Shown here piece by piece: positions 1-49,719 of a DNA stretch of 49,719 nucleotides. Under the pieces are notes generated by a model, which was given only the letters and a program-made list of their open reading frames with translations, was not told the origin of the DNA and ran no database searches. Every line of letters begins with the position of its first letter. Position 1 is the stretch's first letter. The stretch comes from an uncultured Alphaproteobacteria bacterium (lineage in GTDB: Bacteria > Pseudomonadota > Alphaproteobacteria > Geminicoccales > Geminicoccaceae): NCBI GenBank assembly GCA_937926445.1, contig CALBAK010000029.1, positions 1 through 49,719 of the forward strand, read 5' to 3'. The position numbers were made by a program, and so were the translations under genes.

Positions 1-1
1 G

Positions 2-2812
2 CTGGCTGCAGCGCTCGGTGACCGGCTGCATCTGGTCGTCCACTACCGCTATCGCGGCGACGACCGCGAGCGGATCGACACCCTCGCCGGGCTCGCGGCC
101 GCCACCGGCGCCCGGCTGCTCGCCACCAACGCCGTCCTCTACCATGACCCCGCCCGGCGGCCGCTGCAGGACGTCCTGACCTGCATCCGGGAGAAGGTGA
201 CACTCGCCGAGGCCGGCCTGCGGCTCGAGGCCAACGCCGAGCGGCACCTGAAGCCGCCTGCCGAAATGGCCCGGCTCTTCGCCCGCTGGCCACAGGCGAT
301 CGAGGCTGGCCTCGCCGTCCTCGAGCGCTGCCGATTCTCGCTCGACGAGCTCGCCTACGATTATCCGGTGAAGGAATCGTACGACGGCCGCGGCCCCGAG
401 GAAGAGCTCGCCCGGCGCGTGTGGGAAGGGGCGAAGGAGCGATATCCCGACCACTTGCCGGAGAAAGTGCAGAAACTCCTCGAGCACGAGCTCGCGCTCG
501 TGAAAGAGTTGCGCTACGCACCCTACTTTCTCACCGTCCACGACATTGTCCGCTTCGCCCGCTCGCACGGCATTCTCTGCCAGGGGCGCGGCTCGGCGGC
601 CAATTCCGCGATCTGCTACGTCCTCGGCATCACCGCCGTCGATCCCGCGCGCATGGACCTGCTCTTCGAGAGGTTCGTCTCGGCCGAGCGCGACGAGCCG
701 CCCGACATCGACGTCGATTTCGAGCACGAGCGGCGCGAGGAGGTGATCCAGTGGGTCTACGACACCTACGGCCGCGATCACGCGGCCCTCGCCGCCACCG
801 TCATCCGCTACCGGGCGAAGTCGGCCTTGCGCGAGGTGGCGAAGGTCATGGGCCTGTCGGCGGACGTCCAGGAGGCGCTTTCCAAGACCGTCTGGGGCAT
901 GGGCCGGGAAGGCCTCGACCGTCGCTCGATGCGCGAGCTCGGCCTCGACCCGGACGATCCCACTCTCGCCCGCACGCTCCATCTCGCCATGGAGTTGCAG
1001 GACTTCCCGCGCCATCTCTCGCAGCACGTGGGCGGCTTCGTGATCGCCAAGAGCCCCTTGCGCGAGCTCGTTCCGATCGAAAACGCGGCCATGGAAGGGC
1101 GCACCGTCGTCGAGTGGGACAAAGACGATCTCGATGCGCTCAAGATGCTCAAGATCGACCTCCTGGCGCTCGGCATGCTGTCCTGCATCCGCCGCGCCTT
1201 CGAGCTGTTGCGCAGCCATTACGGCCTCGAGCTCGACATGGCGCGGGTGCCGGCCGAGGACCCTTCGGTCTACGCCATGCTGCAGCGGGCCGATTCGATC
1301 GGCGTCTTCCAGGTCGAGAGCCGAGCGCAGATGAGCATGCTGCCGCGGCTCGAGCCTCGCTCCTTCTACGATCTCGTGATCGAGGTCGCGATCGTCCGGC
1401 CGGGGCCGATCCAGGGCGACATGGTCCACCCTTACTTGCGCCGGCGCAAGGGCCTCGAGCCGGTCACGTTCCCTTCGAAAGAGCTCGAACAGGTCCTCGG
1501 CAAGACCCTGGGGGTGCCCTTGTTCCAGGAACAGGCGATGCGCATCGCGATCGTCGCCGCCGGCTTCACGCCGGCCGAGGCCGACGGATTGCGCCGCTCG
1601 ATGGCCGCCTTCCGCCGCCGCGGCCGCCTCGAGCGTTGGCACGACAAGCTCGTCGAGGGCATGGTCGCACGCGGTTACGAGCGCGCCTTCGCCGAGCGCT
1701 GCTTCAAGCAGATCGAGGGCTTCGGCTATTACGGCTTCCCGGAGAGCCACGCCGCGAGCTTCGCGCTTCTGGTCTACGTCTCGGCCTGGCTCAAATGCCA
1801 CTATCCCGACGTCTTCTTGGCGGCGATTCTCAACGCCCAGCCGATGGGTTTCTACGCCCCGGCCCAGCTCGTCCGCGACGCGATCGAGCACGGGGTCGAG
1901 GTCCGCCCCGTCGACGTCAACCATTCCTTCTGGGAGACCACGCTCGAGTCCCTGCCGCGCCGCGGGCCGCTTTCGCACGCCGTCCGGCTCGGCCTGCGCG
2001 AGATCAAGGGACTGGCCGAGAGCGAGGCGGTGCGGATCGTCACCGCTCGGCTCCGTCCCTACCGTAGCCTCGCCGAGCTGCAGCGCCGGACGGGGGTGAC
2101 GCGCGAGACACTCGCCATCCTAGCCGAGGCCGATGTCTTCCGCTCGATCGGTCTCGACCGACGGCAGGCGCTGTGGGAGGTGCGGGCACTCGCCCAGCGG
2201 CCCCTGCCGCTCTTCGCCCATGCCGAGGCCGGCGAGCCCCCCGGCTCCAACCTGCCGCCGATCGAGGCCGGGGAGGAGCCCTGGCTCGAGCTGCCGCCCA
2301 TGACCCTGGGCGAGGCGGTGATCGAGGACTATGCCCGGCTCCGGCTGTCGCTGCGTGCACATCCGCTTGCGCTGTTGCGCGAGCGGCTCGCGCGACGGCG
2401 CATCGTCACCGCCCGCGAGCTCTGGACGATCCCGCCCGGCACCCGCGCCACCGTGGCGGGCCTCGTGCTCGTTCGCCAGCGGCCGGGCAGTGCCCGAGGT
2501 GTGGTCTTCACCACCCTCGAGGACGAGACGGGCTTTTCCAACCTGATCGTCTGGCCGCAGGTCTTCGCCCGCTTCCGCACGACGCTGATGATCGCCCGCC
2601 TGCTCGCCGCCACGGGCCGGCTGCAGCGCGAGGGCCGCGTGATCCACGTCGTGGCCGACCGGCTCCTCGATCTCACCGACGAGCTTTCGCTCCTGCGCGG
2701 CGATGCGCTCGATCCCGCGACCTTCGACGGGGCGATCGCGCGTGCCGACGAGGCCAGGAACGACGCCCGCGATCTGCGACGGGTGCTGCCCGAGGGCCGC
2801 AACTTCCGCTGA
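2..2812 (+). CDS. dnaE2: Error-prone DNA polymerase III alpha subunit DnaE2 (ImuC), 5'-truncated by window edge
   Basis: The open frame runs from the first bases of the window without a start, so the N-terminal PHP domain and part of the palm lie outside; about 936 residues remain. Visible family features are the C-family polymerase core with the active-site segment PPDIDVDFEHERREEV near base 700, the GRGSAANS nucleotide-binding stretch near base 590, the helix-hairpin-helix region and a C-terminal OB-fold (from about base 2450). DnaE2 is the translesion polymerase of the SOS-induced imuA-imuB-dnaE2 mutagenesis cassette; imuA and imuB would be expected just upstream but are not in view. It lacks the C-terminal tau-binding extension of the replicative DnaE1, which supports the DnaE2 assignment. 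The stop is TGA at 2810-2812. Confidence 0.93.
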   Translation: MAAALGDRLHLVVHYRYRGDDRERIDTLAGLAAATGARLLATNAVLYHDPARRPLQDVLTCIREKVTLAEAGLRLEANAERHLKPPAEMARLFARWPQAIEAGLAVLERCRFSLDELAYDYPVKESYDGRGPEEELARRVWEGAKERYPDHLPEKVQKLLEHELALVKELRYAPYFLTVHDIVRFARSHGILCQGRGSAANSAICYVLGITAVDPARMDLLFERFVSAERDEPPDIDVDFEHERREEVIQWVYDTYGRDHAALAATVIRYRAKSALREVAKVMGLSADVQEALSKTVWGMGREGLDRRSMRELGLDPDDPTLARTLHLAMELQDFPRHLSQHVGGFVIAKSPLRELVPIENAAMEGRTVVEWDKDDLDALKMLKIDLLALGMLSCIRRAFELLRSHYGLELDMARVPAEDPSVYAMLQRADSIGVFQVESRAQMSMLPRLEPRSFYDLVIEVAIVRPGPIQGDMVHPYLRRRKGLEPVTFPSKELEQVLGKTLGVPLFQEQAMRIAIVAAGFTPAEADGLRRSMAAFRRRGRLERWHDKLVEGMVARGYERAFAERCFKQIEGFGYYGFPESHAASFALLVYVSAWLKCHYPDVFLAAILNAQPMGFYAPAQLVRDAIEHGVEVRPVDVNHSFWETTLESLPRRGPLSHAVRLGLREIKGLAESEAVRIVTARLRPYRSLAELQRRTGVTRETLAILAEADVFRSIGLDRRQALWEVRALAQRPLPLFAHAEAGEPPGSNLPPIEAGEEPWLELPPMTLGEAVIEDYARLRLSLRAHPLALLRERLARRRIVTARELWTIPPGTRATVAGLVLVRQRPGSARGVVFTTLEDETGFSNLIVWPQVFARFRTTLMIARLLAATGRLQREGRVIHVVADRLLDLTDELSLLRGDALDPATFDGAIARADEARNDARDLRRVLPEGRNFR

Positions 2813-2878
2813 GGTCGGGCGAGCCCTTCGGCGGCCGGCCCGTCGCTCGGACCGCCAAGAACGCGCGCGAGGCGCTCC

Positions 2879-3568
2879 TCAGAGCCCGAAGGGCTCGCCC
2901 GGTGTCGCCACGTGCACCCGGCCGCGCTTCACTTTCTCGGCGAACTCGTGCGGATCCCCGTGCAGGAGGTCGAAGGTGCCCCAGTGGATCGGCACGACGA
3001 GCTCGAGCTCGAGGAACTCGTTGCAAGCGATCGCTGCGGTCTCGGGGCCCATCGTGAACCGGTCGCCCACGGGCAGGAAGCCGACCTTGGGCCGATAGAG
3101 GCGCTGGATCAGCGCCATGTCGGAGAAGAGCGCAGTATCGCCCGCGTGATAGACGGCGATGCCGTCGATTCCGATCACGAAGCCCGCCGGATCCCCCATC
3201 GTGATCGCCCGACCGTCGGCCATCCTCGCCGAGCTGTGGAAGGCCGGGACCATGCAGAAGCGCACTCCTTCGTGAGTGATGCAGCCGCCCGTGTTCATGG
3301 GCTGGACCTTGTCGACCCCCTCGGCGGCGAGGGTCATGCAGACCTCCCACTGGCCGACGAGCGTCGCTCCGTACTTCTTCGCGAGGCGGACCGTGTCGCC
3401 GACATGGTCCTCGTGACCGTGGGTGACGACGATCGCATCGAGCCGGTCGAGACGGTCCTCCCAGCCCTGCGGGTGCTTCGGGTTCCCGGTGAAGAACGGG
3501 TCGATCAGGATGCTCTTGCCGGCGGCCTCGAGATGGACCGCGGAATGACCGAGCCAGGTGAGACGCAC
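2879..3568 (-). CDS. Metal-dependent hydrolase, metallo-beta-lactamase fold (UPF0173-like)
   Basis: A 229-residue protein of the metallo-beta-lactamase superfamily, UPF0173/YtkL-like branch. It begins with TWLGHSAV, typical of this branch, and carries the zinc motif THGHEDHVGD, then PAFHSS, a YHAGDTALF segment and PIHWGTFD near the C-terminus, giving the His/Asp ligands of a binuclear site. I chose the GTG at 3568 because GGGAGG precedes it by a few bases and the homology begins there; the frame stays open upstream but that part looks non-coding. No signal peptide, so probably cytoplasmic. The substrate is unknown. It lies convergent with dnaE2, 66 bases away. Confidence 0.88.
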   Translation of the reverse strand: MRLTWLGHSAVHLEAAGKSILIDPFFTGNPKHPQGWEDRLDRLDAIVVTHGHEDHVGDTVRLAKKYGATLVGQWEVCMTLAAEGVDKVQPMNTGGCITHEGVRFCMVPAFHSSARMADGRAITMGDPAGFVIGIDGIAVYHAGDTALFSDMALIQRLYRPKVGFLPVGDRFTMGPETAAIACNEFLELELVVPIHWGTFDLLHGDPHEFAEKVKRGRVHVATPGEPFGL

Positions 3569-3723
3569 GGTGTTCCTCCCATCGGATGGTCGCTCGGACG
3601 GGAAGGTGAACGGATCGTAAAGGGTTATGCAAGTCCGCCGGGGACGGCTGCGGGCCGGCTCGCCCTCTGGCAGCGTGGCGCCGACCGGGACACCCGGCGG
3701 TCGAAGTGGAAGGGGGCAGGGCG

Positions 3724-4020
3724 ATGCGGAGACGACACGGGGTGGGTCTCGCGGCGGTGCTCGTGGGGTGCGCGGCCCTCGCGGCCACGACGGCCGGAGC
3801 GGTCGAGCACGCGGTGCTCGTGCTGCGCGGACAGGGCAGCCCGCCACCGGAGGCGTCGGTGGTGGCGCCGCCACCGGCGGTGCGCGCGCTCGCCGGGGAG
3901 CGGCTCTGGCTGATCGAGGGCGAGCGGCTGATTGCCTGCCGCCTCGAGCGCACCACCCGGGTGGACCAGCGACGCATCCGCTGTGCCCAGCGCGGGCTGC
4001 CACGGACGGGAGGCCGATGA
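3724..4020 (+). CDS. Small secreted hypothetical protein
   Basis: A 98-residue protein I do not recognise. The N-terminus has a charged start (MRRRHG) followed by a hydrophobic Ala/Leu/Val stretch and an ATTAGA-like cleavage region near residue 25, so export is likely. The mature part has a Pro/Ala-rich linker and a C-terminal segment with two cysteines (IACRLE and IRCAQR) that could form a disulfide. The ATG at 3724 was preferred over the upstream ATG at 3706 because a GGGGGCAGGG ribosome-binding stretch precedes it and it begins the signal peptide. The GC-rich codon use agrees with neighbours. Function unknown. Confidence 0.5.
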   Translation: MRRRHGVGLAAVLVGCAALAATTAGAVEHAVLVLRGQGSPPPEASVVAPPPAVRALAGERLWLIEGERLIACRLERTTRVDQRRIRCAQRGLPRTGGR

Positions 4021-4317
4021 TCGCCGTTCGGCTGTTGCGCTGCGGCAACGCGTCCCGCTGCATTGAAACAAACTGCAACACAAGTTGAATGGTCGCGAGG
4101 GGACGCCCTCTTAAGATCGCGGCGAGCGTGAAACAGGAGGGGTGCGCGCGACGTCGGTGGCGTCACCGGTCGCGAATGCCCCTGGAGGAGAGTACGGGGC
4201 CGACCGCAAGCGACGGTTCGGCCTGTGCAACCAATTACGTGCGCGGCCGACGAGGAGCGACCTCAGGGTCGACATTCGCTTTCCGGCACGCCGAGAGGAC
4301 GCCACGCGAGGGGGACC
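4021..4317 (+). promoter_or_regulatory. Leader region of the plus-strand sphingolipid operon, with an AT-rich patch
   Basis: This 297-base stretch holds no convincing gene. The segment at about 4060-4090 is notably AT-rich for this genome and contains TTGAAA (4063-4068) and TTGAAT (4085-4090). These could be -35 elements, but no good -10 hexamer sits at 16-18 bases. A purine-rich GAGGGGG just before the ATG at 4318 serves as ribosome-binding site. A promoter here is an inference from position and base composition. Confidence 0.3.
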
Positions 4318-6105
4318 ATGGTGCTCGCGACGCCGACCGTGAACACGGCCCTGCCGTTCCGCACCGCGGGTTTCCGCACGCTCGTGGAGGGTCTCGACTA
4401 CGCCGCCCGCGGCGAGACGGGCTTCAATTTCTACGGCGGCCGCGGCGAGCTCGAGCGGGTCCTCTCGTATCGGGAGTTGCGCGAGCGCGCCCGCGAGCTG
4501 GCACCGCGCCTTCTGGACCTGGGTCTCGCCCGCCTCGAGCGGGTGGCGATCGTCGCCGAGACCGGCCCCGATTTCGTGGTGGCCTTCATGGCCTGCCAGT
4601 TCGCCGGGCTCGTGCCGGTGCCGTTGCCACTCGCCTTGAGCCTCGGCACCCACCGCACGCATGTCGAGCGGCTGCGCGGCATGCTGGAGAGCGCGCGGGC
4701 CCGCGTAGCGCTGGCGTCCGAGGCCTATCGCGGTCAGCTCTTCGAGGCGGCGGCGGGCACCCTGGTCGGTTGGATCGGCACCCATGCCGAACTCGCGGCG
4801 CTGCCGGCGCGCGGCGGCGAGCTCGCCCCGCTCGGACCAGAGGATCCCTGCTACATCCAGTACTCCTCGGGCAGTACGAGCTTCCCGCGCGGCGTGCTCG
4901 TGACCCAGAAGGCGATCACCGCGAACGCCCGGGCGATCGCCGAGCACGGGCTCGCGCTGCGGCCGGGCGACCGCTGCACCTCCTGGCTGCCGCTCTACCA
5001 CGACATGGGGCTCGTGGGCTGCTGCCTGACGCCGGTACTCACCCAGATCAGCGTCGACTATCTGACCACGGCGAGCTTCGCCACGCGGCCGCTCGTCTGG
5101 CTCAAGCTCCTCTCCGCGACCGGCGGCACGATCTCTTTCGCGCCCACCTTCGGCTACGAACTGTGCGCCCGGCGGGTCGGTGCCAACGGCCTTTCGGGCC
5201 TCGACCTGTCGCGCTGGCGGGTGGCCGGGATCGGCGGCGAGATGATCCGGCCCAGAGCGCTTGCCGAGTTCGCGGCCGCCTTCGCCACGGCCGGCTTCGA
5301 CGAGCGGGCCTTCGTCGCCTCCTACGGGCTCGCCGAGGCCACGCTCGCTGTCACCTTCGCACCGCTCGGGGTGGGCGTGCGCAGCGACACGGTCGAGCTC
5401 GGCGAGGCGTTCGAGCGCCGTCGCCTCGCCACCCCGGCCGGGTCACGGGCCCGGCGGACCAGGGCCTTCGCGATCTGCGGCCGGCCCATGCCGGGCTACG
5501 CGATCGAGATCCGCGACGAGCACGGCCGGGCGCTGCCGGAGCGCCGGGTCGGCCGGGTGTGCATCAAGGGCCCGAGCCTCATGACCGGCTACGACCACAA
5601 TCCCGAGGCCACCCGCCAGGTGCTGCTCGAGGATGGCTGGCTCGATACCGGCGACATGGGCTACCTCGTGGACGGCGAGCTTGTCGTCACGGGTCGCAGC
5701 AAGGACCTTATCATCGTCAACGGCCGCAACATCTGGCCGCAGGACCTCGAATGGGCGGTCGAGCGTCTGCCGGGGGTGCGCCCCGGCGATGTCGCCGCCT
5801 TCGCGGTCACGGGCGAGGACGAGCGCGAGCGGATCGTCGTGATCGTCCAGTGCCGCACCGGCGATCCCGCGCAGCAGGCGGAGTTCCGCCGCACGGTCCA
5901 GGCGGTCGTCAACCGCCAGGCCGGCACCGAGTGCGAGCTCGTCCTGGCTCCGCCCCGCTCCTTGACCTACACGACCTCTGGCAAGCTCAGCCGCGCAGCC
6001 GCCCGCGCCGGCTATCTCGAGGGGACGATCCGCGACCTCGCGACCGCTCGCCCGCTCGCGCCGGCTGCGGCCAACAGCGACCGGCGGCTCGCCCGGGTCG
6101 GCTGA
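4318..6105 (+). CDS. acps: Fatty-acyl-AMP ligase / acyl-ACP synthetase of the ceramide pathway
   Basis: A 595-residue adenylate-forming enzyme of the fatty-acyl-AMP-ligase type. The P-loop is YSSGSTSFPRG (residues 182-192); the hinge and C-terminal lobe contain WLDTGDMGY and GRSKDLIIVNGRN; the catalytic lysine sits in TTSGKLSR (Lys556). FAALs and related enzymes activate a fatty acid as the acyl-adenylate and load it onto an acyl carrier protein. The nearby acp gene and serine palmitoyltransferase make this the counterpart of the Acps needed for ceramide synthesis in Caulobacter crescentus; that functional match is inference from synteny. The ATG at 4318 follows GAGGGGG and fits the usual length; the open frame extends upstream without support. 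First gene of a four-gene operon. Confidence 0.88.
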   Translation: MVLATPTVNTALPFRTAGFRTLVEGLDYAARGETGFNFYGGRGELERVLSYRELRERARELAPRLLDLGLARLERVAIVAETGPDFVVAFMACQFAGLVPVPLPLALSLGTHRTHVERLRGMLESARARVALASEAYRGQLFEAAAGTLVGWIGTHAELAALPARGGELAPLGPEDPCYIQYSSGSTSFPRGVLVTQKAITANARAIAEHGLALRPGDRCTSWLPLYHDMGLVGCCLTPVLTQISVDYLTTASFATRPLVWLKLLSATGGTISFAPTFGYELCARRVGANGLSGLDLSRWRVAGIGGEMIRPRALAEFAAAFATAGFDERAFVASYGLAEATLAVTFAPLGVGVRSDTVELGEAFERRRLATPAGSRARRTRAFAICGRPMPGYAIEIRDEHGRALPERRVGRVCIKGPSLMTGYDHNPEATRQVLLEDGWLDTGDMGYLVDGELVVTGRSKDLIIVNGRNIWPQDLEWAVERLPGVRPGDVAAFAVTGEDERERIVVIVQCRTGDPAQQAEFRRTVQAVVNRQAGTECELVLAPPRSLTYTTSGKLSRAAARAGYLEGTIRDLATARPLAPAAANSDRRLARVG

Positions 6106-6118
6106 GCAAGGCCGGGGC

Positions 6119-7072
6119 TTGCCGCGGCTCGATCCCGAGCTCGTCGCGCTGACCGGGGCGACGGGCTTTCTCGGCCGACACGTGGCCGAGCGGTTGCGTG
6201 CCCGCGGGCTGCGCGTGCGGGCGCTCGTTCGCCGCGACGATCCCGCCCTCGAGGCCCGAGGCGTGGAGCTTCTGCGCGGCGATCTCGGCTCGGCGGAGGC
6301 GCTCGAGGCGCTCGTCGAGGGTGCCGGAACCGTCGTGCACGGCGCCGGTCTCGTCCGGGCGCCGGCGGATGCCGCCTTCGAGGGCGCCAATGTGGTGGGC
6401 ACCGCCCGGCTCGCCGAGGCCGCGCGGAGGCGGGCCGAAGGCGCTCGTTTCGTCCTGATCTCCTCGCTCGCCGCGCGCGAGCCCGGCCTCTCGGCCTATG
6501 CGCGCAGCAAGCGGCGTGCGGAACAGGAACTCGCGAGGCGGTCGGACGGGCTCGAGCCCCTGGTGCTGCGCCCACCGGCCCTGTACGGGCCCGGCGACCG
6601 GGCGACCCTGCCGATCATGGCCCAGCTCGTGCGCGGCTTGCTCGTGGCACCCCGGGCCCCCGCGAACCGCTTCTCGCTGCTCTATGTCGAAGACCTGGCG
6701 GAAGCCCTGGCCGAGCTCGTCGCCGACCCCTCCGAACGGTGGTCGCGAGCGCCGCTCGAGCCGGACGACGGGACCCCGGACGGCTATGCTTGGCGCGATC
6801 TGGCCGAGCACGCCGGGCAGCGGACCGGGCGTCGGGTGCGCCTCGTCGAACTGCCGCGCGCGGTGATGACGGCCGCTGCACTCCTGGTCGAGGCCAGTGC
6901 CCGGCCGCTCGGCCGGGCACCGGCCCTTTCCCGCGGCAAGGTCGCCGAGCTCTTTCACCCCGACTGGCGTGCCGCGGACGACGGGCGGCTCTGGCGCGGT
7001 CGGACGCGGACGACCTTCGCCGAAGGCTTCGCCCGTACGCTCGCCTGGTATCGGTCGGCCGGCTGGCTCTGA
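6119..7072 (+). CDS. cerR: NAD(P)-dependent epimerase/reductase, CerR-like
   Basis: A 317-residue extended short-chain dehydrogenase. The Rossmann glycine motif is TGATGFLG (residues 12-19) and the catalytic pair is Tyr127/Lys131 in YARSK, with an upstream serine in LISSLA. In Caulobacter, cerR encodes a member of this family that reduces the 3-keto group during ceramide formation, and its gene lies with acp, acps and spt, as here. The start is TTG at 6119, preceded by GCCGGGG and 13 bases after the stop of the ligase; no ATG fits the Rossmann motif better. Function is inferred from family plus neighbourhood; nucleotide-sugar epimerase is the alternative, but no sugar genes adjoin it. Confidence 0.83.
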   Translation: MPRLDPELVALTGATGFLGRHVAERLRARGLRVRALVRRDDPALEARGVELLRGDLGSAEALEALVEGAGTVVHGAGLVRAPADAAFEGANVVGTARLAEAARRRAEGARFVLISSLAAREPGLSAYARSKRRAEQELARRSDGLEPLVLRPPALYGPGDRATLPIMAQLVRGLLVAPRAPANRFSLLYVEDLAEALAELVADPSERWSRAPLEPDDGTPDGYAWRDLAEHAGQRTGRRVRLVELPRAVMTAAALLVEASARPLGRAPALSRGKVAELFHPDWRAADDGRLWRGRTRTTFAEGFARTLAWYRSAGWL

Positions 7073-7104
7073 GCGGGGGATTGCGCAGTGTGGGCAAAGT
7101 CGCC

Positions 7105-7374
7105 ATGCAGCGGCCCATGACCACACCCGATCCCGATCGTCTGCTAGCCGAGGTCGGCGAGCTCGTCGCTCGCTTCGCTCCACCCGGGGCCCGTCTCGAG
7201 CGGTCCACCGAGCTCACGAGCGATCTCTCCATCGATTCGGTGGCGGCCATGGATCTCGTCATGGAGATCGAGGACCGCTACGGCATCGACGTGCCGGTGA
7301 ACGAGATCGCCGATCTCGTGACCCTCGGCGATCTGGTCGATCTCGTGGCGAGGCAGCTCGAAGCGCGGGGCTGA
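7105..7374 (+). CDS. Dedicated acyl carrier protein
   Basis: An acidic 89-residue four-helix carrier protein. Ser45 in DLSIDSVAAMD is the 4'-phosphopantetheine attachment site and the following segment DLVMEIEDRYG is the usual recognition helix. It would carry the acyl chain made by the upstream ligase to serine palmitoyltransferase. Start choice is uncertain: ATG 7105 is used here; GTG at 7090 lies 9 bases after GGGGGA and would add five residues, and ATG 7117 would remove four. It sits 32 bases after cerR, and its stop is separated by one base from the next ATG at 7376, so co-translation with spt is likely. Confidence 0.87.
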   Translation: MQRPMTTPDPDRLLAEVGELVARFAPPGARLERSTELTSDLSIDSVAAMDLVMEIEDRYGIDVPVNEIADLVTLGDLVDLVARQLEARG

Positions 7375-7375
7375 G

Positions 7376-8587
7376 ATGGACATCTTCGACAAGTACGAGG
7401 GACTCGCGGCCCGCCGGGCGCAGCTCCTGGGCGCCGGTACCGACCCGTTCCACCTCGAGATCGAGGAGTTGCACGGGCCCTGCGAGGCGACCATCGCCGG
7501 CCGCCGGACGATCCTGCTCGGCACCAACAACTATCTGGGTCTCACCTTCGACCCGGCCTGTATCGAGGCCGGGGTCGAAGCGCTACGCCGCTGCGGCACC
7601 GGCACCACGGGCTCGCGCATCGCCAACGGCACCTACGTCGGCCATCGAGCGCTCGAGGCCGAGCTCGCCGCCTTCATGGGCCGCCGTGCGGCGATCGTCT
7701 TCACCACGGGCTACCAGGCCAACCTCGCGACGATCGCGGGGCTCGCCGGAGCCAAGGACACGATCTTCGTCGATTCCGACTGGCACGCCTCCATCTTCGA
7801 CGGCTGCCGGCTGTCCGGTGCGACCGTGGTACGCTTCCGCCACAACGACCCGGACGATCTCGACCGCCGGCTCGAGCGCAACCCCACGCCGGGCGGGGTC
7901 AGGCTCGTGATCGTCGAGGGCCTCTATTCCATGCTCGGCGACGTCGCCCGGCTCGAGGAGATCGTCGCCGTCAAGAAGCGCTACGGCGCCTTCCTGCTGC
8001 TGGACGAAGCGCATTCGATGGGCGTGTTCGGCGCCCGCGGGCGCGGCGTGGCCGAGGCCCAGGGGGTCGAGGCGGAAGTCGACTTCGTCGTCGGGACCTT
8101 CTCGAAGTCTCTGGGCGGCGTCGGCGGCTTCGCGGTCTCCGACCATCCCCGCTTCGAGCTCCTGCGCGTGGCGGCGCGACCCTACATGTTCACGGCCTCG
8201 TCAGGGCCCGCGACCATCGCCTCGGTGCGTGCTGCGCTCGCGCAGATCGTCGCGCGGCCCGAGCTGCGCGAGCGGATCTGGGCGAACGCCCGCAGGCTGC
8301 ACGCCGGGCTCGCTCGCGCGGGCTTTTCGCTCGCCGCCCCGCCGGGCCCCATCCTCTCGATCCGCCTGCCCGACGAGCAGACCGCCTTACTCGCCTGGAA
8401 CCGGCTCCTCGAGGCCGGGGTCTATGTCAACCTCGCTCTGCCGCCTGGTACCCCGGGCGGGGTCTGCCTCTTGCGCTGCAGCGTCTCGGCCGCGCACACC
8501 GACGAGCAGATCGAGACCGTCCTGCAGCGTTTCGCCGCGCTCTCGGCCGAGCTCTCCCGGCTCGAGCGAGCGGTCGCCGCCGAATAG
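7376..8587 (+). CDS. spt: Serine palmitoyltransferase (alpha-oxoamine synthase)
   Basis: A 403-residue PLP enzyme of the alpha-oxoamine synthase family, which condenses an acyl thioester with an amino acid. Lys244 in GTFSKSLGG is the Schiff-base lysine, Asp210 and His213 in LLDEAHS hold the pyridine ring, and His137 in DWHASIFDG is the ring-stacking residue. The family also includes 8-amino-7-oxononanoate synthase (BioF) and glycine C-acetyltransferase. The adjacent acp, cerR and acyl-ligase genes, and the absence of any biotin gene, favour serine palmitoyltransferase, the first committed step of sphingolipid synthesis, giving 3-ketosphinganine. The N-terminal segment of about 30 residues before the core is also as in bacterial SPTs. 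Its stop lies 2 bases from the end of the facing operon. Confidence 0.9.
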   Translation: MDIFDKYEGLAARRAQLLGAGTDPFHLEIEELHGPCEATIAGRRTILLGTNNYLGLTFDPACIEAGVEALRRCGTGTTGSRIANGTYVGHRALEAELAAFMGRRAAIVFTTGYQANLATIAGLAGAKDTIFVDSDWHASIFDGCRLSGATVVRFRHNDPDDLDRRLERNPTPGGVRLVIVEGLYSMLGDVARLEEIVAVKKRYGAFLLLDEAHSMGVFGARGRGVAEAQGVEAEVDFVVGTFSKSLGGVGGFAVSDHPRFELLRVAARPYMFTASSGPATIASVRAALAQIVARPELRERIWANARRLHAGLARAGFSLAAPPGPILSIRLPDEQTALLAWNRLLEAGVYVNLALPPGTPGGVCLLRCSVSAAHTDEQIETVLQRFAALSAELSRLERAVAAE

Positions 8588-8589
8588 GC

Positions 8590-9501
8590 TCAGCGGACGG
8601 CACCGCGCCGGCGCAGCCGCGGCAGGAGGAGGAGACCCGCGAGGATCGGATGTCGGCGCTGCCAGGGGCGGAGCACGATCCGCTCGCCCGAGTGCCGCTC
8701 GATCTTCCAGGCGAGATAATCCGCCCCGCCCTCGAAGGTGAAGGCGGCCTTGGCGAGCCGCAGGACCGAGCGCAGCTTGCCGAGCCGGCGTCGCCGCGCC
8801 CAGAGCCGGAGCGCACGGGCCTGCTCCTCCGGCCCGGGCAGCGGCGCGCCGGCGAGGCAGAGGCGCGCGAGGCGCTCGTAGCGCGCCGCGTCGGCCGTGA
8901 CGATCAGAGCGGCGCGGCCCGGCCTCTCGGCCCTGAGCTCGCAGCGGTAGGTCTCGTGGAAGGCCCGCTCGAAGAGCCCGAGCGGGTGGGGTGCGGTGCC
9001 GAGGAGCGGCCGGACCGCCGCCACGAGGGTCCGTACCGACCGGGCGAGGAGCGCGTGCACGCGGGCCTCGACGGCCGGATCGGCGGCCCAGAGCAGCCGC
9101 ACGGGCTGAGCGAGCCGCGCCCAGAAATAGGGTTCGAGGGTCCGGGGGCCCACGAGCCGCTCGAGCCGGGCGAGCCCCACGACCGCCACCTTGGCCCGCA
9201 CCGTTCGGTCCTCGAAGGGGGCGGCGAGATGATACACATTGGGGGGCAGGAGCGCGCCGAGGGTGTGCAGGAGGGGCCGTTCCGCCCCGCTCGTCGCATC
9301 GTCGAGCAGGACGTAGAGATCGACGAGCCGATCCCGATCCTCGCCGTCGCGCAGGCAGCTGCCGTAAAGTAGAACCGCCCGGCTGGCCGGCGCGAAGCGC
9401 GCACGCGCCACCTCGCCGATCGCGCGGAAAGCGGCCGGTACGGGAAGCCCCGCCTCGCGCGCGACGAGCTCGCGGACGGGATCGGGCGCGATCGTCAGCA
9501 C
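8590..9501 (-). CDS. Pol-beta-like nucleotidyltransferase domain protein of the sphingolipid operon
   Basis: A 303-residue protein. The N-terminal part has the nucleotidyltransferase signature: GS at residues 47-48 (LLYGSCLRDG) followed by an acidic strand at 61-68. The usual second catalytic aspartate of the D-x-D pair is replaced: the sequence is DLY (residues 61-63). The C-terminal half is helical and Arg-rich with KIERHSGE near residue 270. GTG at 9501 overlaps the kinase stop by 7 bases, with AGGAGG about 13 bases upstream. It is the last gene of the minus-strand operon, so a role in building or tuning the sphingolipid head group is likely (inference). It may match one of the cpg genes of Caulobacter; a search would settle which. 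Confidence 0.72.
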   Translation of the reverse strand: MLTIAPDPVRELVAREAGLPVPAAFRAIGEVARARFAPASRAVLLYGSCLRDGEDRDRLVDLYVLLDDATSGAERPLLHTLGALLPPNVYHLAAPFEDRTVRAKVAVVGLARLERLVGPRTLEPYFWARLAQPVRLLWAADPAVEARVHALLARSVRTLVAAVRPLLGTAPHPLGLFERAFHETYRCELRAERPGRAALIVTADAARYERLARLCLAGAPLPGPEEQARALRLWARRRRLGKLRSVLRLAKAAFTFEGGADYLAWKIERHSGERIVLRPWQRRHPILAGLLLLPRLRRRGAVR

Positions 9502-10460
9502 CGCACGAATCGAACCTCCTCGGGCGCGGTCACGACCAGCGGGCGGCCCGGGACGGGTCGGTAGAACTGACCGTCGATGGTGATCTCCGAGGCGATCTCG
9601 AGCTCGGCCCGGGCACTGCCCCGGCTGAAGAAACTGTCGGCCGGCAAGGGGCGCCGTTCGCCACCGTAGAGCACGCAGAGCGCTCGGCGAACGAGACCCT
9701 CGGGGGGCTGGCGGATCGCGGTCAGTCGGAAGGGACGGGCGAGGCCGTTCCAGAAGGGCCGCGAGGCCAGGATCAGCCGGTCGAGCGTGGTGGCGAACAG
9801 GAGAAGCTGGCGGCCCTCGCGGGTCTCGCCGTCCTCGAAGCGCATGGCCACCGGCGCACCCTCGAGCATCCCGGGCGGCCGTCGGCCGCGGGCGAGCCCC
9901 CAGAGGATCTGGGCGAGCGTCACGAAATGGGCGAGCTCCCCCTTGAGGCCCAGGCTGTGGGCCCGGGTCTTGCAAAGATGGATCGCATCGGTGATGCCGA
10001 GCGCTCCCATGAACATGCCGCGCTGGGCCTGGCCGCCCTCGAGGCCGTCCACCCGCAGTACCCGTCGATGCACCACGAAGCGGTCCAGGAGGCCGCAGCG
10101 CGCGTTGTCCAGGAGGCGCGCCAGTGCACCGGCACCGCGCCGGCGCAAGCCGCAATCGGCCGCGGTCATGTTGGCCATGCCGCGCGGCAGGATCGCGATC
10201 GGCGGCAGCGGGCTCAACAAGCGATGCTCCAGGAGCTCGGTCAGGAGACCCTGGACCGTCCCGTCGCCGCCGTTGACGACGATGAGCGCCGGGGCGAGGC
10301 GGGCGAGGTCCCGGGCGATGTCGTGCAGTCGGGTGAGCCCGTCGAAGTCGAGGCGGACCACCTCGGGGTAGCGGGCGAGCACCGCCTCGATGTCGGCCGT
10401 GCCGCGCTTGTTGCGCTCGCTGCGCCGATTGTGGACGAAGGCGATCGCCGCCCGCTTCAT
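9495..10460 (-). CDS. cpgB: Diacylglycerol-kinase-family lipid kinase, probable ceramide kinase
   Basis: A 321-residue protein of the DAGK catalytic (YegS/BmrU) family. The nucleotide-binding motif NGGDGTVQG lies at residues 63-71, followed by PRGMANM, the second conserved loop of the family. These enzymes phosphorylate lipid hydroxyls with ATP. Within a ceramide operon the likely substrate is ceramide, as for CpgB of Caulobacter crescentus, giving ceramide-1-phosphate on which a head group is built; that is inference from context. The N-terminal HNRRSERNKRG stretch is basic and may contact the membrane. The ATG at 10460 overlaps the lptG stop as ATGA, so translation is coupled. Confidence 0.8.
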   Translation of the reverse strand: MKRAAIAFVHNRRSERNKRGTADIEAVLARYPEVVRLDFDGLTRLHDIARDLARLAPALIVVNGGDGTVQGLLTELLEHRLLSPLPPIAILPRGMANMTAADCGLRRRGAGALARLLDNARCGLLDRFVVHRRVLRVDGLEGGQAQRGMFMGALGITDAIHLCKTRAHSLGLKGELAHFVTLAQILWGLARGRRPPGMLEGAPVAMRFEDGETREGRQLLLFATTLDRLILASRPFWNGLARPFRLTAIRQPPEGLVRRALCVLYGGERRPLPADSFFSRGSARAELEIASEITIDGQFYRPVPGRPLVVTAPEEVRFVRC

Positions 10461-11566
10461 GCGCGCACCGTTCCGAGCGGGGGAACGACGGGCCGGCCGC
10501 GACGCTTCTCGAGGGCGCCCGCGAGCAGCAGCACGAAGATCGCGAAGCCGATCGGTGCGGTCCAGGCCGCCAGCACCGGGCTCAGAAGCCCGAGCTCGCC
10601 GAGCGCGAGCAAAAGGCCATTGGCGATCAGATTGACGAATCCGACGGCAAGACCCTTGGAGAACAGGGCGAAGGTCTCGCCGACCCGGGCCAGCCGGTGC
10701 GCCAGAGCAAAGGGCAGTACGATCGTCGCCCAGAGTGCCACGAGCCCGGCGAGCCGGGCCTGCAGCCATGTCCGATGGGCTTCGGTCCCCCCGACCCCGA
10801 ATCCGTCCGCCTCGATCACCCGCCAGAGCTGGGCGAGCGAAAGCTCGCGTGGCAGCTTGGCCATGAGTGCCACCTGCTCGAGATCGATCCGCACCGGCCA
10901 GAAGAGCTCGTCCAGCTGCTCGGTGGGCCGAGCGGCGGCGGGCCGGCGGATCACCTCGTGCAACAGCCACCCGTCGGCCGCCGGCTCGGCGCGCGCCGCC
11001 TCGAGCCGCTCGAGCAGCCGGCCTTCGGGGTCGAGCCGCAGGATCAGAAGGTCGCGCGGCTCGCCGCGAGCGGCGGCCGCCGCCGGCAACCGGAGCACGT
11101 CGCTCCCGGTCCTGAGCCAGATCTGGCCGCTGGAGGGCAGGCCAACGGTCTTGAAGTCGGCGACGCCCAGTGCGCGCAATGCCGGCACCGTCTTCGGCAC
11201 GGCGAGATCGTCGAGAAGGATCTTCCCGCCGAGGACGACGAGCGCCACCGGCCACAGCCGGGCCACGAGGCCGAGGCGGGAGACCCCAGCGCCCCACATC
11301 GCCACGAGCTCGCGCGAGCGCAACAGATCGCTCGCTGTGAGCAGGCCGGCGACGAGCACGACCATGGGCAACAGCTCGGTCACGAGCGTCGGCATGCGGA
11401 TCGGCACGTAGGCGAGGAGGGCCCAGGCCGAGCCGCCGGCTCGGCGGACGACCCGCGGACCCATGTCGAGAAGGTCGAAGAGCAGCGCGAACCCGGTTAC
11501 CGCCAGCAGTACCACCGCGAGACGGACGAGGTAGAGCCGGACGAGGTAGCAGGTGAGCCGGCTCAC
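10457..11566 (-). CDS. lptG: LptG-family lipid export permease in the sphingolipid operon
   Basis: A 369-residue protein of the LptF/LptG (YjgP/YjgQ) family: about three N-terminal transmembrane helices, a beta-jellyroll periplasmic domain (roughly residues 130-270) and three C-terminal helices. In the Lpt machine these permeases pair with the ATPase LptB to extract lipopolysaccharide from the inner membrane. Here the gene is sandwiched between ceramide-pathway genes, so a paralogue that moves a sphingolipid is a reasonable inference. No lptB, lptA or lptC is adjacent. The GTG at 11566 overlaps the lptF stop as GTGA, and its own stop overlaps the kinase start as ATGA, so the three genes are translationally linked. 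Confidence 0.82.
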   Translation of the reverse strand: MSRLTCYLVRLYLVRLAVVLLAVTGFALLFDLLDMGPRVVRRAGGSAWALLAYVPIRMPTLVTELLPMVVLVAGLLTASDLLRSRELVAMWGAGVSRLGLVARLWPVALVVLGGKILLDDLAVPKTVPALRALGVADFKTVGLPSSGQIWLRTGSDVLRLPAAAAARGEPRDLLILRLDPEGRLLERLEAARAEPAADGWLLHEVIRRPAAARPTEQLDELFWPVRIDLEQVALMAKLPRELSLAQLWRVIEADGFGVGGTEAHRTWLQARLAGLVALWATIVLPFALAHRLARVGETFALFSKGLAVGFVNLIANGLLLALGELGLLSPVLAAWTAPIGFAIFVLLLAGALEKRRGRPVVPPLGTVRA

Positions 11567-12765
11567 GGGCCGTCGCTCCGCAGCCCGAAGCGCTGGCCGG
11601 CCCAGGCCTCGAGCCGCTCCACGAGGAGGTCGATACGGCCGCTGCCGCCGCCGTGTGGCACCCGCGCGGACCGCCACCAAGTCAACATCGCGCCGAGCGC
11701 CAGAAAGAGCCCGAAGGGCAACCACAGGCCGAGCCAGGGCGAGAGCTTGCCGTCGTCCACGAGCGATTCGCCGAAATGCAGGACCTGGTTGTAGGCGAGC
11801 AGGAGGGTAAGGCCGACGACGATCCCGTAGGAGCGGCGGGCACGGCGACGCGCGATCGCGAGCGGGAGCGCCACGAGCGGCAGGAGCGGGATCGAGAGCA
11901 CGCGCGCGAGCCGGCCGTGCAGCTCGGCCTCGATCTCGGGAGGGTCGATACCTCTGGGCGGTTCGGCGCGGGCCGCCACGAGCTCGGGCAGGGTGAGCTC
12001 CCGCTCGTCCTCGCCGCGCGGGCGGAAAGGCTTGGGCTCGCGACCCTCGAGGTCGGTCGTGAAGCTCCGGAAGCGGATCGTCGCCGCCGGCCGGCTCCGA
12101 TCACCACCCTCGACCCCGGGCACGAACTGGTGGACGCCGTCCTCGAGGTCGAAGCGGACGGGTTGCTCGCCCTGGGCGGCGAGGATCCGGCCGCGCCGGG
12201 CGGTGATCGCCAGAGTGCTGCCGTCGGCCATACGGCTGAACAGGACGAGGCCCTCGAGGCGATCGCGCTCGGGACTGAGCCGGTCCACGGCGTAAGTCGT
12301 ACCGGCCAGGGTCACGAAGGCGCGCTCGCGGATCAGGGTCAAAAAGGAGACGTTGGAGAGAGCGAAGAGCGCAGCCCGATAAGCGTAGCGACTATAAGGT
12401 TGGAGATGACTGACGATCGCGGCGTTGATCAGGACGAGCAGGGCCGCGATCACGAGGAGCGGCCGCAGGAGCTCGTGCAGGCCACGGCCGGCGGCGAGCA
12501 TGGCGTCGATCTCGCCGTCGCGGGAAAGGCGGCCGAAGACCACCAGAATGGCGAGGAAAAAGGCAGCCGGGAGCGCAACGCCCATGTAGTGCGGGACGAG
12601 GTAGCTCAGCATCTCGAGCAAAACGAGCATGCTGCCCCGCCAGCCGATCACGATGTCGAGCACCCGCAACATCCGCTCCGCCAAGAGCACGGCGAGCGCC
12701 ACGAGTACGATCGCGAGCATCGGGCGGAGGATCTGACCGACGAGGTAGCGGCTGAGCAGGCTCAT
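11563..12765 (-). CDS. lptF: LptF-family lipid export permease in the sphingolipid operon
   Basis: A 400-residue LptF/LptG-family permease starting MSLLSRYLVGQILRP, the usual opening of LptF, with N-terminal helices, the cytoplasmic coupling loop RDGEIDAMLAAGRG (near residues 85-98), a periplasmic beta-domain and three C-terminal helices. The length is normal. It forms a heterodimer with the next gene in known Lpt systems. The ATG at 12765 was preferred over one at 12825, which would add 20 Arg/Pro-rich residues in front of the first helix. It follows the metallophosphoesterase by about 100 bases, the largest gap within this minus-strand operon, so an internal promoter is possible. Whether it carries sphingolipid or lipopolysaccharide is not shown by the sequence. 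Confidence 0.85.
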   Translation of the reverse strand: MSLLSRYLVGQILRPMLAIVLVALAVLLAERMLRVLDIVIGWRGSMLVLLEMLSYLVPHYMGVALPAAFFLAILVVFGRLSRDGEIDAMLAAGRGLHELLRPLLVIAALLVLINAAIVSHLQPYSRYAYRAALFALSNVSFLTLIRERAFVTLAGTTYAVDRLSPERDRLEGLVLFSRMADGSTLAITARRGRILAAQGEQPVRFDLEDGVHQFVPGVEGGDRSRPAATIRFRSFTTDLEGREPKPFRPRGEDERELTLPELVAARAEPPRGIDPPEIEAELHGRLARVLSIPLLPLVALPLAIARRRARRSYGIVVGLTLLLAYNQVLHFGESLVDDGKLSPWLGLWLPFGLFLALGAMLTWWRSARVPHGGGSGRIDLLVERLEAWAGQRFGLRSDGP

Positions 12766-12868
12766 CGATCGGGCGGCAGGTAGGGGCTCGGTCCGGGGCG
12801 ACGGACTGGGTGTCGCTCGCCGCACGGGCTCGCCATTCGAGGCAGATATCCCAAGGGCTCCTCGCTGC

Positions 12869-13786
12869 CTAGGCGAGCGCGGCCACGGCCGGACCCCGAA
12901 GTGTCAACGGTTCGCGCACCGATCGACCGTCGGGCCCGATCCGGTAGGCTTCGGCCGCGATCCGGAAACCCCGTTCGGTTTCGGCACGGGCGATCGTGAA
13001 GAGGAGACCGCCGCCGCGCCTTTCGGGCTCGCCCGCGCGCAACGAGGCGGAGGGTCCCGCGACCACCGGGATGGGGCCCACGGGCCCTTCGAGCGTGCCG
13101 ACCTCGAGCCGGTGGTCGTGACCGGAGAGGACGAGTTCGGCACCCTCGCGGACCAGGAGCGCGCGGAGTTCGGCGGCGTCCAAGAGCGCCTTTCGGGCCG
13201 GGCTCCAGCCCTCGACCGGAGGGTGGTGGACGAGGATCACCCGCGCGAGCCCCTCGCGAGCGAGGGCACGGAGTCGACCCTCGAGACGACCGAGCTGCTC
13301 CGGCCCGAGCGCCCCCGCGGCATCGCCCCAGGGACGTGGGACCGCACTCGACAGCCCTACGAGGGCCACGGCGCCGACCCGGCGGACGAAGGGAAAGCTC
13401 CCGGGCCCACGGGCACCTTCCATCCAGGCGGCCCAAGCCGGCCAGTGGGCCTCCGCCGCCCCCGCCACATAGGCGTCGTGGTTGCCGGGCACGAGCGTCA
13501 GCCGCCCGGACGGGGCCAGCCGCTCGAGCCACACCCGGGCCCGCTCGAATTCGCCCGGCAGCGCGATGTTGACGAGATCGCCGGTCAACACCCAGTGGTC
13601 GGGCCGGGCGGCCGCGAGTGCCGCCACGCTCGCCTCGAGGATCGTCGCGAGGTGCACCTTTCGCCGGTGGAGCTGCCAGGAGAGGAAGCCCGTGAGCCGT
13701 TTGGAGGCGAGCTCGCGCGCCCGCGGCCGGGGCAGGGGCGAGAGATGCACGTCGGTCAGATGGGCGAGGCGAAGGATCGCGCTCAA
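12869..13786 (-). CDS. Calcineurin-like metallophosphoesterase
   Basis: A 305-residue protein with the complete calcineurin-type dimetal motif set: TDVHLSP (D12, H14), LTGDLVN, VPGNHDAY, ILVHHPP and SGHDHRLEVG. These enzymes cleave phosphomonoesters, phosphodiesters or nucleotide-diphospho-lipids; LpxH and ceramide-metabolising phosphoesterases are examples. Position between a nucleotidyltransferase and LptF suggests action on a phosphorylated or nucleotide-activated sphingolipid intermediate (inference). The start is TTG at 13786, overlapping the preceding stop as TTGA and preceded by GGGAGGGA. The residues after the start match the usual beginning of the family (RLAHLTDVH), which supports this unusual codon. 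Confidence 0.82.
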   Translation of the reverse strand: MSAILRLAHLTDVHLSPLPRPRARELASKRLTGFLSWQLHRRKVHLATILEASVAALAAARPDHWVLTGDLVNIALPGEFERARVWLERLAPSGRLTLVPGNHDAYVAGAAEAHWPAWAAWMEGARGPGSFPFVRRVGAVALVGLSSAVPRPWGDAAGALGPEQLGRLEGRLRALAREGLARVILVHHPPVEGWSPARKALLDAAELRALLVREGAELVLSGHDHRLEVGTLEGPVGPIPVVAGPSASLRAGEPERRGGGLLFTIARAETERGFRIAAEAYRIGPDGRSVREPLTLRGPAVAALA

Positions 13787-14595
13787 GCTTCCCTCCCGGC
13801 GGCACGGCAGGCGAGGATCGCCTCGACGAGTGCGAGATCGTCCGGCCGGTCGACGTCGATCGCCGCCGCGCCGATCGGGATCGACACGGCCGTCACGGAG
13901 CAGCCGAGCAGGCGGGACGCGCGCGCCATTGCCTCGGCCAGTGTCAGGCGACCGGCGAGATAGAGCAGCAAATCGGTGACCCCGAGGAGCCGGACGATAC
14001 GCCAGGGTCGCTTGCGCTCGGCCTCGACCCGCCGCCAGAAGGCGAGCGCCGGTCGCGCCTCGGCACCCCGCAGAAGGAAGAGGTTGGCGCCCGAGAAGCG
14101 CCCGTCTCGAAAGCGCCACCAGGTCCGCCGGCTGGCCGGTGCGGCCGCACGGACGGCAGACTCGGGGGCGAGGCCGACCACGACCGCGGCACCGCTCGAG
14201 AGTGCCGGGCCGAGGAACGCCTCGAGGATCGGCCTATCGAGCAGAGGATGATCGGCCGTGGCGACGAGAAGCGGCCCGTCGCCCGCTTCCCCGAGGGCCG
14301 CCGCCACGCTCGTCGAGGGGGTGGCCTCGGGTGCCCGCAGCGCGAGGCGCCCGGCCGCGAGCTCCCGGGCGACGACCGGCAGCCTGGCGACGCCGGCCGC
14401 AGGGTCGGCCAGGAGCAGGATGTGTCGCAGGGCCGGCAGGCCGGCGAGCGCCTCCACCACCCGTTCGACCATCGCCCGTCCGGCGACCGGGGCCAGGCAT
14501 TTGAAGCGGACGCCCGCGGCCCGCGCGACCGGGTCGGTCTCGCCCGGCCGGGCACCCGCGAGTACCACAGCGCGAAGCTCGACCGCCGGCCTCAC
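13783..14595 (-). CDS. MobA-like nucleotidyltransferase, head-group activation candidate
   Basis: A 270-residue NTP-transferase (MobA-like/GT-A fold). The N-terminus ELRAVVLAGARPGE is the nucleotide-binding start, with a lysine further on (RFKCLAP) and the acidic ATADHPLLD segment for metal binding. Such enzymes transfer a nucleotidyl group to a phosphorylated small molecule or sugar. In this operon it could make the activated donor for the sphingolipid head group, complementing the kinase and phosphoesterase; this is inference. The C-terminal third contains a hydrophobic LLLYLAGRLTLAEAM patch that may associate with membrane. GTG at 14595 overlaps the ceramide synthase stop as GTGA, with AAGGAG a few bases upstream. 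Confidence 0.75.
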   Translation of the reverse strand: MRPAVELRAVVLAGARPGETDPVARAAGVRFKCLAPVAGRAMVERVVEALAGLPALRHILLLADPAAGVARLPVVARELAAGRLALRAPEATPSTSVAAALGEAGDGPLLVATADHPLLDRPILEAFLGPALSSGAAVVVGLAPESAVRAAAPASRRTWWRFRDGRFSGANLFLLRGAEARPALAFWRRVEAERKRPWRIVRLLGVTDLLLYLAGRLTLAEAMARASRLLGCSVTAVSIPIGAAAIDVDRPDDLALVEAILACRAAGREA

Positions 14596-15731
14596 CCGAG
14601 CTCCTTCTCGTAGATCCGGTAGGTTTTGTAATGTCGGCCGCCGCACAGCTCGATGATCGTCCGCACCCGGCGATTGTCCTCGAGCACCCAGGAGAGCTCC
14701 GCACCGCGGGTGCCGCGCGGGGTGTGCACGCGCTTGATCTCGGCGATCACGGAAAGGGCGAGGGCGGCACCCAACGGCCCGTTCTGATAGGCCTTGCGCA
14801 CGCCCATGAGAGGCATCCGCCATTCCGGAACGCCTCGAACGCGCAGCCTCCAGAGGAGCTTGAACCAGCCGAAGGGGAGCAGCCTGCCGCCCAGATCGCG
14901 GATCGCGAGATTGAGGTTCGGGAGGACCACGAGCATCGCCGCGGGCTCGCCCTCGAGCTCGGCCAGGACGAAATCCCGCGCTCCCACGAGCGGCCGGATC
15001 GAGCGGGCGAGATGGAGCGCCTCGGCCTCGTCGAAAGGAATGAAACCCCAATTGTCGGACCAGGCATCGTTGAAGATCGCGCAGATCGTCCGGATCTCGT
15101 CCTCGTAGCGGCGCATGTCGAGCGGACGGGTGCGGATCTTGGCGGAACGCGCCACCCGCGCCATCGCCGCCTCGGCGGCGCGTGGCAGGGGGGCCTGGAC
15201 GTCGAACCAGTAGCAGAGAAGGTCTTTCGCCTTGCGGTAGCCGAGCTCCTCGAGACGCCGGCCATACCAGGGCCGGTGGTGCCCCATCAGCATGCTCGGG
15301 ACCGTCTCGAAGCCCTCGACCAGGAGGCCGCAGGAATCGTTGATCGAGGGGTCGAAGGGACCCGCCACCCGACGCATGCCGCGCTCGGCGAGCCAGCCCT
15401 CGGCGGTTCTGGCGAGAGCTTCGAAGACCTCCGGATCGTCCTCGCCCTCGAGGAAGCCGAAATGGCCGGTGGCGTCTCGGTAGCGCTCGAGATGCGCCCG
15501 GTTGACCTGGGCCGTGATCCGGCCGACGTCCCGCCCGTCCCGTCGCGCCACGAAGAAGGCGATTTCGATGCGGCGGAGGAAGGGGTTCTGGGCCGGGTCG
15601 AGATGCTGTCGCCGCTCGAGGTCGAGCGGCTTCACCCAACAGGGATCGTCCCGGTAGATCGGGTCGGGGACGGCGAGGAAGCGGGCGAGGCCGCGACGCC
15701 CCTCGACCCGCTCGACCTCGACCCGCGCCAC
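14592..15731 (-). CDS. bcerS: GNAT-family bacterial ceramide synthase
   Basis: A 379-residue protein with an N-terminal region (WVKPLDLERRQHLDP) and acetyltransferase-like folds, containing the characteristic GPFDPSINDSCGLLVEGF segment near residues 135-152 and a C-terminal SWVLEDNRR stretch. Proteins of this kind, often called GNAT or dATP pyrophosphohydrolase-like, include bCerS of Caulobacter crescentus, which N-acylates the sphingoid base. Presence beside lipid kinase, lptFG and facing spt supports that role. The GTG at 15731 lies 10 bases after the hydroxylase stop; no clear Shine-Dalgarno is visible, so coupling to upstream translation is likely. The open frame upstream overlaps the hydroxylase gene and is not coding. 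Confidence 0.85.
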   Translation of the reverse strand: MARVEVERVEGRRGLARFLAVPDPIYRDDPCWVKPLDLERRQHLDPAQNPFLRRIEIAFFVARRDGRDVGRITAQVNRAHLERYRDATGHFGFLEGEDDPEVFEALARTAEGWLAERGMRRVAGPFDPSINDSCGLLVEGFETVPSMLMGHHRPWYGRRLEELGYRKAKDLLCYWFDVQAPLPRAAEAAMARVARSAKIRTRPLDMRRYEDEIRTICAIFNDAWSDNWGFIPFDEAEALHLARSIRPLVGARDFVLAELEGEPAAMLVVLPNLNLAIRDLGGRLLPFGWFKLLWRLRVRGVPEWRMPLMGVRKAYQNGPLGAALALSVIAEIKRVHTPRGTRGAELSWVLEDNRRVRTIIELCGGRHYKTYRIYEKELG

Positions 15732-15741
15732 AGGAGCCGGC

Positions 15742-16503
15742 TCAAGCCGCGCGGCGGGTGCGGCGGGCGGCGAGCTCGGTCTCGCTCGCCGACGCCTCGG
15801 CCACCCAGGGATACCGCTGCCGCTCCTCGGCCGTGTAGCCGAGGTTGAAGGTCGTGGGGCTGCGCGGCACCTCGCGGGGATGCTCGTAGAGCGTGCCCAG
15901 GATCCGGTCCCAGAGCCCGCTCGTGATCCCGAAATTGCCCTGCTCGTTGTGGAAATGGTGCGCGAGATGGCGCCGCTTGATCTCCCGCAGCCAGCGGTTC
16001 TTGGGTGTGAACGGCAGGTGCTGGACGCAGTGGCAGAACTCGTAGCCGGCGAAGAGCAGGAGTGCGGTGGCGAAGGCGGCGAAGGCACCCGACGAGCCGC
16101 CCACGAGCCAGCCGAGTGGCAGCGCGATCAGCGCGATCGTCGGCAAGGTCGTGTAGAGCGCGCCGAACAGCACGGCGAGATCGTGCGGGTCGGCGTGGTG
16201 GTCGTAATGGATCCGCTTCCACACCCGCGCGGTGAGCGGCGACTTGTAGAGGAACCGGCCGTGCAGGACGAAGCGGTGCAACAGATATTCGACGGCCGGG
16301 TAGACGAGGATCGTGACGGCCAAGGCGAGCAACGGGCCGAGCCAGCCCTCGGCGAGCCGGATCGCGAACAGGGTCGAGACGGCCGCCGTCACGAAATAGA
16401 CCAGGATCGAATAATGCGTGAGATAGGCGACGACGAGCTCGCCCAACGTCATCTTGTCGAGCTGGTAGCGCCGGCTCACCCAGGGTCGCCAAGAGATCAC
16501 CAT
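15742..16503 (-). CDS. Fatty-acid hydroxylase / sterol-desaturase superfamily membrane enzyme
   Basis: A 253-residue integral membrane di-iron oxygenase with the histidine boxes HRFVLH (76-81), HYDHH (99-103), HCVQH (158-162) and HLAHHFH (179-185), and about four transmembrane helices between them. The spacing is as in ceramide 2-hydroxylases (Scs7/FA2H type) and carotenoid hydroxylases. As first gene of the ceramide operon it most likely hydroxylates the acyl chain or long-chain base of the sphingolipid (inference). The ATG at 16503 has only a weak GGGACGG upstream. The 188 bases up to the next gene (16504-16691) hold no gene and probably carry the operon promoter; I see no strong hexamers there. 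Confidence 0.83.
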   Translation of the reverse strand: MVISWRPWVSRRYQLDKMTLGELVVAYLTHYSILVYFVTAAVSTLFAIRLAEGWLGPLLALAVTILVYPAVEYLLHRFVLHGRFLYKSPLTARVWKRIHYDHHADPHDLAVLFGALYTTLPTIALIALPLGWLVGGSSGAFAAFATALLLFAGYEFCHCVQHLPFTPKNRWLREIKRRHLAHHFHNEQGNFGITSGLWDRILGTLYEHPREVPRSPTTFNLGYTAEERQRYPWVAEASASETELAARRTRRAA

Positions 16504-16691
16504 CGATCCGTCCCGTCCGTTTCACGAGGCGCAGGTCGGTCCGGAAGACCGGCCGATCTGCAGGTAAGCCGCCGCACCCGGGGCGGCAAGCCGGTGCGGC
16601 CTCGCCGCCCGGGCTCGCGACCCGGGGGCGGAGCTGCGGCGCCTCGCCCGTCTCCGGCCGCGAGCGTCGACCCCCGAGGCGGCCGAGGCCC

Positions 16692-19055
16692 TCAGGCGGC
16701 GCTCGGTTGCTCGCTCATGAGGCGGCGGACCCGCTCGGCCACGCGCGCCAGATCGTCGAGCGGCTTGGGCCGGGCCATCGGCTCCACTGCTTCCCCGAGC
16801 CGGGCCACGAGCCCGCGGGCGAGGAGCGCCCGGTGCAGCTCGGCCGGATCGCGCGGCAGGTTCAGGAGACCGCGGGTGGCGAGATGGTCCACGAGCCGGC
16901 CGAGCGCGTGCTGCTGATGCGGGGTGCCGCGATAGCTCGTGCCGCCGCCCACGAGCAGCCGGCCGAAGCGGACCAGCTTCGGGCCGAACGGGATGCGATC
17001 GTACCAGCGCGGCAGGTCCACGAGGCGCGTGGGCTTACCGGCGAGGCAGGCCTCGGCGAGGCTCGCGAGTTCGTCGGCGGTCACCACCACCCGATCGGCC
17101 AGGGCGAGGAAGGCTGCCCGGGCGTCCCGATCCTCGCCCGTTCCGGCCCGCACCGCGACTTGCGGCAGGCCCGCGAGGGCCGCCCGCAGCGCTGCCGCCG
17201 CCGGCTCGGGCGTCTTGCGGTCGAGGTGGAGGAGAACCGCACCTCCGCCGGCCCGCAGCTCTTCGGCGAGCAGCGTTCCGGCCCGGGCGAGGGCCGCCGC
17301 CGTGACCCGATAGCCGTCCCGGCCACGGCCGACGATCAGGGCCGTCCAGGGCCGCGACAGGCCGACGAGCCGCTCGGCCCAGGTGGCGCGGGCGGCTTCC
17401 ACCCGGGCCGGGTCGAGACCGGCGAGCGGGGCCGCCACGGGCAGCACGTTGTCGCGCAGCGGCAGCCGCGCCTGCGGGGTGGCGACGATCAGGTCGAACA
17501 GTTCGAAAGGTGCCCGCGGCCGGCCGATCTGGACGAGCCGGGTCCGGCCGCCCGAGGCCCGCCGGATCCAGAGCGCGGCCGGCACGCTCTTGCGGCCGGA
17601 GGCCAGCACGAGGTCGGGCCAGGGCGGGCTCAGGGGATCGCTCGCGGTCCGATCGACGCTCGCGAGCGAAGCGCCCAGGAGGAGATTGGGCAGACGACGG
17701 CGGCCGTTGAGCACGAGCCGGCGGCTCTCCCAGGGCCAGCCCAGGGCGCCCGCGAGCTCCTCGACCTGGCGGTCGTAGACCGGATCGCCCGTGGTGAGTG
17801 CCCACACCTTGGGATGGCCGGGATCCGCCGTGCGTCGGCAGGTGAAGCCGCGCGCGCCGGTCGAAGCGAACCGCGGGTCGGGAGCCACCTCGAGCCGCCA
17901 GGAGGGGCCGGGCCGCCGACTGGCCGCCTCGGCGATCCGCCGTCGCCACCATTCGGGGCTCGCGAGGCCCTGGAGCGCGCGCGCTCGAACCCGCACGATT
18001 ACGGCCTTGCCGGCGCAGGCGAAAAGCCCGTCCAGCACCCAGGCGATGTCGGCCGGCGGCAGCCGGTCGAGCAGGTCCCACGCGAGGACCGCGTCGACCG
18101 GACCGGCGCTTTGGAGATGCGGGTCGCGGGCGAGGTCGACGGCCACCGCTTCGAGTCCCTGAGGCAGGGCTTCGACGCTCGGAGCTCCGCCGAAGCCGAC
18201 CAAGAGCAGGCGGCGGGCCCCCGCGTCGGCGAGCAGGCGGCGGTCGGCCTCGCTCGGCCGGGCGGGCTCGACCGGCGGCAGCGGCTCGTTCGCGAAGGCG
18301 AGCTCGCGAAAGGTCGGCGACGGCCGATCGGGCCCGAAGATCTGGTAGCCCGCGGCATCGGCCTCCCGCTCGAGGTCGTACCAGATGTAGGCGAGCGGGT
18401 TCGGGTGGTAGGAATAGTCGTCCGGGAAGGGCTCCCAGGGTTGCTGGTGCAGGGCCGTGTAGTGCAGGCACTTGGTGCGGCCCTCGACATATTCCTGGTC
18501 GCGGGCGTTCCAGTGCGGATCGCACGGACCCCAGAGGCCCGGTACCGAGGCCGGCTTCTTGATCAAGGCGTGCTTGCCCTCGCGCGCGGCCGTGGCGCGG
18601 TTCCACAAGGGCAACATCTTGGCGCAGTCGATCAGCATGACCGAGGTCTCTTCGGGCGAGATCGCGAGATAGCCGTGCTCGCCCATCTCGAGGTCGAAGA
18701 GTTCGGCCGGATCGGCCAGGTAGATCTGGTCGACGTCGTTGTAGATCGCCCGGCCCACGCCACCCGCGAGCTCGGGGATCGCGAAGCGGTACTTCGTGAA
18801 GCCGGTCCGCCAGCCCTTCCGGTCGAAGCCCGCGAGATCGCTCATCCGGTAGATCTCGTAAGCCCGCGCGGGGTCGCGGTGCTTCTCTATCGACCAGAAG
18901 AAGATCCGCTCGGCCCGGTACTGGGCCGGTTCGGTGCCGAGGAAAATGCGGACCGGGGGGGTCGGGCTCGGCGTCACACCCGGCCGCGGCGGCAGCAGGA
19001 CACATTCCGGCTGCTCGCGGAAATAGGGCCAGGTGCGCGCCGCAGAAGCGTCCAT
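16692..19055 (-). CDS. Three-part fusion: glycosyltransferase-like, methyltransferase-like and ELM1-family domains
   Basis: A 787-residue protein. Residues about 35-260 look like a GT8-type glycosyltransferase-like domain (RIFLGTEPAQ start; NDVDQIYL at 106-113 provides the D-x-D metal motif). Residues about 280-400 resemble a degenerate class-I methyltransferase (LLLVGFGG, then AWDLLDRLPP). Residues about 410-740 match the mitochondrial-fission ELM1 family (DUF1022), with WALTTGDPVYDRQVEEL at the start and GRGRDGYRV in the middle; ELM1 proteins are glycosyltransferase-B-like. It follows the hydroxylase operon on the same strand. A role in glycosylating an envelope lipid is inferred only from domains and neighbourhood. 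The ATG at 19055 gives the complete first domain. Confidence 0.75.
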   Translation of the reverse strand: MDASAARTWPYFREQPECVLLPPRPGVTPSPTPPVRIFLGTEPAQYRAERIFFWSIEKHRDPARAYEIYRMSDLAGFDRKGWRTGFTKYRFAIPELAGGVGRAIYNDVDQIYLADPAELFDLEMGEHGYLAISPEETSVMLIDCAKMLPLWNRATAAREGKHALIKKPASVPGLWGPCDPHWNARDQEYVEGRTKCLHYTALHQQPWEPFPDDYSYHPNPLAYIWYDLEREADAAGYQIFGPDRPSPTFRELAFANEPLPPVEPARPSEADRRLLADAGARRLLLVGFGGAPSVEALPQGLEAVAVDLARDPHLQSAGPVDAVLAWDLLDRLPPADIAWVLDGLFACAGKAVIVRVRARALQGLASPEWWRRRIAEAASRRPGPSWRLEVAPDPRFASTGARGFTCRRTADPGHPKVWALTTGDPVYDRQVEELAGALGWPWESRRLVLNGRRRLPNLLLGASLASVDRTASDPLSPPWPDLVLASGRKSVPAALWIRRASGGRTRLVQIGRPRAPFELFDLIVATPQARLPLRDNVLPVAAPLAGLDPARVEAARATWAERLVGLSRPWTALIVGRGRDGYRVTAAALARAGTLLAEELRAGGGAVLLHLDRKTPEPAAAALRAALAGLPQVAVRAGTGEDRDARAAFLALADRVVVTADELASLAEACLAGKPTRLVDLPRWYDRIPFGPKLVRFGRLLVGGGTSYRGTPHQQHALGRLVDHLATRGLLNLPRDPAELHRALLARGLVARLGEAVEPMARPKPLDDLARVAERVRRLMSEQPSAA

Positions 19056-19092
19056 CGACGAATCCTCCGCCGAGGCTACGGGTCGAGGGGAG

Positions 19093-20844
19093 CTAGGCCC
19101 CGGCCGATCCCCCCGTCAACTCGACCGCTGGTCGCTGCGCCGCGACGCGGCCGGGTGCGACCGGTACCACGGTGCCGCCCTCCACGTGCCAGATCCGATC
19201 GGCGACTTCGAGCAGCTCCGGCCGGTGGGTCACGGCGAGCACGGTCGTGCGGTCGGCGAGGCGGCGGATGTTGCGGGTGATCTCCGAGGCGGTGGTCGGG
19301 TCGAGCGCGCTCGTGACCTCGTCGAGCACGAGCAGCTTGGGCGAGCCCAGGAGCGCCCGGGCGAGCGCGATGCGCTGGCGCTGGCCGCCCGAGAGCCGCG
19401 CACCGCGCTCGCCCACCATCGTCTCGAGCCCCTCGGGTAGGGCGGCCACGAAGTCCCAGGCCTCGGCGGTCCGAAGCGCCGCCTCGAGGGCGGTGTCGTC
19501 GAGGCTGTCGTCGCCGAGGGTGAGGTTGGCGCGGATCGTGTCGTGGAACAGCACCGTCTCCTGCGGCACGTAGCCGACCATCCGCCGCCAACTGAGGAGG
19601 TCGATCTCGGCCAGATCGACCCCGTCGATCGTGACCCGGCCGCTGTCCGGCCGGTGGAGGCCGAGAATGAGATCTACCACGGTCGTCTTGCCGGCGCCCG
19701 AGGGGCCGGTGAGCACGGTGAGCGAGCCCGCCGGCACGAGGAGGCTCGCCCGCTCGAGGACGCGATGGGAGCCGTGCGCGAAGCTCACCGCCTCGAGCGC
19801 CACGGCTCGCTCGAAACGGGCCGGCAGCCGGCCGGGATTGGGCTCGGGGGCGGCCGCCGCTTCGGCGATCAGCTCCTCGGCCTGGTACCAGGAGGCCTCC
19901 ATCTCGACCGCTGTCTGATAGACCTTCTGCAGTTTGCCGATCGAGGAGACCGAGCGGTAGAGGACGATGCCCACGACCACGAGCTCGGCGACCGGCACCC
20001 GCCAGATCGACCAGGCGACCCAGAAGCCCGAGCCCAGAGCGATCGCGAGCAGCATGTCCTGGAGATTGTTGAGCCCCTCGCGGTTCAGGACCTGGCGGCG
20101 AATCGTCTTGTGCAGCCGGCGGATGCGGGTCTCGAACAGGCGGGCGAAGGCGGCCTCCCGCGCCATCGCCCTGACGGGCTTGAGATTGCCGAGCGTGTCC
20201 GAGAGATAGACGAGCAGATCCTTGGTCCGGGACGCCTGCTTGCGGCCGGCAGTGCGCGAGCCGCGGACGAAGATCGCGAGCGCCGCGGTGATGAGGGCAC
20301 CGATGACCGCAGCGGCGAGCGCGATCTTCCAGGAGACGAGGACCGCGATCGCGCCCATGACTGCGCTCTGGATGGCGAGTGCCAGGAGTTCGGCCACGAG
20401 CGTGAAGGCGCGGCCGGCGCGCATCGCCTCGCCCGAGGCGACGTTGGCGATCCGTCCGAGCGGCTGGTGGACGAGAAAGCGCCAGCGCACCGCCAAGAGA
20501 TGCTCGATCAGTCGGCGGCGAATGCCGGTCGTCACGGTCGCCATCGCGTTGCCCACATAGACCGTGGCGACCAGGCGGAGGGCCGACCGGAGCACGAGGA
20601 TCGCGACCACGAGGATCAGGAGAGGGCCGACCTCGAGCGGCAGGCCGAGCCACGCGAGAGCGCTGCGGACCGCACGATTGAGGGGCGAAGTGTCCTGCGC
20701 CCCGCTGTCGGCTGCCACGCCGATCAGCGGCATGAGGGTGGCGAAGCCGAGCCCCTCGGCGAGAGTGGCCGCGAGCAGCGCCAGCACCAGGAGCCAGGGC
20801 CGGGTGCCCGGTGCGGTGAAGAAGATCCAAAGGAGCTTGCGCAT
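19093..20844 (-). CDS. MsbA-like ABC transporter, fused permease and ATPase
   Basis: A 583-residue ABC exporter half-transporter: six predicted membrane helices over residues 1-320, then an ATPase domain with Walker A GPSGAGKTT, a Q-loop in YVPQETVLF, signature LSGGQRQRIALARAL and Walker B LLVLDEVTSALD. Family members flip lipid-linked saccharides, lipid A cores or peptides. Its location just upstream of the glycosyltransferase/ELM1 fusion on the same strand, spaced by 37 bases, suggests flipping a glycolipid made by that protein (inference). The start at 20844 (MRKLLWIFF) was chosen because the long upstream frame is not supported by homology. It could equally serve another envelope polymer. 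Confidence 0.88.
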   Translation of the reverse strand: MRKLLWIFFTAPGTRPWLLVLALLAATLAEGLGFATLMPLIGVAADSGAQDTSPLNRAVRSALAWLGLPLEVGPLLILVVAILVLRSALRLVATVYVGNAMATVTTGIRRRLIEHLLAVRWRFLVHQPLGRIANVASGEAMRAGRAFTLVAELLALAIQSAVMGAIAVLVSWKIALAAAVIGALITAALAIFVRGSRTAGRKQASRTKDLLVYLSDTLGNLKPVRAMAREAAFARLFETRIRRLHKTIRRQVLNREGLNNLQDMLLAIALGSGFWVAWSIWRVPVAELVVVGIVLYRSVSSIGKLQKVYQTAVEMEASWYQAEELIAEAAAAPEPNPGRLPARFERAVALEAVSFAHGSHRVLERASLLVPAGSLTVLTGPSGAGKTTVVDLILGLHRPDSGRVTIDGVDLAEIDLLSWRRMVGYVPQETVLFHDTIRANLTLGDDSLDDTALEAALRTAEAWDFVAALPEGLETMVGERGARLSGGQRQRIALARALLGSPKLLVLDEVTSALDPTTASEITRNIRRLADRTTVLAVTHRPELLEVADRIWHVEGGTVVPVAPGRVAAQRPAVELTGGSAGA

Positions 20845-20945
20845 CGTTGCGGTCGGTCGCGGCGCGCCGGAGCTCGGCGCCCCGGGGCGCTTCCCACAAG
20901 CCCGGGGGCCTGTCCAGAGGAGCCCGCAGGATCGAGTACCCCCGC

Positions 20946-21998
20946 CTAGCTCGGCTCGGGCCGGATCCAGTCCTCCAGGATCGCCCGGCCGAGGGCGAGC
21001 AGCACCGGCCCGATGAAGATCCCGAGAAAGCCGAAGGCATAGGCGCCGCCCACCACGCCGAGGAAGGTCAGGAGGAAGGAGAGGTTGCTCTCGCGCGAGA
21101 TCAGCCAGGGGCGGATCAGGTTGTCGATCCCGCTGATCACGAAGAAGCCGTAGGCCGCGAGGAAGAGCCCGGCCGCCGTCTGCCCCTGGATCCCGAGCCA
21201 ACCGGCGAGGGGCAGCCAGACGAGCGGCGGGCCGATCGCCGGGAGCAGGCCCGTGAAGAAGGTGAGCACACCCAGGGCGAGCGCACCGGGGATGCCCACG
21301 AGCGCGAAGCCGATCGCCGCCACCGCACCCTGGACGATCGCCGTACCGACGAAGCCGTAGACCACGCCGCGCACGGTCGAGCCCGCGACCTCGAGGAGAT
21401 GTTGTGCCCGCTCGCCCAGGATTCGCTCGCCGGCGCGCCGGGTCTGCTCCACGAGATGCAGCCCGTCGCGCAAGAAAAAGAAGGCGGCGGTCAGCGAGAG
21501 GGCGAGCTCGAAGAGGCCGGAGCCGAGGGCGAGGCCGGCGCGGATCGCGAAGTCGCGCGCCGTGGCGAGCCAGGGCTGGACCAGGCCCGGCAAGTCGCGC
21601 AGGTCCTCGGCGAGGCGGTTCCAGGCATCGACGAGCTGCGGCCCGACCGTCGGCAGGTCGAACAGCCATTCGGGTGGCGGCGGCATGCCGAGCTCGAGCA
21701 GCTGACGGATCGAATCGACGAGGAGCGTGATCCCGTCCGCGAGCTGGCGGCCGACCAGGACGAGCGGGAGGAGAAGCGCGACCCCGAGGAGGATCGTGGC
21801 GAGCCCGGCGGCGAGACCGGCCCGGCCGCGCAGGACGCGGACCAGCCGGGCGTGCAGCGGCCAGGCGGCATAGGCCAGGATGGCGGCCCACAAGAGGGCG
21901 GAGAGGAAGGGGAGGAGGACAAGCAGGATGCCGAAGCCGAGGGCGGCGAGGGCGACGAGCCCGACGGCGAGCTCGACCCGGGGATCGACCAGGCGCAT
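20946..21998 (-). CDS. AI-2E family transporter (PerM-like permease)
   Basis: A 350-residue membrane protein with about eight hydrophobic helices and the AI-2E/UPF0118 signature region GLLPAIGPPLVWLPLAG and GIFIGPVLLALG toward the C-terminus. Family members have been linked to autoinducer-2 efflux, Na+/H+ antiport and general permease roles; the substrate cannot be read from sequence. The ATG at 21998 was selected because hydrophobic homology starts there (MRLVDPRVELAVG); a frame open to 22925 overlaps the next gene. Its start is only 20 bases after the dehydrogenase stop, so these two genes probably share a transcript. Confidence 0.87.
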   Translation of the reverse strand: MRLVDPRVELAVGLVALAALGFGILLVLLPFLSALLWAAILAYAAWPLHARLVRVLRGRAGLAAGLATILLGVALLLPLVLVGRQLADGITLLVDSIRQLLELGMPPPPEWLFDLPTVGPQLVDAWNRLAEDLRDLPGLVQPWLATARDFAIRAGLALGSGLFELALSLTAAFFFLRDGLHLVEQTRRAGERILGERAQHLLEVAGSTVRGVVYGFVGTAIVQGAVAAIGFALVGIPGALALGVLTFFTGLLPAIGPPLVWLPLAGWLGIQGQTAAGLFLAAYGFFVISGIDNLIRPWLISRESNLSFLLTFLGVVGGAYAFGFLGIFIGPVLLALGRAILEDWIRPEPS

Positions 21999-22018
21999 CG
22001 GGCCGGGGCCGGCCGGCC

Positions 22019-22918
22019 TCAGCCTTCGCCGCGGCCTCTGACCTCGATCCCGGCGAGCCGCTCGTAGACCTTGACCACGGCCGAATCGTCCTCGCGGCCG
22101 AGGCCGGCTGCGGCGGCGGCCAGGAATTGCTGGTGCGCCGCCGCCGCGAGCGGCAACGGGAAGCGCAGCGCGCGGCCGAGGTCGAGCACGATGCCGAGGT
22201 CCTTGACGAAGATCTCCACCGCCGAAAGCGGGGTGAAGTCGCGCGCCAGGATGTGCGGGACCCGATTCTCGAACATCCAGGAACTGCCGGCGCTGTTGGC
22301 GATCACCTCGTAGAGCGTGGCGGCATCCGCTCCGGCCCGCACACCGAGTGCCATCGCCTCGCAGGCGGCAGCGATGTGAACGCCCGCCAAATGCTGGTTG
22401 ATGGTCTTGACGGTGGAGGCGATCCCGGGCTCGGCGCCGAGCCGGTAGATCTTGGCCGCCATCGCCTCGAGGGCCGGCCCGGCCGCGGCGAAGGCGGCCT
22501 CGCCGCCGCTCGCCATGATGGTGAGCTCGCCCGCTTCGGCCTTGAGCCGGCCACCCGAGATCGGCGCATCGAGGAAGGGGTGCCCGGCAGCGGCGAGCGC
22601 CGCGCCGAGGGCGCGGGCGAAGGCCGGTGGCACGGTCGCGTGGAGGACGACCGTGGCAGCCGGGGCGAGTGCCGGACGGGCGGCGTCGAGGACCGCCCGG
22701 GCTTGCTCGGCGGTGGCGACGACGATCAGGAGGAGGGCGGCACCGGCCGCCGCTTCGGCCGGGTCGCGGGCCTCCTCGCCGCCGGCGGCGACGTGCCGGG
22801 CCCGGGCTTCGGCCGAGAGATCGTAGCCGCGCACCACGAAGCCCTTGCGGAGGAGGTTGGCGGCCATCGGCCCGCCCATCGCTCCGAGCCCGACGAACCC
22901 GACCCGAACCGGTTCCAT
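22019..22918 (-). CDS. ltnD: NAD-dependent beta-hydroxyacid dehydrogenase, L-threonate dehydrogenase-like
   Basis: A 299-residue beta-hydroxyacid dehydrogenase. The Rossmann start is VGFVGLGAMGGPMAANLL, the substrate segment is DAPISGGRLKAEAGELT, and the catalytic lysine is in TVKTINQHLAGVHIA. The KxxxQxLAGVHIA arrangement is closest to LtnD, which oxidises L-threonate, rather than to 3-hydroxyisobutyrate dehydrogenase; the symbol is tentative. The partner genes of the threonate pathway (otnC, otnI) are not adjacent. The ATG at 22918 follows AAGGGGGTG. It shares an intergenic region of 146 bases with the divergent GYD gene. Cytoplasmic. Confidence 0.72.
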   Translation of the reverse strand: MEPVRVGFVGLGAMGGPMAANLLRKGFVVRGYDLSAEARARHVAAGGEEARDPAEAAAGAALLLIVVATAEQARAVLDAARPALAPAATVVLHATVPPAFARALGAALAAAGHPFLDAPISGGRLKAEAGELTIMASGGEAAFAAAGPALEAMAAKIYRLGAEPGIASTVKTINQHLAGVHIAAACEAMALGVRAGADAATLYEVIANSAGSSWMFENRVPHILARDFTPLSAVEIFVKDLGIVLDLGRALRFPLPLAAAAHQQFLAAAAAGLGREDDSAVVKVYERLAGIEVRGRGEG

Positions 22919-23064
22919 CCCGCACCCCCTTCTCGAACGCGCGCGATCCTCGCGCCCGCGCGCGGCCCGGACAAGCCGCGGACAGCCGGCGGCAGCGGTG
23001 CTAACGTGCGGAAATCGGTGGCGAAGGCGCCCCGAGCGGGGAGGAACGAAAGGGAGGCGCGGAG

Positions 23065-23358
23065 ATGACGCTTTTCGTTGCACTCGTGAACTGGACGGAC
23101 CAGGGCATCCGGGCGGTGCACCGCTCGCCCGAGCGGTTCGACGAGGCGAAGGCGCTGCTCGAGGCGATGGGCGGCCGGATCCTACACCTGTTCATGACGA
23201 TGGGCCCCTTCGATCTCGTCGTGGTCTACGAGACGCCGGACGATGCGATCGCGGCGCGCTGGACGCTGCAGCTCGCGAGCCGAGGGAACGTACGGACCCT
23301 CACGATGAAGGCTTATCCCGAGGCGGCCTATCGCGAAATCGTGGCGGCGCTCGGCTGA
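23065..23358 (+). CDS. GYD domain protein
   Basis: A 97-residue GYD-family protein with the pattern LVNWTDQGI at the N-terminus and MGPFDLVVVYETPD in the middle, which corresponds to the conserved G-x-x-D core of the family. These are ferredoxin-like dimeric alpha/beta proteins of unknown function, often near sugar or methylotrophy genes. The ATG follows AGGGAGGCGCGG. It stands alone between the dehydrogenase and xoxF; the 190 bases after it hold the xoxF promoter. No membrane segment or signal peptide is present. Confidence 0.85.
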   Translation: MTLFVALVNWTDQGIRAVHRSPERFDEAKALLEAMGGRILHLFMTMGPFDLVVVYETPDDAIAARWTLQLASRGNVRTLTMKAYPEAAYREIVAALG

Positions 23359-23379
23359 GCAGGCTTGCGAGCGACGAGC

Positions 23380-23408
23380 TTGCGCTGTCGGTACGCGCTC
23401 TTTAAAAA
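23380..23408 (+). promoter_or_regulatory. Candidate xoxF promoter
   Basis: TTGCGC (23380-23385) and TAAAAA (23403-23408) are separated by 17 bases; each agrees with the sigma-70 consensus at four of six positions. The run of T and A residues at 23400-23410 is unusual for this GC-rich region. A start near 23415 would leave an untranslated leader of about 130 bases before the GTG at 23549, room for methanol or lanthanide control, though no operator repeat is evident. Confidence 0.38.
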
Positions 23409-23548
23409 ATGGTGGCTTACGCGAATCGGTCGGAGGGCCGGGGCGCCGCTGACCCAGAGGAGGGCGGCGTGCCGGCGGGGTGGGAGGGCGGTTCCGATCG
23501 GCGTGCGGATGCGACCACGCGACAAGAACCAACGACGGAGGCAAGGTC

Positions 23549-25336
23549 GTGAAGTCGAAGGTCGTGCTCGGTTGCGGCGTCGCGATGGCGGCGTTGCTCG
23601 CTGGGCCATCGCTCGCCGAGGCCAACGACGAGCTGTTGCTCCTGCAGGAGAACCCGGCCTATTGGGTTATGCAGGGTGGCAACTACTCGCATCATCGGTA
23701 CAGCCAGCTCGCGCAGATCAACAAGAACAACGCCAAGGACCTGAAGGTCGCCTGGACCTTCTCGACCGGCGTCCTGCGCGGCCACGAGGGCGGCCCCCTC
23801 GTGATCGGCAACGTGATGTACGTCCATACACCGTTCCCGAACATCGTCTACGCGCTCGACCTCAACGAGCCGGGCCGGGTGATCTGGAAGTACGAGCCGA
23901 AGCAGGATCCGAACGTCATCCCGGTGATGTGCTGCGACACGGTCAATCGCGGCGTCGCCTACGGTGACGGCAAGATCTTCCTGCACCAGGCCGACACCAC
24001 GCTCGTCGCGCTCGACGCCAAGACCGGCAAGGTTCTCTGGCAGAGCAAGAACGGCGATCCGTCCAAGGGCGAGACCGGCACCTCGGCGCCGCTCGTTTAC
24101 AAGGACAAGGTCTACGTCGGCATCTCGGGCGGCGAGTTCGGCGTCCGCTGCCATCTGACCGCCTACGACATCAAGACCGGCCAGCGGGTCTGGCGCGGCT
24201 ACTCGATGGGCCCGGACAACGAGATTCTCGTCGATCCGGAGAAGACCACCGAGCTCGGCAAGCCGGTCGGCAAGGACTCGAGCCTCAAGACCTGGCAGGG
24301 CGATCAGTGGAAGATCGGTGGTGGCTGCACTTGGGGCTGGATCTCGGTCGACCCGGAGCTGAACCTCGTCTACTACGGGTCGGGTAATCCAGGCACCTGG
24401 AACCCGGTCCAGCGGCCCGGTGACAACAAGTGGTCGATGACCATCTGGGCGCGCAACGCGGACACCGGCGTCGCCAAGTGGGTCTACCAGATGACCCCCC
24501 ACGACGAGTGGGACTACGACGGCGTCAACGAGATGGTGCTGTTCGACGGCAATTGGGACGGCAAGCCGCGCAAGATGCTGTTCCACGTCGACCGCAACGG
24601 CCTCAACTATACGCTCGATCGGGTGACCGGCGAGCTCTTGCGCGCCGACAAGTCCTTCCCCTGGGTCAACTGGGTGAAGGAGGTGAAGGACGGCCGGCCG
24701 GTCGTCGATCCCAGGTACTCGACACACGCCAACGGCGAGGACGTCAACACCAAGGGCATCTGCCCGGCGGCGCTCGGCACCAAGGACCAGCAGCCGGTGG
24801 CCTACAGCCCGAAGACCGGCCTCATGTACGTGCCGTACAACACGGTCTGCATGGACTACGAGCCGTTCCGGGTGACCTACACCGCCGGTCAGCCCTATGT
24901 CGGCGCGACCGTGTCCATGTACCCGGCGCCCGGTGGCGACACGCTCGGTGCGATCGGTGCCTGGGACCCGATCAAGGGTGGCCACAAGTGGCTCAACATC
25001 GAGCAGTTCTCGGTGTGGTCGGGCGTGCTCGCCACGGCCGGTGACATCGTCGCCTACGGCACCCTAGAGGGTTACCTCAAGGTGCTCGACGCCGACACGG
25101 GTCGCGAGCTCTATCGGTTCAAGACCCCGTCCGGCATCATCGGCAACGTCAACACCTACATGCACGGCGGCAAGCAGTACATCGCGGTGCTCTCGGGCAT
25201 CGGCGGTTGGGCCGGCATCGGCCTCGCCGCGGGCCTGACCGAGGACACCGCGGGCCTGGGTGCGGTGGGTGCCTACAAGGCGCTCTCCAACTACACCCAG
25301 CTCGGTGGTCAGCTCACGGTCTTCACCCTGAACTGA
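23549..25336 (+). CDS. xoxF: Lanthanide-dependent PQQ methanol dehydrogenase XoxF
   Basis: A 595-residue quinoprotein with an N-terminal signal peptide (residues 1 to about 25) and eight-bladed propeller repeats. It oxidises methanol, and perhaps formaldehyde or other alcohols, to the aldehyde in the periplasm. Visible active-site features are the vicinal disulfide Cys128-Cys129, metal ligands Glu196 (GGEFGVR) and Asn280 (GSGNPG), catalytic Asp322, and an extra Asp324 in HDEWDYDGV. Spacings of 126 (Glu to catalytic Asp) and 42 residues (Asn to Asp) equal those of MxaF (Glu177, Asn261, Asp303). The extra aspartate, replaced by Ala in calcium MxaF, marks the lanthanide-type enzyme. GTG at 23549 follows GGAGG by seven bases; the upstream ATG at 23480 has no such site and would bury the signal peptide. 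Confidence 0.96.
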
Positions 25337-25358
25337 TCCCGCGCGATCTTCCTCTCGG

Positions 25359-25394
25359 GACCCGGCGTCGGCGCGACGCCGGGTCTTTTCTTTC
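25359..25394 (+). terminator. Strong rho-independent terminator or attenuator after xoxF
   Basis: An 11-base perfect stem (GACCCGGCGTC at 25359-25369 with GACGCCGGGTC at 25375-25385) encloses a five-base loop and is followed by TTTTCTTTC. It sits 22 bases after the xoxF stop and 12 bases before the next ATG, so it should end most xoxF transcripts while allowing some read-through into the DUF3280-like gene. Confidence 0.9.
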
Positions 25395-25406
25395 GTTGGA
25401 GGCCGC

Positions 25407-25913
25407 ATGAAGTCGCCCGCATCGCCCTCCGCCTTTCTCCTCTTCCTGCTCGTCCTCGCGGCCGCGCTCCCCGCCCGAGCGGCCGACGGTGTGCGGCTCG
25501 TGCTCTTCCCGCTCGAGTTCGTCACGACGAGCATGGAGCCCGTGCGCGACGACGAGCGGGCGCGACTGCGGCTCGTCGAAGCGGAGCTCCGCCGGCTCCT
25601 GGCGGCGAAAGGCTATGTCCTGGTCGATCCCGCGCCGGTCGCCGCCGCGACCGATGCCTATGCTTCGTTACGCGAATGCGGCGGCTGCGAGCTCGAGCTC
25701 GCCCGTGCGCTCGGCGCCGAGCAGGCGGCCCTCGCCTGGGTCGGCAAGACGAGCAACCTCATTCTCGACATGACGCTCAGGATCGGCGAGGTCGAAAGCG
25801 GTCGGCTCGTTCGCAAAGGCTCGGTCGCGATCCGCGGCAACACCGACGAGAGCTGGCTGCGCGGGATCCGTTACCTCGTCGAGAACGTCGTCTTCGCCGA
25901 GCGGCGCTCCTGA
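25407..25913 (+). CDS. DUF3280/DUF2380-like secreted protein next to xoxF
   Basis: A 168-residue protein with a clear signal peptide (hydrophobic FLLFLLVLAAALPARA ending near residue 25). The mature part resembles the DUF3280/DUF2380 family: VLFPLEFVTTSMEP, then ECGGCELELARALGAE with a Cys-Gly-Gly-Cys pair, and WVGKTSNLILDM. Proteins of this family are often found beside methanol dehydrogenase genes, and a periplasmic helper role is possible, but the function is not known. The ATG follows TTGGAGGCCGC. Expression would depend on read-through of the terminator or a promoter in the short gap. Confidence 0.78.
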   Translation: MKSPASPSAFLLFLLVLAAALPARAADGVRLVLFPLEFVTTSMEPVRDDERARLRLVEAELRRLLAAKGYVLVDPAPVAAATDAYASLRECGGCELELARALGAEQAALAWVGKTSNLILDMTLRIGEVESGRLVRKGSVAIRGNTDESWLRGIRYLVENVVFAERRS

Positions 25914-25924
25914 GGTCCCGCGCC

Positions 25925-26710
25925 TCAGCCGCGAATCGCGCGGTCGAGGTTGCGGGCCCGCTCGAGCCCGCGGGGCGCGCCGCGAATGCCGGTGAGGACG
26001 GTGCCGGTGAGATCGGCCTCGGCGAGATACGTGCCCTCGAGCGAGGCGCCGGAGAGATCGGCCCCGCCCAACAGCGCCGCCCGAAGGCTCGCCCCGTCGA
26101 GGCGGGCGCCGCGGAGCTTGGCGAACTCGAGATCGGCCCGGCCGAGATCCGCACCCGAGAGATCGGCCCGGTCGAGCACGGCTCCGCGCAGCGAAGCCCG
26201 GATGAGGCCCATGCTCTGGTTGTGCATGTCGGCGCCGGCGCGCGCCTCGACGAGCCTGGCCTAGACCAGAGAGGTGCCATCGCAATCGGCGACGAGGCGG
26301 GCCCGGGAGAGGTCGGCGCGGTCGAACCGGGCACGGCCGAGCGGGGCCTGGAAGAGGTCGGCCTCGGGCAAGTTCGCCTCGCCGAAATCGGCTCCGATGG
26401 CCCAAGCGAGAGCCAGGTTGGCGCCGGCGAGGCGGGCGCCCGCGAGCGAGGCGCCGTCGAGCCTTGCCCAACGCAGATCGGCACCGGCGAGATCGAGGCC
26501 CGAGAGATCGAGCCGGTCGAGGCTGCGGTCGGCGAGGCCGACCGGGCGGCCGGCCGCCTCGGCGATCAGCCGCTGGACCGCGGACCGGTCGAGCTCGGCC
26601 TGCGTCATCCGCGGCGAGCCGAGATCGACCTTGTCCATCATGCCCTGGCCGCGCACCGGCCGGGGGAGCGAGCCGGCGGCGAGGGCGAGGAACAGCGGCC
26701 GCCGGCGCAT
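25925..26710 (-). pseudogene. Pentapeptide-repeat protein interrupted by one in-frame TAG
   Basis: Two frames in the same register (26710 down to 26261, and the rest down to 25925) together encode a 261-position protein split by a single amber codon at 26261-26263. The first part begins MRRRPLFLALAAG (weak signal peptide) and then has A(D/N)LxxAxL repeats such as LDLAGADLRWARL; after the TAG the repeats resume (LRGAVLDRADLSGADLG). No other disruption is seen and codon use is normal on both sides. It follows xoxJ by three bases. Pentapeptide proteins form a right-handed beta-helix; a periplasmic role in this locus is inference. It may be a recent nonsense mutation, a sequencing error or a read-through codon. 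An alternative ATG at 26227 could make a free C-terminal fragment. Confidence 0.8.
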
Positions 26711-26713
26711 TTT

Positions 26714-27604
26714 TCAACCGCCGCGCGCCGCCGAGGCCTGCAGCCAGGGTGGCGGGTTCTGGAGCCGGCCGCGACTGTCGAGGAGGGGAACGCCGTACTC
26801 CACGAGGATCCGGTCGATGTCCTTCTGCTTCTCGCGGATCAGCCGGTTGAGCGTGTCGAGCCACTCGCTCTCGCCGTAGCGCAAGCCCATGGAGATCCGA
26901 TAGTCCATCGCCGTCTGCAGACCGGGATCGCTCTTGAGCGGCACCCATTCGAGCGGGACGGGGCTCCGCCCGGCCCAGTAGGTCGCGAGCGGCCCCCAGA
27001 GGAGCGCCATGTCGATGCGCCCCGCGGCGAGATCCTGCACCGCCTGCTGCGCCGGATGCTCGACCCGGGTGTCGACGATAAGATTGTAGGTCACTATGTT
27101 GCCGATGAGACCGCGGCGCTCCACGAGAACCGCGGGCGGCGTGTTCGCGACGACGCCAATCCGGGCGGTCGCTACCATCGGCGAATCGAGGCTGTCGAAG
27201 GCGCCGCGGTCGGCCGCCCGATAGAGCAGCACGTAGGTCGAGCGGTAGTAGAAGCGGGTGTTCTGGACGAGCTCGTGCGCCGAAGTGACCGCCATGATCA
27301 CGTCGCACAGCTGGGCGCCGAGCGTATTGCGCACGAAGCCGAGCGTCTGCGGGTGCCAGGTGTAGGCGACCGGCAAGCCGAGAGCCGCGGCGAAGAGTTC
27401 GGCGATCTTGTTCTCGAAGCCCTCGCCCTTCGCGTTCGAGAAGGGGAGATTGTCGGGATCGGCGCAGACCCGAAACGCGGTCTGCGAACGCAGTTCGCCC
27501 TTGCTCGGATCGGCGGCCCGGGCGAACGGAGGCGGCAGGAGCGCGAGACCGAGCAGGGCCGCCCCGAGCACGAGCCGCGCCCGGCGCCCGCGCCGGCGCT
27601 TCAC
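26714..27604 (-). CDS. xoxJ: XoxJ, periplasmic partner of methanol dehydrogenase
   Basis: A 296-residue periplasmic-binding-protein fold of the MxaJ/XoxJ family (quinoprotein dehydrogenase-associated solute-binding-like protein). A signal peptide ends near residue 28; the mature part has FRVCADPDNLPFSN, the typical opening of this family, and YTWHPQTLGFVRNTL. XoxJ binds XoxF and is thought to help its maturation or activation. I favour GTG at 27604, which overlaps the xoxG stop as GTGA and starts the signal peptide; GTG at 27613 is possible and adds three residues. It lies directly after xoxG as in other xoxFGJ loci. Confidence 0.9.
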   Translation of the reverse strand: MKRRRGRRARLVLGAALLGLALLPPPFARAADPSKGELRSQTAFRVCADPDNLPFSNAKGEGFENKIAELFAAALGLPVAYTWHPQTLGFVRNTLGAQLCDVIMAVTSAHELVQNTRFYYRSTYVLLYRAADRGAFDSLDSPMVATARIGVVANTPPAVLVERRGLIGNIVTYNLIVDTRVEHPAQQAVQDLAAGRIDMALLWGPLATYWAGRSPVPLEWVPLKSDPGLQTAMDYRISMGLRYGESEWLDTLNRLIREKQKDIDRILVEYGVPLLDSRGRLQNPPPWLQASAARGG

Positions 27605-28050
27605 GACGGGCACCGCTCGGGCCGCCCGCGGCCGAGCTGGCCGTCCGAGCGTGCCTTGAGGTAGGAATAGATGTCCTCGAGGTAGTTCATGACGTCGGCC
27701 ACCTCGTAGAAGGCCGGCATCACGCTCTCTTTCCCGCCGGCGAGATTCTGCCGCCCACCCGCCACCACTTGCGAGAAATCGTCCCGCTTCATGACCTTGA
27801 GCGAATCGACGAGGTTCGGGGCGTAGGAACTGCCGAGGCCGTCCGGGCCGTGACAGACGTGGCAGTAGGCGTGGTAACGCCGGTAGCCGTTGTAGGTGCC
27901 ACGGTCGACGACGTTCTGGCCGCAGATTTTGTAGGGGCGCTCGTAGGCCTCGTCGGCGGCCTGGTCGGCTCGGCCCGCGCTACCCGACAGGAGGGCCGTG
28001 CTCGCGGCCACGACGATGGAAACGAGGCGCAAGCCCCCCGTGCGACGCAT
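27601..28050 (-). CDS. xoxG: XoxG, c-type cytochrome electron acceptor of XoxF
   Basis: A 149-residue secreted cytochrome c. The signal peptide covers about residues 1-27; the single heme motif is CHVCH in YHAYCHVCHGPDGLG, and a methionine in ESVMPAFYEVADVM is the likely axial ligand. An additional cysteine (YKICGQN) precedes it. XoxG accepts electrons from PQQ in XoxF and passes them toward the terminal oxidase. The ATG follows AAGGGAGGTTGGTG. Upstream lies a gap of 118 bases to the next gene. Confidence 0.92.
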   Translation of the reverse strand: MRRTGGLRLVSIVVAASTALLSGSAGRADQAADEAYERPYKICGQNVVDRGTYNGYRRYHAYCHVCHGPDGLGSSYAPNLVDSLKVMKRDDFSQVVAGGRQNLAGGKESVMPAFYEVADVMNYLEDIYSYLKARSDGQLGRGRPERCPS

Positions 28051-28168
28051 CACCAACCTCCCTTTTGGTGGTCCGGTCCCGGCCGGGCGGGCCGTTGCGC
28101 GCCGCGGCCGCCTCCGACTATAGGCGGTGGGCTCCGACCGCCAAGCCCCGGCGGTCGATCCTCGCGCT

Positions 28169-28513
28169 TCAGAAGCACTCGAGGTCGGCCTCGATCTGTG
28201 CCCGGCGCAACTTGTCCACCATCTCCTGAGCCCAGGGCGAGCTGCGGAACATGACCACCTGATCGCGGCCGGTGGTTTCCCGGCGCATCCGCAGTACGGT
28301 CTCTGCCTTGACGTAATCCTCGTAGGGCAGTCGCGCGGCGATCCGGTCGATCGAGCAGGCGCAGCGCTGCAGGACATCGGGCGTCTGCCCTTTGGCCGCC
28401 ATGCAGCCGAGCACGTAATCGGCGAGTGCCGCGGTCGGATAGTCGGCGGGGGCGGCGAGCGCCGGCAGGGCGGTCGCGCCCAGAAGGAAGCCGGAGACGA
28501 GCAGAGAACGCAT
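28169..28513 (-). CDS. Small secreted Cys-containing protein of the xox operon
   Basis: A 114-residue protein with a strong signal peptide (MRSLLVSGFLLGATALPALA). The mature part has cysteines in VLGCMAAKG and in CACSIDRIA, plus a terminal ECF. The CMxxKG...CxC pattern with a following SIDR helix is also seen in small proteins near methanol dehydrogenase genes, but I know of no assigned function. Heme binding is unlikely since there is no CxxCH. It belongs to the minus-strand run that ends in xoxG and xoxJ, which points to a periplasmic role in methanol oxidation (inference). Confidence 0.72.
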   Translation of the reverse strand: MRSLLVSGFLLGATALPALAAPADYPTAALADYVLGCMAAKGQTPDVLQRCACSIDRIAARLPYEDYVKAETVLRMRRETTGRDQVVMFRSSPWAQEMVDKLRRAQIEADLECF

Positions 28514-28563
28514 GGGGGCGATGTCCGAGGTTCATGGCGCCGCGGGCGGGCGGCGGGCACCGC

Positions 28564-29220
28564 TCACTCGACGGCCTCCAGGGTCAAGCTCTCTTCGAGG
28601 AACGTGGTGCCGGCCGTGTCGGGCAGACGGACGCGCAGCCGCCACAACCCGCCCGGCACCTCGGGCGAGACGGTGAATTCGTATTCTTTGTCGCGGAACT
28701 GCGGGAACCGCTCGATCGAAGGATCGGCGAGGAACGGACGAAGCCGAACGGTGCGCGCCGCAACGGTACGCCCCTGCCAGTTCACCGTCGTGGTTTCGAC
28801 CGTCTGCGGCTGGTTGAAGGCTTTCCGGATCTGCTGCTGGAAGTAGCCCGGCGTTCCGCCCGTGAGGTTGCCCATCGTCACCGTGTCGCGCTGCAGGAAA
28901 GCGAGGAGCAGCGGGTTCTGGTCCACGGTCGGCAGGGGCCCGGTCTGTCGCCGATTGGCGCCTTCGAACATGTCGAGCCAGGCGAGTTTGCGGCCGTCCG
29001 GGAAGACCTCGCGGATCTCGAGTTTGGCCGCACTCCGGTAGGGCCGGTCCATCGCCTTGCCGGTCATCTCGTAGCGGTAGCGGAGCACGGTCGCCCGATC
29101 GACGGCGGCAAGAAAGCCGGGTGCGAAGACGACCTCCTGGACGCTCGCCGTCTCGGCGCGGAGGGTGGCACCACCGGCAATGAGGCCGAGCAGAACGAAG
29201 GCCGCCGCAACGGGCCGCAT
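28564..29220 (-). CDS. Secreted hypothetical protein of the xox operon
   Basis: A 218-residue protein with a signal peptide (MRPVAAAFVLLGLIAGGATLRA). The mature part looks beta-rich: LRYRYEMTGKAMDRPY, LAWLDMFEGANRR, and a C-terminal YEFTVSPEVPGGLWRLRV strand pair. No catalytic motif or cysteine pair is evident and I do not recognise the family with certainty. The ATG at 29220 lies 2 bases after the stop of the preceding gene, so the two are surely co-translated. Position supports an envelope function linked to methanol oxidation. Confidence 0.68.
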   Translation of the reverse strand: MRPVAAAFVLLGLIAGGATLRAETASVQEVVFAPGFLAAVDRATVLRYRYEMTGKAMDRPYRSAAKLEIREVFPDGRKLAWLDMFEGANRRQTGPLPTVDQNPLLLAFLQRDTVTMGNLTGGTPGYFQQQIRKAFNQPQTVETTTVNWQGRTVAARTVRLRPFLADPSIERFPQFRDKEYEFTVSPEVPGGLWRLRVRLPDTAGTTFLEESLTLEAVE

Positions 29221-29222
29221 GC

Positions 29223-29852
29223 TCAGCCTCCGCTGCCGGTCCCGAGCGCCGCCTCGATCCGTTTGGCGAGCGCGAAGAAGCGCTTCTCGATGGTATCGGG
29301 CTGGGCGCAGGCGAGGTTCACGGTCGACCGGCGATCCTGGAAGATCTTGAGATCCCACTGCAACGTCTCCTCGAGTTCGCGCGCTTCCTCCGACCTGTTC
29401 GCCCGAGCCCGTAGCTCGAGCAGACGGTCGTTGCGCTCGCGGATCGCCTGGGCGAGCGTCTTCTGGCTGCGACCGAGCTTGAACAGTCCGGCGATCGTCT
29501 TCTTGCGCTCGCCATCGAGCGTCTCGTGCAGGCCCGCGACCAGGAGCGGCAGCCGCCTGGGCCGCTCGGCCGCCGGCACACCGGCGAGGAACCCGTCGAG
29601 CTCCGCCAGGGCCTTGTCGAGCGGGAGCACGGTCGAGGCGAGCCTCGGCACGAGCGGGGCGATCTCGGGGTCCGCCGCCCAATGGCCACCCGTGCTCGCG
29701 GGATCGGGCCCGCCCCAGGCGTGGGCCAGCACGAGGTCGGGATTGTAGAGCTGGGTGCAGGGCCAGTCCGGATCGCCCTTGGCCGGTTGGGCGAGTGCCG
29801 CCGTGGAAAGCGACCCGAGCAGGAGCGTGGTCGCCAGGACCCGCTGCACCAT
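29223..29852 (-). CDS. Secreted hypothetical protein, first gene of the minus-strand xox operon
   Basis: A 209-residue protein with a signal peptide ending near LAQPAKG (residue 22). The mature part has a WPCTQLYNP segment with one cysteine near the N-terminus, a long helical region with KKTIAGLFKLGRSQ and ERNDRLLELRARANRSEEAR likely forming a coiled coil, and a second cysteine (VNLACAQPDTIEKR) near the C-terminus. I do not recognise the family name, but the two Cys residues could pair. The ATG at 29852 follows GGAGAG. It is the first of six co-oriented genes through the pentapeptide gene. Confidence 0.7.
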   Translation of the reverse strand: MVQRVLATTLLLGSLSTAALAQPAKGDPDWPCTQLYNPDLVLAHAWGGPDPASTGGHWAADPEIAPLVPRLASTVLPLDKALAELDGFLAGVPAAERPRRLPLLVAGLHETLDGERKKTIAGLFKLGRSQKTLAQAIRERNDRLLELRARANRSEEARELEETLQWDLKIFQDRRSTVNLACAQPDTIEKRFFALAKRIEAALGTGSGG

Positions 29853-29940
29853 GCGTTTCTCTCCGTCCCCGGCCCGAGCGTGACCGACGCGGAGCCTTCT
29901 AGGCGCGCTCGGGTCGCGCAGCAACCGTCCCGCCGATCCC

Positions 29941-30765
29941 TCAGCCCCCCAGAATCCGGTGCTCGGCCACCGGCAGCTCGCGGCGTATGCGGGCGAGCCG
30001 CGCCCGGTCGACCCGGGCGGTGGCGAAGCCGGGCCCGTCGGAGGCGCGGGCAACGACATGACCCCAGGGATCGACGATCAGGGAGTGGCCATAGCACCAG
30101 CGCTCCTCGCGCCCGGCGGGGTGCGGGCCCCATTGCGCCGCAGCGGTCACCCAGCACTGGGTCTCGATCGCCCGAGCCCGGAGCAGCACCTCCCAATGGT
30201 CCTTGCCGGTCTGGAGGGTGAAGGCCGCCGGCACGGGCAGGAGCTCGGCGCCCAGCGCCACGAGCGCCCGGTAGAGCTCGCCGAAGCGCAGATCGTAGCA
30301 GATCGAGCAGCCGACCCGCAGCCCCTCCGCGCTGTAGGTCACGACCTCTCGGCCACGGCCGAAGGTCGCCGATTCGCGATATTCCCGTCCGTCCGGGGCG
30401 GTGATGTCGAAGAGGTGGATCTTGCGGTAGCGGGCGAGCTCGCGACCGTCCCGGTCGAAGGCCACGGTGGTGTTGTAGAGCCGGTCGCTCGCCGGGTCGC
30501 GCTCGAGGATGCTGCCGCCGTGCACGAAGATCCGATGGCCGCGGGCCAGATCGCGCATCAGCCGCCAGGCCTCGCCCTCCTCGCCCAGCGGCTCGGCGGC
30601 GGCCCGCTTGGCCGCGGCATCGCCGCCCATGAGCACCCAGACCTCGGGCAGCACGACGAGATCGGGTCGGTCCTCGCGCACCGCCTCGCCGACCAGGGCC
30701 TCGGCGGCGGCGAGGTTGGCGGCCTTGTCGTCGCGCGAGTTCATCTGGATCACGCTCACCCGCAA
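29941..30765 (-). CDS. Carbon-nitrogen hydrolase, nitrilase-superfamily amidase
   Basis: About 274 residues with the complete Glu-Lys-Cys catalytic set of the nitrilase superfamily: Glu in VLPEVW, Lys in RYRKIHLFD, and Cys in GCSICYDLRF. The sequence around CYDLRFGELYR is typical of the Nit1/Nit2 branch (omega-amidase or deaminated-glutathione amidase). It hydrolyses an amide to acid and ammonia; the exact substrate cannot be deduced. TTG at 30765 was chosen because GGAGG lies five bases ahead; a GTG at 30777 would add four residues and has no ribosome site. It is divergent from aspS. Confidence 0.86.
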   Translation of the reverse strand: MRVSVIQMNSRDDKAANLAAAEALVGEAVREDRPDLVVLPEVWVLMGGDAAAKRAAAEPLGEEGEAWRLMRDLARGHRIFVHGGSILERDPASDRLYNTTVAFDRDGRELARYRKIHLFDITAPDGREYRESATFGRGREVVTYSAEGLRVGCSICYDLRFGELYRALVALGAELLPVPAAFTLQTGKDHWEVLLRARAIETQCWVTAAAQWGPHPAGREERWCYGHSLIVDPWGHVVARASDGPGFATARVDRARLARIRRELPVAEHRILGG

Positions 30766-30815
30766 CGCCGCCTCCACCGAACCGACAGGCCGATCCTAGC
30801 GCGCCGCGCCTCGCC

Positions 30816-30844
30816 TTGACAGCGGCCGGCCGAGGGTGACCTTC
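30816..30844 (+). promoter_or_regulatory. Candidate aspS promoter
   Basis: A perfect -35 hexamer TTGACA (30816-30821) lies 65 bases upstream of the aspS ATG in the divergent gap. The -10 position 17 bases on (30839-30844, ACCTTC) is poor, so the call rests mostly on the -35 box and on location. Confidence 0.3.
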
Positions 30845-30885
30845 TCCGCCGACCCCGCATCGGGGCTTTCGTGCCGAGGCCAGCC

Positions 30886-32721
30886 ATGCACCGCTACCGT
30901 ACCCATCGCTGCGGCGAGCCGCGTCCCGAGCATGTCGGCTCGATCCTGCGGCTCGCCGGTTGGATCCACAGGAAGCGCGACCATGGTGGCCTCTTGTTCC
31001 TCGACCTGCGCGACCATACCGGTATCGTACAAATCGTCGTCCATCCCGACCGGCCGTTCTTCGCCGAGGCCGAGCGGCTCCGTCTCGAGAGCGTGGTCTC
31101 GATCACGGGCCGGCTCGTGGCTCGCGCGCCCGAGACCGTGAACCCGAGCCTCGCCACGGGCGAGGTCGAGCTCGTGGCGGATGCGCTCGAGCTGCTCTCC
31201 CCGGCCGAGCCGCTGCCCCTTCAGGTGAACACCGACCGCGAGCAGCCCGAGGAGACGCGCCTTCGCTACCGCTTCCTCGATCTGCGCCGGGAGGTGATGC
31301 AGAAGAACATTCGCCTGCGCTCGGCGGTGATCCGCACGATCCGCGAGCTCATGCACGCCCAGGGCTTCACCGAGTTCCAGACGCCGATCCTCACCGCCTC
31401 GAGCCCCGAAGGTGCCCGCGATTTCCTGGTTCCCTCGCGCCTTCATCCGGGCAAGTTCTATGCGCTGCCGCAGGCTCCGCAGCAATACAAGCAACTCTAC
31501 ATGATCAGCGGCTTCGACCGCTATTTCCAGATCGCCCCCTGCTTTCGCGACGAGGACGCGCGCGCCGACCGCAGCCCCGGCGAGTTCTACCAACTCGACG
31601 TCGAGATGGCCTTCGTCACCCAGGAGGACGTGTTCGCGGCGATCGAGCCCGTGATGTTCGGGGTATTCGAGCGGCACAAGCCCGACGGCTGGACGGTGAG
31701 CCCGCCGCCTTTTCCTCGTTTGACGTACGCGGAGGCGATGTTGCGTTTCGGCACCGACAAGCCGGACCTGCGCAATCCGATCGAGATCCGCGACGTCACC
31801 GAGGTCTTCCGCGGCTCGGACTTCAAGGTGTTCGCGGGTGCGATCGAGCAGGGGGCGGTGGTCCGCGCGGTCCCGGCCCCTGCCGCGGTCGGTCGGCCGC
31901 GCAGCTTCTTCGACGGGATGGTGGCGTTCGCCCAGAGCCTCGGGGCTCCGGGTCTCGGGTGGATCGCCCTCGAGGAGGGCCAGGCGCGCGGGCCGCTCGC
32001 CAAGTTCTTGGGCCCCGAGCGGCTCGGCCGGCTGCGCGAGAGCACGGGCCTCGCCGCCGGCGACGCGGTCTTCTTCGTCTGCGACAAGCCGGCCACCGCC
32101 GCCAAGCTCGCGGGTGCGGTTCGCGTAGAGCTCGGCAAGCAGCTCGATCTCGCGCGGAAGCGGACCTACCGGTTCTGCTGGATCGTCGATTTCCCGATGT
32201 TCGAGTGGGACGAGGAAGAGAAGAAGATCACGTTCTCCCACAATCCCTTTTCCATGCCGCAGGGCGGCCTCGAAGCGCTCCTCGCGAAAGACCCGCTCGA
32301 CATTCTGGCCTATCAGTACGACATCGTCTGCAACGGGGTCGAGCTCTCCTCGGGCGCCATCCGCAATCATCGGCCGGACATCATGGAGAAGGCCTTCGCG
32401 ATCGCCGGTTACGGGCCGGAGGTGCTGGAGAGTCGGTTCGGCGGGATGCTGCGGGCGCTCCGCTACGGAGCACCACCGCACGGCGGCATCGCCCCCGGCA
32501 TCGACCGGATCGTCATGCTCCTCGCCGACACCCCGAACCTGCGCGAGGTGACGGCCTTCCCGCTTTCGCAGCGCGCGGAAGAGCTGCTCCTGGGCGCACC
32601 TTCACCCGTGAGCGAGAAGCAACTCCGCGAACTGCACATCCTGCTCGACCACGTCGCCCGCCAAAGGCTCGAGGAGGAGGCTGCGGCACGCGCCGCCGGG
32701 CGCGAGCGGCAAGCCGGCTGA
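30886..32721 (+). CDS. aspS: Aspartyl-tRNA synthetase, non-discriminating type
   Basis: A 611-residue class II synthetase: N-terminal OB anticodon-binding domain, core with motif 2 ([15 protein letters not shown]), the GAD insertion (about residues 285-420) and motif 3 ([12 protein letters not shown]). It charges tRNA-Asp. The OB domain reads [10 protein letters not shown]; His and Gly at these places match the non-discriminating AspRS, which also charges tRNA-Asn for later amidation by GatCAB, whereas the discriminating E. coli enzyme has RRDLGS. ATG at 30886 (MHRYRTH) is the standard start in alphaproteobacteria, preferred to a GTG at 30871. Confidence 0.96.
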
Positions 32722-32827
32722 GCGGCGGGTACGGCCTCGGCCGCGGCGGCCGGCGCGGCGTTCGGTCCCGATCGTCGCGCGCGGCAGGACGACACGGACG
32801 CCCTCGAGAAGCCCTTTTGCCGATCCC

Positions 32828-33094
32828 CTAGATCCAGGAGGAGCCGCTGCCGTTGCCGTCGCCGATGTTGCCGTTGCCGCCGTTGAAATTGCCGATGTTC
32901 CCGCAGCCGCTGTTGCCGACCCCCATATTGATGCAGCCGCCCACGGCGACGACGCGGTCGAGCAGCTCGAACGGGTCGGCGAGCGCGCCTGCGCGCACCG
33001 CATCGAGACCCGCCGCATCGAGACGGATCGGCCCCTGTGCCCCCGCCGGCGAGGCGAGAAGCACCAGTCCCGTAAGCCGGAGCGCGAACCGCAT
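32828..33094 (-). CDS. Small secreted protein with Gly/Asn-rich C-terminal repeat
   Basis: An 88-residue protein with a signal peptide (MRFALRLTGLVLLASPAGAQ), a short helical part (LDAVRAGALADPFELLDRV) and then a low-complexity tail from about residue 50, where G, N and small residues alternate (NMGVGNSGCGNIGNF, GGNGNIGDGNG). Two cysteines lie in VGGCINMGVGNSGCG. The GN(I/S/F)G repeats recall nonapeptide-like or surface-associated beta structures, but I cannot name a family. The ATG is preceded by GGGGAGGGGGGCGG. Divergent from the peptide-binding protein gene. Confidence 0.6.
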   Translation of the reverse strand: MRFALRLTGLVLLASPAGAQGPIRLDAAGLDAVRAGALADPFELLDRVVAVGGCINMGVGNSGCGNIGNFNGGNGNIGDGNGSGSSWI

Positions 33095-33460
33095 CCGCCC
33101 CCCTCCCCGAGGATGCCCACGTTCGCCGAATCTAGACCGGACCGGGGCGGCCGTCGCGGGGAAAAGCGGGGCGCGCCTCGGTGCTCGACCTTCCCGCCCG
33201 CCTTCTCGATCGCCCGGCCGGTCTTCTCGAGGTCTTCGCCCGCGCCCGTCCCGAGCCCGCGCCCGATGCCGCCGCAGGCGGCGGGGACCGCGGATCGGCC
33301 GGCACACCCCTTCTTCCCCGGGGTCGAGACGGCAGCGCCTGGGTAGGGGCGCCCCGCGCCTTCGACCCGGCCGCTTGACACTGCCCGGGGGAGGGGCAGG
33401 TTGCCGAGAAGGCCCGCGGCGGAGGGCGTCCGCGGCGCGATCCTTGCGGGAGGCGGCTCG
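33095..33460 (+). promoter_or_regulatory. Divergent intergenic region with a TTGACA element
   Basis: These 366 bases separate two divergent secreted-protein genes. I see no convincing gene; frames that cross it have no ribosome site or homology. TTGACA at 33375-33380 is a good -35 for the rightward gene, but the expected -10 (33398-33403, AGGTTG) is poor. A small hairpin, CTGCCC/GGGCAG, lies between them at 33381-33399. GGGAGG just upstream of 33461 is the ribosome-binding site. Confidence 0.3.
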
Positions 33461-35038
33461 ATGCGAAGCGTGCTGTTGGGCGGTGCGGCACTCCTGGCGC
33501 TCTCGTCGGGTCCGGCGAGCGAAGCGCTCGCCAAGAACATTCTGCGCTGGGCGAGCCAGGGCGATGCCTTGACGATGGACCCGCACGCCCAGAACGAGGG
33601 CCCGACCAACACCATGGGCCAGCAGATCTACGAGCCGCTCATCAACCGCAACCCGAAGCTCGAGCTCGTGCCCTCGCTCGCGATCGAGTGGAAGGCGGTC
33701 GAGCCTACCGTCTGGGAGTTCAAGCTCCGGCCCGGCGTGAAGTTCCACGACGGAGCCGACCTCGATGCCGAAGACGTCGTCTTTTCGATCAATCGGGCGC
33801 GCTCGGAGACCTCCGACTTCAAGGGCTATCTCACCTCGGTCACCGAGGTCCTGGCGACCGATGCCGGCACGGTGCGGATCGTCACCGGCAAGGGGCCGAA
33901 CCCGATCCTCCCGAACCAGCTCACCGAGGTCCACATCGTGGACAAGGGCTGGGCGGAGAAGCACAACGTCACCAAGCCCCAGAACTTCAAGGGCGGCGAG
34001 GAGACCTACGCGGTCCGCAACGCCAACGGCACGGGACCCTTCAGGCTCGTCCGCCGCGAGCCCGACGTGCGCACCGTGCTCGAGAAGAACCCGAATTGGT
34101 GGGGGCTCGCCCAGGAGCCCCACAATGTCGACGAGATCGTCTACACGCCGATCAAGAACGACGCCACGCGGGTTGCGGCCCTCCTCTCGGGCGAGCTCGA
34201 TTTCGTTCTCGACCCGCCGCTCCAGGACATCGAACGGCTCAGGAAGACGCCGGGACTGAAGGTTCTCCAGACCCCGCAGATCCGCACGATCTTCCTCGGC
34301 ATGGACATCGCCCGGCCGGAATTGCGCGCCTCCAACGTCAAGGGCAAGAACCCCTTCGCCGATCGGCGCGTACGCGAGGCGATCTACCGCGCGATCGACA
34401 TGGAGGCGATCCACACCAAGGTGATGCGCGGGCTCTCGGCCAATGCCGGGATCATCACCGCGCCGGGCGTGCACGGCTACACGGCGGAGCTCGACCGGCG
34501 GCTGCCCTTCGACCTCGCCAAGGCCAAGGCCCTGCTCGCCGAGGCGGGCTATCCCGACGGTTTCGAGGTGACCCTTTCCTGCCCGAACGACCGCTACATC
34601 AACGACGAGGCCATCTGTCAGGCGATCACCGGCATGCTCGGCCGCGCCGGGATCAAGGTCAATCTCCGCGCGCAGACCAAGTCGATTCACTTCCAGGAGC
34701 TGCAGAACAAGCAGCACGACTTCTACATGCTGGGCTGGGGCGTGCCGACGCTCGACAGCCACTACGTCTTCAACTTCCTCTACAAGACGGGTGGCGGGTG
34801 GAACCACACGGGCTACAGCAACCCGCGGATCGACGAGCTCACCGCGGCCATGGAGACCACGATCGACCTCGCCGAGCGCGACGCGCTGATCGCCGACGCC
34901 TGGAAAATCGTTAAGGAGGACATGGTTTACATCCCGCTCCACCACCAGGTCATCACCTGGGCGCTGCGCGACAAGATCGAGATGCCGATCGAACCGAACG
35001 ACAGCCCGCAATTCGCCTGGGCCCGCTTCGAGAGCTGA
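33461..35038 (+). CDS. ABC transporter substrate-binding protein, family 5 (peptide/nickel type)
   Basis: A 525-residue SBP_bac_5 protein with a signal peptide ending near SEALAKN (residue 24). Typical features are LRWASQGDALTMDPH at the start of the mature chain, YEPLINRNP, WEFKLRPGVKFHDG, NGTGPFRLVRREP and the C-terminal GYSNPRIDELTAAM. Such proteins deliver oligopeptides or other solutes to Dpp/Opp permeases. No permease or ATPase gene is adjacent, so it is an orphan here. The ATG follows GGGAGGCGGCTCG; a frame upstream to 33401 is open but unsupported. An M16 peptidase gene follows 28 bases on, suggesting a shared peptide-related role. Confidence 0.9.
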   Translation: MRSVLLGGAALLALSSGPASEALAKNILRWASQGDALTMDPHAQNEGPTNTMGQQIYEPLINRNPKLELVPSLAIEWKAVEPTVWEFKLRPGVKFHDGADLDAEDVVFSINRARSETSDFKGYLTSVTEVLATDAGTVRIVTGKGPNPILPNQLTEVHIVDKGWAEKHNVTKPQNFKGGEETYAVRNANGTGPFRLVRREPDVRTVLEKNPNWWGLAQEPHNVDEIVYTPIKNDATRVAALLSGELDFVLDPPLQDIERLRKTPGLKVLQTPQIRTIFLGMDIARPELRASNVKGKNPFADRRVREAIYRAIDMEAIHTKVMRGLSANAGIITAPGVHGYTAELDRRLPFDLAKAKALLAEAGYPDGFEVTLSCPNDRYINDEAICQAITGMLGRAGIKVNLRAQTKSIHFQELQNKQHDFYMLGWGVPTLDSHYVFNFLYKTGGGWNHTGYSNPRIDELTAAMETTIDLAERDALIADAWKIVKEDMVYIPLHHQVITWALRDKIEMPIEPNDSPQFAWARFES

Positions 35039-35066
35039 GGCGCGCGCACCGCGCGGGAGAGCTCCG

Positions 35067-37910
35067 TTGCTCGGGTCCCTGTTCGTGCGGCGGATCCTCG
35101 CGGGCCTCCTCCTCGCGCTCCTCCTGCCGCCGGGCCGGGCGGTGATCGCGGCCGAGCCCGCCGCGCCCTGGCCGGTCGTGCTCGAGGGCGGGCCACCGCC
35201 CCACCCGCGGGCCCTCTGGGGACGGCTCGTGAACGGCCTCCGCTGGGTCGTGCTCCCCAATCCACGGCCCGAGGGGTCGGCGAGCCTGCGCCTTCTGGTC
35301 GAGGTCGGCTCGCGCCACGAGCGGCCGCAGGAGCGCGGCCTCGCCCATCTCCTCGAGCACATGGCCTTCCGGGGCTCGGCGGGGCTCGCCCCGGGCGAGC
35401 TCGCCGCCTCGCTCGCCCGGCTGGGTGCGGCCATGGGCCCCGACACCAACGCTCGCACCGGCTTCGACACGACGGTCTACCAGCTCGAGCTGCCGAAAGC
35501 CGAGCCGCAGGCGCTCGAGCACGGGCTCTTCGTCCTGCGCGAGATCGCCGATCGGCTCACGATCCCCGAGGATCTGCTCGCGATCGAGCGCGAGGTGGTG
35601 CTGGCCGAGGCGCGCCAGCGCGACACGCCCGGCCAGCGCGCCTTCGAGGCCTCGCTCGGCTTTCTCCTGCCCGAGAGCGGCCTCGCCGACCGGCTGCCGA
35701 TCGGCGATCCCGCGGTCGTGGCCGCTGCCGACCGATCGCTCGTCGAGGGCTTCTACCGCCGCTGGTATCGACCCGAGCGGATGGTCGTGGCGGTCGCCGG
35801 TGCCGTCGATCCGAACGACGCCGCGGCTCGCATCGAGCGGCTGTTCGCCGATGTCGAGGCGCGGGGCCCGGCACCCTCGGAGCCGATCGAGCCGCCGCTC
35901 GGCGAGCGCGGGCTCGAGCTCGCGCTCAGGATCGAGCCCGGCCTGCCCGCGAACCTCGCGGTGAGCTTCCGCCTGCCGTCGGACGCGCGGCCCGACGGCC
36001 TCGGACCACGCCGCGACGCGCTCGTCGAAGGCGTGGCGCTTCGGGCGCTCGGCGAGCGGCTCGGCCGGCTCGCGGCCACGGCCGATCCGGACCTTTCGCA
36101 CCCGCGGGTCGGCATCGAGGACTGGCCGGGTGTGGCCCGGCTGGTACGTCTGCGGGCGGGCCTTTCGCCCGAACGCGCCGAAGCGGCCCTCGCCGCGCTC
36201 GCCCGTGAGATCGTCCGGCTCCTGCGCCACGGCGTGCTCGACGGCGAGGTCGAGGAAGCGCTCGCGGTCCGCCGTGCGGCACTGGTCGACCGGCTGCGCA
36301 CCGCACCCACGCGGCTCTCGCGCAGCCGCGTCGAAGCGCTGGTGGCCGCCGCCCGCGACCGGGTGGCGCTGCTCGACGAGGCTGGTAGCCTCGCCCTCTT
36401 CGACCGCCTCGCACCCGAGGTGGACGCGGCCGCGGCGAGCGCGGCGGCCCGCTCGCTCTTCGCGGGCGAGCCCCTGATCGAGCTCGACCTGCCCGCCGAG
36501 CCGCAAGGCGGTGTGGAGGCCGCACGAGCGCGGTTGCTCGCCGCCTGGCGGGCGGGCCGCGACGCGGCGGTCGATCCGCCGCGCTTCGAGCCGGCACCGA
36601 GGCTTGCTTATGCCCCCGATCCCGAGCCGGCCCCGGTCGTCGCTCGCGAGCACCTGGCCGATCTCGACCTCCACGCCGCTCGCTTCGCCAATCGTGTGCG
36701 GGTCGATGTCAAGCCGAGCGAGTTCGAGGCCGACAGCGTGCGGATCTCGGTCCGCTTCGGCCGCGGCCGGCTCGGCCTGCCGCCCGAACGGCCGGGACTC
36801 GATCTTTTGGCCCGCCATGCGCTGTTCGCGGGTGGACTCGGCCGGCATGCGGCCGAGGAGCTCGATCGGATCCTGGCCGGACGGCGCCTCGTGATCGACC
36901 ACGTGCTCGCGGAAAGGGCGAGCCTGCTCACCGTCGAGGCCGCCGCCGAGGAGCTGGAGACGGCGTTCGTGCTCCTGCGGGCCTGGCTCGAGGATCCGGG
37001 CTTCCGGCCCGAAGGCCTGGTGCCCTGGCAGCGCGCTCTGGAAGCGGCCCGGCGGCGCCTTGCGAGCGTGCCCCGAGCCGCCCTCGAGGGGCCGGTCGAG
37101 CGGCTCCTCCACCGGGGCGATCCGCGCTTCGGCCTGCCGGAACCCGGGATCGCCGAGACCCGCACGCTCGAGGAGCTGGTCGATTGGTGGCGGCTCGAGG
37201 CGACGAGCGGCCCCTTGGACGTGGCGATCGTCGGGGCCGTCGATCCAGAGCGGGCGATCGAGGCGGTCGGCCGCACGCTCGGCCGGCTGCCGCCACGCGC
37301 CGAGGTGCCGCCGCCACCGCCCCCGCCGCCCTGGCCCACCGGTGCGGAGACCGTGATCGAGCACGCGGGGCCCGCGGGCCAGGCGATCGTTCTCCTCAAC
37401 ATCGCCACCGACGATGCCCGCGATCAGCGTCGCGCGGAGGGCCTCGCGGTGCTCGCCGATCTCTTGCGCGAGCGGCTGCGGGCCCGCATCCGCGAGAGCC
37501 TCGGCGCCACCTACGCGCCTTCGGTCGGCAGCTCCGGCTCGTTCTTCGTGCCGGGACGCGGTGCGATCCGAATCACGGTCGATCTGCCGGCCGATCGGGC
37601 ACGCGGGCTCGCTCGGCTGATCGAGGCCGAGGTCGACCGCCTCGCGGGCGAGGGACCGACGGCCGAGGAGCTCGGCCGCGTGCTTCCGCCGCGTCGGGCC
37701 CGGGCCGAGCGGGCGTTGCGGAGCAACGCCTTCTGGCTCGAGCGAGTGCTGACCGGTCGCCACCAGGTGCCGGAGCGGCTCGACCACGCCCGGGCCCTGC
37801 GCGCCGACCTCGAGAGCCTCGATGCGCTCTATCTGGCCGGGCTCGCCCGGACCTATCTGAGTCGGGATCGCCGGCTAACGGTGCTCGTCCTGCCGGAGGG
37901 GCATGGCTGA
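35067..37910 (+). CDS. M16-family zinc metallopeptidase (two-repeat, exported)
   Basis: A 947-residue pitrilysin-type peptidase with an N-terminal signal sequence (about residues 1-29). The inverted zinc motif HLLEH is at 94-98, and the third ligand glutamate lies within EREVVLAE (174-181), about 75 residues on. The C-terminal half is the inactive second repeat (ESLGATYAPSVGSSGSF), as in PqqL and other periplasmic M16 proteases. It likely degrades peptides in the periplasm. TTG at 35067 is used, preceded by GGGAGA; no ATG occurs before the signal peptide. Together with the upstream peptide-binding protein it may scavenge peptides. Relation to PQQ processing is not supported, as no pqq genes adjoin. 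Confidence 0.9.
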   Translation: MLGSLFVRRILAGLLLALLLPPGRAVIAAEPAAPWPVVLEGGPPPHPRALWGRLVNGLRWVVLPNPRPEGSASLRLLVEVGSRHERPQERGLAHLLEHMAFRGSAGLAPGELAASLARLGAAMGPDTNARTGFDTTVYQLELPKAEPQALEHGLFVLREIADRLTIPEDLLAIEREVVLAEARQRDTPGQRAFEASLGFLLPESGLADRLPIGDPAVVAAADRSLVEGFYRRWYRPERMVVAVAGAVDPNDAAARIERLFADVEARGPAPSEPIEPPLGERGLELALRIEPGLPANLAVSFRLPSDARPDGLGPRRDALVEGVALRALGERLGRLAATADPDLSHPRVGIEDWPGVARLVRLRAGLSPERAEAALAALAREIVRLLRHGVLDGEVEEALAVRRAALVDRLRTAPTRLSRSRVEALVAAARDRVALLDEAGSLALFDRLAPEVDAAAASAAARSLFAGEPLIELDLPAEPQGGVEAARARLLAAWRAGRDAAVDPPRFEPAPRLAYAPDPEPAPVVAREHLADLDLHAARFANRVRVDVKPSEFEADSVRISVRFGRGRLGLPPERPGLDLLARHALFAGGLGRHAAEELDRILAGRRLVIDHVLAERASLLTVEAAAEELETAFVLLRAWLEDPGFRPEGLVPWQRALEAARRRLASVPRAALEGPVERLLHRGDPRFGLPEPGIAETRTLEELVDWWRLEATSGPLDVAIVGAVDPERAIEAVGRTLGRLPPRAEVPPPPPPPPWPTGAETVIEHAGPAGQAIVLLNIATDDARDQRRAEGLAVLADLLRERLRARIRESLGATYAPSVGSSGSFFVPGRGAIRITVDLPADRARGLARLIEAEVDRLAGEGPTAEELGRVLPPRRARAERALRSNAFWLERVLTGRHQVPERLDHARALRADLESLDALYLAGLARTYLSRDRRLTVLVLPEGHG

Positions 37911-37973
37911 TCGCGGGCAGGGGCGCGGCCGAGCGGATTGCTCGGGTGCGGCGGCCGGGTTAGGGCCGCGGCC

Positions 37974-39737
37974 ATGACGGATCGGGAACGCGAGGGCGAG
38001 ACCGTTCGTTGCGACCTCCTGGTCGCGGGATCCGGAGCCGGAGGGATGGCGGCCGCGCTCACCGCCCGTCTCGCCGGTCTAGAGGTGCTCGTGGTCGAGA
38101 AGGAGCCGCTCGTCGGCGGCACGACCGCTCGCTCCGGTGGCTGGCTTTGGATCCCTTGTTCGCCGCACGCCCGCGCCGCCGGCATTCCCGACTCGAAGGA
38201 GGCAGCGCGTCTCTATCTCCGGCACGAGACCGGCAACCATTTCGATCCCGAGCGGGTGGAGGCCTTCCTCGAGGCCGGGCCGGCCATGGTCGAGCTCCTC
38301 GAGCGCCGCACGCGCGTGCGCTTCGTGCTCGGCCCGCACTTCTCCGACTACCATCCGGACGCACCGGGCGGTCTACCGGGCGGCCGCTCGATCTGCGCCG
38401 AGCCCTTCGATGGGCGGGAACTCGGGCCCGCCGTGGCGCTCCTCCGCCCGCCGCTCGAGGAGATCACGCTGCTCGGCATGATGGTGGGATCTGGCAAGGA
38501 GCTCACCCACTTTTTCAACGTCACGCGCTCCTTCGAATCGGCGGTCTACGTGGCGGGGCTGCTCGCCCGCTACGGCCGCGATCGGCTCCTGCACGGCCGG
38601 GCGATGCGGCTCGTCAACGGCAACGCGCTCGCCGGTCGGCTGCTCGCGAGCGCGCTCGACCTAGGGATCGCGATCTGGTGTTCGGCACCGCTCGTGGAGC
38701 TGCTCGTCGAGGAGGGGCGCGTATCGGGCGGGATCGTCGCGCGCGGCGGCCGGCGGGTCCGGGTCGAGGCACGGGCGGGCGTGGTGCTGGCGACCGGCGG
38801 CTTCCCGCAAGACGGCGAGCGGCGGGCTCGCCTCTTCCCCCACTGTCTCGCGGGTGGCGCGCACTGGTCGCCGGCGCCGCCCGGTAACACGGGCGACGGG
38901 ATCCGCCTCGCGGCGGCGCTGGGCGCCGCCACGGCGGACGATCTGCCGGCCGCTGCGGCCTGGGTGCCGGTGAGCCTCGTGCCGCGGCGGGACGGGACGA
39001 CGGGTGTCTTCCCGCACTTCGTCGACCGCGCCAAGCCGGGCGTGATCGCCGTCACCGGTGCGGGCCGCCGCTTCTGCAACGAGGCCGACAGCTACCACGA
39101 TTTCTGCACGGCGATGCTCGACGCCTGCCGTGGCCTGCCGGGCGAGCCGTACGCCTGGCTCCTGGCCGACCATCGGGCGATTCGCCGTTACGGGCTCGGC
39201 TGGGCGAAGCCCTTTCCGGTCCCGCTCGGCCCGGCGCTGCGCAACGGCTATCTGCGCCGCGGGCGGACCCTCGCCGAACTCGCCGCCGCCTGCGGCATCG
39301 AGCCGGCCGCGCTCGAGCGGACCGTGGCCGCCTACAACGAGGGGGCTCGGCGCGGCGAGGATCCCGCCTTCGGCCGCGGCCGGACCGCCTACAACCGCTA
39401 TCTGGGCGATCCGACCGTCACGCCCAATCCGTGCGTGGCTCCGCTCGAGGAGCCGCCCTTCTACGCCGTCCGTCTGGTCATGGGCGATCTCGGCACGTTC
39501 GCCGGCCTGCGCACCGACGCTGCGGCGCGGGTGCTGGACCGGAACGGCCGGCCGATCCCCGGCCTTCGGGCCTGCGGCAACGACATGGCGAGCATCATGG
39601 GCGGCAACTATCCGGGTGGGGGGATCACGCTGGGGCCCGCCATGACCTTCGGCTATCTCGCGGCGCTCGATGCCGCCCGAGCACTCGGTCGGGCCGCACC
39701 CGCGGCCTCGCTCGCCGCTCGAGCCGGGGCGGCTTGA
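37974..39737 (+). CDS. FAD-dependent dehydrogenase, 3-oxosteroid 1-dehydrogenase / fumarate-reductase family
   Basis: A 587-residue flavoprotein. The dinucleotide motif VAGSGAGGMAAALTARLAG with VVEKE is at residues 15-45, GGTTARSGG follows, and the C-terminal FAD part has ACGNDMASIMGGNYPGGG, the signature of 3-ketosteroid dehydrogenase-like enzymes. These remove or add hydrogens alpha,beta to a keto group; the actual substrate is unknown. ATG at 37974 was preferred to TTG at 37938 because the conserved start is within 20 residues. No steroid genes adjoin, so a general FAD-binding 2-domain protein label is safest. Confidence 0.85.
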   Translation: MTDREREGETVRCDLLVAGSGAGGMAAALTARLAGLEVLVVEKEPLVGGTTARSGGWLWIPCSPHARAAGIPDSKEAARLYLRHETGNHFDPERVEAFLEAGPAMVELLERRTRVRFVLGPHFSDYHPDAPGGLPGGRSICAEPFDGRELGPAVALLRPPLEEITLLGMMVGSGKELTHFFNVTRSFESAVYVAGLLARYGRDRLLHGRAMRLVNGNALAGRLLASALDLGIAIWCSAPLVELLVEEGRVSGGIVARGGRRVRVEARAGVVLATGGFPQDGERRARLFPHCLAGGAHWSPAPPGNTGDGIRLAAALGAATADDLPAAAAWVPVSLVPRRDGTTGVFPHFVDRAKPGVIAVTGAGRRFCNEADSYHDFCTAMLDACRGLPGEPYAWLLADHRAIRRYGLGWAKPFPVPLGPALRNGYLRRGRTLAELAAACGIEPAALERTVAAYNEGARRGEDPAFGRGRTAYNRYLGDPTVTPNPCVAPLEEPPFYAVRLVMGDLGTFAGLRTDAAARVLDRNGRPIPGLRACGNDMASIMGGNYPGGGITLGPAMTFGYLAALDAARALGRAAPAASLAARAGAA

Positions 39738-39790
39738 GGCGGCCGGGCTGCGACCTACATGGCGAGAGGGAGCGGAGCGAGGAGCAGCCC

Positions 39791-40123
39791 ATGGCCGTGC
39801 CCCCGATCGACGAGCGGACCCGGATCGAGCTCGAGGCCGCCGCCTTCCGCACGCTGGTCGAGCACCTGCGCAAGCGCACCGACGTGCAGAACATCGATCT
39901 GATGAATCTCGCCGGTTTCTGCCGCAACTGTCTCGCCAAATGGTACGCGGCCGCGGCCCGCGAGAAGGGTCTGCCGATCGATTACGAGACCGCGCGCGAG
40001 ATCGTCTACGGCATGCCTTACGAGGAATGGAAAGCGCGCCACCAGACCGAGGCGAGCCCGGAAAAGCAGAAGGTCTTCGAGAAGGCTTACGAGGCGACCC
40101 ACGGCCACCCGCCGGGGCATTGA
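39791..40123 (+). CDS. DUF1244 family protein
   Basis: A 110-residue DUF1244 protein with the conserved core VQNIDLMNLAGFCRNCLAKW and the tail PYEEWKARHQTEASPEKQ. The family is small, helical and common in proteobacteria; the invariant Cys-x-x-Cys pair (CRNC) may bind metal. Function is unknown. The ATG follows GCGAGGAGCAGCCC. It stands after the flavoprotein gene with a gap of 53 bases and faces the cupin gene 43 bases beyond. Confidence 0.92.
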   Translation: MAVPPIDERTRIELEAAAFRTLVEHLRKRTDVQNIDLMNLAGFCRNCLAKWYAAAAREKGLPIDYETAREIVYGMPYEEWKARHQTEASPEKQKVFEKAYEATHGHPPGH

Positions 40124-40166
40124 GAACCGGCCGCGGCGCCCACGGGGAGTGCCGCCGGGCGCCGGC

Positions 40167-40646
40167 CTAGGCCATCGGCGGCCCGGTGATCGCGAAGCCG
40201 AAGGGCGCGAGCTCGCGGTTGAGGCGGGCGGGATCGGCCGGGCCCTCGGCGAGGAGAGCCGACAGACGCGCGAAGAAGGTCGCCAGATCGTCTCCCGGGG
40301 TCAACAGGAACAGCACCCGGCCCGGCTCGGCCGAGCGGTTGACGAAGGCGTGCGGTCGGCCCGGCGGAATCACCGCCACCGTTCCGGCCGGGGCCGGCAT
40401 CGGCGCGCCGTCGATCTCGAGCTCGAACGTGCCCTCGAGCACCCGCAGCACTTCCGTCTGCCGGCTGTGGACGTGCCGCGGCGGCCCCTTGCCCGGCGCG
40501 CAGATCTGCTCGACGAGGCAGAGCTGCCCTCCCGTGGCCGCGGCCGGAACGCGCAAGCGCTGCTCGATGCCGAGCCCGGGCAGCACGAACCGCTCGTCGA
40601 TCTCGGGGGCGGCCACGAAGGCCGGGAAGACCGGCAGCTCGGCCAT
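40167..40646 (-). CDS. Cupin domain protein
   Basis: A 159-residue single-domain cupin. Motif 1 is PPRHVHSRQTEVLRVLEG (His-x-His, Gln/Glu) and motif 2 is IPPGRPHAFVNRS, giving the usual metal site. Function could be an isomerase, dioxygenase or regulator. It lies 17 bases after the tartrate-dehydrogenase-like gene on the same strand, so it may act in the same organic-acid pathway. The ATG is preceded by GGGAGGGGTGTC. Confidence 0.86.
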   Translation of the reverse strand: MAELPVFPAFVAAPEIDERFVLPGLGIEQRLRVPAAATGGQLCLVEQICAPGKGPPRHVHSRQTEVLRVLEGTFELEIDGAPMPAPAGTVAVIPPGRPHAFVNRSAEPGRVLFLLTPGDDLATFFARLSALLAEGPADPARLNRELAPFGFAITGPPMA

Positions 40647-40663
40647 GACACCCCTCCCGCGGC

Positions 40664-41722
40664 TCAGATCTCGCTTTCGATCGCTTTGCCGAGCTCTTCG
40701 GTGCCGGCGGTCCCGCCCATGTCGCGGGTGAGGCTTCCGCCCGAAGCGAGCACCCGCTCGATCGCCGCCACGATCGCCCGCGCCGCCTCGGGATGTCCCA
40801 GATGTTCGAGCATCATGGCCCCCGACCAGATCTGGCCGATGGGGTTGGCGATCTTCTGGCCCGCGATGTCCGGGGCACTCCCGTGCACGGGCTCGAACAT
40901 CGAGGGATATTCACGCTCGGGGTTGAGGTTGGCGGAAGGGGCGATGCCGATCGTGCCGGTCACCGCGGGCCCGAGATCGGAGAGGATGTCGCCGAACAGG
41001 TTGGAGCCCACCACGACATCGAACCGCTCGGGGAAGCGGACGAAGTGCGCGGTCAGGATGTCGATGTGGTACTTGGCCGTCTGCACCTCCGGATAGAGCG
41101 CCGCCATTGCCTGGAAGCGCTCGTCCCAGAAGGGCATGGTGTGGATGATGCCGTTCGATTTCGTGGCCGAGGTCAGATGCCGCCTCGGCCGGCTCTTGGC
41201 GAGCTCGAAGGCGTAGCGCAGGATCCGGTCGACCCCGCGGCGGGTGAAGACGCTCTCCTGGATCGCCATCTCGGCCTCGCTGCTCTGGTACAGCCGGCCG
41301 CCGATCTCCGAATACTCGCCCTCGCAGTTCTCGCGAACGATCAAGAAGTCGATGTCGCCCGGTTTCTTGTCGGCGAGCGGGCAGCGCACGCCCTCGAACA
41401 GTCGCACCGGTCGGAGATTGACGTACTGCTCGAAGCGCCGGCGGATCGGGATCAAAAGGCCCCAGAGCGAGACGTGATCCGGCACCGTGGGCCAGCCCAC
41501 CGCACCCAGGAAGATCGCGTCGAAGCCCCGCAGCCGCTGGATGCCGTCCTCGGGCATCATCCGCCCGTGCTTCTCGAAATAGCCGCAGCCCCAGTCGAAC
41601 TCGGTGAAGGCGAGCTCGAGGCCGAACCGACCCGCCGCCTTCTCGAGGCAGCGCAGCCCCTCGGGCACGACCTCCTTGCCGATCCCGTCCCCCGGGATGA
41701 CCGCGATGCGATGCAGGGGCAT
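40664..41722 (-). CDS. Tartrate dehydrogenase / isopropylmalate dehydrogenase-like oxidative decarboxylase
   Basis: A 352-residue beta-decarboxylating dehydrogenase. Substrate and metal residues are visible in VNLRPVRLF, RENCEGEYSEIG, TKSNGI, KYHIDILTAHFV, GSNLFGDILSDLG and EPVHGSAPDIAGQ. The family includes LeuB, D-malate dehydrogenase (DmlA) and tartrate dehydrogenase (TtuC). The sequence WDERFQAMAALYPEVQ and overall length fit the TtuC/DmlA group better than LeuB, and no leu gene adjoins. NAD+ and Mn2+ dependence is typical of the group. ATG at 41722; divergent from an MFS gene. Confidence 0.82.
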   Translation of the reverse strand: MPLHRIAVIPGDGIGKEVVPEGLRCLEKAAGRFGLELAFTEFDWGCGYFEKHGRMMPEDGIQRLRGFDAIFLGAVGWPTVPDHVSLWGLLIPIRRRFEQYVNLRPVRLFEGVRCPLADKKPGDIDFLIVRENCEGEYSEIGGRLYQSSEAEMAIQESVFTRRGVDRILRYAFELAKSRPRRHLTSATKSNGIIHTMPFWDERFQAMAALYPEVQTAKYHIDILTAHFVRFPERFDVVVGSNLFGDILSDLGPAVTGTIGIAPSANLNPEREYPSMFEPVHGSAPDIAGQKIANPIGQIWSGAMMLEHLGHPEAARAIVAAIERVLASGGSLTRDMGGTAGTEELGKAIESEI

Positions 41723-41786
41723 GGTCCGTGGCTTCCAGCTGGCGATAGTGGTGCGGCACCGGAGGCTGACAGATACCCTTCCCGCT

Positions 41787-41792
41787 TGTCAA
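41787..41792 (-). promoter_or_regulatory. TTGACA element for the dehydrogenase-cupin pair
   Basis: On the minus strand TTGACA lies 65 bases upstream of the dehydrogenase ATG. No good -10 sits 17 bases on, so this is only a candidate. The same short gap (41723-41807) must also serve the divergent transporter gene. Confidence 0.28.
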
Positions 41793-41807
41793 AGGAGCCG
41801 CCTGCAC

Positions 41808-43091
41808 GTGCTCCCTGCGCTCGGTTGGAGTTGCGTCCTGGGCCATCGGACAGGCCGCCGGATCTGGCTCGCCGGGCTCGCGATCGGCGTGGTCCGCTGG
41901 CTCGAGATGTTGGCTTTCGCGCTCTGGGCGCTCGCGGCCACGGGCTCACCCATGGCGGTGGCCGCTACCTCCTTCGCCCGGCTCTTGCCCCTTCTCCTCT
42001 TGAGCGTGCCCCTGACCGGGCTGCTCGAGGCCCGCGATCGGCGCCGGGTGGTGCTCGCGGGCGTTTTCGCGATGCTCGCGACCTCGCTCGCCATGCTCGC
42101 CGCGAGCGTCACGGATCGGCTGGGGCTGCCGCTCCTGCTCGCGGCGGCCTTCGCCAACGGGGTCTTCTGGACGATCGAGCAACCCGTCCGGCGCACGCTC
42201 CTGGGCGAGACCGTGGGCCTCGAGCACGCGGCCGCGAGCATGGGCCTCGAGGCCGCCTCGGCCCAGCTCACGCGGCTTCTGGGCACGGTCGCGGGCGGGG
42301 CGGCGGTCGCTTTCTTGGGCCTCGACGGCGTCTTTCTCGCTTCGGCCGCGCTCTACGCTGCAGCCGGTCTGGCACTCGGGGCCGGGGCACCGTGGACCGA
42401 CCGAGCGCTCGCCCCGCGTGCCCGACGCGACGGCGGCCTCTGGGACGGGCTCGCGGCCGTGCGCCGCGACCGGTTGTTGCTCGGGGCCGTGCTCGTGACC
42501 TTGATCTTCAACCTCTGGGGCTTTCCCTGGACGGCACTCGCTCCGGTGGTCGCTGAACGTCGCTTCGGCCTCGATCCGGCCGCCATCGGCTTGCTCTTGG
42601 GCGCAGACGGACTCGCAGGCGTGCTCGCCGCGCTCCGGATCGCGGCTCGCGCCCGCCCGGCTTCGTTCCGTCGGATCTATGTGGGCGGGGTGGTCCTGTT
42701 GATGCTGGGCGTGATCGGCTACGCGCTCGCCCCCTCCGCCCTGCTGGCACTCCCCTGTATCGCGGCCGCCGGGGCGGGCATGGCGTGCTTCTCGGCGATG
42801 CAGATGACGATCCCGCTTTCGGCTGCCCCCCCGGCCCTGCGACTGCGTGTGCTGGGTGTCGTCACGACTGCGATCGGCACGGCACCTTTGGGCTTCCTCC
42901 AGGTCGGTCTCCTGGGTGAGTGGCTCGGACCGGCGCTGGCGCTCTTGCTGATCGCCGGCCTCGGGCTCGCGACCCTGGCACTCGCCGTCGCACGGATTCC
43001 CGAACTCGTCGCGGTGGGACGGGTAGGGCCATCGGGGACGCAGGACAGGCCCCCCGTGGAGCGGGTTGAGCCGCGCGGCCTCGCCGGCTAA
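41808..43091 (+). CDS. MFS transporter
   Basis: A 427-residue major-facilitator protein with about 12 hydrophobic helices; the pattern LLEARDRRRVVLAG between helices 2 and 3 corresponds to the G-x-x-x-D-R-x-x-R signature of the family. Resembles putative multidrug or enterobactin-exporter-like MFS proteins. The GTG at 41808 is preceded by AAGGAG at about ten bases, and starts just before the first helix; the ORF extends upstream over the divergent gene but is not supported. The substrate cannot be read, though neighbours suggest an organic or sugar acid. Confidence 0.82.
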   Translation: MLPALGWSCVLGHRTGRRIWLAGLAIGVVRWLEMLAFALWALAATGSPMAVAATSFARLLPLLLLSVPLTGLLEARDRRRVVLAGVFAMLATSLAMLAASVTDRLGLPLLLAAAFANGVFWTIEQPVRRTLLGETVGLEHAAASMGLEAASAQLTRLLGTVAGGAAVAFLGLDGVFLASAALYAAAGLALGAGAPWTDRALAPRARRDGGLWDGLAAVRRDRLLLGAVLVTLIFNLWGFPWTALAPVVAERRFGLDPAAIGLLLGADGLAGVLAALRIAARARPASFRRIYVGGVVLLMLGVIGYALAPSALLALPCIAAAGAGMACFSAMQMTIPLSAAPPALRLRVLGVVTTAIGTAPLGFLQVGLLGEWLGPALALLLIAGLGLATLALAVARIPELVAVGRVGPSGTQDRPPVERVEPRGLAG

Positions 43092-43121
43092 CCCGCGAGG
43101 CCGGCAGGACGGGAGACGAGC

Positions 43122-44852
43122 GTGGCGACCAACGAAGGCGACAGGCGCAGCCGGGCCTGGTTCGGCCGGCTCGACAAGAACGGCTTCATCCACCGGTCCT
43201 GGATGAAGAACCAGGGCTTCCCCGACCATCTGTTCGACGGCCGGCCGGTGATCGGTATCGCCAACACCTATTCCGAGCTCACCCCCTGCAACGCCCACTT
43301 CAAAGAGCTCGTCGAGTGGGTGAAGCGCGGTGTCTACGAGGCCGGCGGCTTCCCGCTCGAGTTCCCCGTCTTCTCGAACGGCGAATCGAACCTCCGCCCG
43401 ACCTCGATGCTCTACCGCAACTTGGCCGCGATGACGGTCGAGGAGGCGATCCGCGGCAATCCGATCGACGGGGTCGTGCTCTGCACCGGTTGCGACAAAA
43501 CCACACCCGCCCTTCTGATGGGCGCCGCCTCCTGTGACCTGCCCTCGATCGTGCTCAGCGGCGGGCCGATGCTCTCGGGCAACTACAAGGGCAAGCCGAT
43601 CGGCTCGGGCACCGATGTCTTCAAGTTCGCGGAGGCGGTCAAGGCCGGGGAGATGAGCCTCCAAGATTTCATGGAGGCCGAATCCTGCATGAGCCGCTCG
43701 GCCGGCCACTGCATGACCATGGGCACGGCTTCGACCATGAACGCGCTCGCCGAGGCGCTCGGCACGAGCCTGCCGGGCTCGGCCGCGATCCCGGCGGCCG
43801 ACGCCCGTCGCCGCCAGATCGCTCATCTCACGGGCATGCGTGCGGTCGCGATCGTCCGCGAAGATCTCCGCCTTTCGAAGATCCTGACGCGGGAGGCCTT
43901 CCAGAACGCGATCCGCGCCTGCGGCGCGCTCGGCGGCTCGACCAACGCCGTGATCCATCTCCTGGCGATCGCCGGGCGGGTGGGCGTGCCGCTCTCGCTC
44001 GAGGACTGGGACGCGTGGGGCAGGGGGGTGCCGACCCTGGTCGACCTCATGCCGTCCGGGCGGTTCCTCGCCGAGGACTTCTACTATGCGGGCGGCCTGC
44101 CCGCGGTGCTCCGCCGGCTGGGCGAACACGAGCTGCTTGTGAAGGACGCGCTCACGATCAACGGCAAGACGATCTGGGAGAACGTGAAGGACGCGCCTTG
44201 CTGGAACGAGGAAGTGATCCGCCCCTGGGACCGCCCGCTCGTGGTCGAAGGCGGGCTCGTCGTCCTGCGCGGCAACCTGGCGCCGAACGGAGCCGTGCTC
44301 AAGCCTTCCGCCGCTTCGCCACATCTCCTGCGCCACCGGGGCCGGGCGGTCGTGTTCGAGGACATCGACCATTACCACGCCCGGATCGCCGATCCGGCCC
44401 TCGAAGTCGACGAGACTTCGGTGCTGGTCCTCAAGAACTGCGGCCCCAAGGGCTATCCGGGCATGGCCGAGGTGGGGAACATGGGCCTGCCGCCCAAGCT
44501 CCTGCGGCGCGGCGTCAAGGACATGGTGCGGATCTCGGACGCCCGCATGTCCGGCACCGCCTACGGCACCGTGGTCCTCCATGTGGCCCCCGAAGCCGCG
44601 GCCGGCGGCCCGCTCGCGCTCGTGCGCGACGGCGACCAGGTCGAACTCGACGTGCCGGCCCGCCGCCTCGAGCTGAAGGTCGACGAGGAGGAGCTGGCCC
44701 GCCGTCGGGCGGCCTGGAGCCCTCCACCACCCGCCATGGCCTCGGGCTATTGGAAGCTCTACCACGACCATGTGCTGCAAGCCGACCGCGGCTGCGACTT
44801 CGACTTCCTCTCGGGCTGCCGCGGCGCCGCCCCGCCGCGCGACAGCCACTAG
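43122..44852 (+). CDS. IlvD/Edd-family dehydratase, probable sugar-acid dehydratase
   Basis: A 576-residue dehydratase. Iron-sulfur cysteines occur in TPCNAHF, LCTGCDKTTPALLM and MSRSAGHCMTMGTAST, and the conserved lysine/serine region is in GGSTNAVIHL. The start MATNEGDRRSRAWFG, followed by NGFIHRSWMKNQG, is typical of the arabonate/xylonate dehydratase branch rather than dihydroxyacid dehydratase (IlvD) or Edd. It would convert an aldonate to the 2-keto-3-deoxy acid. GTG at 43122 follows GGGAGACGAGC. A sugar ABC operon just downstream supports a sugar catabolic role. Confidence 0.87.
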   Translation: MATNEGDRRSRAWFGRLDKNGFIHRSWMKNQGFPDHLFDGRPVIGIANTYSELTPCNAHFKELVEWVKRGVYEAGGFPLEFPVFSNGESNLRPTSMLYRNLAAMTVEEAIRGNPIDGVVLCTGCDKTTPALLMGAASCDLPSIVLSGGPMLSGNYKGKPIGSGTDVFKFAEAVKAGEMSLQDFMEAESCMSRSAGHCMTMGTASTMNALAEALGTSLPGSAAIPAADARRRQIAHLTGMRAVAIVREDLRLSKILTREAFQNAIRACGALGGSTNAVIHLLAIAGRVGVPLSLEDWDAWGRGVPTLVDLMPSGRFLAEDFYYAGGLPAVLRRLGEHELLVKDALTINGKTIWENVKDAPCWNEEVIRPWDRPLVVEGGLVVLRGNLAPNGAVLKPSAASPHLLRHRGRAVVFEDIDHYHARIADPALEVDETSVLVLKNCGPKGYPGMAEVGNMGLPPKLLRRGVKDMVRISDARMSGTAYGTVVLHVAPEAAAGGPLALVRDGDQVELDVPARRLELKVDEEELARRRAAWSPPPPAMASGYWKLYHDHVLQADRGCDFDFLSGCRGAAPPRDSH

Positions 44853-44895
44853 CGAGCCGGCTCGGCCACCGCGAGCGACCGGCCGCTCGGCCGCT

Positions 44896-45036
44896 TCAGC
44901 CCGCCGCGAGCACCATGGCCAGAAGGTAGATGGCGAGCAGGGCCAGGAGCGTGCGGCCGAGCCGCGCGAGCAGCGTCGGCGGCAGCGGCCCGTCGAGCGC
45001 ACAGGGCGGCCGGATGAGGAAAAAGCACGGGTTCAT
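44896..45036 (-). CDS. Possible small single-span membrane protein
   Basis: A 46-residue frame with a hydrophobic C-terminal half (ARLGRTLLALLAIYLLAMVL) that would make one transmembrane helix, preceded by a Pro/Cys-rich start (MNPCFFLIRPPC). Codons carry G or C in the third position, as in real genes here. No good Shine-Dalgarno precedes the ATG and no homologue is known to me. It lies between the dehydratase (end 44852) and the divergent ABC ATPase (45171). Confidence 0.33.
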   Translation of the reverse strand: MNPCFFLIRPPCALDGPLPPTLLARLGRTLLALLAIYLLAMVLAAG

Positions 45037-45170
45037 GAGGAGCTTGTAACCGAAGCCGCGGCCGCTGTCAGCCGCTCCGCGCCTTCGCCTTTACCGTGCC
45101 GAACTCGCGTGTGTGCTTCGGCAGCACAAGGGGATCGTCGTCGATCACGGCCGACGCCCGAGGGAGGCGG

Positions 45171-45914
45171 ATGTTGGCGGTCCTGGAGCTTCGGGGCATC
45201 ACGAAGCATTTCGGCGCGATCGAAGTGCTGCGCGGGGTCGACCTCAGGCTCGAATCGGGCGAAGTTCCGGGGCTCGTGGGCGACAACGGCGCCGGCAAAT
45301 CCACCCTCGTCAAGATCATCGCCGGGAACTTCCCGCCGACCTCGGGCGAAATCCTGATCGATGGCGTTCCGCGGCATTTCCACAAACCGGTCGACGCCCG
45401 GGCCCGGAGCATCGAGGTCGTCTATCAGGACCTGACCTTGTGCGACAACATGAGTGCGGGGAAGAACGTCTATCTCGGGCGGGAAATTCGAAAGACGTTC
45501 GGACCTATAGACCTCGTCGAATTCAAGAAGATCTTCGAGCGCGCGGCCGAGCTCTTCAAGGAGCTGAAGTCCGAGACCCTGCCCAAGGACCTCGTTCGGC
45601 AGATGTCGGGCGGCCAGCGCCAAGCGGTGGCGATCGCGCGGACCCGGCTCTCCGACCCCAAATCCGTACGCATGGACGAGCCCACGGCTGCGATCAGCGT
45701 CCGCCAAGTGGCCGAAGTGCTCGATCTCATCCGCCGTCTCGAGGACACCGGCCATGCGGTGATCCTGATCAGCCACCGCATGCCGGACGTGTTCGCGGTC
45801 TGCACCCGGGTCATGGTCTTGCGGCGCGGTACCCGCGTCGCCGACAAGCCGATCGCCACCACCTCGCCGGAGGAGGTCACGGGCTTCGTCACCGGCGCGA
45901 TCGCCACCGCTTGA
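45171..45914 (+). CDS. Sugar ABC transporter ATPase, half-size CUT2/FrcA type
   Basis: A 247-residue single ATPase domain. Walker A GDNGAGKST is at 37-45, the signature MSGGQRQAVAIAR at 145-157 and Walker B at KSVRMDEPTA with Asp169/Glu170, then a His switch in LISHRM. CUT2 systems such as RbsA have two fused ATPases of about 500 residues; this half-size type is like FrcA. Oddities: Arg167 stands where Walker B normally has a hydrophobic residue, Arg159 in ARTRLS replaces a usual Leu, and EVPGLVGDN has Pro where Leu is common. The frame is intact, but its partner genes are broken, so it may also be decaying. ATG follows GAGGGAGGCGG. Confidence 0.82.
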   Translation: MLAVLELRGITKHFGAIEVLRGVDLRLESGEVPGLVGDNGAGKSTLVKIIAGNFPPTSGEILIDGVPRHFHKPVDARARSIEVVYQDLTLCDNMSAGKNVYLGREIRKTFGPIDLVEFKKIFERAAELFKELKSETLPKDLVRQMSGGQRQAVAIARTRLSDPKSVRMDEPTAAISVRQVAEVLDLIRRLEDTGHAVILISHRMPDVFAVCTRVMVLRRGTRVADKPIATTSPEEVTGFVTGAIATA

Positions 45915-45931
45915 GCGCGTCCGGAGCCGCG

Positions 45932-46977
45932 ATGCAGTCCGCCCGACCGGTCCAGACCAGCGTCGAGATCGAAGAGGTGACCCGGCTCGAGGAACGCGGT
46001 CTCCTCGCCCGGAGCCTCGCCAACCAGGCCTTCTGGGTGACCTTGACCGTGGCGCTGATCTGCGTCGCCACCGCCTGGTACGAGCCGGTCACTTTCCCGA
46101 CCCGCGACAACTTTTTCAACATCACGCGCAACTTCGCACCGATCGGTATCATGGCGATGGGGGTGACCGCCGTGATCTTGACCCGCGGGATCGATCTCTC
46201 GGTGGGCTCGATGATGGCGCTCGTCGGCATCGCCACCGCCCGGCTGCTCGAGGCCGGGATGCCCTGGTGGATCGGGATGGCAGCCGGCTCGCCGTGGGCT
46301 GTGCCGCCGGTGCGGTCAACGGCGTGCTCGTCGCTTACTCCAAGTTGCCGCCCTTCGTCGTCACGCTCGGCACGCTCTCGATCTACCGTTCGCTCGCGGT
46401 CGTGCTGTCGGAGAACCGGATCATCTGCGATTTCGGGCCCGGCGGCGAAGCCTTCAAAGAGATCGGCGGCGGCCAGGTCGGCTTGCCCTGGTTCGACGGC
46501 ACGGCCTTCTGTCTGTCGCACCAGTTCCTCGTGTTCGTGCTCTTGACCTTGGGCTTCGGCTTCGTGTTCCGCGCCGTGCCATGGGGCCGCTATCTCTTCG
46601 CTATCGGCGGCAACGAGCAGGCTGCACGACCGACAGGTATCCCGGTCGACCGAATCAAGCTGCAGGCCTACATGGTCTGCGGGCTCGCGACCGCGATCGC
46701 CGCCCTCATGCTCACGGGTTACAACGGCTCGGCCAGCAACGGCATGGGCCGGACCTGGGAGCTCTACGTCATCGCCGCCGCGGTGATCGGCGGCACCAAC
46801 CTGATGGGCGGCGAGGGCGCAGCTTATGGCGGCTTCATCGGCGCCGCGCTCATCTTCCTGATCTGCAGCAGCCTGATCATGTTCGGGGTCGACGCCAATT
46901 GGTACGATCTCTTCGTCGGGCTGTTCATCATCCTCGCGGTCCTTTTCGAAAGGATCCGCGGACGGAGCCGCGGCTAG
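45932..46977 (+). pseudogene. Sugar ABC transporter permease (CUT2), one-base frameshift
   Basis: The permease homology starts with the ATG at 45932 and runs through NFAPIGIMAMGVTAVILTRGIDLSVGSM. The reading frame then fails near 46286-46288: the original frame goes on into nonsense, while the neighbouring frame, read from about 46288, gives LAVGCAAGAVNGVLVAY and continues with normal permease sequence to the TAG at 46975-46977. One missing base between GCCGG and CTCGCC restores the reading. The C-terminal part contains GGNEQAARPTGIPVDRIK, the conserved loop of BPD_transp_2 permeases. No alternative start would give a working protein. Confidence 0.9.
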
Positions 46978-47020
46978 CCAGCTGCGGAATGCAAAAGCGA
47001 GTCCATCGGGAGGCCATGTG

Positions 47021-47915
47021 ATGCTCGAGAAGTTGTTGCTCGCCACCGCGGCGGTCGCCGCGACCGCGTTCGTCGGCGGTCAGGACGCCCTGGCCCAGGG
47101 AAAGAAACTCGTGATCGCACTCGTCCCGAAGAACGTGAACAACCCGTTCTTCGACCAGGCGCGCGACGGCTGCAAGAAGGCCGAGAAAGAGCTCGCCGGC
47201 AAGATCGAATGACTCTATGTCGGCCCCGGCGAGCACGGCGGTGGCGAAGAGCAAGTTCAGATAGTCAACGACCTGATCCGGCGCAAAGTCGACGGGCTCG
47301 TGGTCTCGCCGTCGAACGCGGCTGCCATGGCGGTAGCACTGGCCGAGGCCAAGGAAGCCGGGATCCCGGTGCTGAACGATCTGCATCCAGTCGGGTGGTG
47401 CGGCGGCCGCGAACCACAACGAGCGCATGCAGGGCATCCGCGACACGCTCTCGGGCAAGAAGTCGGACAAGGCGCCGGGCGAGCGGCTCACGGGCCAGGG
47501 CGGCTGGACCGAGATCGCCGGCTGCCCGCTCTACACCGACGACGACTTCAACCGCGCGGTCCAGCAGATGGAGGACGTGCTCGCCAAGAACCCCAATCTC
47601 GACGCCTTCGTGCCGACCGGCGGCTTCCCGCAGTTCGTGCCCGACGCCTACCGGCGGGTCGCCTCCAAGCACAAGGACCGGATCGCCTCGAAGTCGCTGG
47701 TGCTCGTGGTCGCCGACACCCTTCCCGTGCAGATGAAGCTCATGGAAGAGGGTCTCTCGCTCGGCCAGGTCGGCCAGCGGCCCTTCGAGATGGGCTACAA
47801 GACCATGTATTTCATGGTCGATATCATCGAGAACAAGAAGATGCCGGCCGATCCGACCTACACCGATCTCGACAAGTGCACGCCCGAGACCATCAAGACC
47901 TGCATCGGCGGCTGA
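47021..47915 (+). pseudogene. Sugar ABC transporter periplasmic binding protein, doubly broken
   Basis: A periplasmic sugar-binding protein (Peripla_BP_4 type). The first 63 codons encode a signal peptide and KKLVIALVPKNVNNPFFDQA, then a TGA stops the frame at 47210-47212. The same frame continues as LYVGPGEHGGGEEQVQIV to about 47380 and then breaks; the rest is in the next frame, starting CIQSGGAAAANHNERM at 47382 and ending normally at 47915. Between PVLND and CIQSGG the family has roughly 35-40 more residues, so an internal deletion of about 110-120 bases that also shifts the frame is likely. Both faults together make function impossible. GTG at 47018 or ATG at 47021 follows GGGAGG. Confidence 0.9.
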
Positions 47916-47946
47916 TCGCGGCCGATCGCACTCCGACTCGAACCGC

Positions 47947-47974
47947 GACGCCCCCGGGTAGCCCCGGGGGCGTC
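47947..47974. terminator. Perfect 12-base inverted repeat between convergent genes
   Basis: GACGCCCCCGGG (47947-47958) pairs with CCCGGGGGCGTC (47963-47974) around a four-base loop. It lies between the end of the sugar-binding pseudogene and the end of the ChbG/HpnK gene, so a bidirectional transcription stop fits. No U-tract follows on either strand, which makes an intrinsic terminator atypical. Confidence 0.5.
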
Positions 47975-47978
47975 CGCG

Positions 47979-48854
47979 TCACGAGGGCGTCGATATCGCG
48001 ACTCGCGCGCCGACCGGTGTCCCGTCGAAGCGCGCGAGGTAGACGCCCGCACGGGCGAGATCTTCGAGGAAACCCGCGCTCGCGAGATAGCGCAGCTCGT
48101 CTTCGCGCCTTCGGGTCAGGGGGTCGCGCGCCTCGAGTTCGCGGTCGACCCGGCCGGGATGGCACATCACGAGCGGCCGCTCGCCCGGGCCCCAGAAGAA
48201 GCGGTGGAACTCGTCCCGACAGCCGGGGCCCGGCGCGAACGTGGTCGCACCCCGGAAGCTGTCGTTGGTGAAAACCCCGGCCCGGGCCGCCTGCCGGTGC
48301 AACCCGCGACCCGCGAGCGCGAGCACGAGCGCTTTACGCCACGCACCGCCCCGGCGGAGGATCGCGCCCAGGGGCTCGTAGAGACTCCGCACATAGACGG
48401 GCCGGTCGCGGCCGATGCGCGCGGCCGTGGCCAACACGGCCTCGCACACGCCGGGCAGCACGTGCACGTGCTGATGGCCGTCGATGAAGTCCGGCGGTCG
48501 GCCGAGCGCGGCTTCGAACGCCTGGAGCTGCCGCTCGAGCTGCTCGGCCGCCTCGGCGCGAGCGGCGTGGTGGAAGCGCAGGAGCCGAGCGAGGCGGGGA
48601 AGGGGCGGCAACCGGCCCTCTGGAGCGAGCCGGGGTGCCTCGCCGAGGGGCTCCTGGTCGGTGAGCGTCAGATGCAGGCCCGTGTCGATGCGATCGAGCC
48701 GGGGCCGCAGCCTGGAGGCGGCCGCGGACCAGCGGGCGAGACCGGTCATGCAGGAGACCGCCGAGAGCCGGCCGGCTTCGACGAGCTCGAGGATCCCCTC
48801 GTCCACCCCCGGCGCGAGGCCGTAATCGTCGGCACACAGCACGAGCGGGCGCAC
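47979..48854 (-). CDS. ChbG/HpnK-family carbohydrate or hopanoid deacetylase
   Basis: A 291-residue YdjC/ChbG/HpnK protein. The metal site is formed by LCADDYGLAPGVDEGI near the N-terminus, GLHLTLTD and DGHQHVHVLPGV. The family removes acetyl groups from chitooligosaccharides (ChbG) or an N-acetylglucosaminyl-hopanoid (HpnK). It is divergent from a GT2 glycosyltransferase, and such pairs often act on a lipid-linked amino sugar. GTG at 48854 immediately precedes the conserved RPLVLCADDYG; no better start in frame has homology. Hopanoid genes are not in view, so the substrate stays open. Confidence 0.86.
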   Translation of the reverse strand: MRPLVLCADDYGLAPGVDEGILELVEAGRLSAVSCMTGLARWSAAASRLRPRLDRIDTGLHLTLTDQEPLGEAPRLAPEGRLPPLPRLARLLRFHHAARAEAAEQLERQLQAFEAALGRPPDFIDGHQHVHVLPGVCEAVLATAARIGRDRPVYVRSLYEPLGAILRRGGAWRKALVLALAGRGLHRQAARAGVFTNDSFRGATTFAPGPGCRDEFHRFFWGPGERPLVMCHPGRVDRELEARDPLTRRREDELRYLASAGFLEDLARAGVYLARFDGTPVGARVAISTPS

Positions 48855-48944
48855 GCCGGCCGGCCGCCCCGGGGACGGGGGCCATTGACCAGGGGGCTCC
48901 GCTGCGGAAACCTGTGGCAAGGAAGCCCTCGGTCGCGGGTGGCG

Positions 48945-49719
48945 ATGCGTCAGGTCGAGCTCTCGGTCATCGTGCCGATGCGCAACGAGGCGCGCAACCT
49001 GGGGGCGCTGTTCGACCGTCTGCGCCCGGTGCTCGATCGGCTGGACCTGCCGGCCGAGGTGATCTGCGTCGACGACGGCAGCACGGATGCGACCGCCGCG
49101 ATACTCAAGCTCGCCCACGCGGCCGACCCGCGCGTCAAGGCCATTTCGTTGAGCCGCAATTTCGGCAAAGAGGTCGCGCTCGCGGCGGGGTTGCACGAGG
49201 CGCGGGGCCGGGCCGCGGTGCTCATGGACGCCGACCTGCAACACCCGCCCGAGCTGATCGAGCGTTTCGTCGAGCTGTGGCGCGAGGGCTACGAGATGGT
49301 CTACGCACAGCGACGCGACCGCAACGCCGACGGTCCGCTCCGGCGCTGGCTCTCGACGGCGTTCTACCGGCTGTTTGCGATCGTGGGTCAGACGGAGCTG
49401 CCGCCCGGGGCGGGCGACTTCCGCCTTCTCGACCGCAAGGTGATCGACGCCTTGAACGCGATAGAGGAGCGGTCCCGCTTCACCAAGGGCCTCTATTCCT
49501 GGGTCGGTTTCCGGCAGGTGGGCGTGCCCTACGACGTTCCCGAGCGCACCGACGGCCGTTCCCGCTTCGGCCTGCTCTCCCTCTGGCGCCACGCGGTCGA
49601 CGGAATCACCGCCTTCAGTACCATCCCCTTGCGGGTCTGGTCTTATCTCGGGCTGCTCGTCTCCTCGGTGGCGCTCGGTTACGGCTGCTACATCATCGTC
49701 CGTACCGTGCTCTACGGCA
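48945..49719 (+). CDS. GT2 glycosyltransferase, polyprenyl-phosphate type, 3'-truncated by window edge
   Basis: The first 258 residues of a family 2 glycosyltransferase. The nucleotide-binding motif VDDGSTDAT and the DADLQHPP metal site (D-x-D) are clear, and SRNFGKEVALAAG is characteristic of the DPM1/GtrB/ArnC branch that moves a sugar to polyprenyl phosphate. Hydrophobic segments (YLGLLVSSVALGYGCYI) begin near the end, as in membrane-anchored members. ATG at 48945 is used; a GTG at 48939 would add two residues. The stop lies beyond the window. Confidence 0.88.
   Translation, partial: MRQVELSVIVPMRNEARNLGALFDRLRPVLDRLDLPAEVICVDDGSTDATAAILKLAHAADPRVKAISLSRNFGKEVALAAGLHEARGRAAVLMDADLQHPPELIERFVELWREGYEMVYAQRRDRNADGPLRRWLSTAFYRLFAIVGQTELPPGAGDFRLLDRKVIDALNAIEERSRFTKGLYSWVGFRQVGVPYDVPERTDGRSRFGLLSLWRHAVDGITAFSTIPLRVWSYLGLLVSSVALGYGCYIIVRTVLYG

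What the first reader, a model, noticed from the sequence alone, without database searches (positions are those of the whole stretch)
4318..16503. Complete sphingolipid factory split into two convergent operons
Seen: acyl-AMP ligase, CerR-like reductase, ACP and serine palmitoyltransferase on the plus strand; hydroxylase, bCerS-like GNAT, MobA-like NTase, metallophosphoesterase, LptF, LptG, DAGK-family kinase and pol-beta-like NTase on the minus strand. Known: the Caulobacter ceramide pathway uses acps, cerR, acp, spt and bcerS, and CpgB is a ceramide kinase. Inferred: all steps from fatty acid to a phosphorylated, head-group-bearing sphingolipid are packed in 12 kb in this methylotroph, with new accessory genes.
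Basis: partly seen in the sequence, partly recalled or inferred. Interest (0 to 1): 0.85.

Follow-up and report, generated by a model that had tools for sequence, protein, structure and literature searches.

The report
Sphingolipid cluster that replaces LPS
These twelve genes look like a kit for making a phosphate-bearing sphingolipid and sending it to the cell surface, in a bacterial group that seems to have given up the usual surface lipid, LPS, and now ships the sphingolipid through the old LPS export machine.

Summary
In detail: 12 genes in two convergent runs at window 4318-16503. SPT passes as SPT and fails the BioF and Kbl cut-offs. Three things go further. (1) Among 31 Geminicoccaceae genomes, all 23 without lipid A synthase LpxB, the window's included, carry this cluster (some cut by contig ends); 6 of 8 with LpxB lack it. 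In the 23, every LptF/LptG found is the cluster's. The usual lptFG is missing between pepA and lptD in all 21 measurable ones, while lptD stays in 31 of 31. Simplest reading: a sphingolipid replaced LPS and travels by cluster LptFG plus LptD. (2) The "pol-beta-like" gene is CpgC-type; its predicted fold matches Tam41, a CDP-lipid synthase, so I predict it makes CDP-ceramide. CpgC's mechanism is called unidentified in print (PMC13228409). (3) No convincing CpgA or CpgD was found in this genome, so CPG2 is not expected. No chemistry was tested. On a tree the losses are only two or three events.

The parts
4318..6105 (+). aasR/acps: fatty acyl-AMP (acyl-ACP) ligase, loads the special ACP
   Evidence: Pfam AMP-binding 2.5e-59; NCBIfam PRK09192 fatty acyl-AMP ligase 787 bits, cut-off 600
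6119..7072 (+). cerR-like SDR reductase (TTG start, uncertain)
   Evidence: Pfam Epimerase 3.1e-23; no ceramide-reductase model among its NCBIfam hits, all below cut-off; position next to acpR and spt
7105..7374 (+). acpR: dedicated acyl carrier protein
   Evidence: Pfam PP-binding 5.1e-10; general ACP models below their cut-offs
7376..8587 (+). spt: serine palmitoyltransferase
   Evidence: NCBIfam NF047599 611 bits, cut-off 500; PDB 2jg2 SPT E 1.3e-133
8590..9501 (-).
   Evidence: AF2 pLDDT 89.4; top five Foldseek PDB hits are Tam41 CDP-DAG synthases; Y46 G47 S48 D61 K104 invariant in 23 of 23
9495..10460 (-). CpgB-type DAGK-family kinase; predicted ceramide kinase
   Evidence: Pfam DAGK_cat 2.6e-10; only DAGK_cat match in the genome; GGDG motif read in the sequence
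10457..11566 (-). lptG of the sphingolipid type; only LptG found in the genome
   Evidence: Pfam LptF_LptG 2.2e-41; tree
11563..12765 (-). lptF of the sphingolipid type; only LptF found in the genome
   Evidence: Pfam LptF_LptG 3.2e-63; tree
12869..13786 (-). metallophosphoesterase, co-occurs with the MobA-like gene
   Evidence: Pfam Metallophos 5.7e-12; co-occurrence
13783..14568 (-). MobA-like nucleotidyltransferase (position of Caulobacter CC_1153); GTG start uncertain
   Evidence: Pfam NTP_transf_3 4.1e-11; PDB 2dpw TTHA0179 4.2e-28
14592..15722 (-). cerS: tandem-GNAT protein, predicted bacterial ceramide synthase (start uncertain)
   Evidence: AF2 pLDDT 91.8; top PDB folds include tandem GNATs, best E 6e-15
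15742..16503 (-). fatty acid hydroxylase family protein, predicted ceramide or sphingoid hydroxylase
   Evidence: Pfam FA_hydroxylase 4.3e-21; next to cerS in most family loci that reach that far

Best explanation
This is a gene set for a phosphosphingolipid and its export, and in most of the Geminicoccaceae genomes examined, the window's genus included, it has taken the place of LPS. Proposed steps: AasR charges AcpR with a fatty acid; SPT joins it to serine; [quoted passage not shown] The CpgB-type kinase makes ceramide-1-phosphate. The CpgC-type Tam41-like enzyme activates it with CTP to CDP-ceramide. A headgroup acid-alcohol, with the MobA-like NTase and the phosphoesterase acting as a pair on it, is then attached. 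The cluster's LptF/LptG, the only such pair found in the genome, hand the lipid to the retained LptD for the outer leaflet. Shown here: gene identities, gene order, Tam41-like predicted fold, no hit for LpxC, LpxB, CpgA or full-length CpgD, and the single LptFG pair. Inferred: every reaction, the headgroup, the transport and the outer-leaflet role.
For: Gene identities. Same cluster across the family and other taxa. LpxC absent in the window genus, 6 of 6, while 4 of 14 control genomes ring, E. coli and Caulobacter among them; LpxB absent in 23 of 31 family genomes. All 23 carry the cluster: 21 by the CpgC hit, G011 and G030 by fah-cerS-moba-mpe-lptF-lptG cut by a contig end. By the CpgC hit only 2 of 8 LpxB+ genomes carry it; Fisher p 3.8e-5 with genomes taken as independent. 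One LptF and one LptG in the window genome, in this operon; in the 23 LpxB-less genomes every match over the cut-off lies in the cluster, G016 showing LptF only, at a contig end. pepA-lptD gap 86-529 bp with no canonical lptFG in 21 of 21 measurable LpxB- genomes; 2339-2604 bp with lptFG inside in 6 LpxB+ genomes. LptD in 31 of 31. Canonical LptF and LptG each form a clade (SH-aLRT 100) apart from cluster copies. G005, one contig, shows the same pattern. CpgC fold and active site; PMC11646218 says Tam41 keeps one of the three usual acidic residues.
Against: G010 has LpxB, a partial LpxC and the cluster but no canonical lptFG. G011, G012 and G016 have LpxC without LpxB. Few independent events: 3 LPS changes and 2 canonical-lptFG changes on the tree, 3 pairs, so no significance after phylogeny. 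Other Lpx genes were not searched. In 6 of 20 loci, the Arboricoccus one included, spt is not in the fetched stretch and was not searched elsewhere in those genomes. PF09139 (Tam41) does not match; Foldseek TM-scores are about 0.45-0.56 with rmsd 6.7-8.2. No enzyme that would displace CMP from CDP-ceramide was identified. Caulobacter work puts CerR in the periplasm and predicts CpgB cytoplasmic (PMC11087976, PMC10331486), so order and sidedness of the steps are open.
Confidence: 0.62

Rival explanations
1. An ordinary Caulobacter-type CPG/CPG2 cluster in an LPS-bearing bacterium; LptFG in the cluster also serve LPS.
For: Same gene families and much the same order as CC_1165-CC_1153. G009 has both lipid systems with two LptFG pairs; G010 has LpxB but only the cluster LptFG.
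Against: LpxC and LpxB not found in the window genus, including the one-contig genome G005; no convincing CpgA in any of 31, full-length CpgD only in G024.
Confidence: 0.13
2. The sphingolipid cluster is real, but the lost LPS was replaced by some other glycolipid; the cluster LptFG exports that, and the link with sphingolipid genes is neighbourhood inheritance.
For: A conserved two-domain protein with an ELM1-type domain sits beside the cluster in the window and in 8 of 20 loci.
Against: LptF/LptG of this type sit with cerS and cpgB in many taxa where no ELM1 gene was found and lie apart from canonical copies.
Confidence: 0.12
3. The CpgC-type protein is not a CDP-ceramide synthase: it transfers glycerate or another group to ceramide-1-phosphate directly, or has lost nucleotidyl transfer (its second acidic position is Tyr or Phe).
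For: D61-x-Y63 replaces the usual D-x-D (the usual motif is recalled); no Pfam Tam41 match; no CpgA-type CDP-alcohol transferase found to use CDP-ceramide.
Against: Tam41 itself keeps one acid (PMC11646218); G47-S48 and D61 invariant in 23 of 23; best folds are Tam41; Olea-Ozuna et al. report a CDP-DAG-synthase InterPro domain for CC_1161.
Confidence: 0.35
4. The LPS-gene pattern is a phylogenetic coincidence or assembly artefact.
For: Two or three events only; many genomes are drafts; G010 is a clear exception.
Against: G005 is one contig; G017 and G018 are rated 100% and 99% complete; LptD and pepA are neighbours exactly where lptFG is missing.
Confidence: 0.12

Closest known systems
Caulobacter crescentus CC_1168-CC_1152 phosphosphingolipid (CPG/CPG2) cluster (PMC11324152)
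   Same: aasR-cerR-acpR-spt, kinase plus CDP-DAG-synthase-like gene beside spt, LptF2/LptG2, cerS followed by a CofC-like NTase, a phosphoesterase.
   Different: No CpgA or full-length CpgD found in the window genome; hydroxylase inside the operon; two tight convergent operons; LpxC and LpxB not found, and these LptFG are the only copies found. Gene-by-gene sequence comparison with Caulobacter was not possible.
Sphingomonads, which replace LPS with glycosphingolipids (stated in PMC11087976)
   Same: LPS replaced by sphingolipid; the same LptFG-cpgB-cpgC neighbourhood in several Sphingomonas loci.
   Different: Different family and order; MobA-like and phosphoesterase genes, which were not found in the Sphingomonas loci shown. 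LPS genes and canonical lptFG of sphingomonads were not searched here.
Tam41 mitochondrial and bacterial CDP-DAG synthase (PDB 6ig2, 6ig4, 7ecd)
   Same: Predicted fold, NTase motif with one acidic residue, basic C-terminal helix, no predicted transmembrane segment.
   Different: No detectable sequence match to Pfam Tam41; usual genetic pairing with a ceramide-kinase-type gene; lipid substrate predicted to be ceramide-1-phosphate.
Canonical LPS exporter LptF/LptG beside lptD
   Same: Same Pfam family PF03739; predicted to work with LptD.
   Different: Separate branches and location; canonical pair missing from the pepA-lptD junction in the LpxB-less genomes that could be measured.

Membership tests
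Serine palmitoyltransferase | Scores as SPT and not BioF or Kbl | tested here: met
   NF047599 611 bits over cut-off 500; BioF and Kbl below cut-off; PDB SPT best
Caulobacter-type CPG2 cluster | Five ceramide genes aasR, cerR, acpR, spt, cerS | tested here: met
   by family and position, not by comparison with Caulobacter sequences
Caulobacter-type CPG2 cluster | CpgB ceramide kinase | tested here: inconclusive
   DAGK_cat and GGDG motif; CERK clade membership not treed, activity untested
Caulobacter-type CPG2 cluster | CpgC between spt and cpgB | tested here: inconclusive
   position met; CC_1161 sequence not available
Caulobacter-type CPG2 cluster | CpgA CDP-alcohol transferase | tested here: not met
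   no match in G000; 5 of 31 genomes have partial hits only, 18.5-20.5 bits
Caulobacter-type CPG2 cluster | CpgD phosphoglycerate cytidylyltransferase | tested here: not met
   G000 has six partial hits, best 39.5 bits over positions 2-66 of 244; only G024 has a near full-length match, 106 bits
Caulobacter-type CPG2 cluster | LptC2 and flippase (CC_1168, CC_1166) | not tested
Tam41 CDP-DAG synthase | Pfam PF09139 match | tested here: not met
   rang in no control genome, so it is weak evidence
Tam41 CDP-DAG synthase | Tam41 fold | tested here: met
   top five of 16 PDB hits at E 0.001 or better are Tam41, TM about 0.45-0.56, rmsd 6.7-8.2; the rest are other nucleotidyltransferases
Tam41 CDP-DAG synthase | One of the three NTase acidic residues kept | tested here: met
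   D61 in 23 of 23, Tyr (21) or Phe (2) at 63; criterion from PMC11646218; the third acidic position was not located
Tam41 CDP-DAG synthase | CTP-dependent lipid cytidylyltransferase activity | not testable with these tools
   needs enzyme assay
Bacterial ceramide synthase (bCerS) | GNAT fold | tested here: met
   tandem GNAT folds are among the leading PDB hits
Sphingolipid-for-LPS replacement | Lipid A pathway absent | tested here: met
   LpxC and LpxB not found in the window genus, 6 of 6 each; other Lpx genes not searched
Sphingolipid-for-LPS replacement | Sphingolipid in outer leaflet | not testable with these tools
   needs lipidomics

The most novel reading that the evidence does not exclude
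In Geminicoccaceae a phosphosphingolipid displaced LPS, perhaps twice: the lipid A genes and the canonical lptFG were lost, LptD was kept, and a sphingolipid-specific LptFG took over the bridge. The lipid's headgroup is built through CDP-ceramide made by a bacterial Tam41-like CTP:ceramide-1-phosphate cytidylyltransferase, a liponucleotide route to sphingolipid headgroups parallel to CDP-diacylglycerol.
Probability: 0.42. Interest if true: 0.86.

Novelty: new variant of a known kind. Interest (0 to 1): 0.7.

Why it matters
Two questions stated as open in print become directly testable. How sphingolipids get from the inner to the outer membrane is called not known in PMC11324152; here nature seems to have removed the LPS-type LptFG and left only the sphingolipid-type pair with LptD. 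How CpgC works is called unidentified in PMC13228409; the Tam41-like prediction names substrate, cofactor and catalytic residue. A cultured relative, Arboricoccus pini (a contig of the same length as one of G018), shows the same pattern for LpxC, LpxB, LptFG, LptD and the minus-strand genes; its spt was not looked for. If true, replacement of LPS by sphingolipid reaches beyond sphingomonads, with a defined exporter swap.

Tried and rejected
Rejected: BioF or Kbl identity of the SPT candidate. Rejected: 'new accessory genes', since counterparts are published. Rejected as an assembly artefact: cpgC absence in G011 and G030, where the cluster is cut by contig ends. Checked late: G026's extra LptF lies with fah-cerS-moba-mpe, so in the cluster; G023's second LptFG pair lies beside pepA, is canonical, and its DNA is 91% identical to the first, so probably a second strain in the bin.

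Led nowhere: Rfam on the window found nothing; PF09139 rang in no genome or control; sequence search of PDB with the CpgC alignment gave nothing below E 0.1; no held paper has CDP-ceramide, bacteria and cytidylyltransferase together; Geminicoccaceae with sphingolipid gave one taxonomy paper, which says sphingolipids appear restricted to Sphingomonadales within the class; searches joining sphingolipid with LptD, lipid A, LPS-deficient or lpxC listed no title on this family (listings only); of the papers matched for Tam41 with Caulobacter or sphingolipid, 8 of 152 were listed and none of the 8 mentions Tam41. So 'not in print' means not found in these searches of open-licence papers. The C. crescentus sequence was never obtained: the single genome-contig scan kept the best 80 of at least 574 confirmed stretches, and no title among the 80 names Caulobacter.

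A first alignment of the CpgC loci ignored strand and was wrong; it was redone. LpxC was searched in only 19 of the 31 family genomes. One search scored G030 as lacking the cluster, before one search showed otherwise; it was not rerun.
Full report
Observation. The twelve genes exist as described, in two convergent runs at window 4318-16503. Gene ends are tight, with overlaps of 4 to 7 bases between several minus-strand genes and 2 bases between the ends of spt and the NTase gene. Start codons of cerR, cerS, the MobA-like gene and lptG are uncertain.

Identity of the parts. The SPT candidate is an SPT by curated model and by nearest solved structures. The acyl-AMP ligase passes the fatty acyl-AMP ligase model. 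The GNAT protein had no Pfam match, but its model (pLDDT 91.8) matches GNAT structures, tandem ones among the best, as expected for a bCerS-type enzyme. LptF, LptG, kinase, phosphoesterase, MobA-like NTase and hydroxylase are by Pfam. The kinase is the only DAGK_cat match in the genome.

Published frame. In PMC11324152 (I read the outline, section 8 part 1 of 2, sections 9 and 13, and passages) the Caulobacter region CC_1168-CC_1152 holds aasR, cerR, acpR, spt, cerS, the ceramide kinase CC_1160, CC_1161 with a CDP-DAG-synthase InterPro domain, CC_1159 with a domain that suggests CDP-alcohol transfer, phosphoesterase CC_1158, CofC-like CC_1153, CC_1152, and LptC2, LptF2, LptG2. CC_1152 is, by its place and description, CCNA_01210 or CpgD (my equation), which makes CDP-glycerate (PMC12275187, outline and part 1 of 4). 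PMC13228409 (passages) says CpgC acts by an unidentified mechanism. So this is a known kind of cluster. The MobA-like gene follows cerS as CC_1153 follows CC_1154, and the NTase gene lies between spt and the kinase as CC_1161 does. This is positional; I had no Caulobacter sequence.

Spread. The NTase family was found in 25 of 60 genomes of the relatives search, 23 of them among the 31 of the family, window genome included, in 46 of 386 sampled genomes of the class, and in at least 574 confirmed stretches of the named genome collection, of which 80 were kept, including Nitrospirales, Desulfobacterota and Marinimicrobia. In the 20 loci the spt gene is in the fetched stretch in 14; the other 6, Arboricoccus included, were not searched further. 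In 45 named loci of 18 kb or more, the kinase gene is adjacent on the same strand in 36. In the same 45 loci, MobA-like and phosphoesterase genes go together (both 21, one only 3, neither 21), and CpgD occurs only with CpgA (both 14, CpgD only 0, CpgA only 3, neither 28). This suggests a core (kinase, NTase), a second module (MobA-like, phosphoesterase) and a third (CpgA, CpgD). The window has the first two. These loci were chosen for their NTase and include relatives, so the counts are not independent. No shuffled control was run on them.

CpgC-type protein. The AF2 model (23 sequences, pLDDT 89.4) gives Tam41 CDP-DAG synthases as the top five PDB matches, E 9e-7 to 2e-5, TM about 0.45-0.56, rmsd 6.7-8.2; other nucleotidyltransferases follow. 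PF09139 does not match. Tam41 is reported to keep one of the three usual acidic residues (PMC11646218, passages); in 23 of 23 sequences D61 is kept and the second position is Tyr (21) or Phe (2). The C-terminal 33 residues have 9 Lys or Arg and 1 Asp or Glu, and no segment passes a simple hydrophobicity test, in line with the peripheral membrane binding reported for Tam41 (PMC7018664, passages). I predict CTP:ceramide-1-phosphate cytidylyltransferase activity. Olea-Ozuna et al. already suggested an activation step for CC_1161; the fold and active-site evidence is what is added here.

LPS and LptFG. PF03739 finds one LptF and one LptG in the window genome, both in this operon. LpxC is missing in the window genus, 6 of 6, and LpxB in 23 of 31 family genomes, the window genus included; E. 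coli and Caulobacter rang among the controls of both. LpxC was run on 19 of the 31 and found in 8: G007, G009-G014 and G016. Of the 23 LpxB-less genomes, 21 have the NTase gene, and G011 and G030 hold fah-cerS-moba-mpe-lptF-lptG up to a contig end, so 23 of 23 carry the cluster. Every LptF/LptG match over the cut-off in these 23 lies in cluster DNA; G016 shows LptF only, at a contig end, and G026's LptF is split over two contigs. Of 8 LpxB+ genomes, G009 and G010 carry the cluster and six show no NTase gene. Fisher exact p is 3.8e-5, or 9e-4 by raw NTase hits, both treating genomes as independent. At the pepA-lptD junction, 21 of 21 measurable LpxB-less genomes have 86-529 bp and no canonical lptFG (for G002 and G020 no pepA was in reach); G007, G009, G013, G014, G022 and G027 have 2339-2604 bp with lptFG inside; G023 has lptFG beside lptD on one contig and a second, 91% identical copy beside pepA on another; G010 has LpxB but 267 bp and no lptFG. 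LptD is in 31 of 31. The LptF/LptG tree (82 rows, quick method, SH-aLRT only) separates canonical from cluster copies, canonical clades at 100; cluster LptF is not one group because the two non-alphaproteobacterial rows fall apart, and cluster LptG is one side of a branch with support of only 12.

Limits of the LPS case. On a KsgA plus PepA tree LPS status changes 3 times and canonical lptFG twice; three independent pairs cannot reach significance. G008, nested among LPS+ genomes, suggests a second loss. G010 and the three LpxC+ LpxB- genomes G011, G012 and G016 are exceptions I cannot explain; contamination or decaying pathways are possible. G005 is one contig, so gaps do not explain the genus pattern.

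Headgroup. CpgA profile: no match in G000; five genomes with partial hits of 18.5-20.5 bits. CpgD profile: partial N-terminal hits in all 31, as expected for the general NTP-transferase fold; near full-length only in G024, 106 bits. So CPG2 is not predicted. If CDP-ceramide is made, the enzyme that uses it is not known; a housekeeping CDP-alcohol transferase is possible. The MobA-like NTase and phosphoesterase would then activate and trim the headgroup. This is inference.

Taxonomy. Two of the closest named loci are Geminicoccaceae MAGs whose contig lengths equal those of G004 (L049) and G001 (L059), and L063 is Arboricoccus pini, whose contig length equals one of G018. That the family is Geminicoccaceae rests on these matches. 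Sphingomonads are the known case of sphingolipids in place of LPS (PMC11087976, outline and Discussion). PMC10331486 was seen as passages. PMC7179689 (passages) says sphingolipids appear restricted to Sphingomonadales within the class.

Verdict. Sphingolipid synthesis is near certain (about 0.93), a phosphosphingolipid is likely (0.8), replacement of LPS with a dedicated LptFG is likely (0.75), CDP-ceramide is the bold part (0.55-0.6). These figures are judgement. New variant of a known kind.

Noticed in passing
window 16692-19055 (-): 787-aa two-domain protein with a C-terminal ELM1-type domain (PF06258) next to the cluster, also seen in 8 of 20 loci.
   Followed up: partly
L214:8692-12219 and L215:7924-10224 against L220:9667-12057: LptD of two genomes of the LPS-less genus has no Pfam LptD_N match at 1e-5, while LptD of one LpxB+ relative has one; a changed N-terminal domain might fit a new lipid cargo.
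   Followed up: no
45 named loci of 18 kb or more: MobA-like NTase and metallophosphoesterase genes almost always occur together (21 both, 3 discordant, 21 neither), so CC_1153 and CC_1158 may act as a pair.
   Followed up: partly
L095:5106-5555 and 18 other loci: A small conserved protein that reads like a HIT-family hydrolase (name from memory, no family search) is found in 19 loci, in several between the phosphoesterase and lptF; it may be the Caulobacter CC_1157 gene that was called probably unrelated.
   Followed up: no
L071:3150-4376, L075, L083, L169: A second CpgA-like gene sits between lptG and the hydroxylase gene in these loci.
   Followed up: no
L162 and L163 (G250, G322): cpgB-cpgC pair with no other cluster gene detected within the 20 kb fetched.
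   Followed up: no
G010 (L227, L233); G011, G012, G016: Mixed cases: LpxB with only the sphingolipid LptFG, or LpxC without LpxB.
   Followed up: partly
window 197-2812 (+): DNA polymerase III alpha-type protein, finger and HHH domains found but no PHP domain hit in this frame; the start may lie outside the window.
   Followed up: no
   Followed up: no
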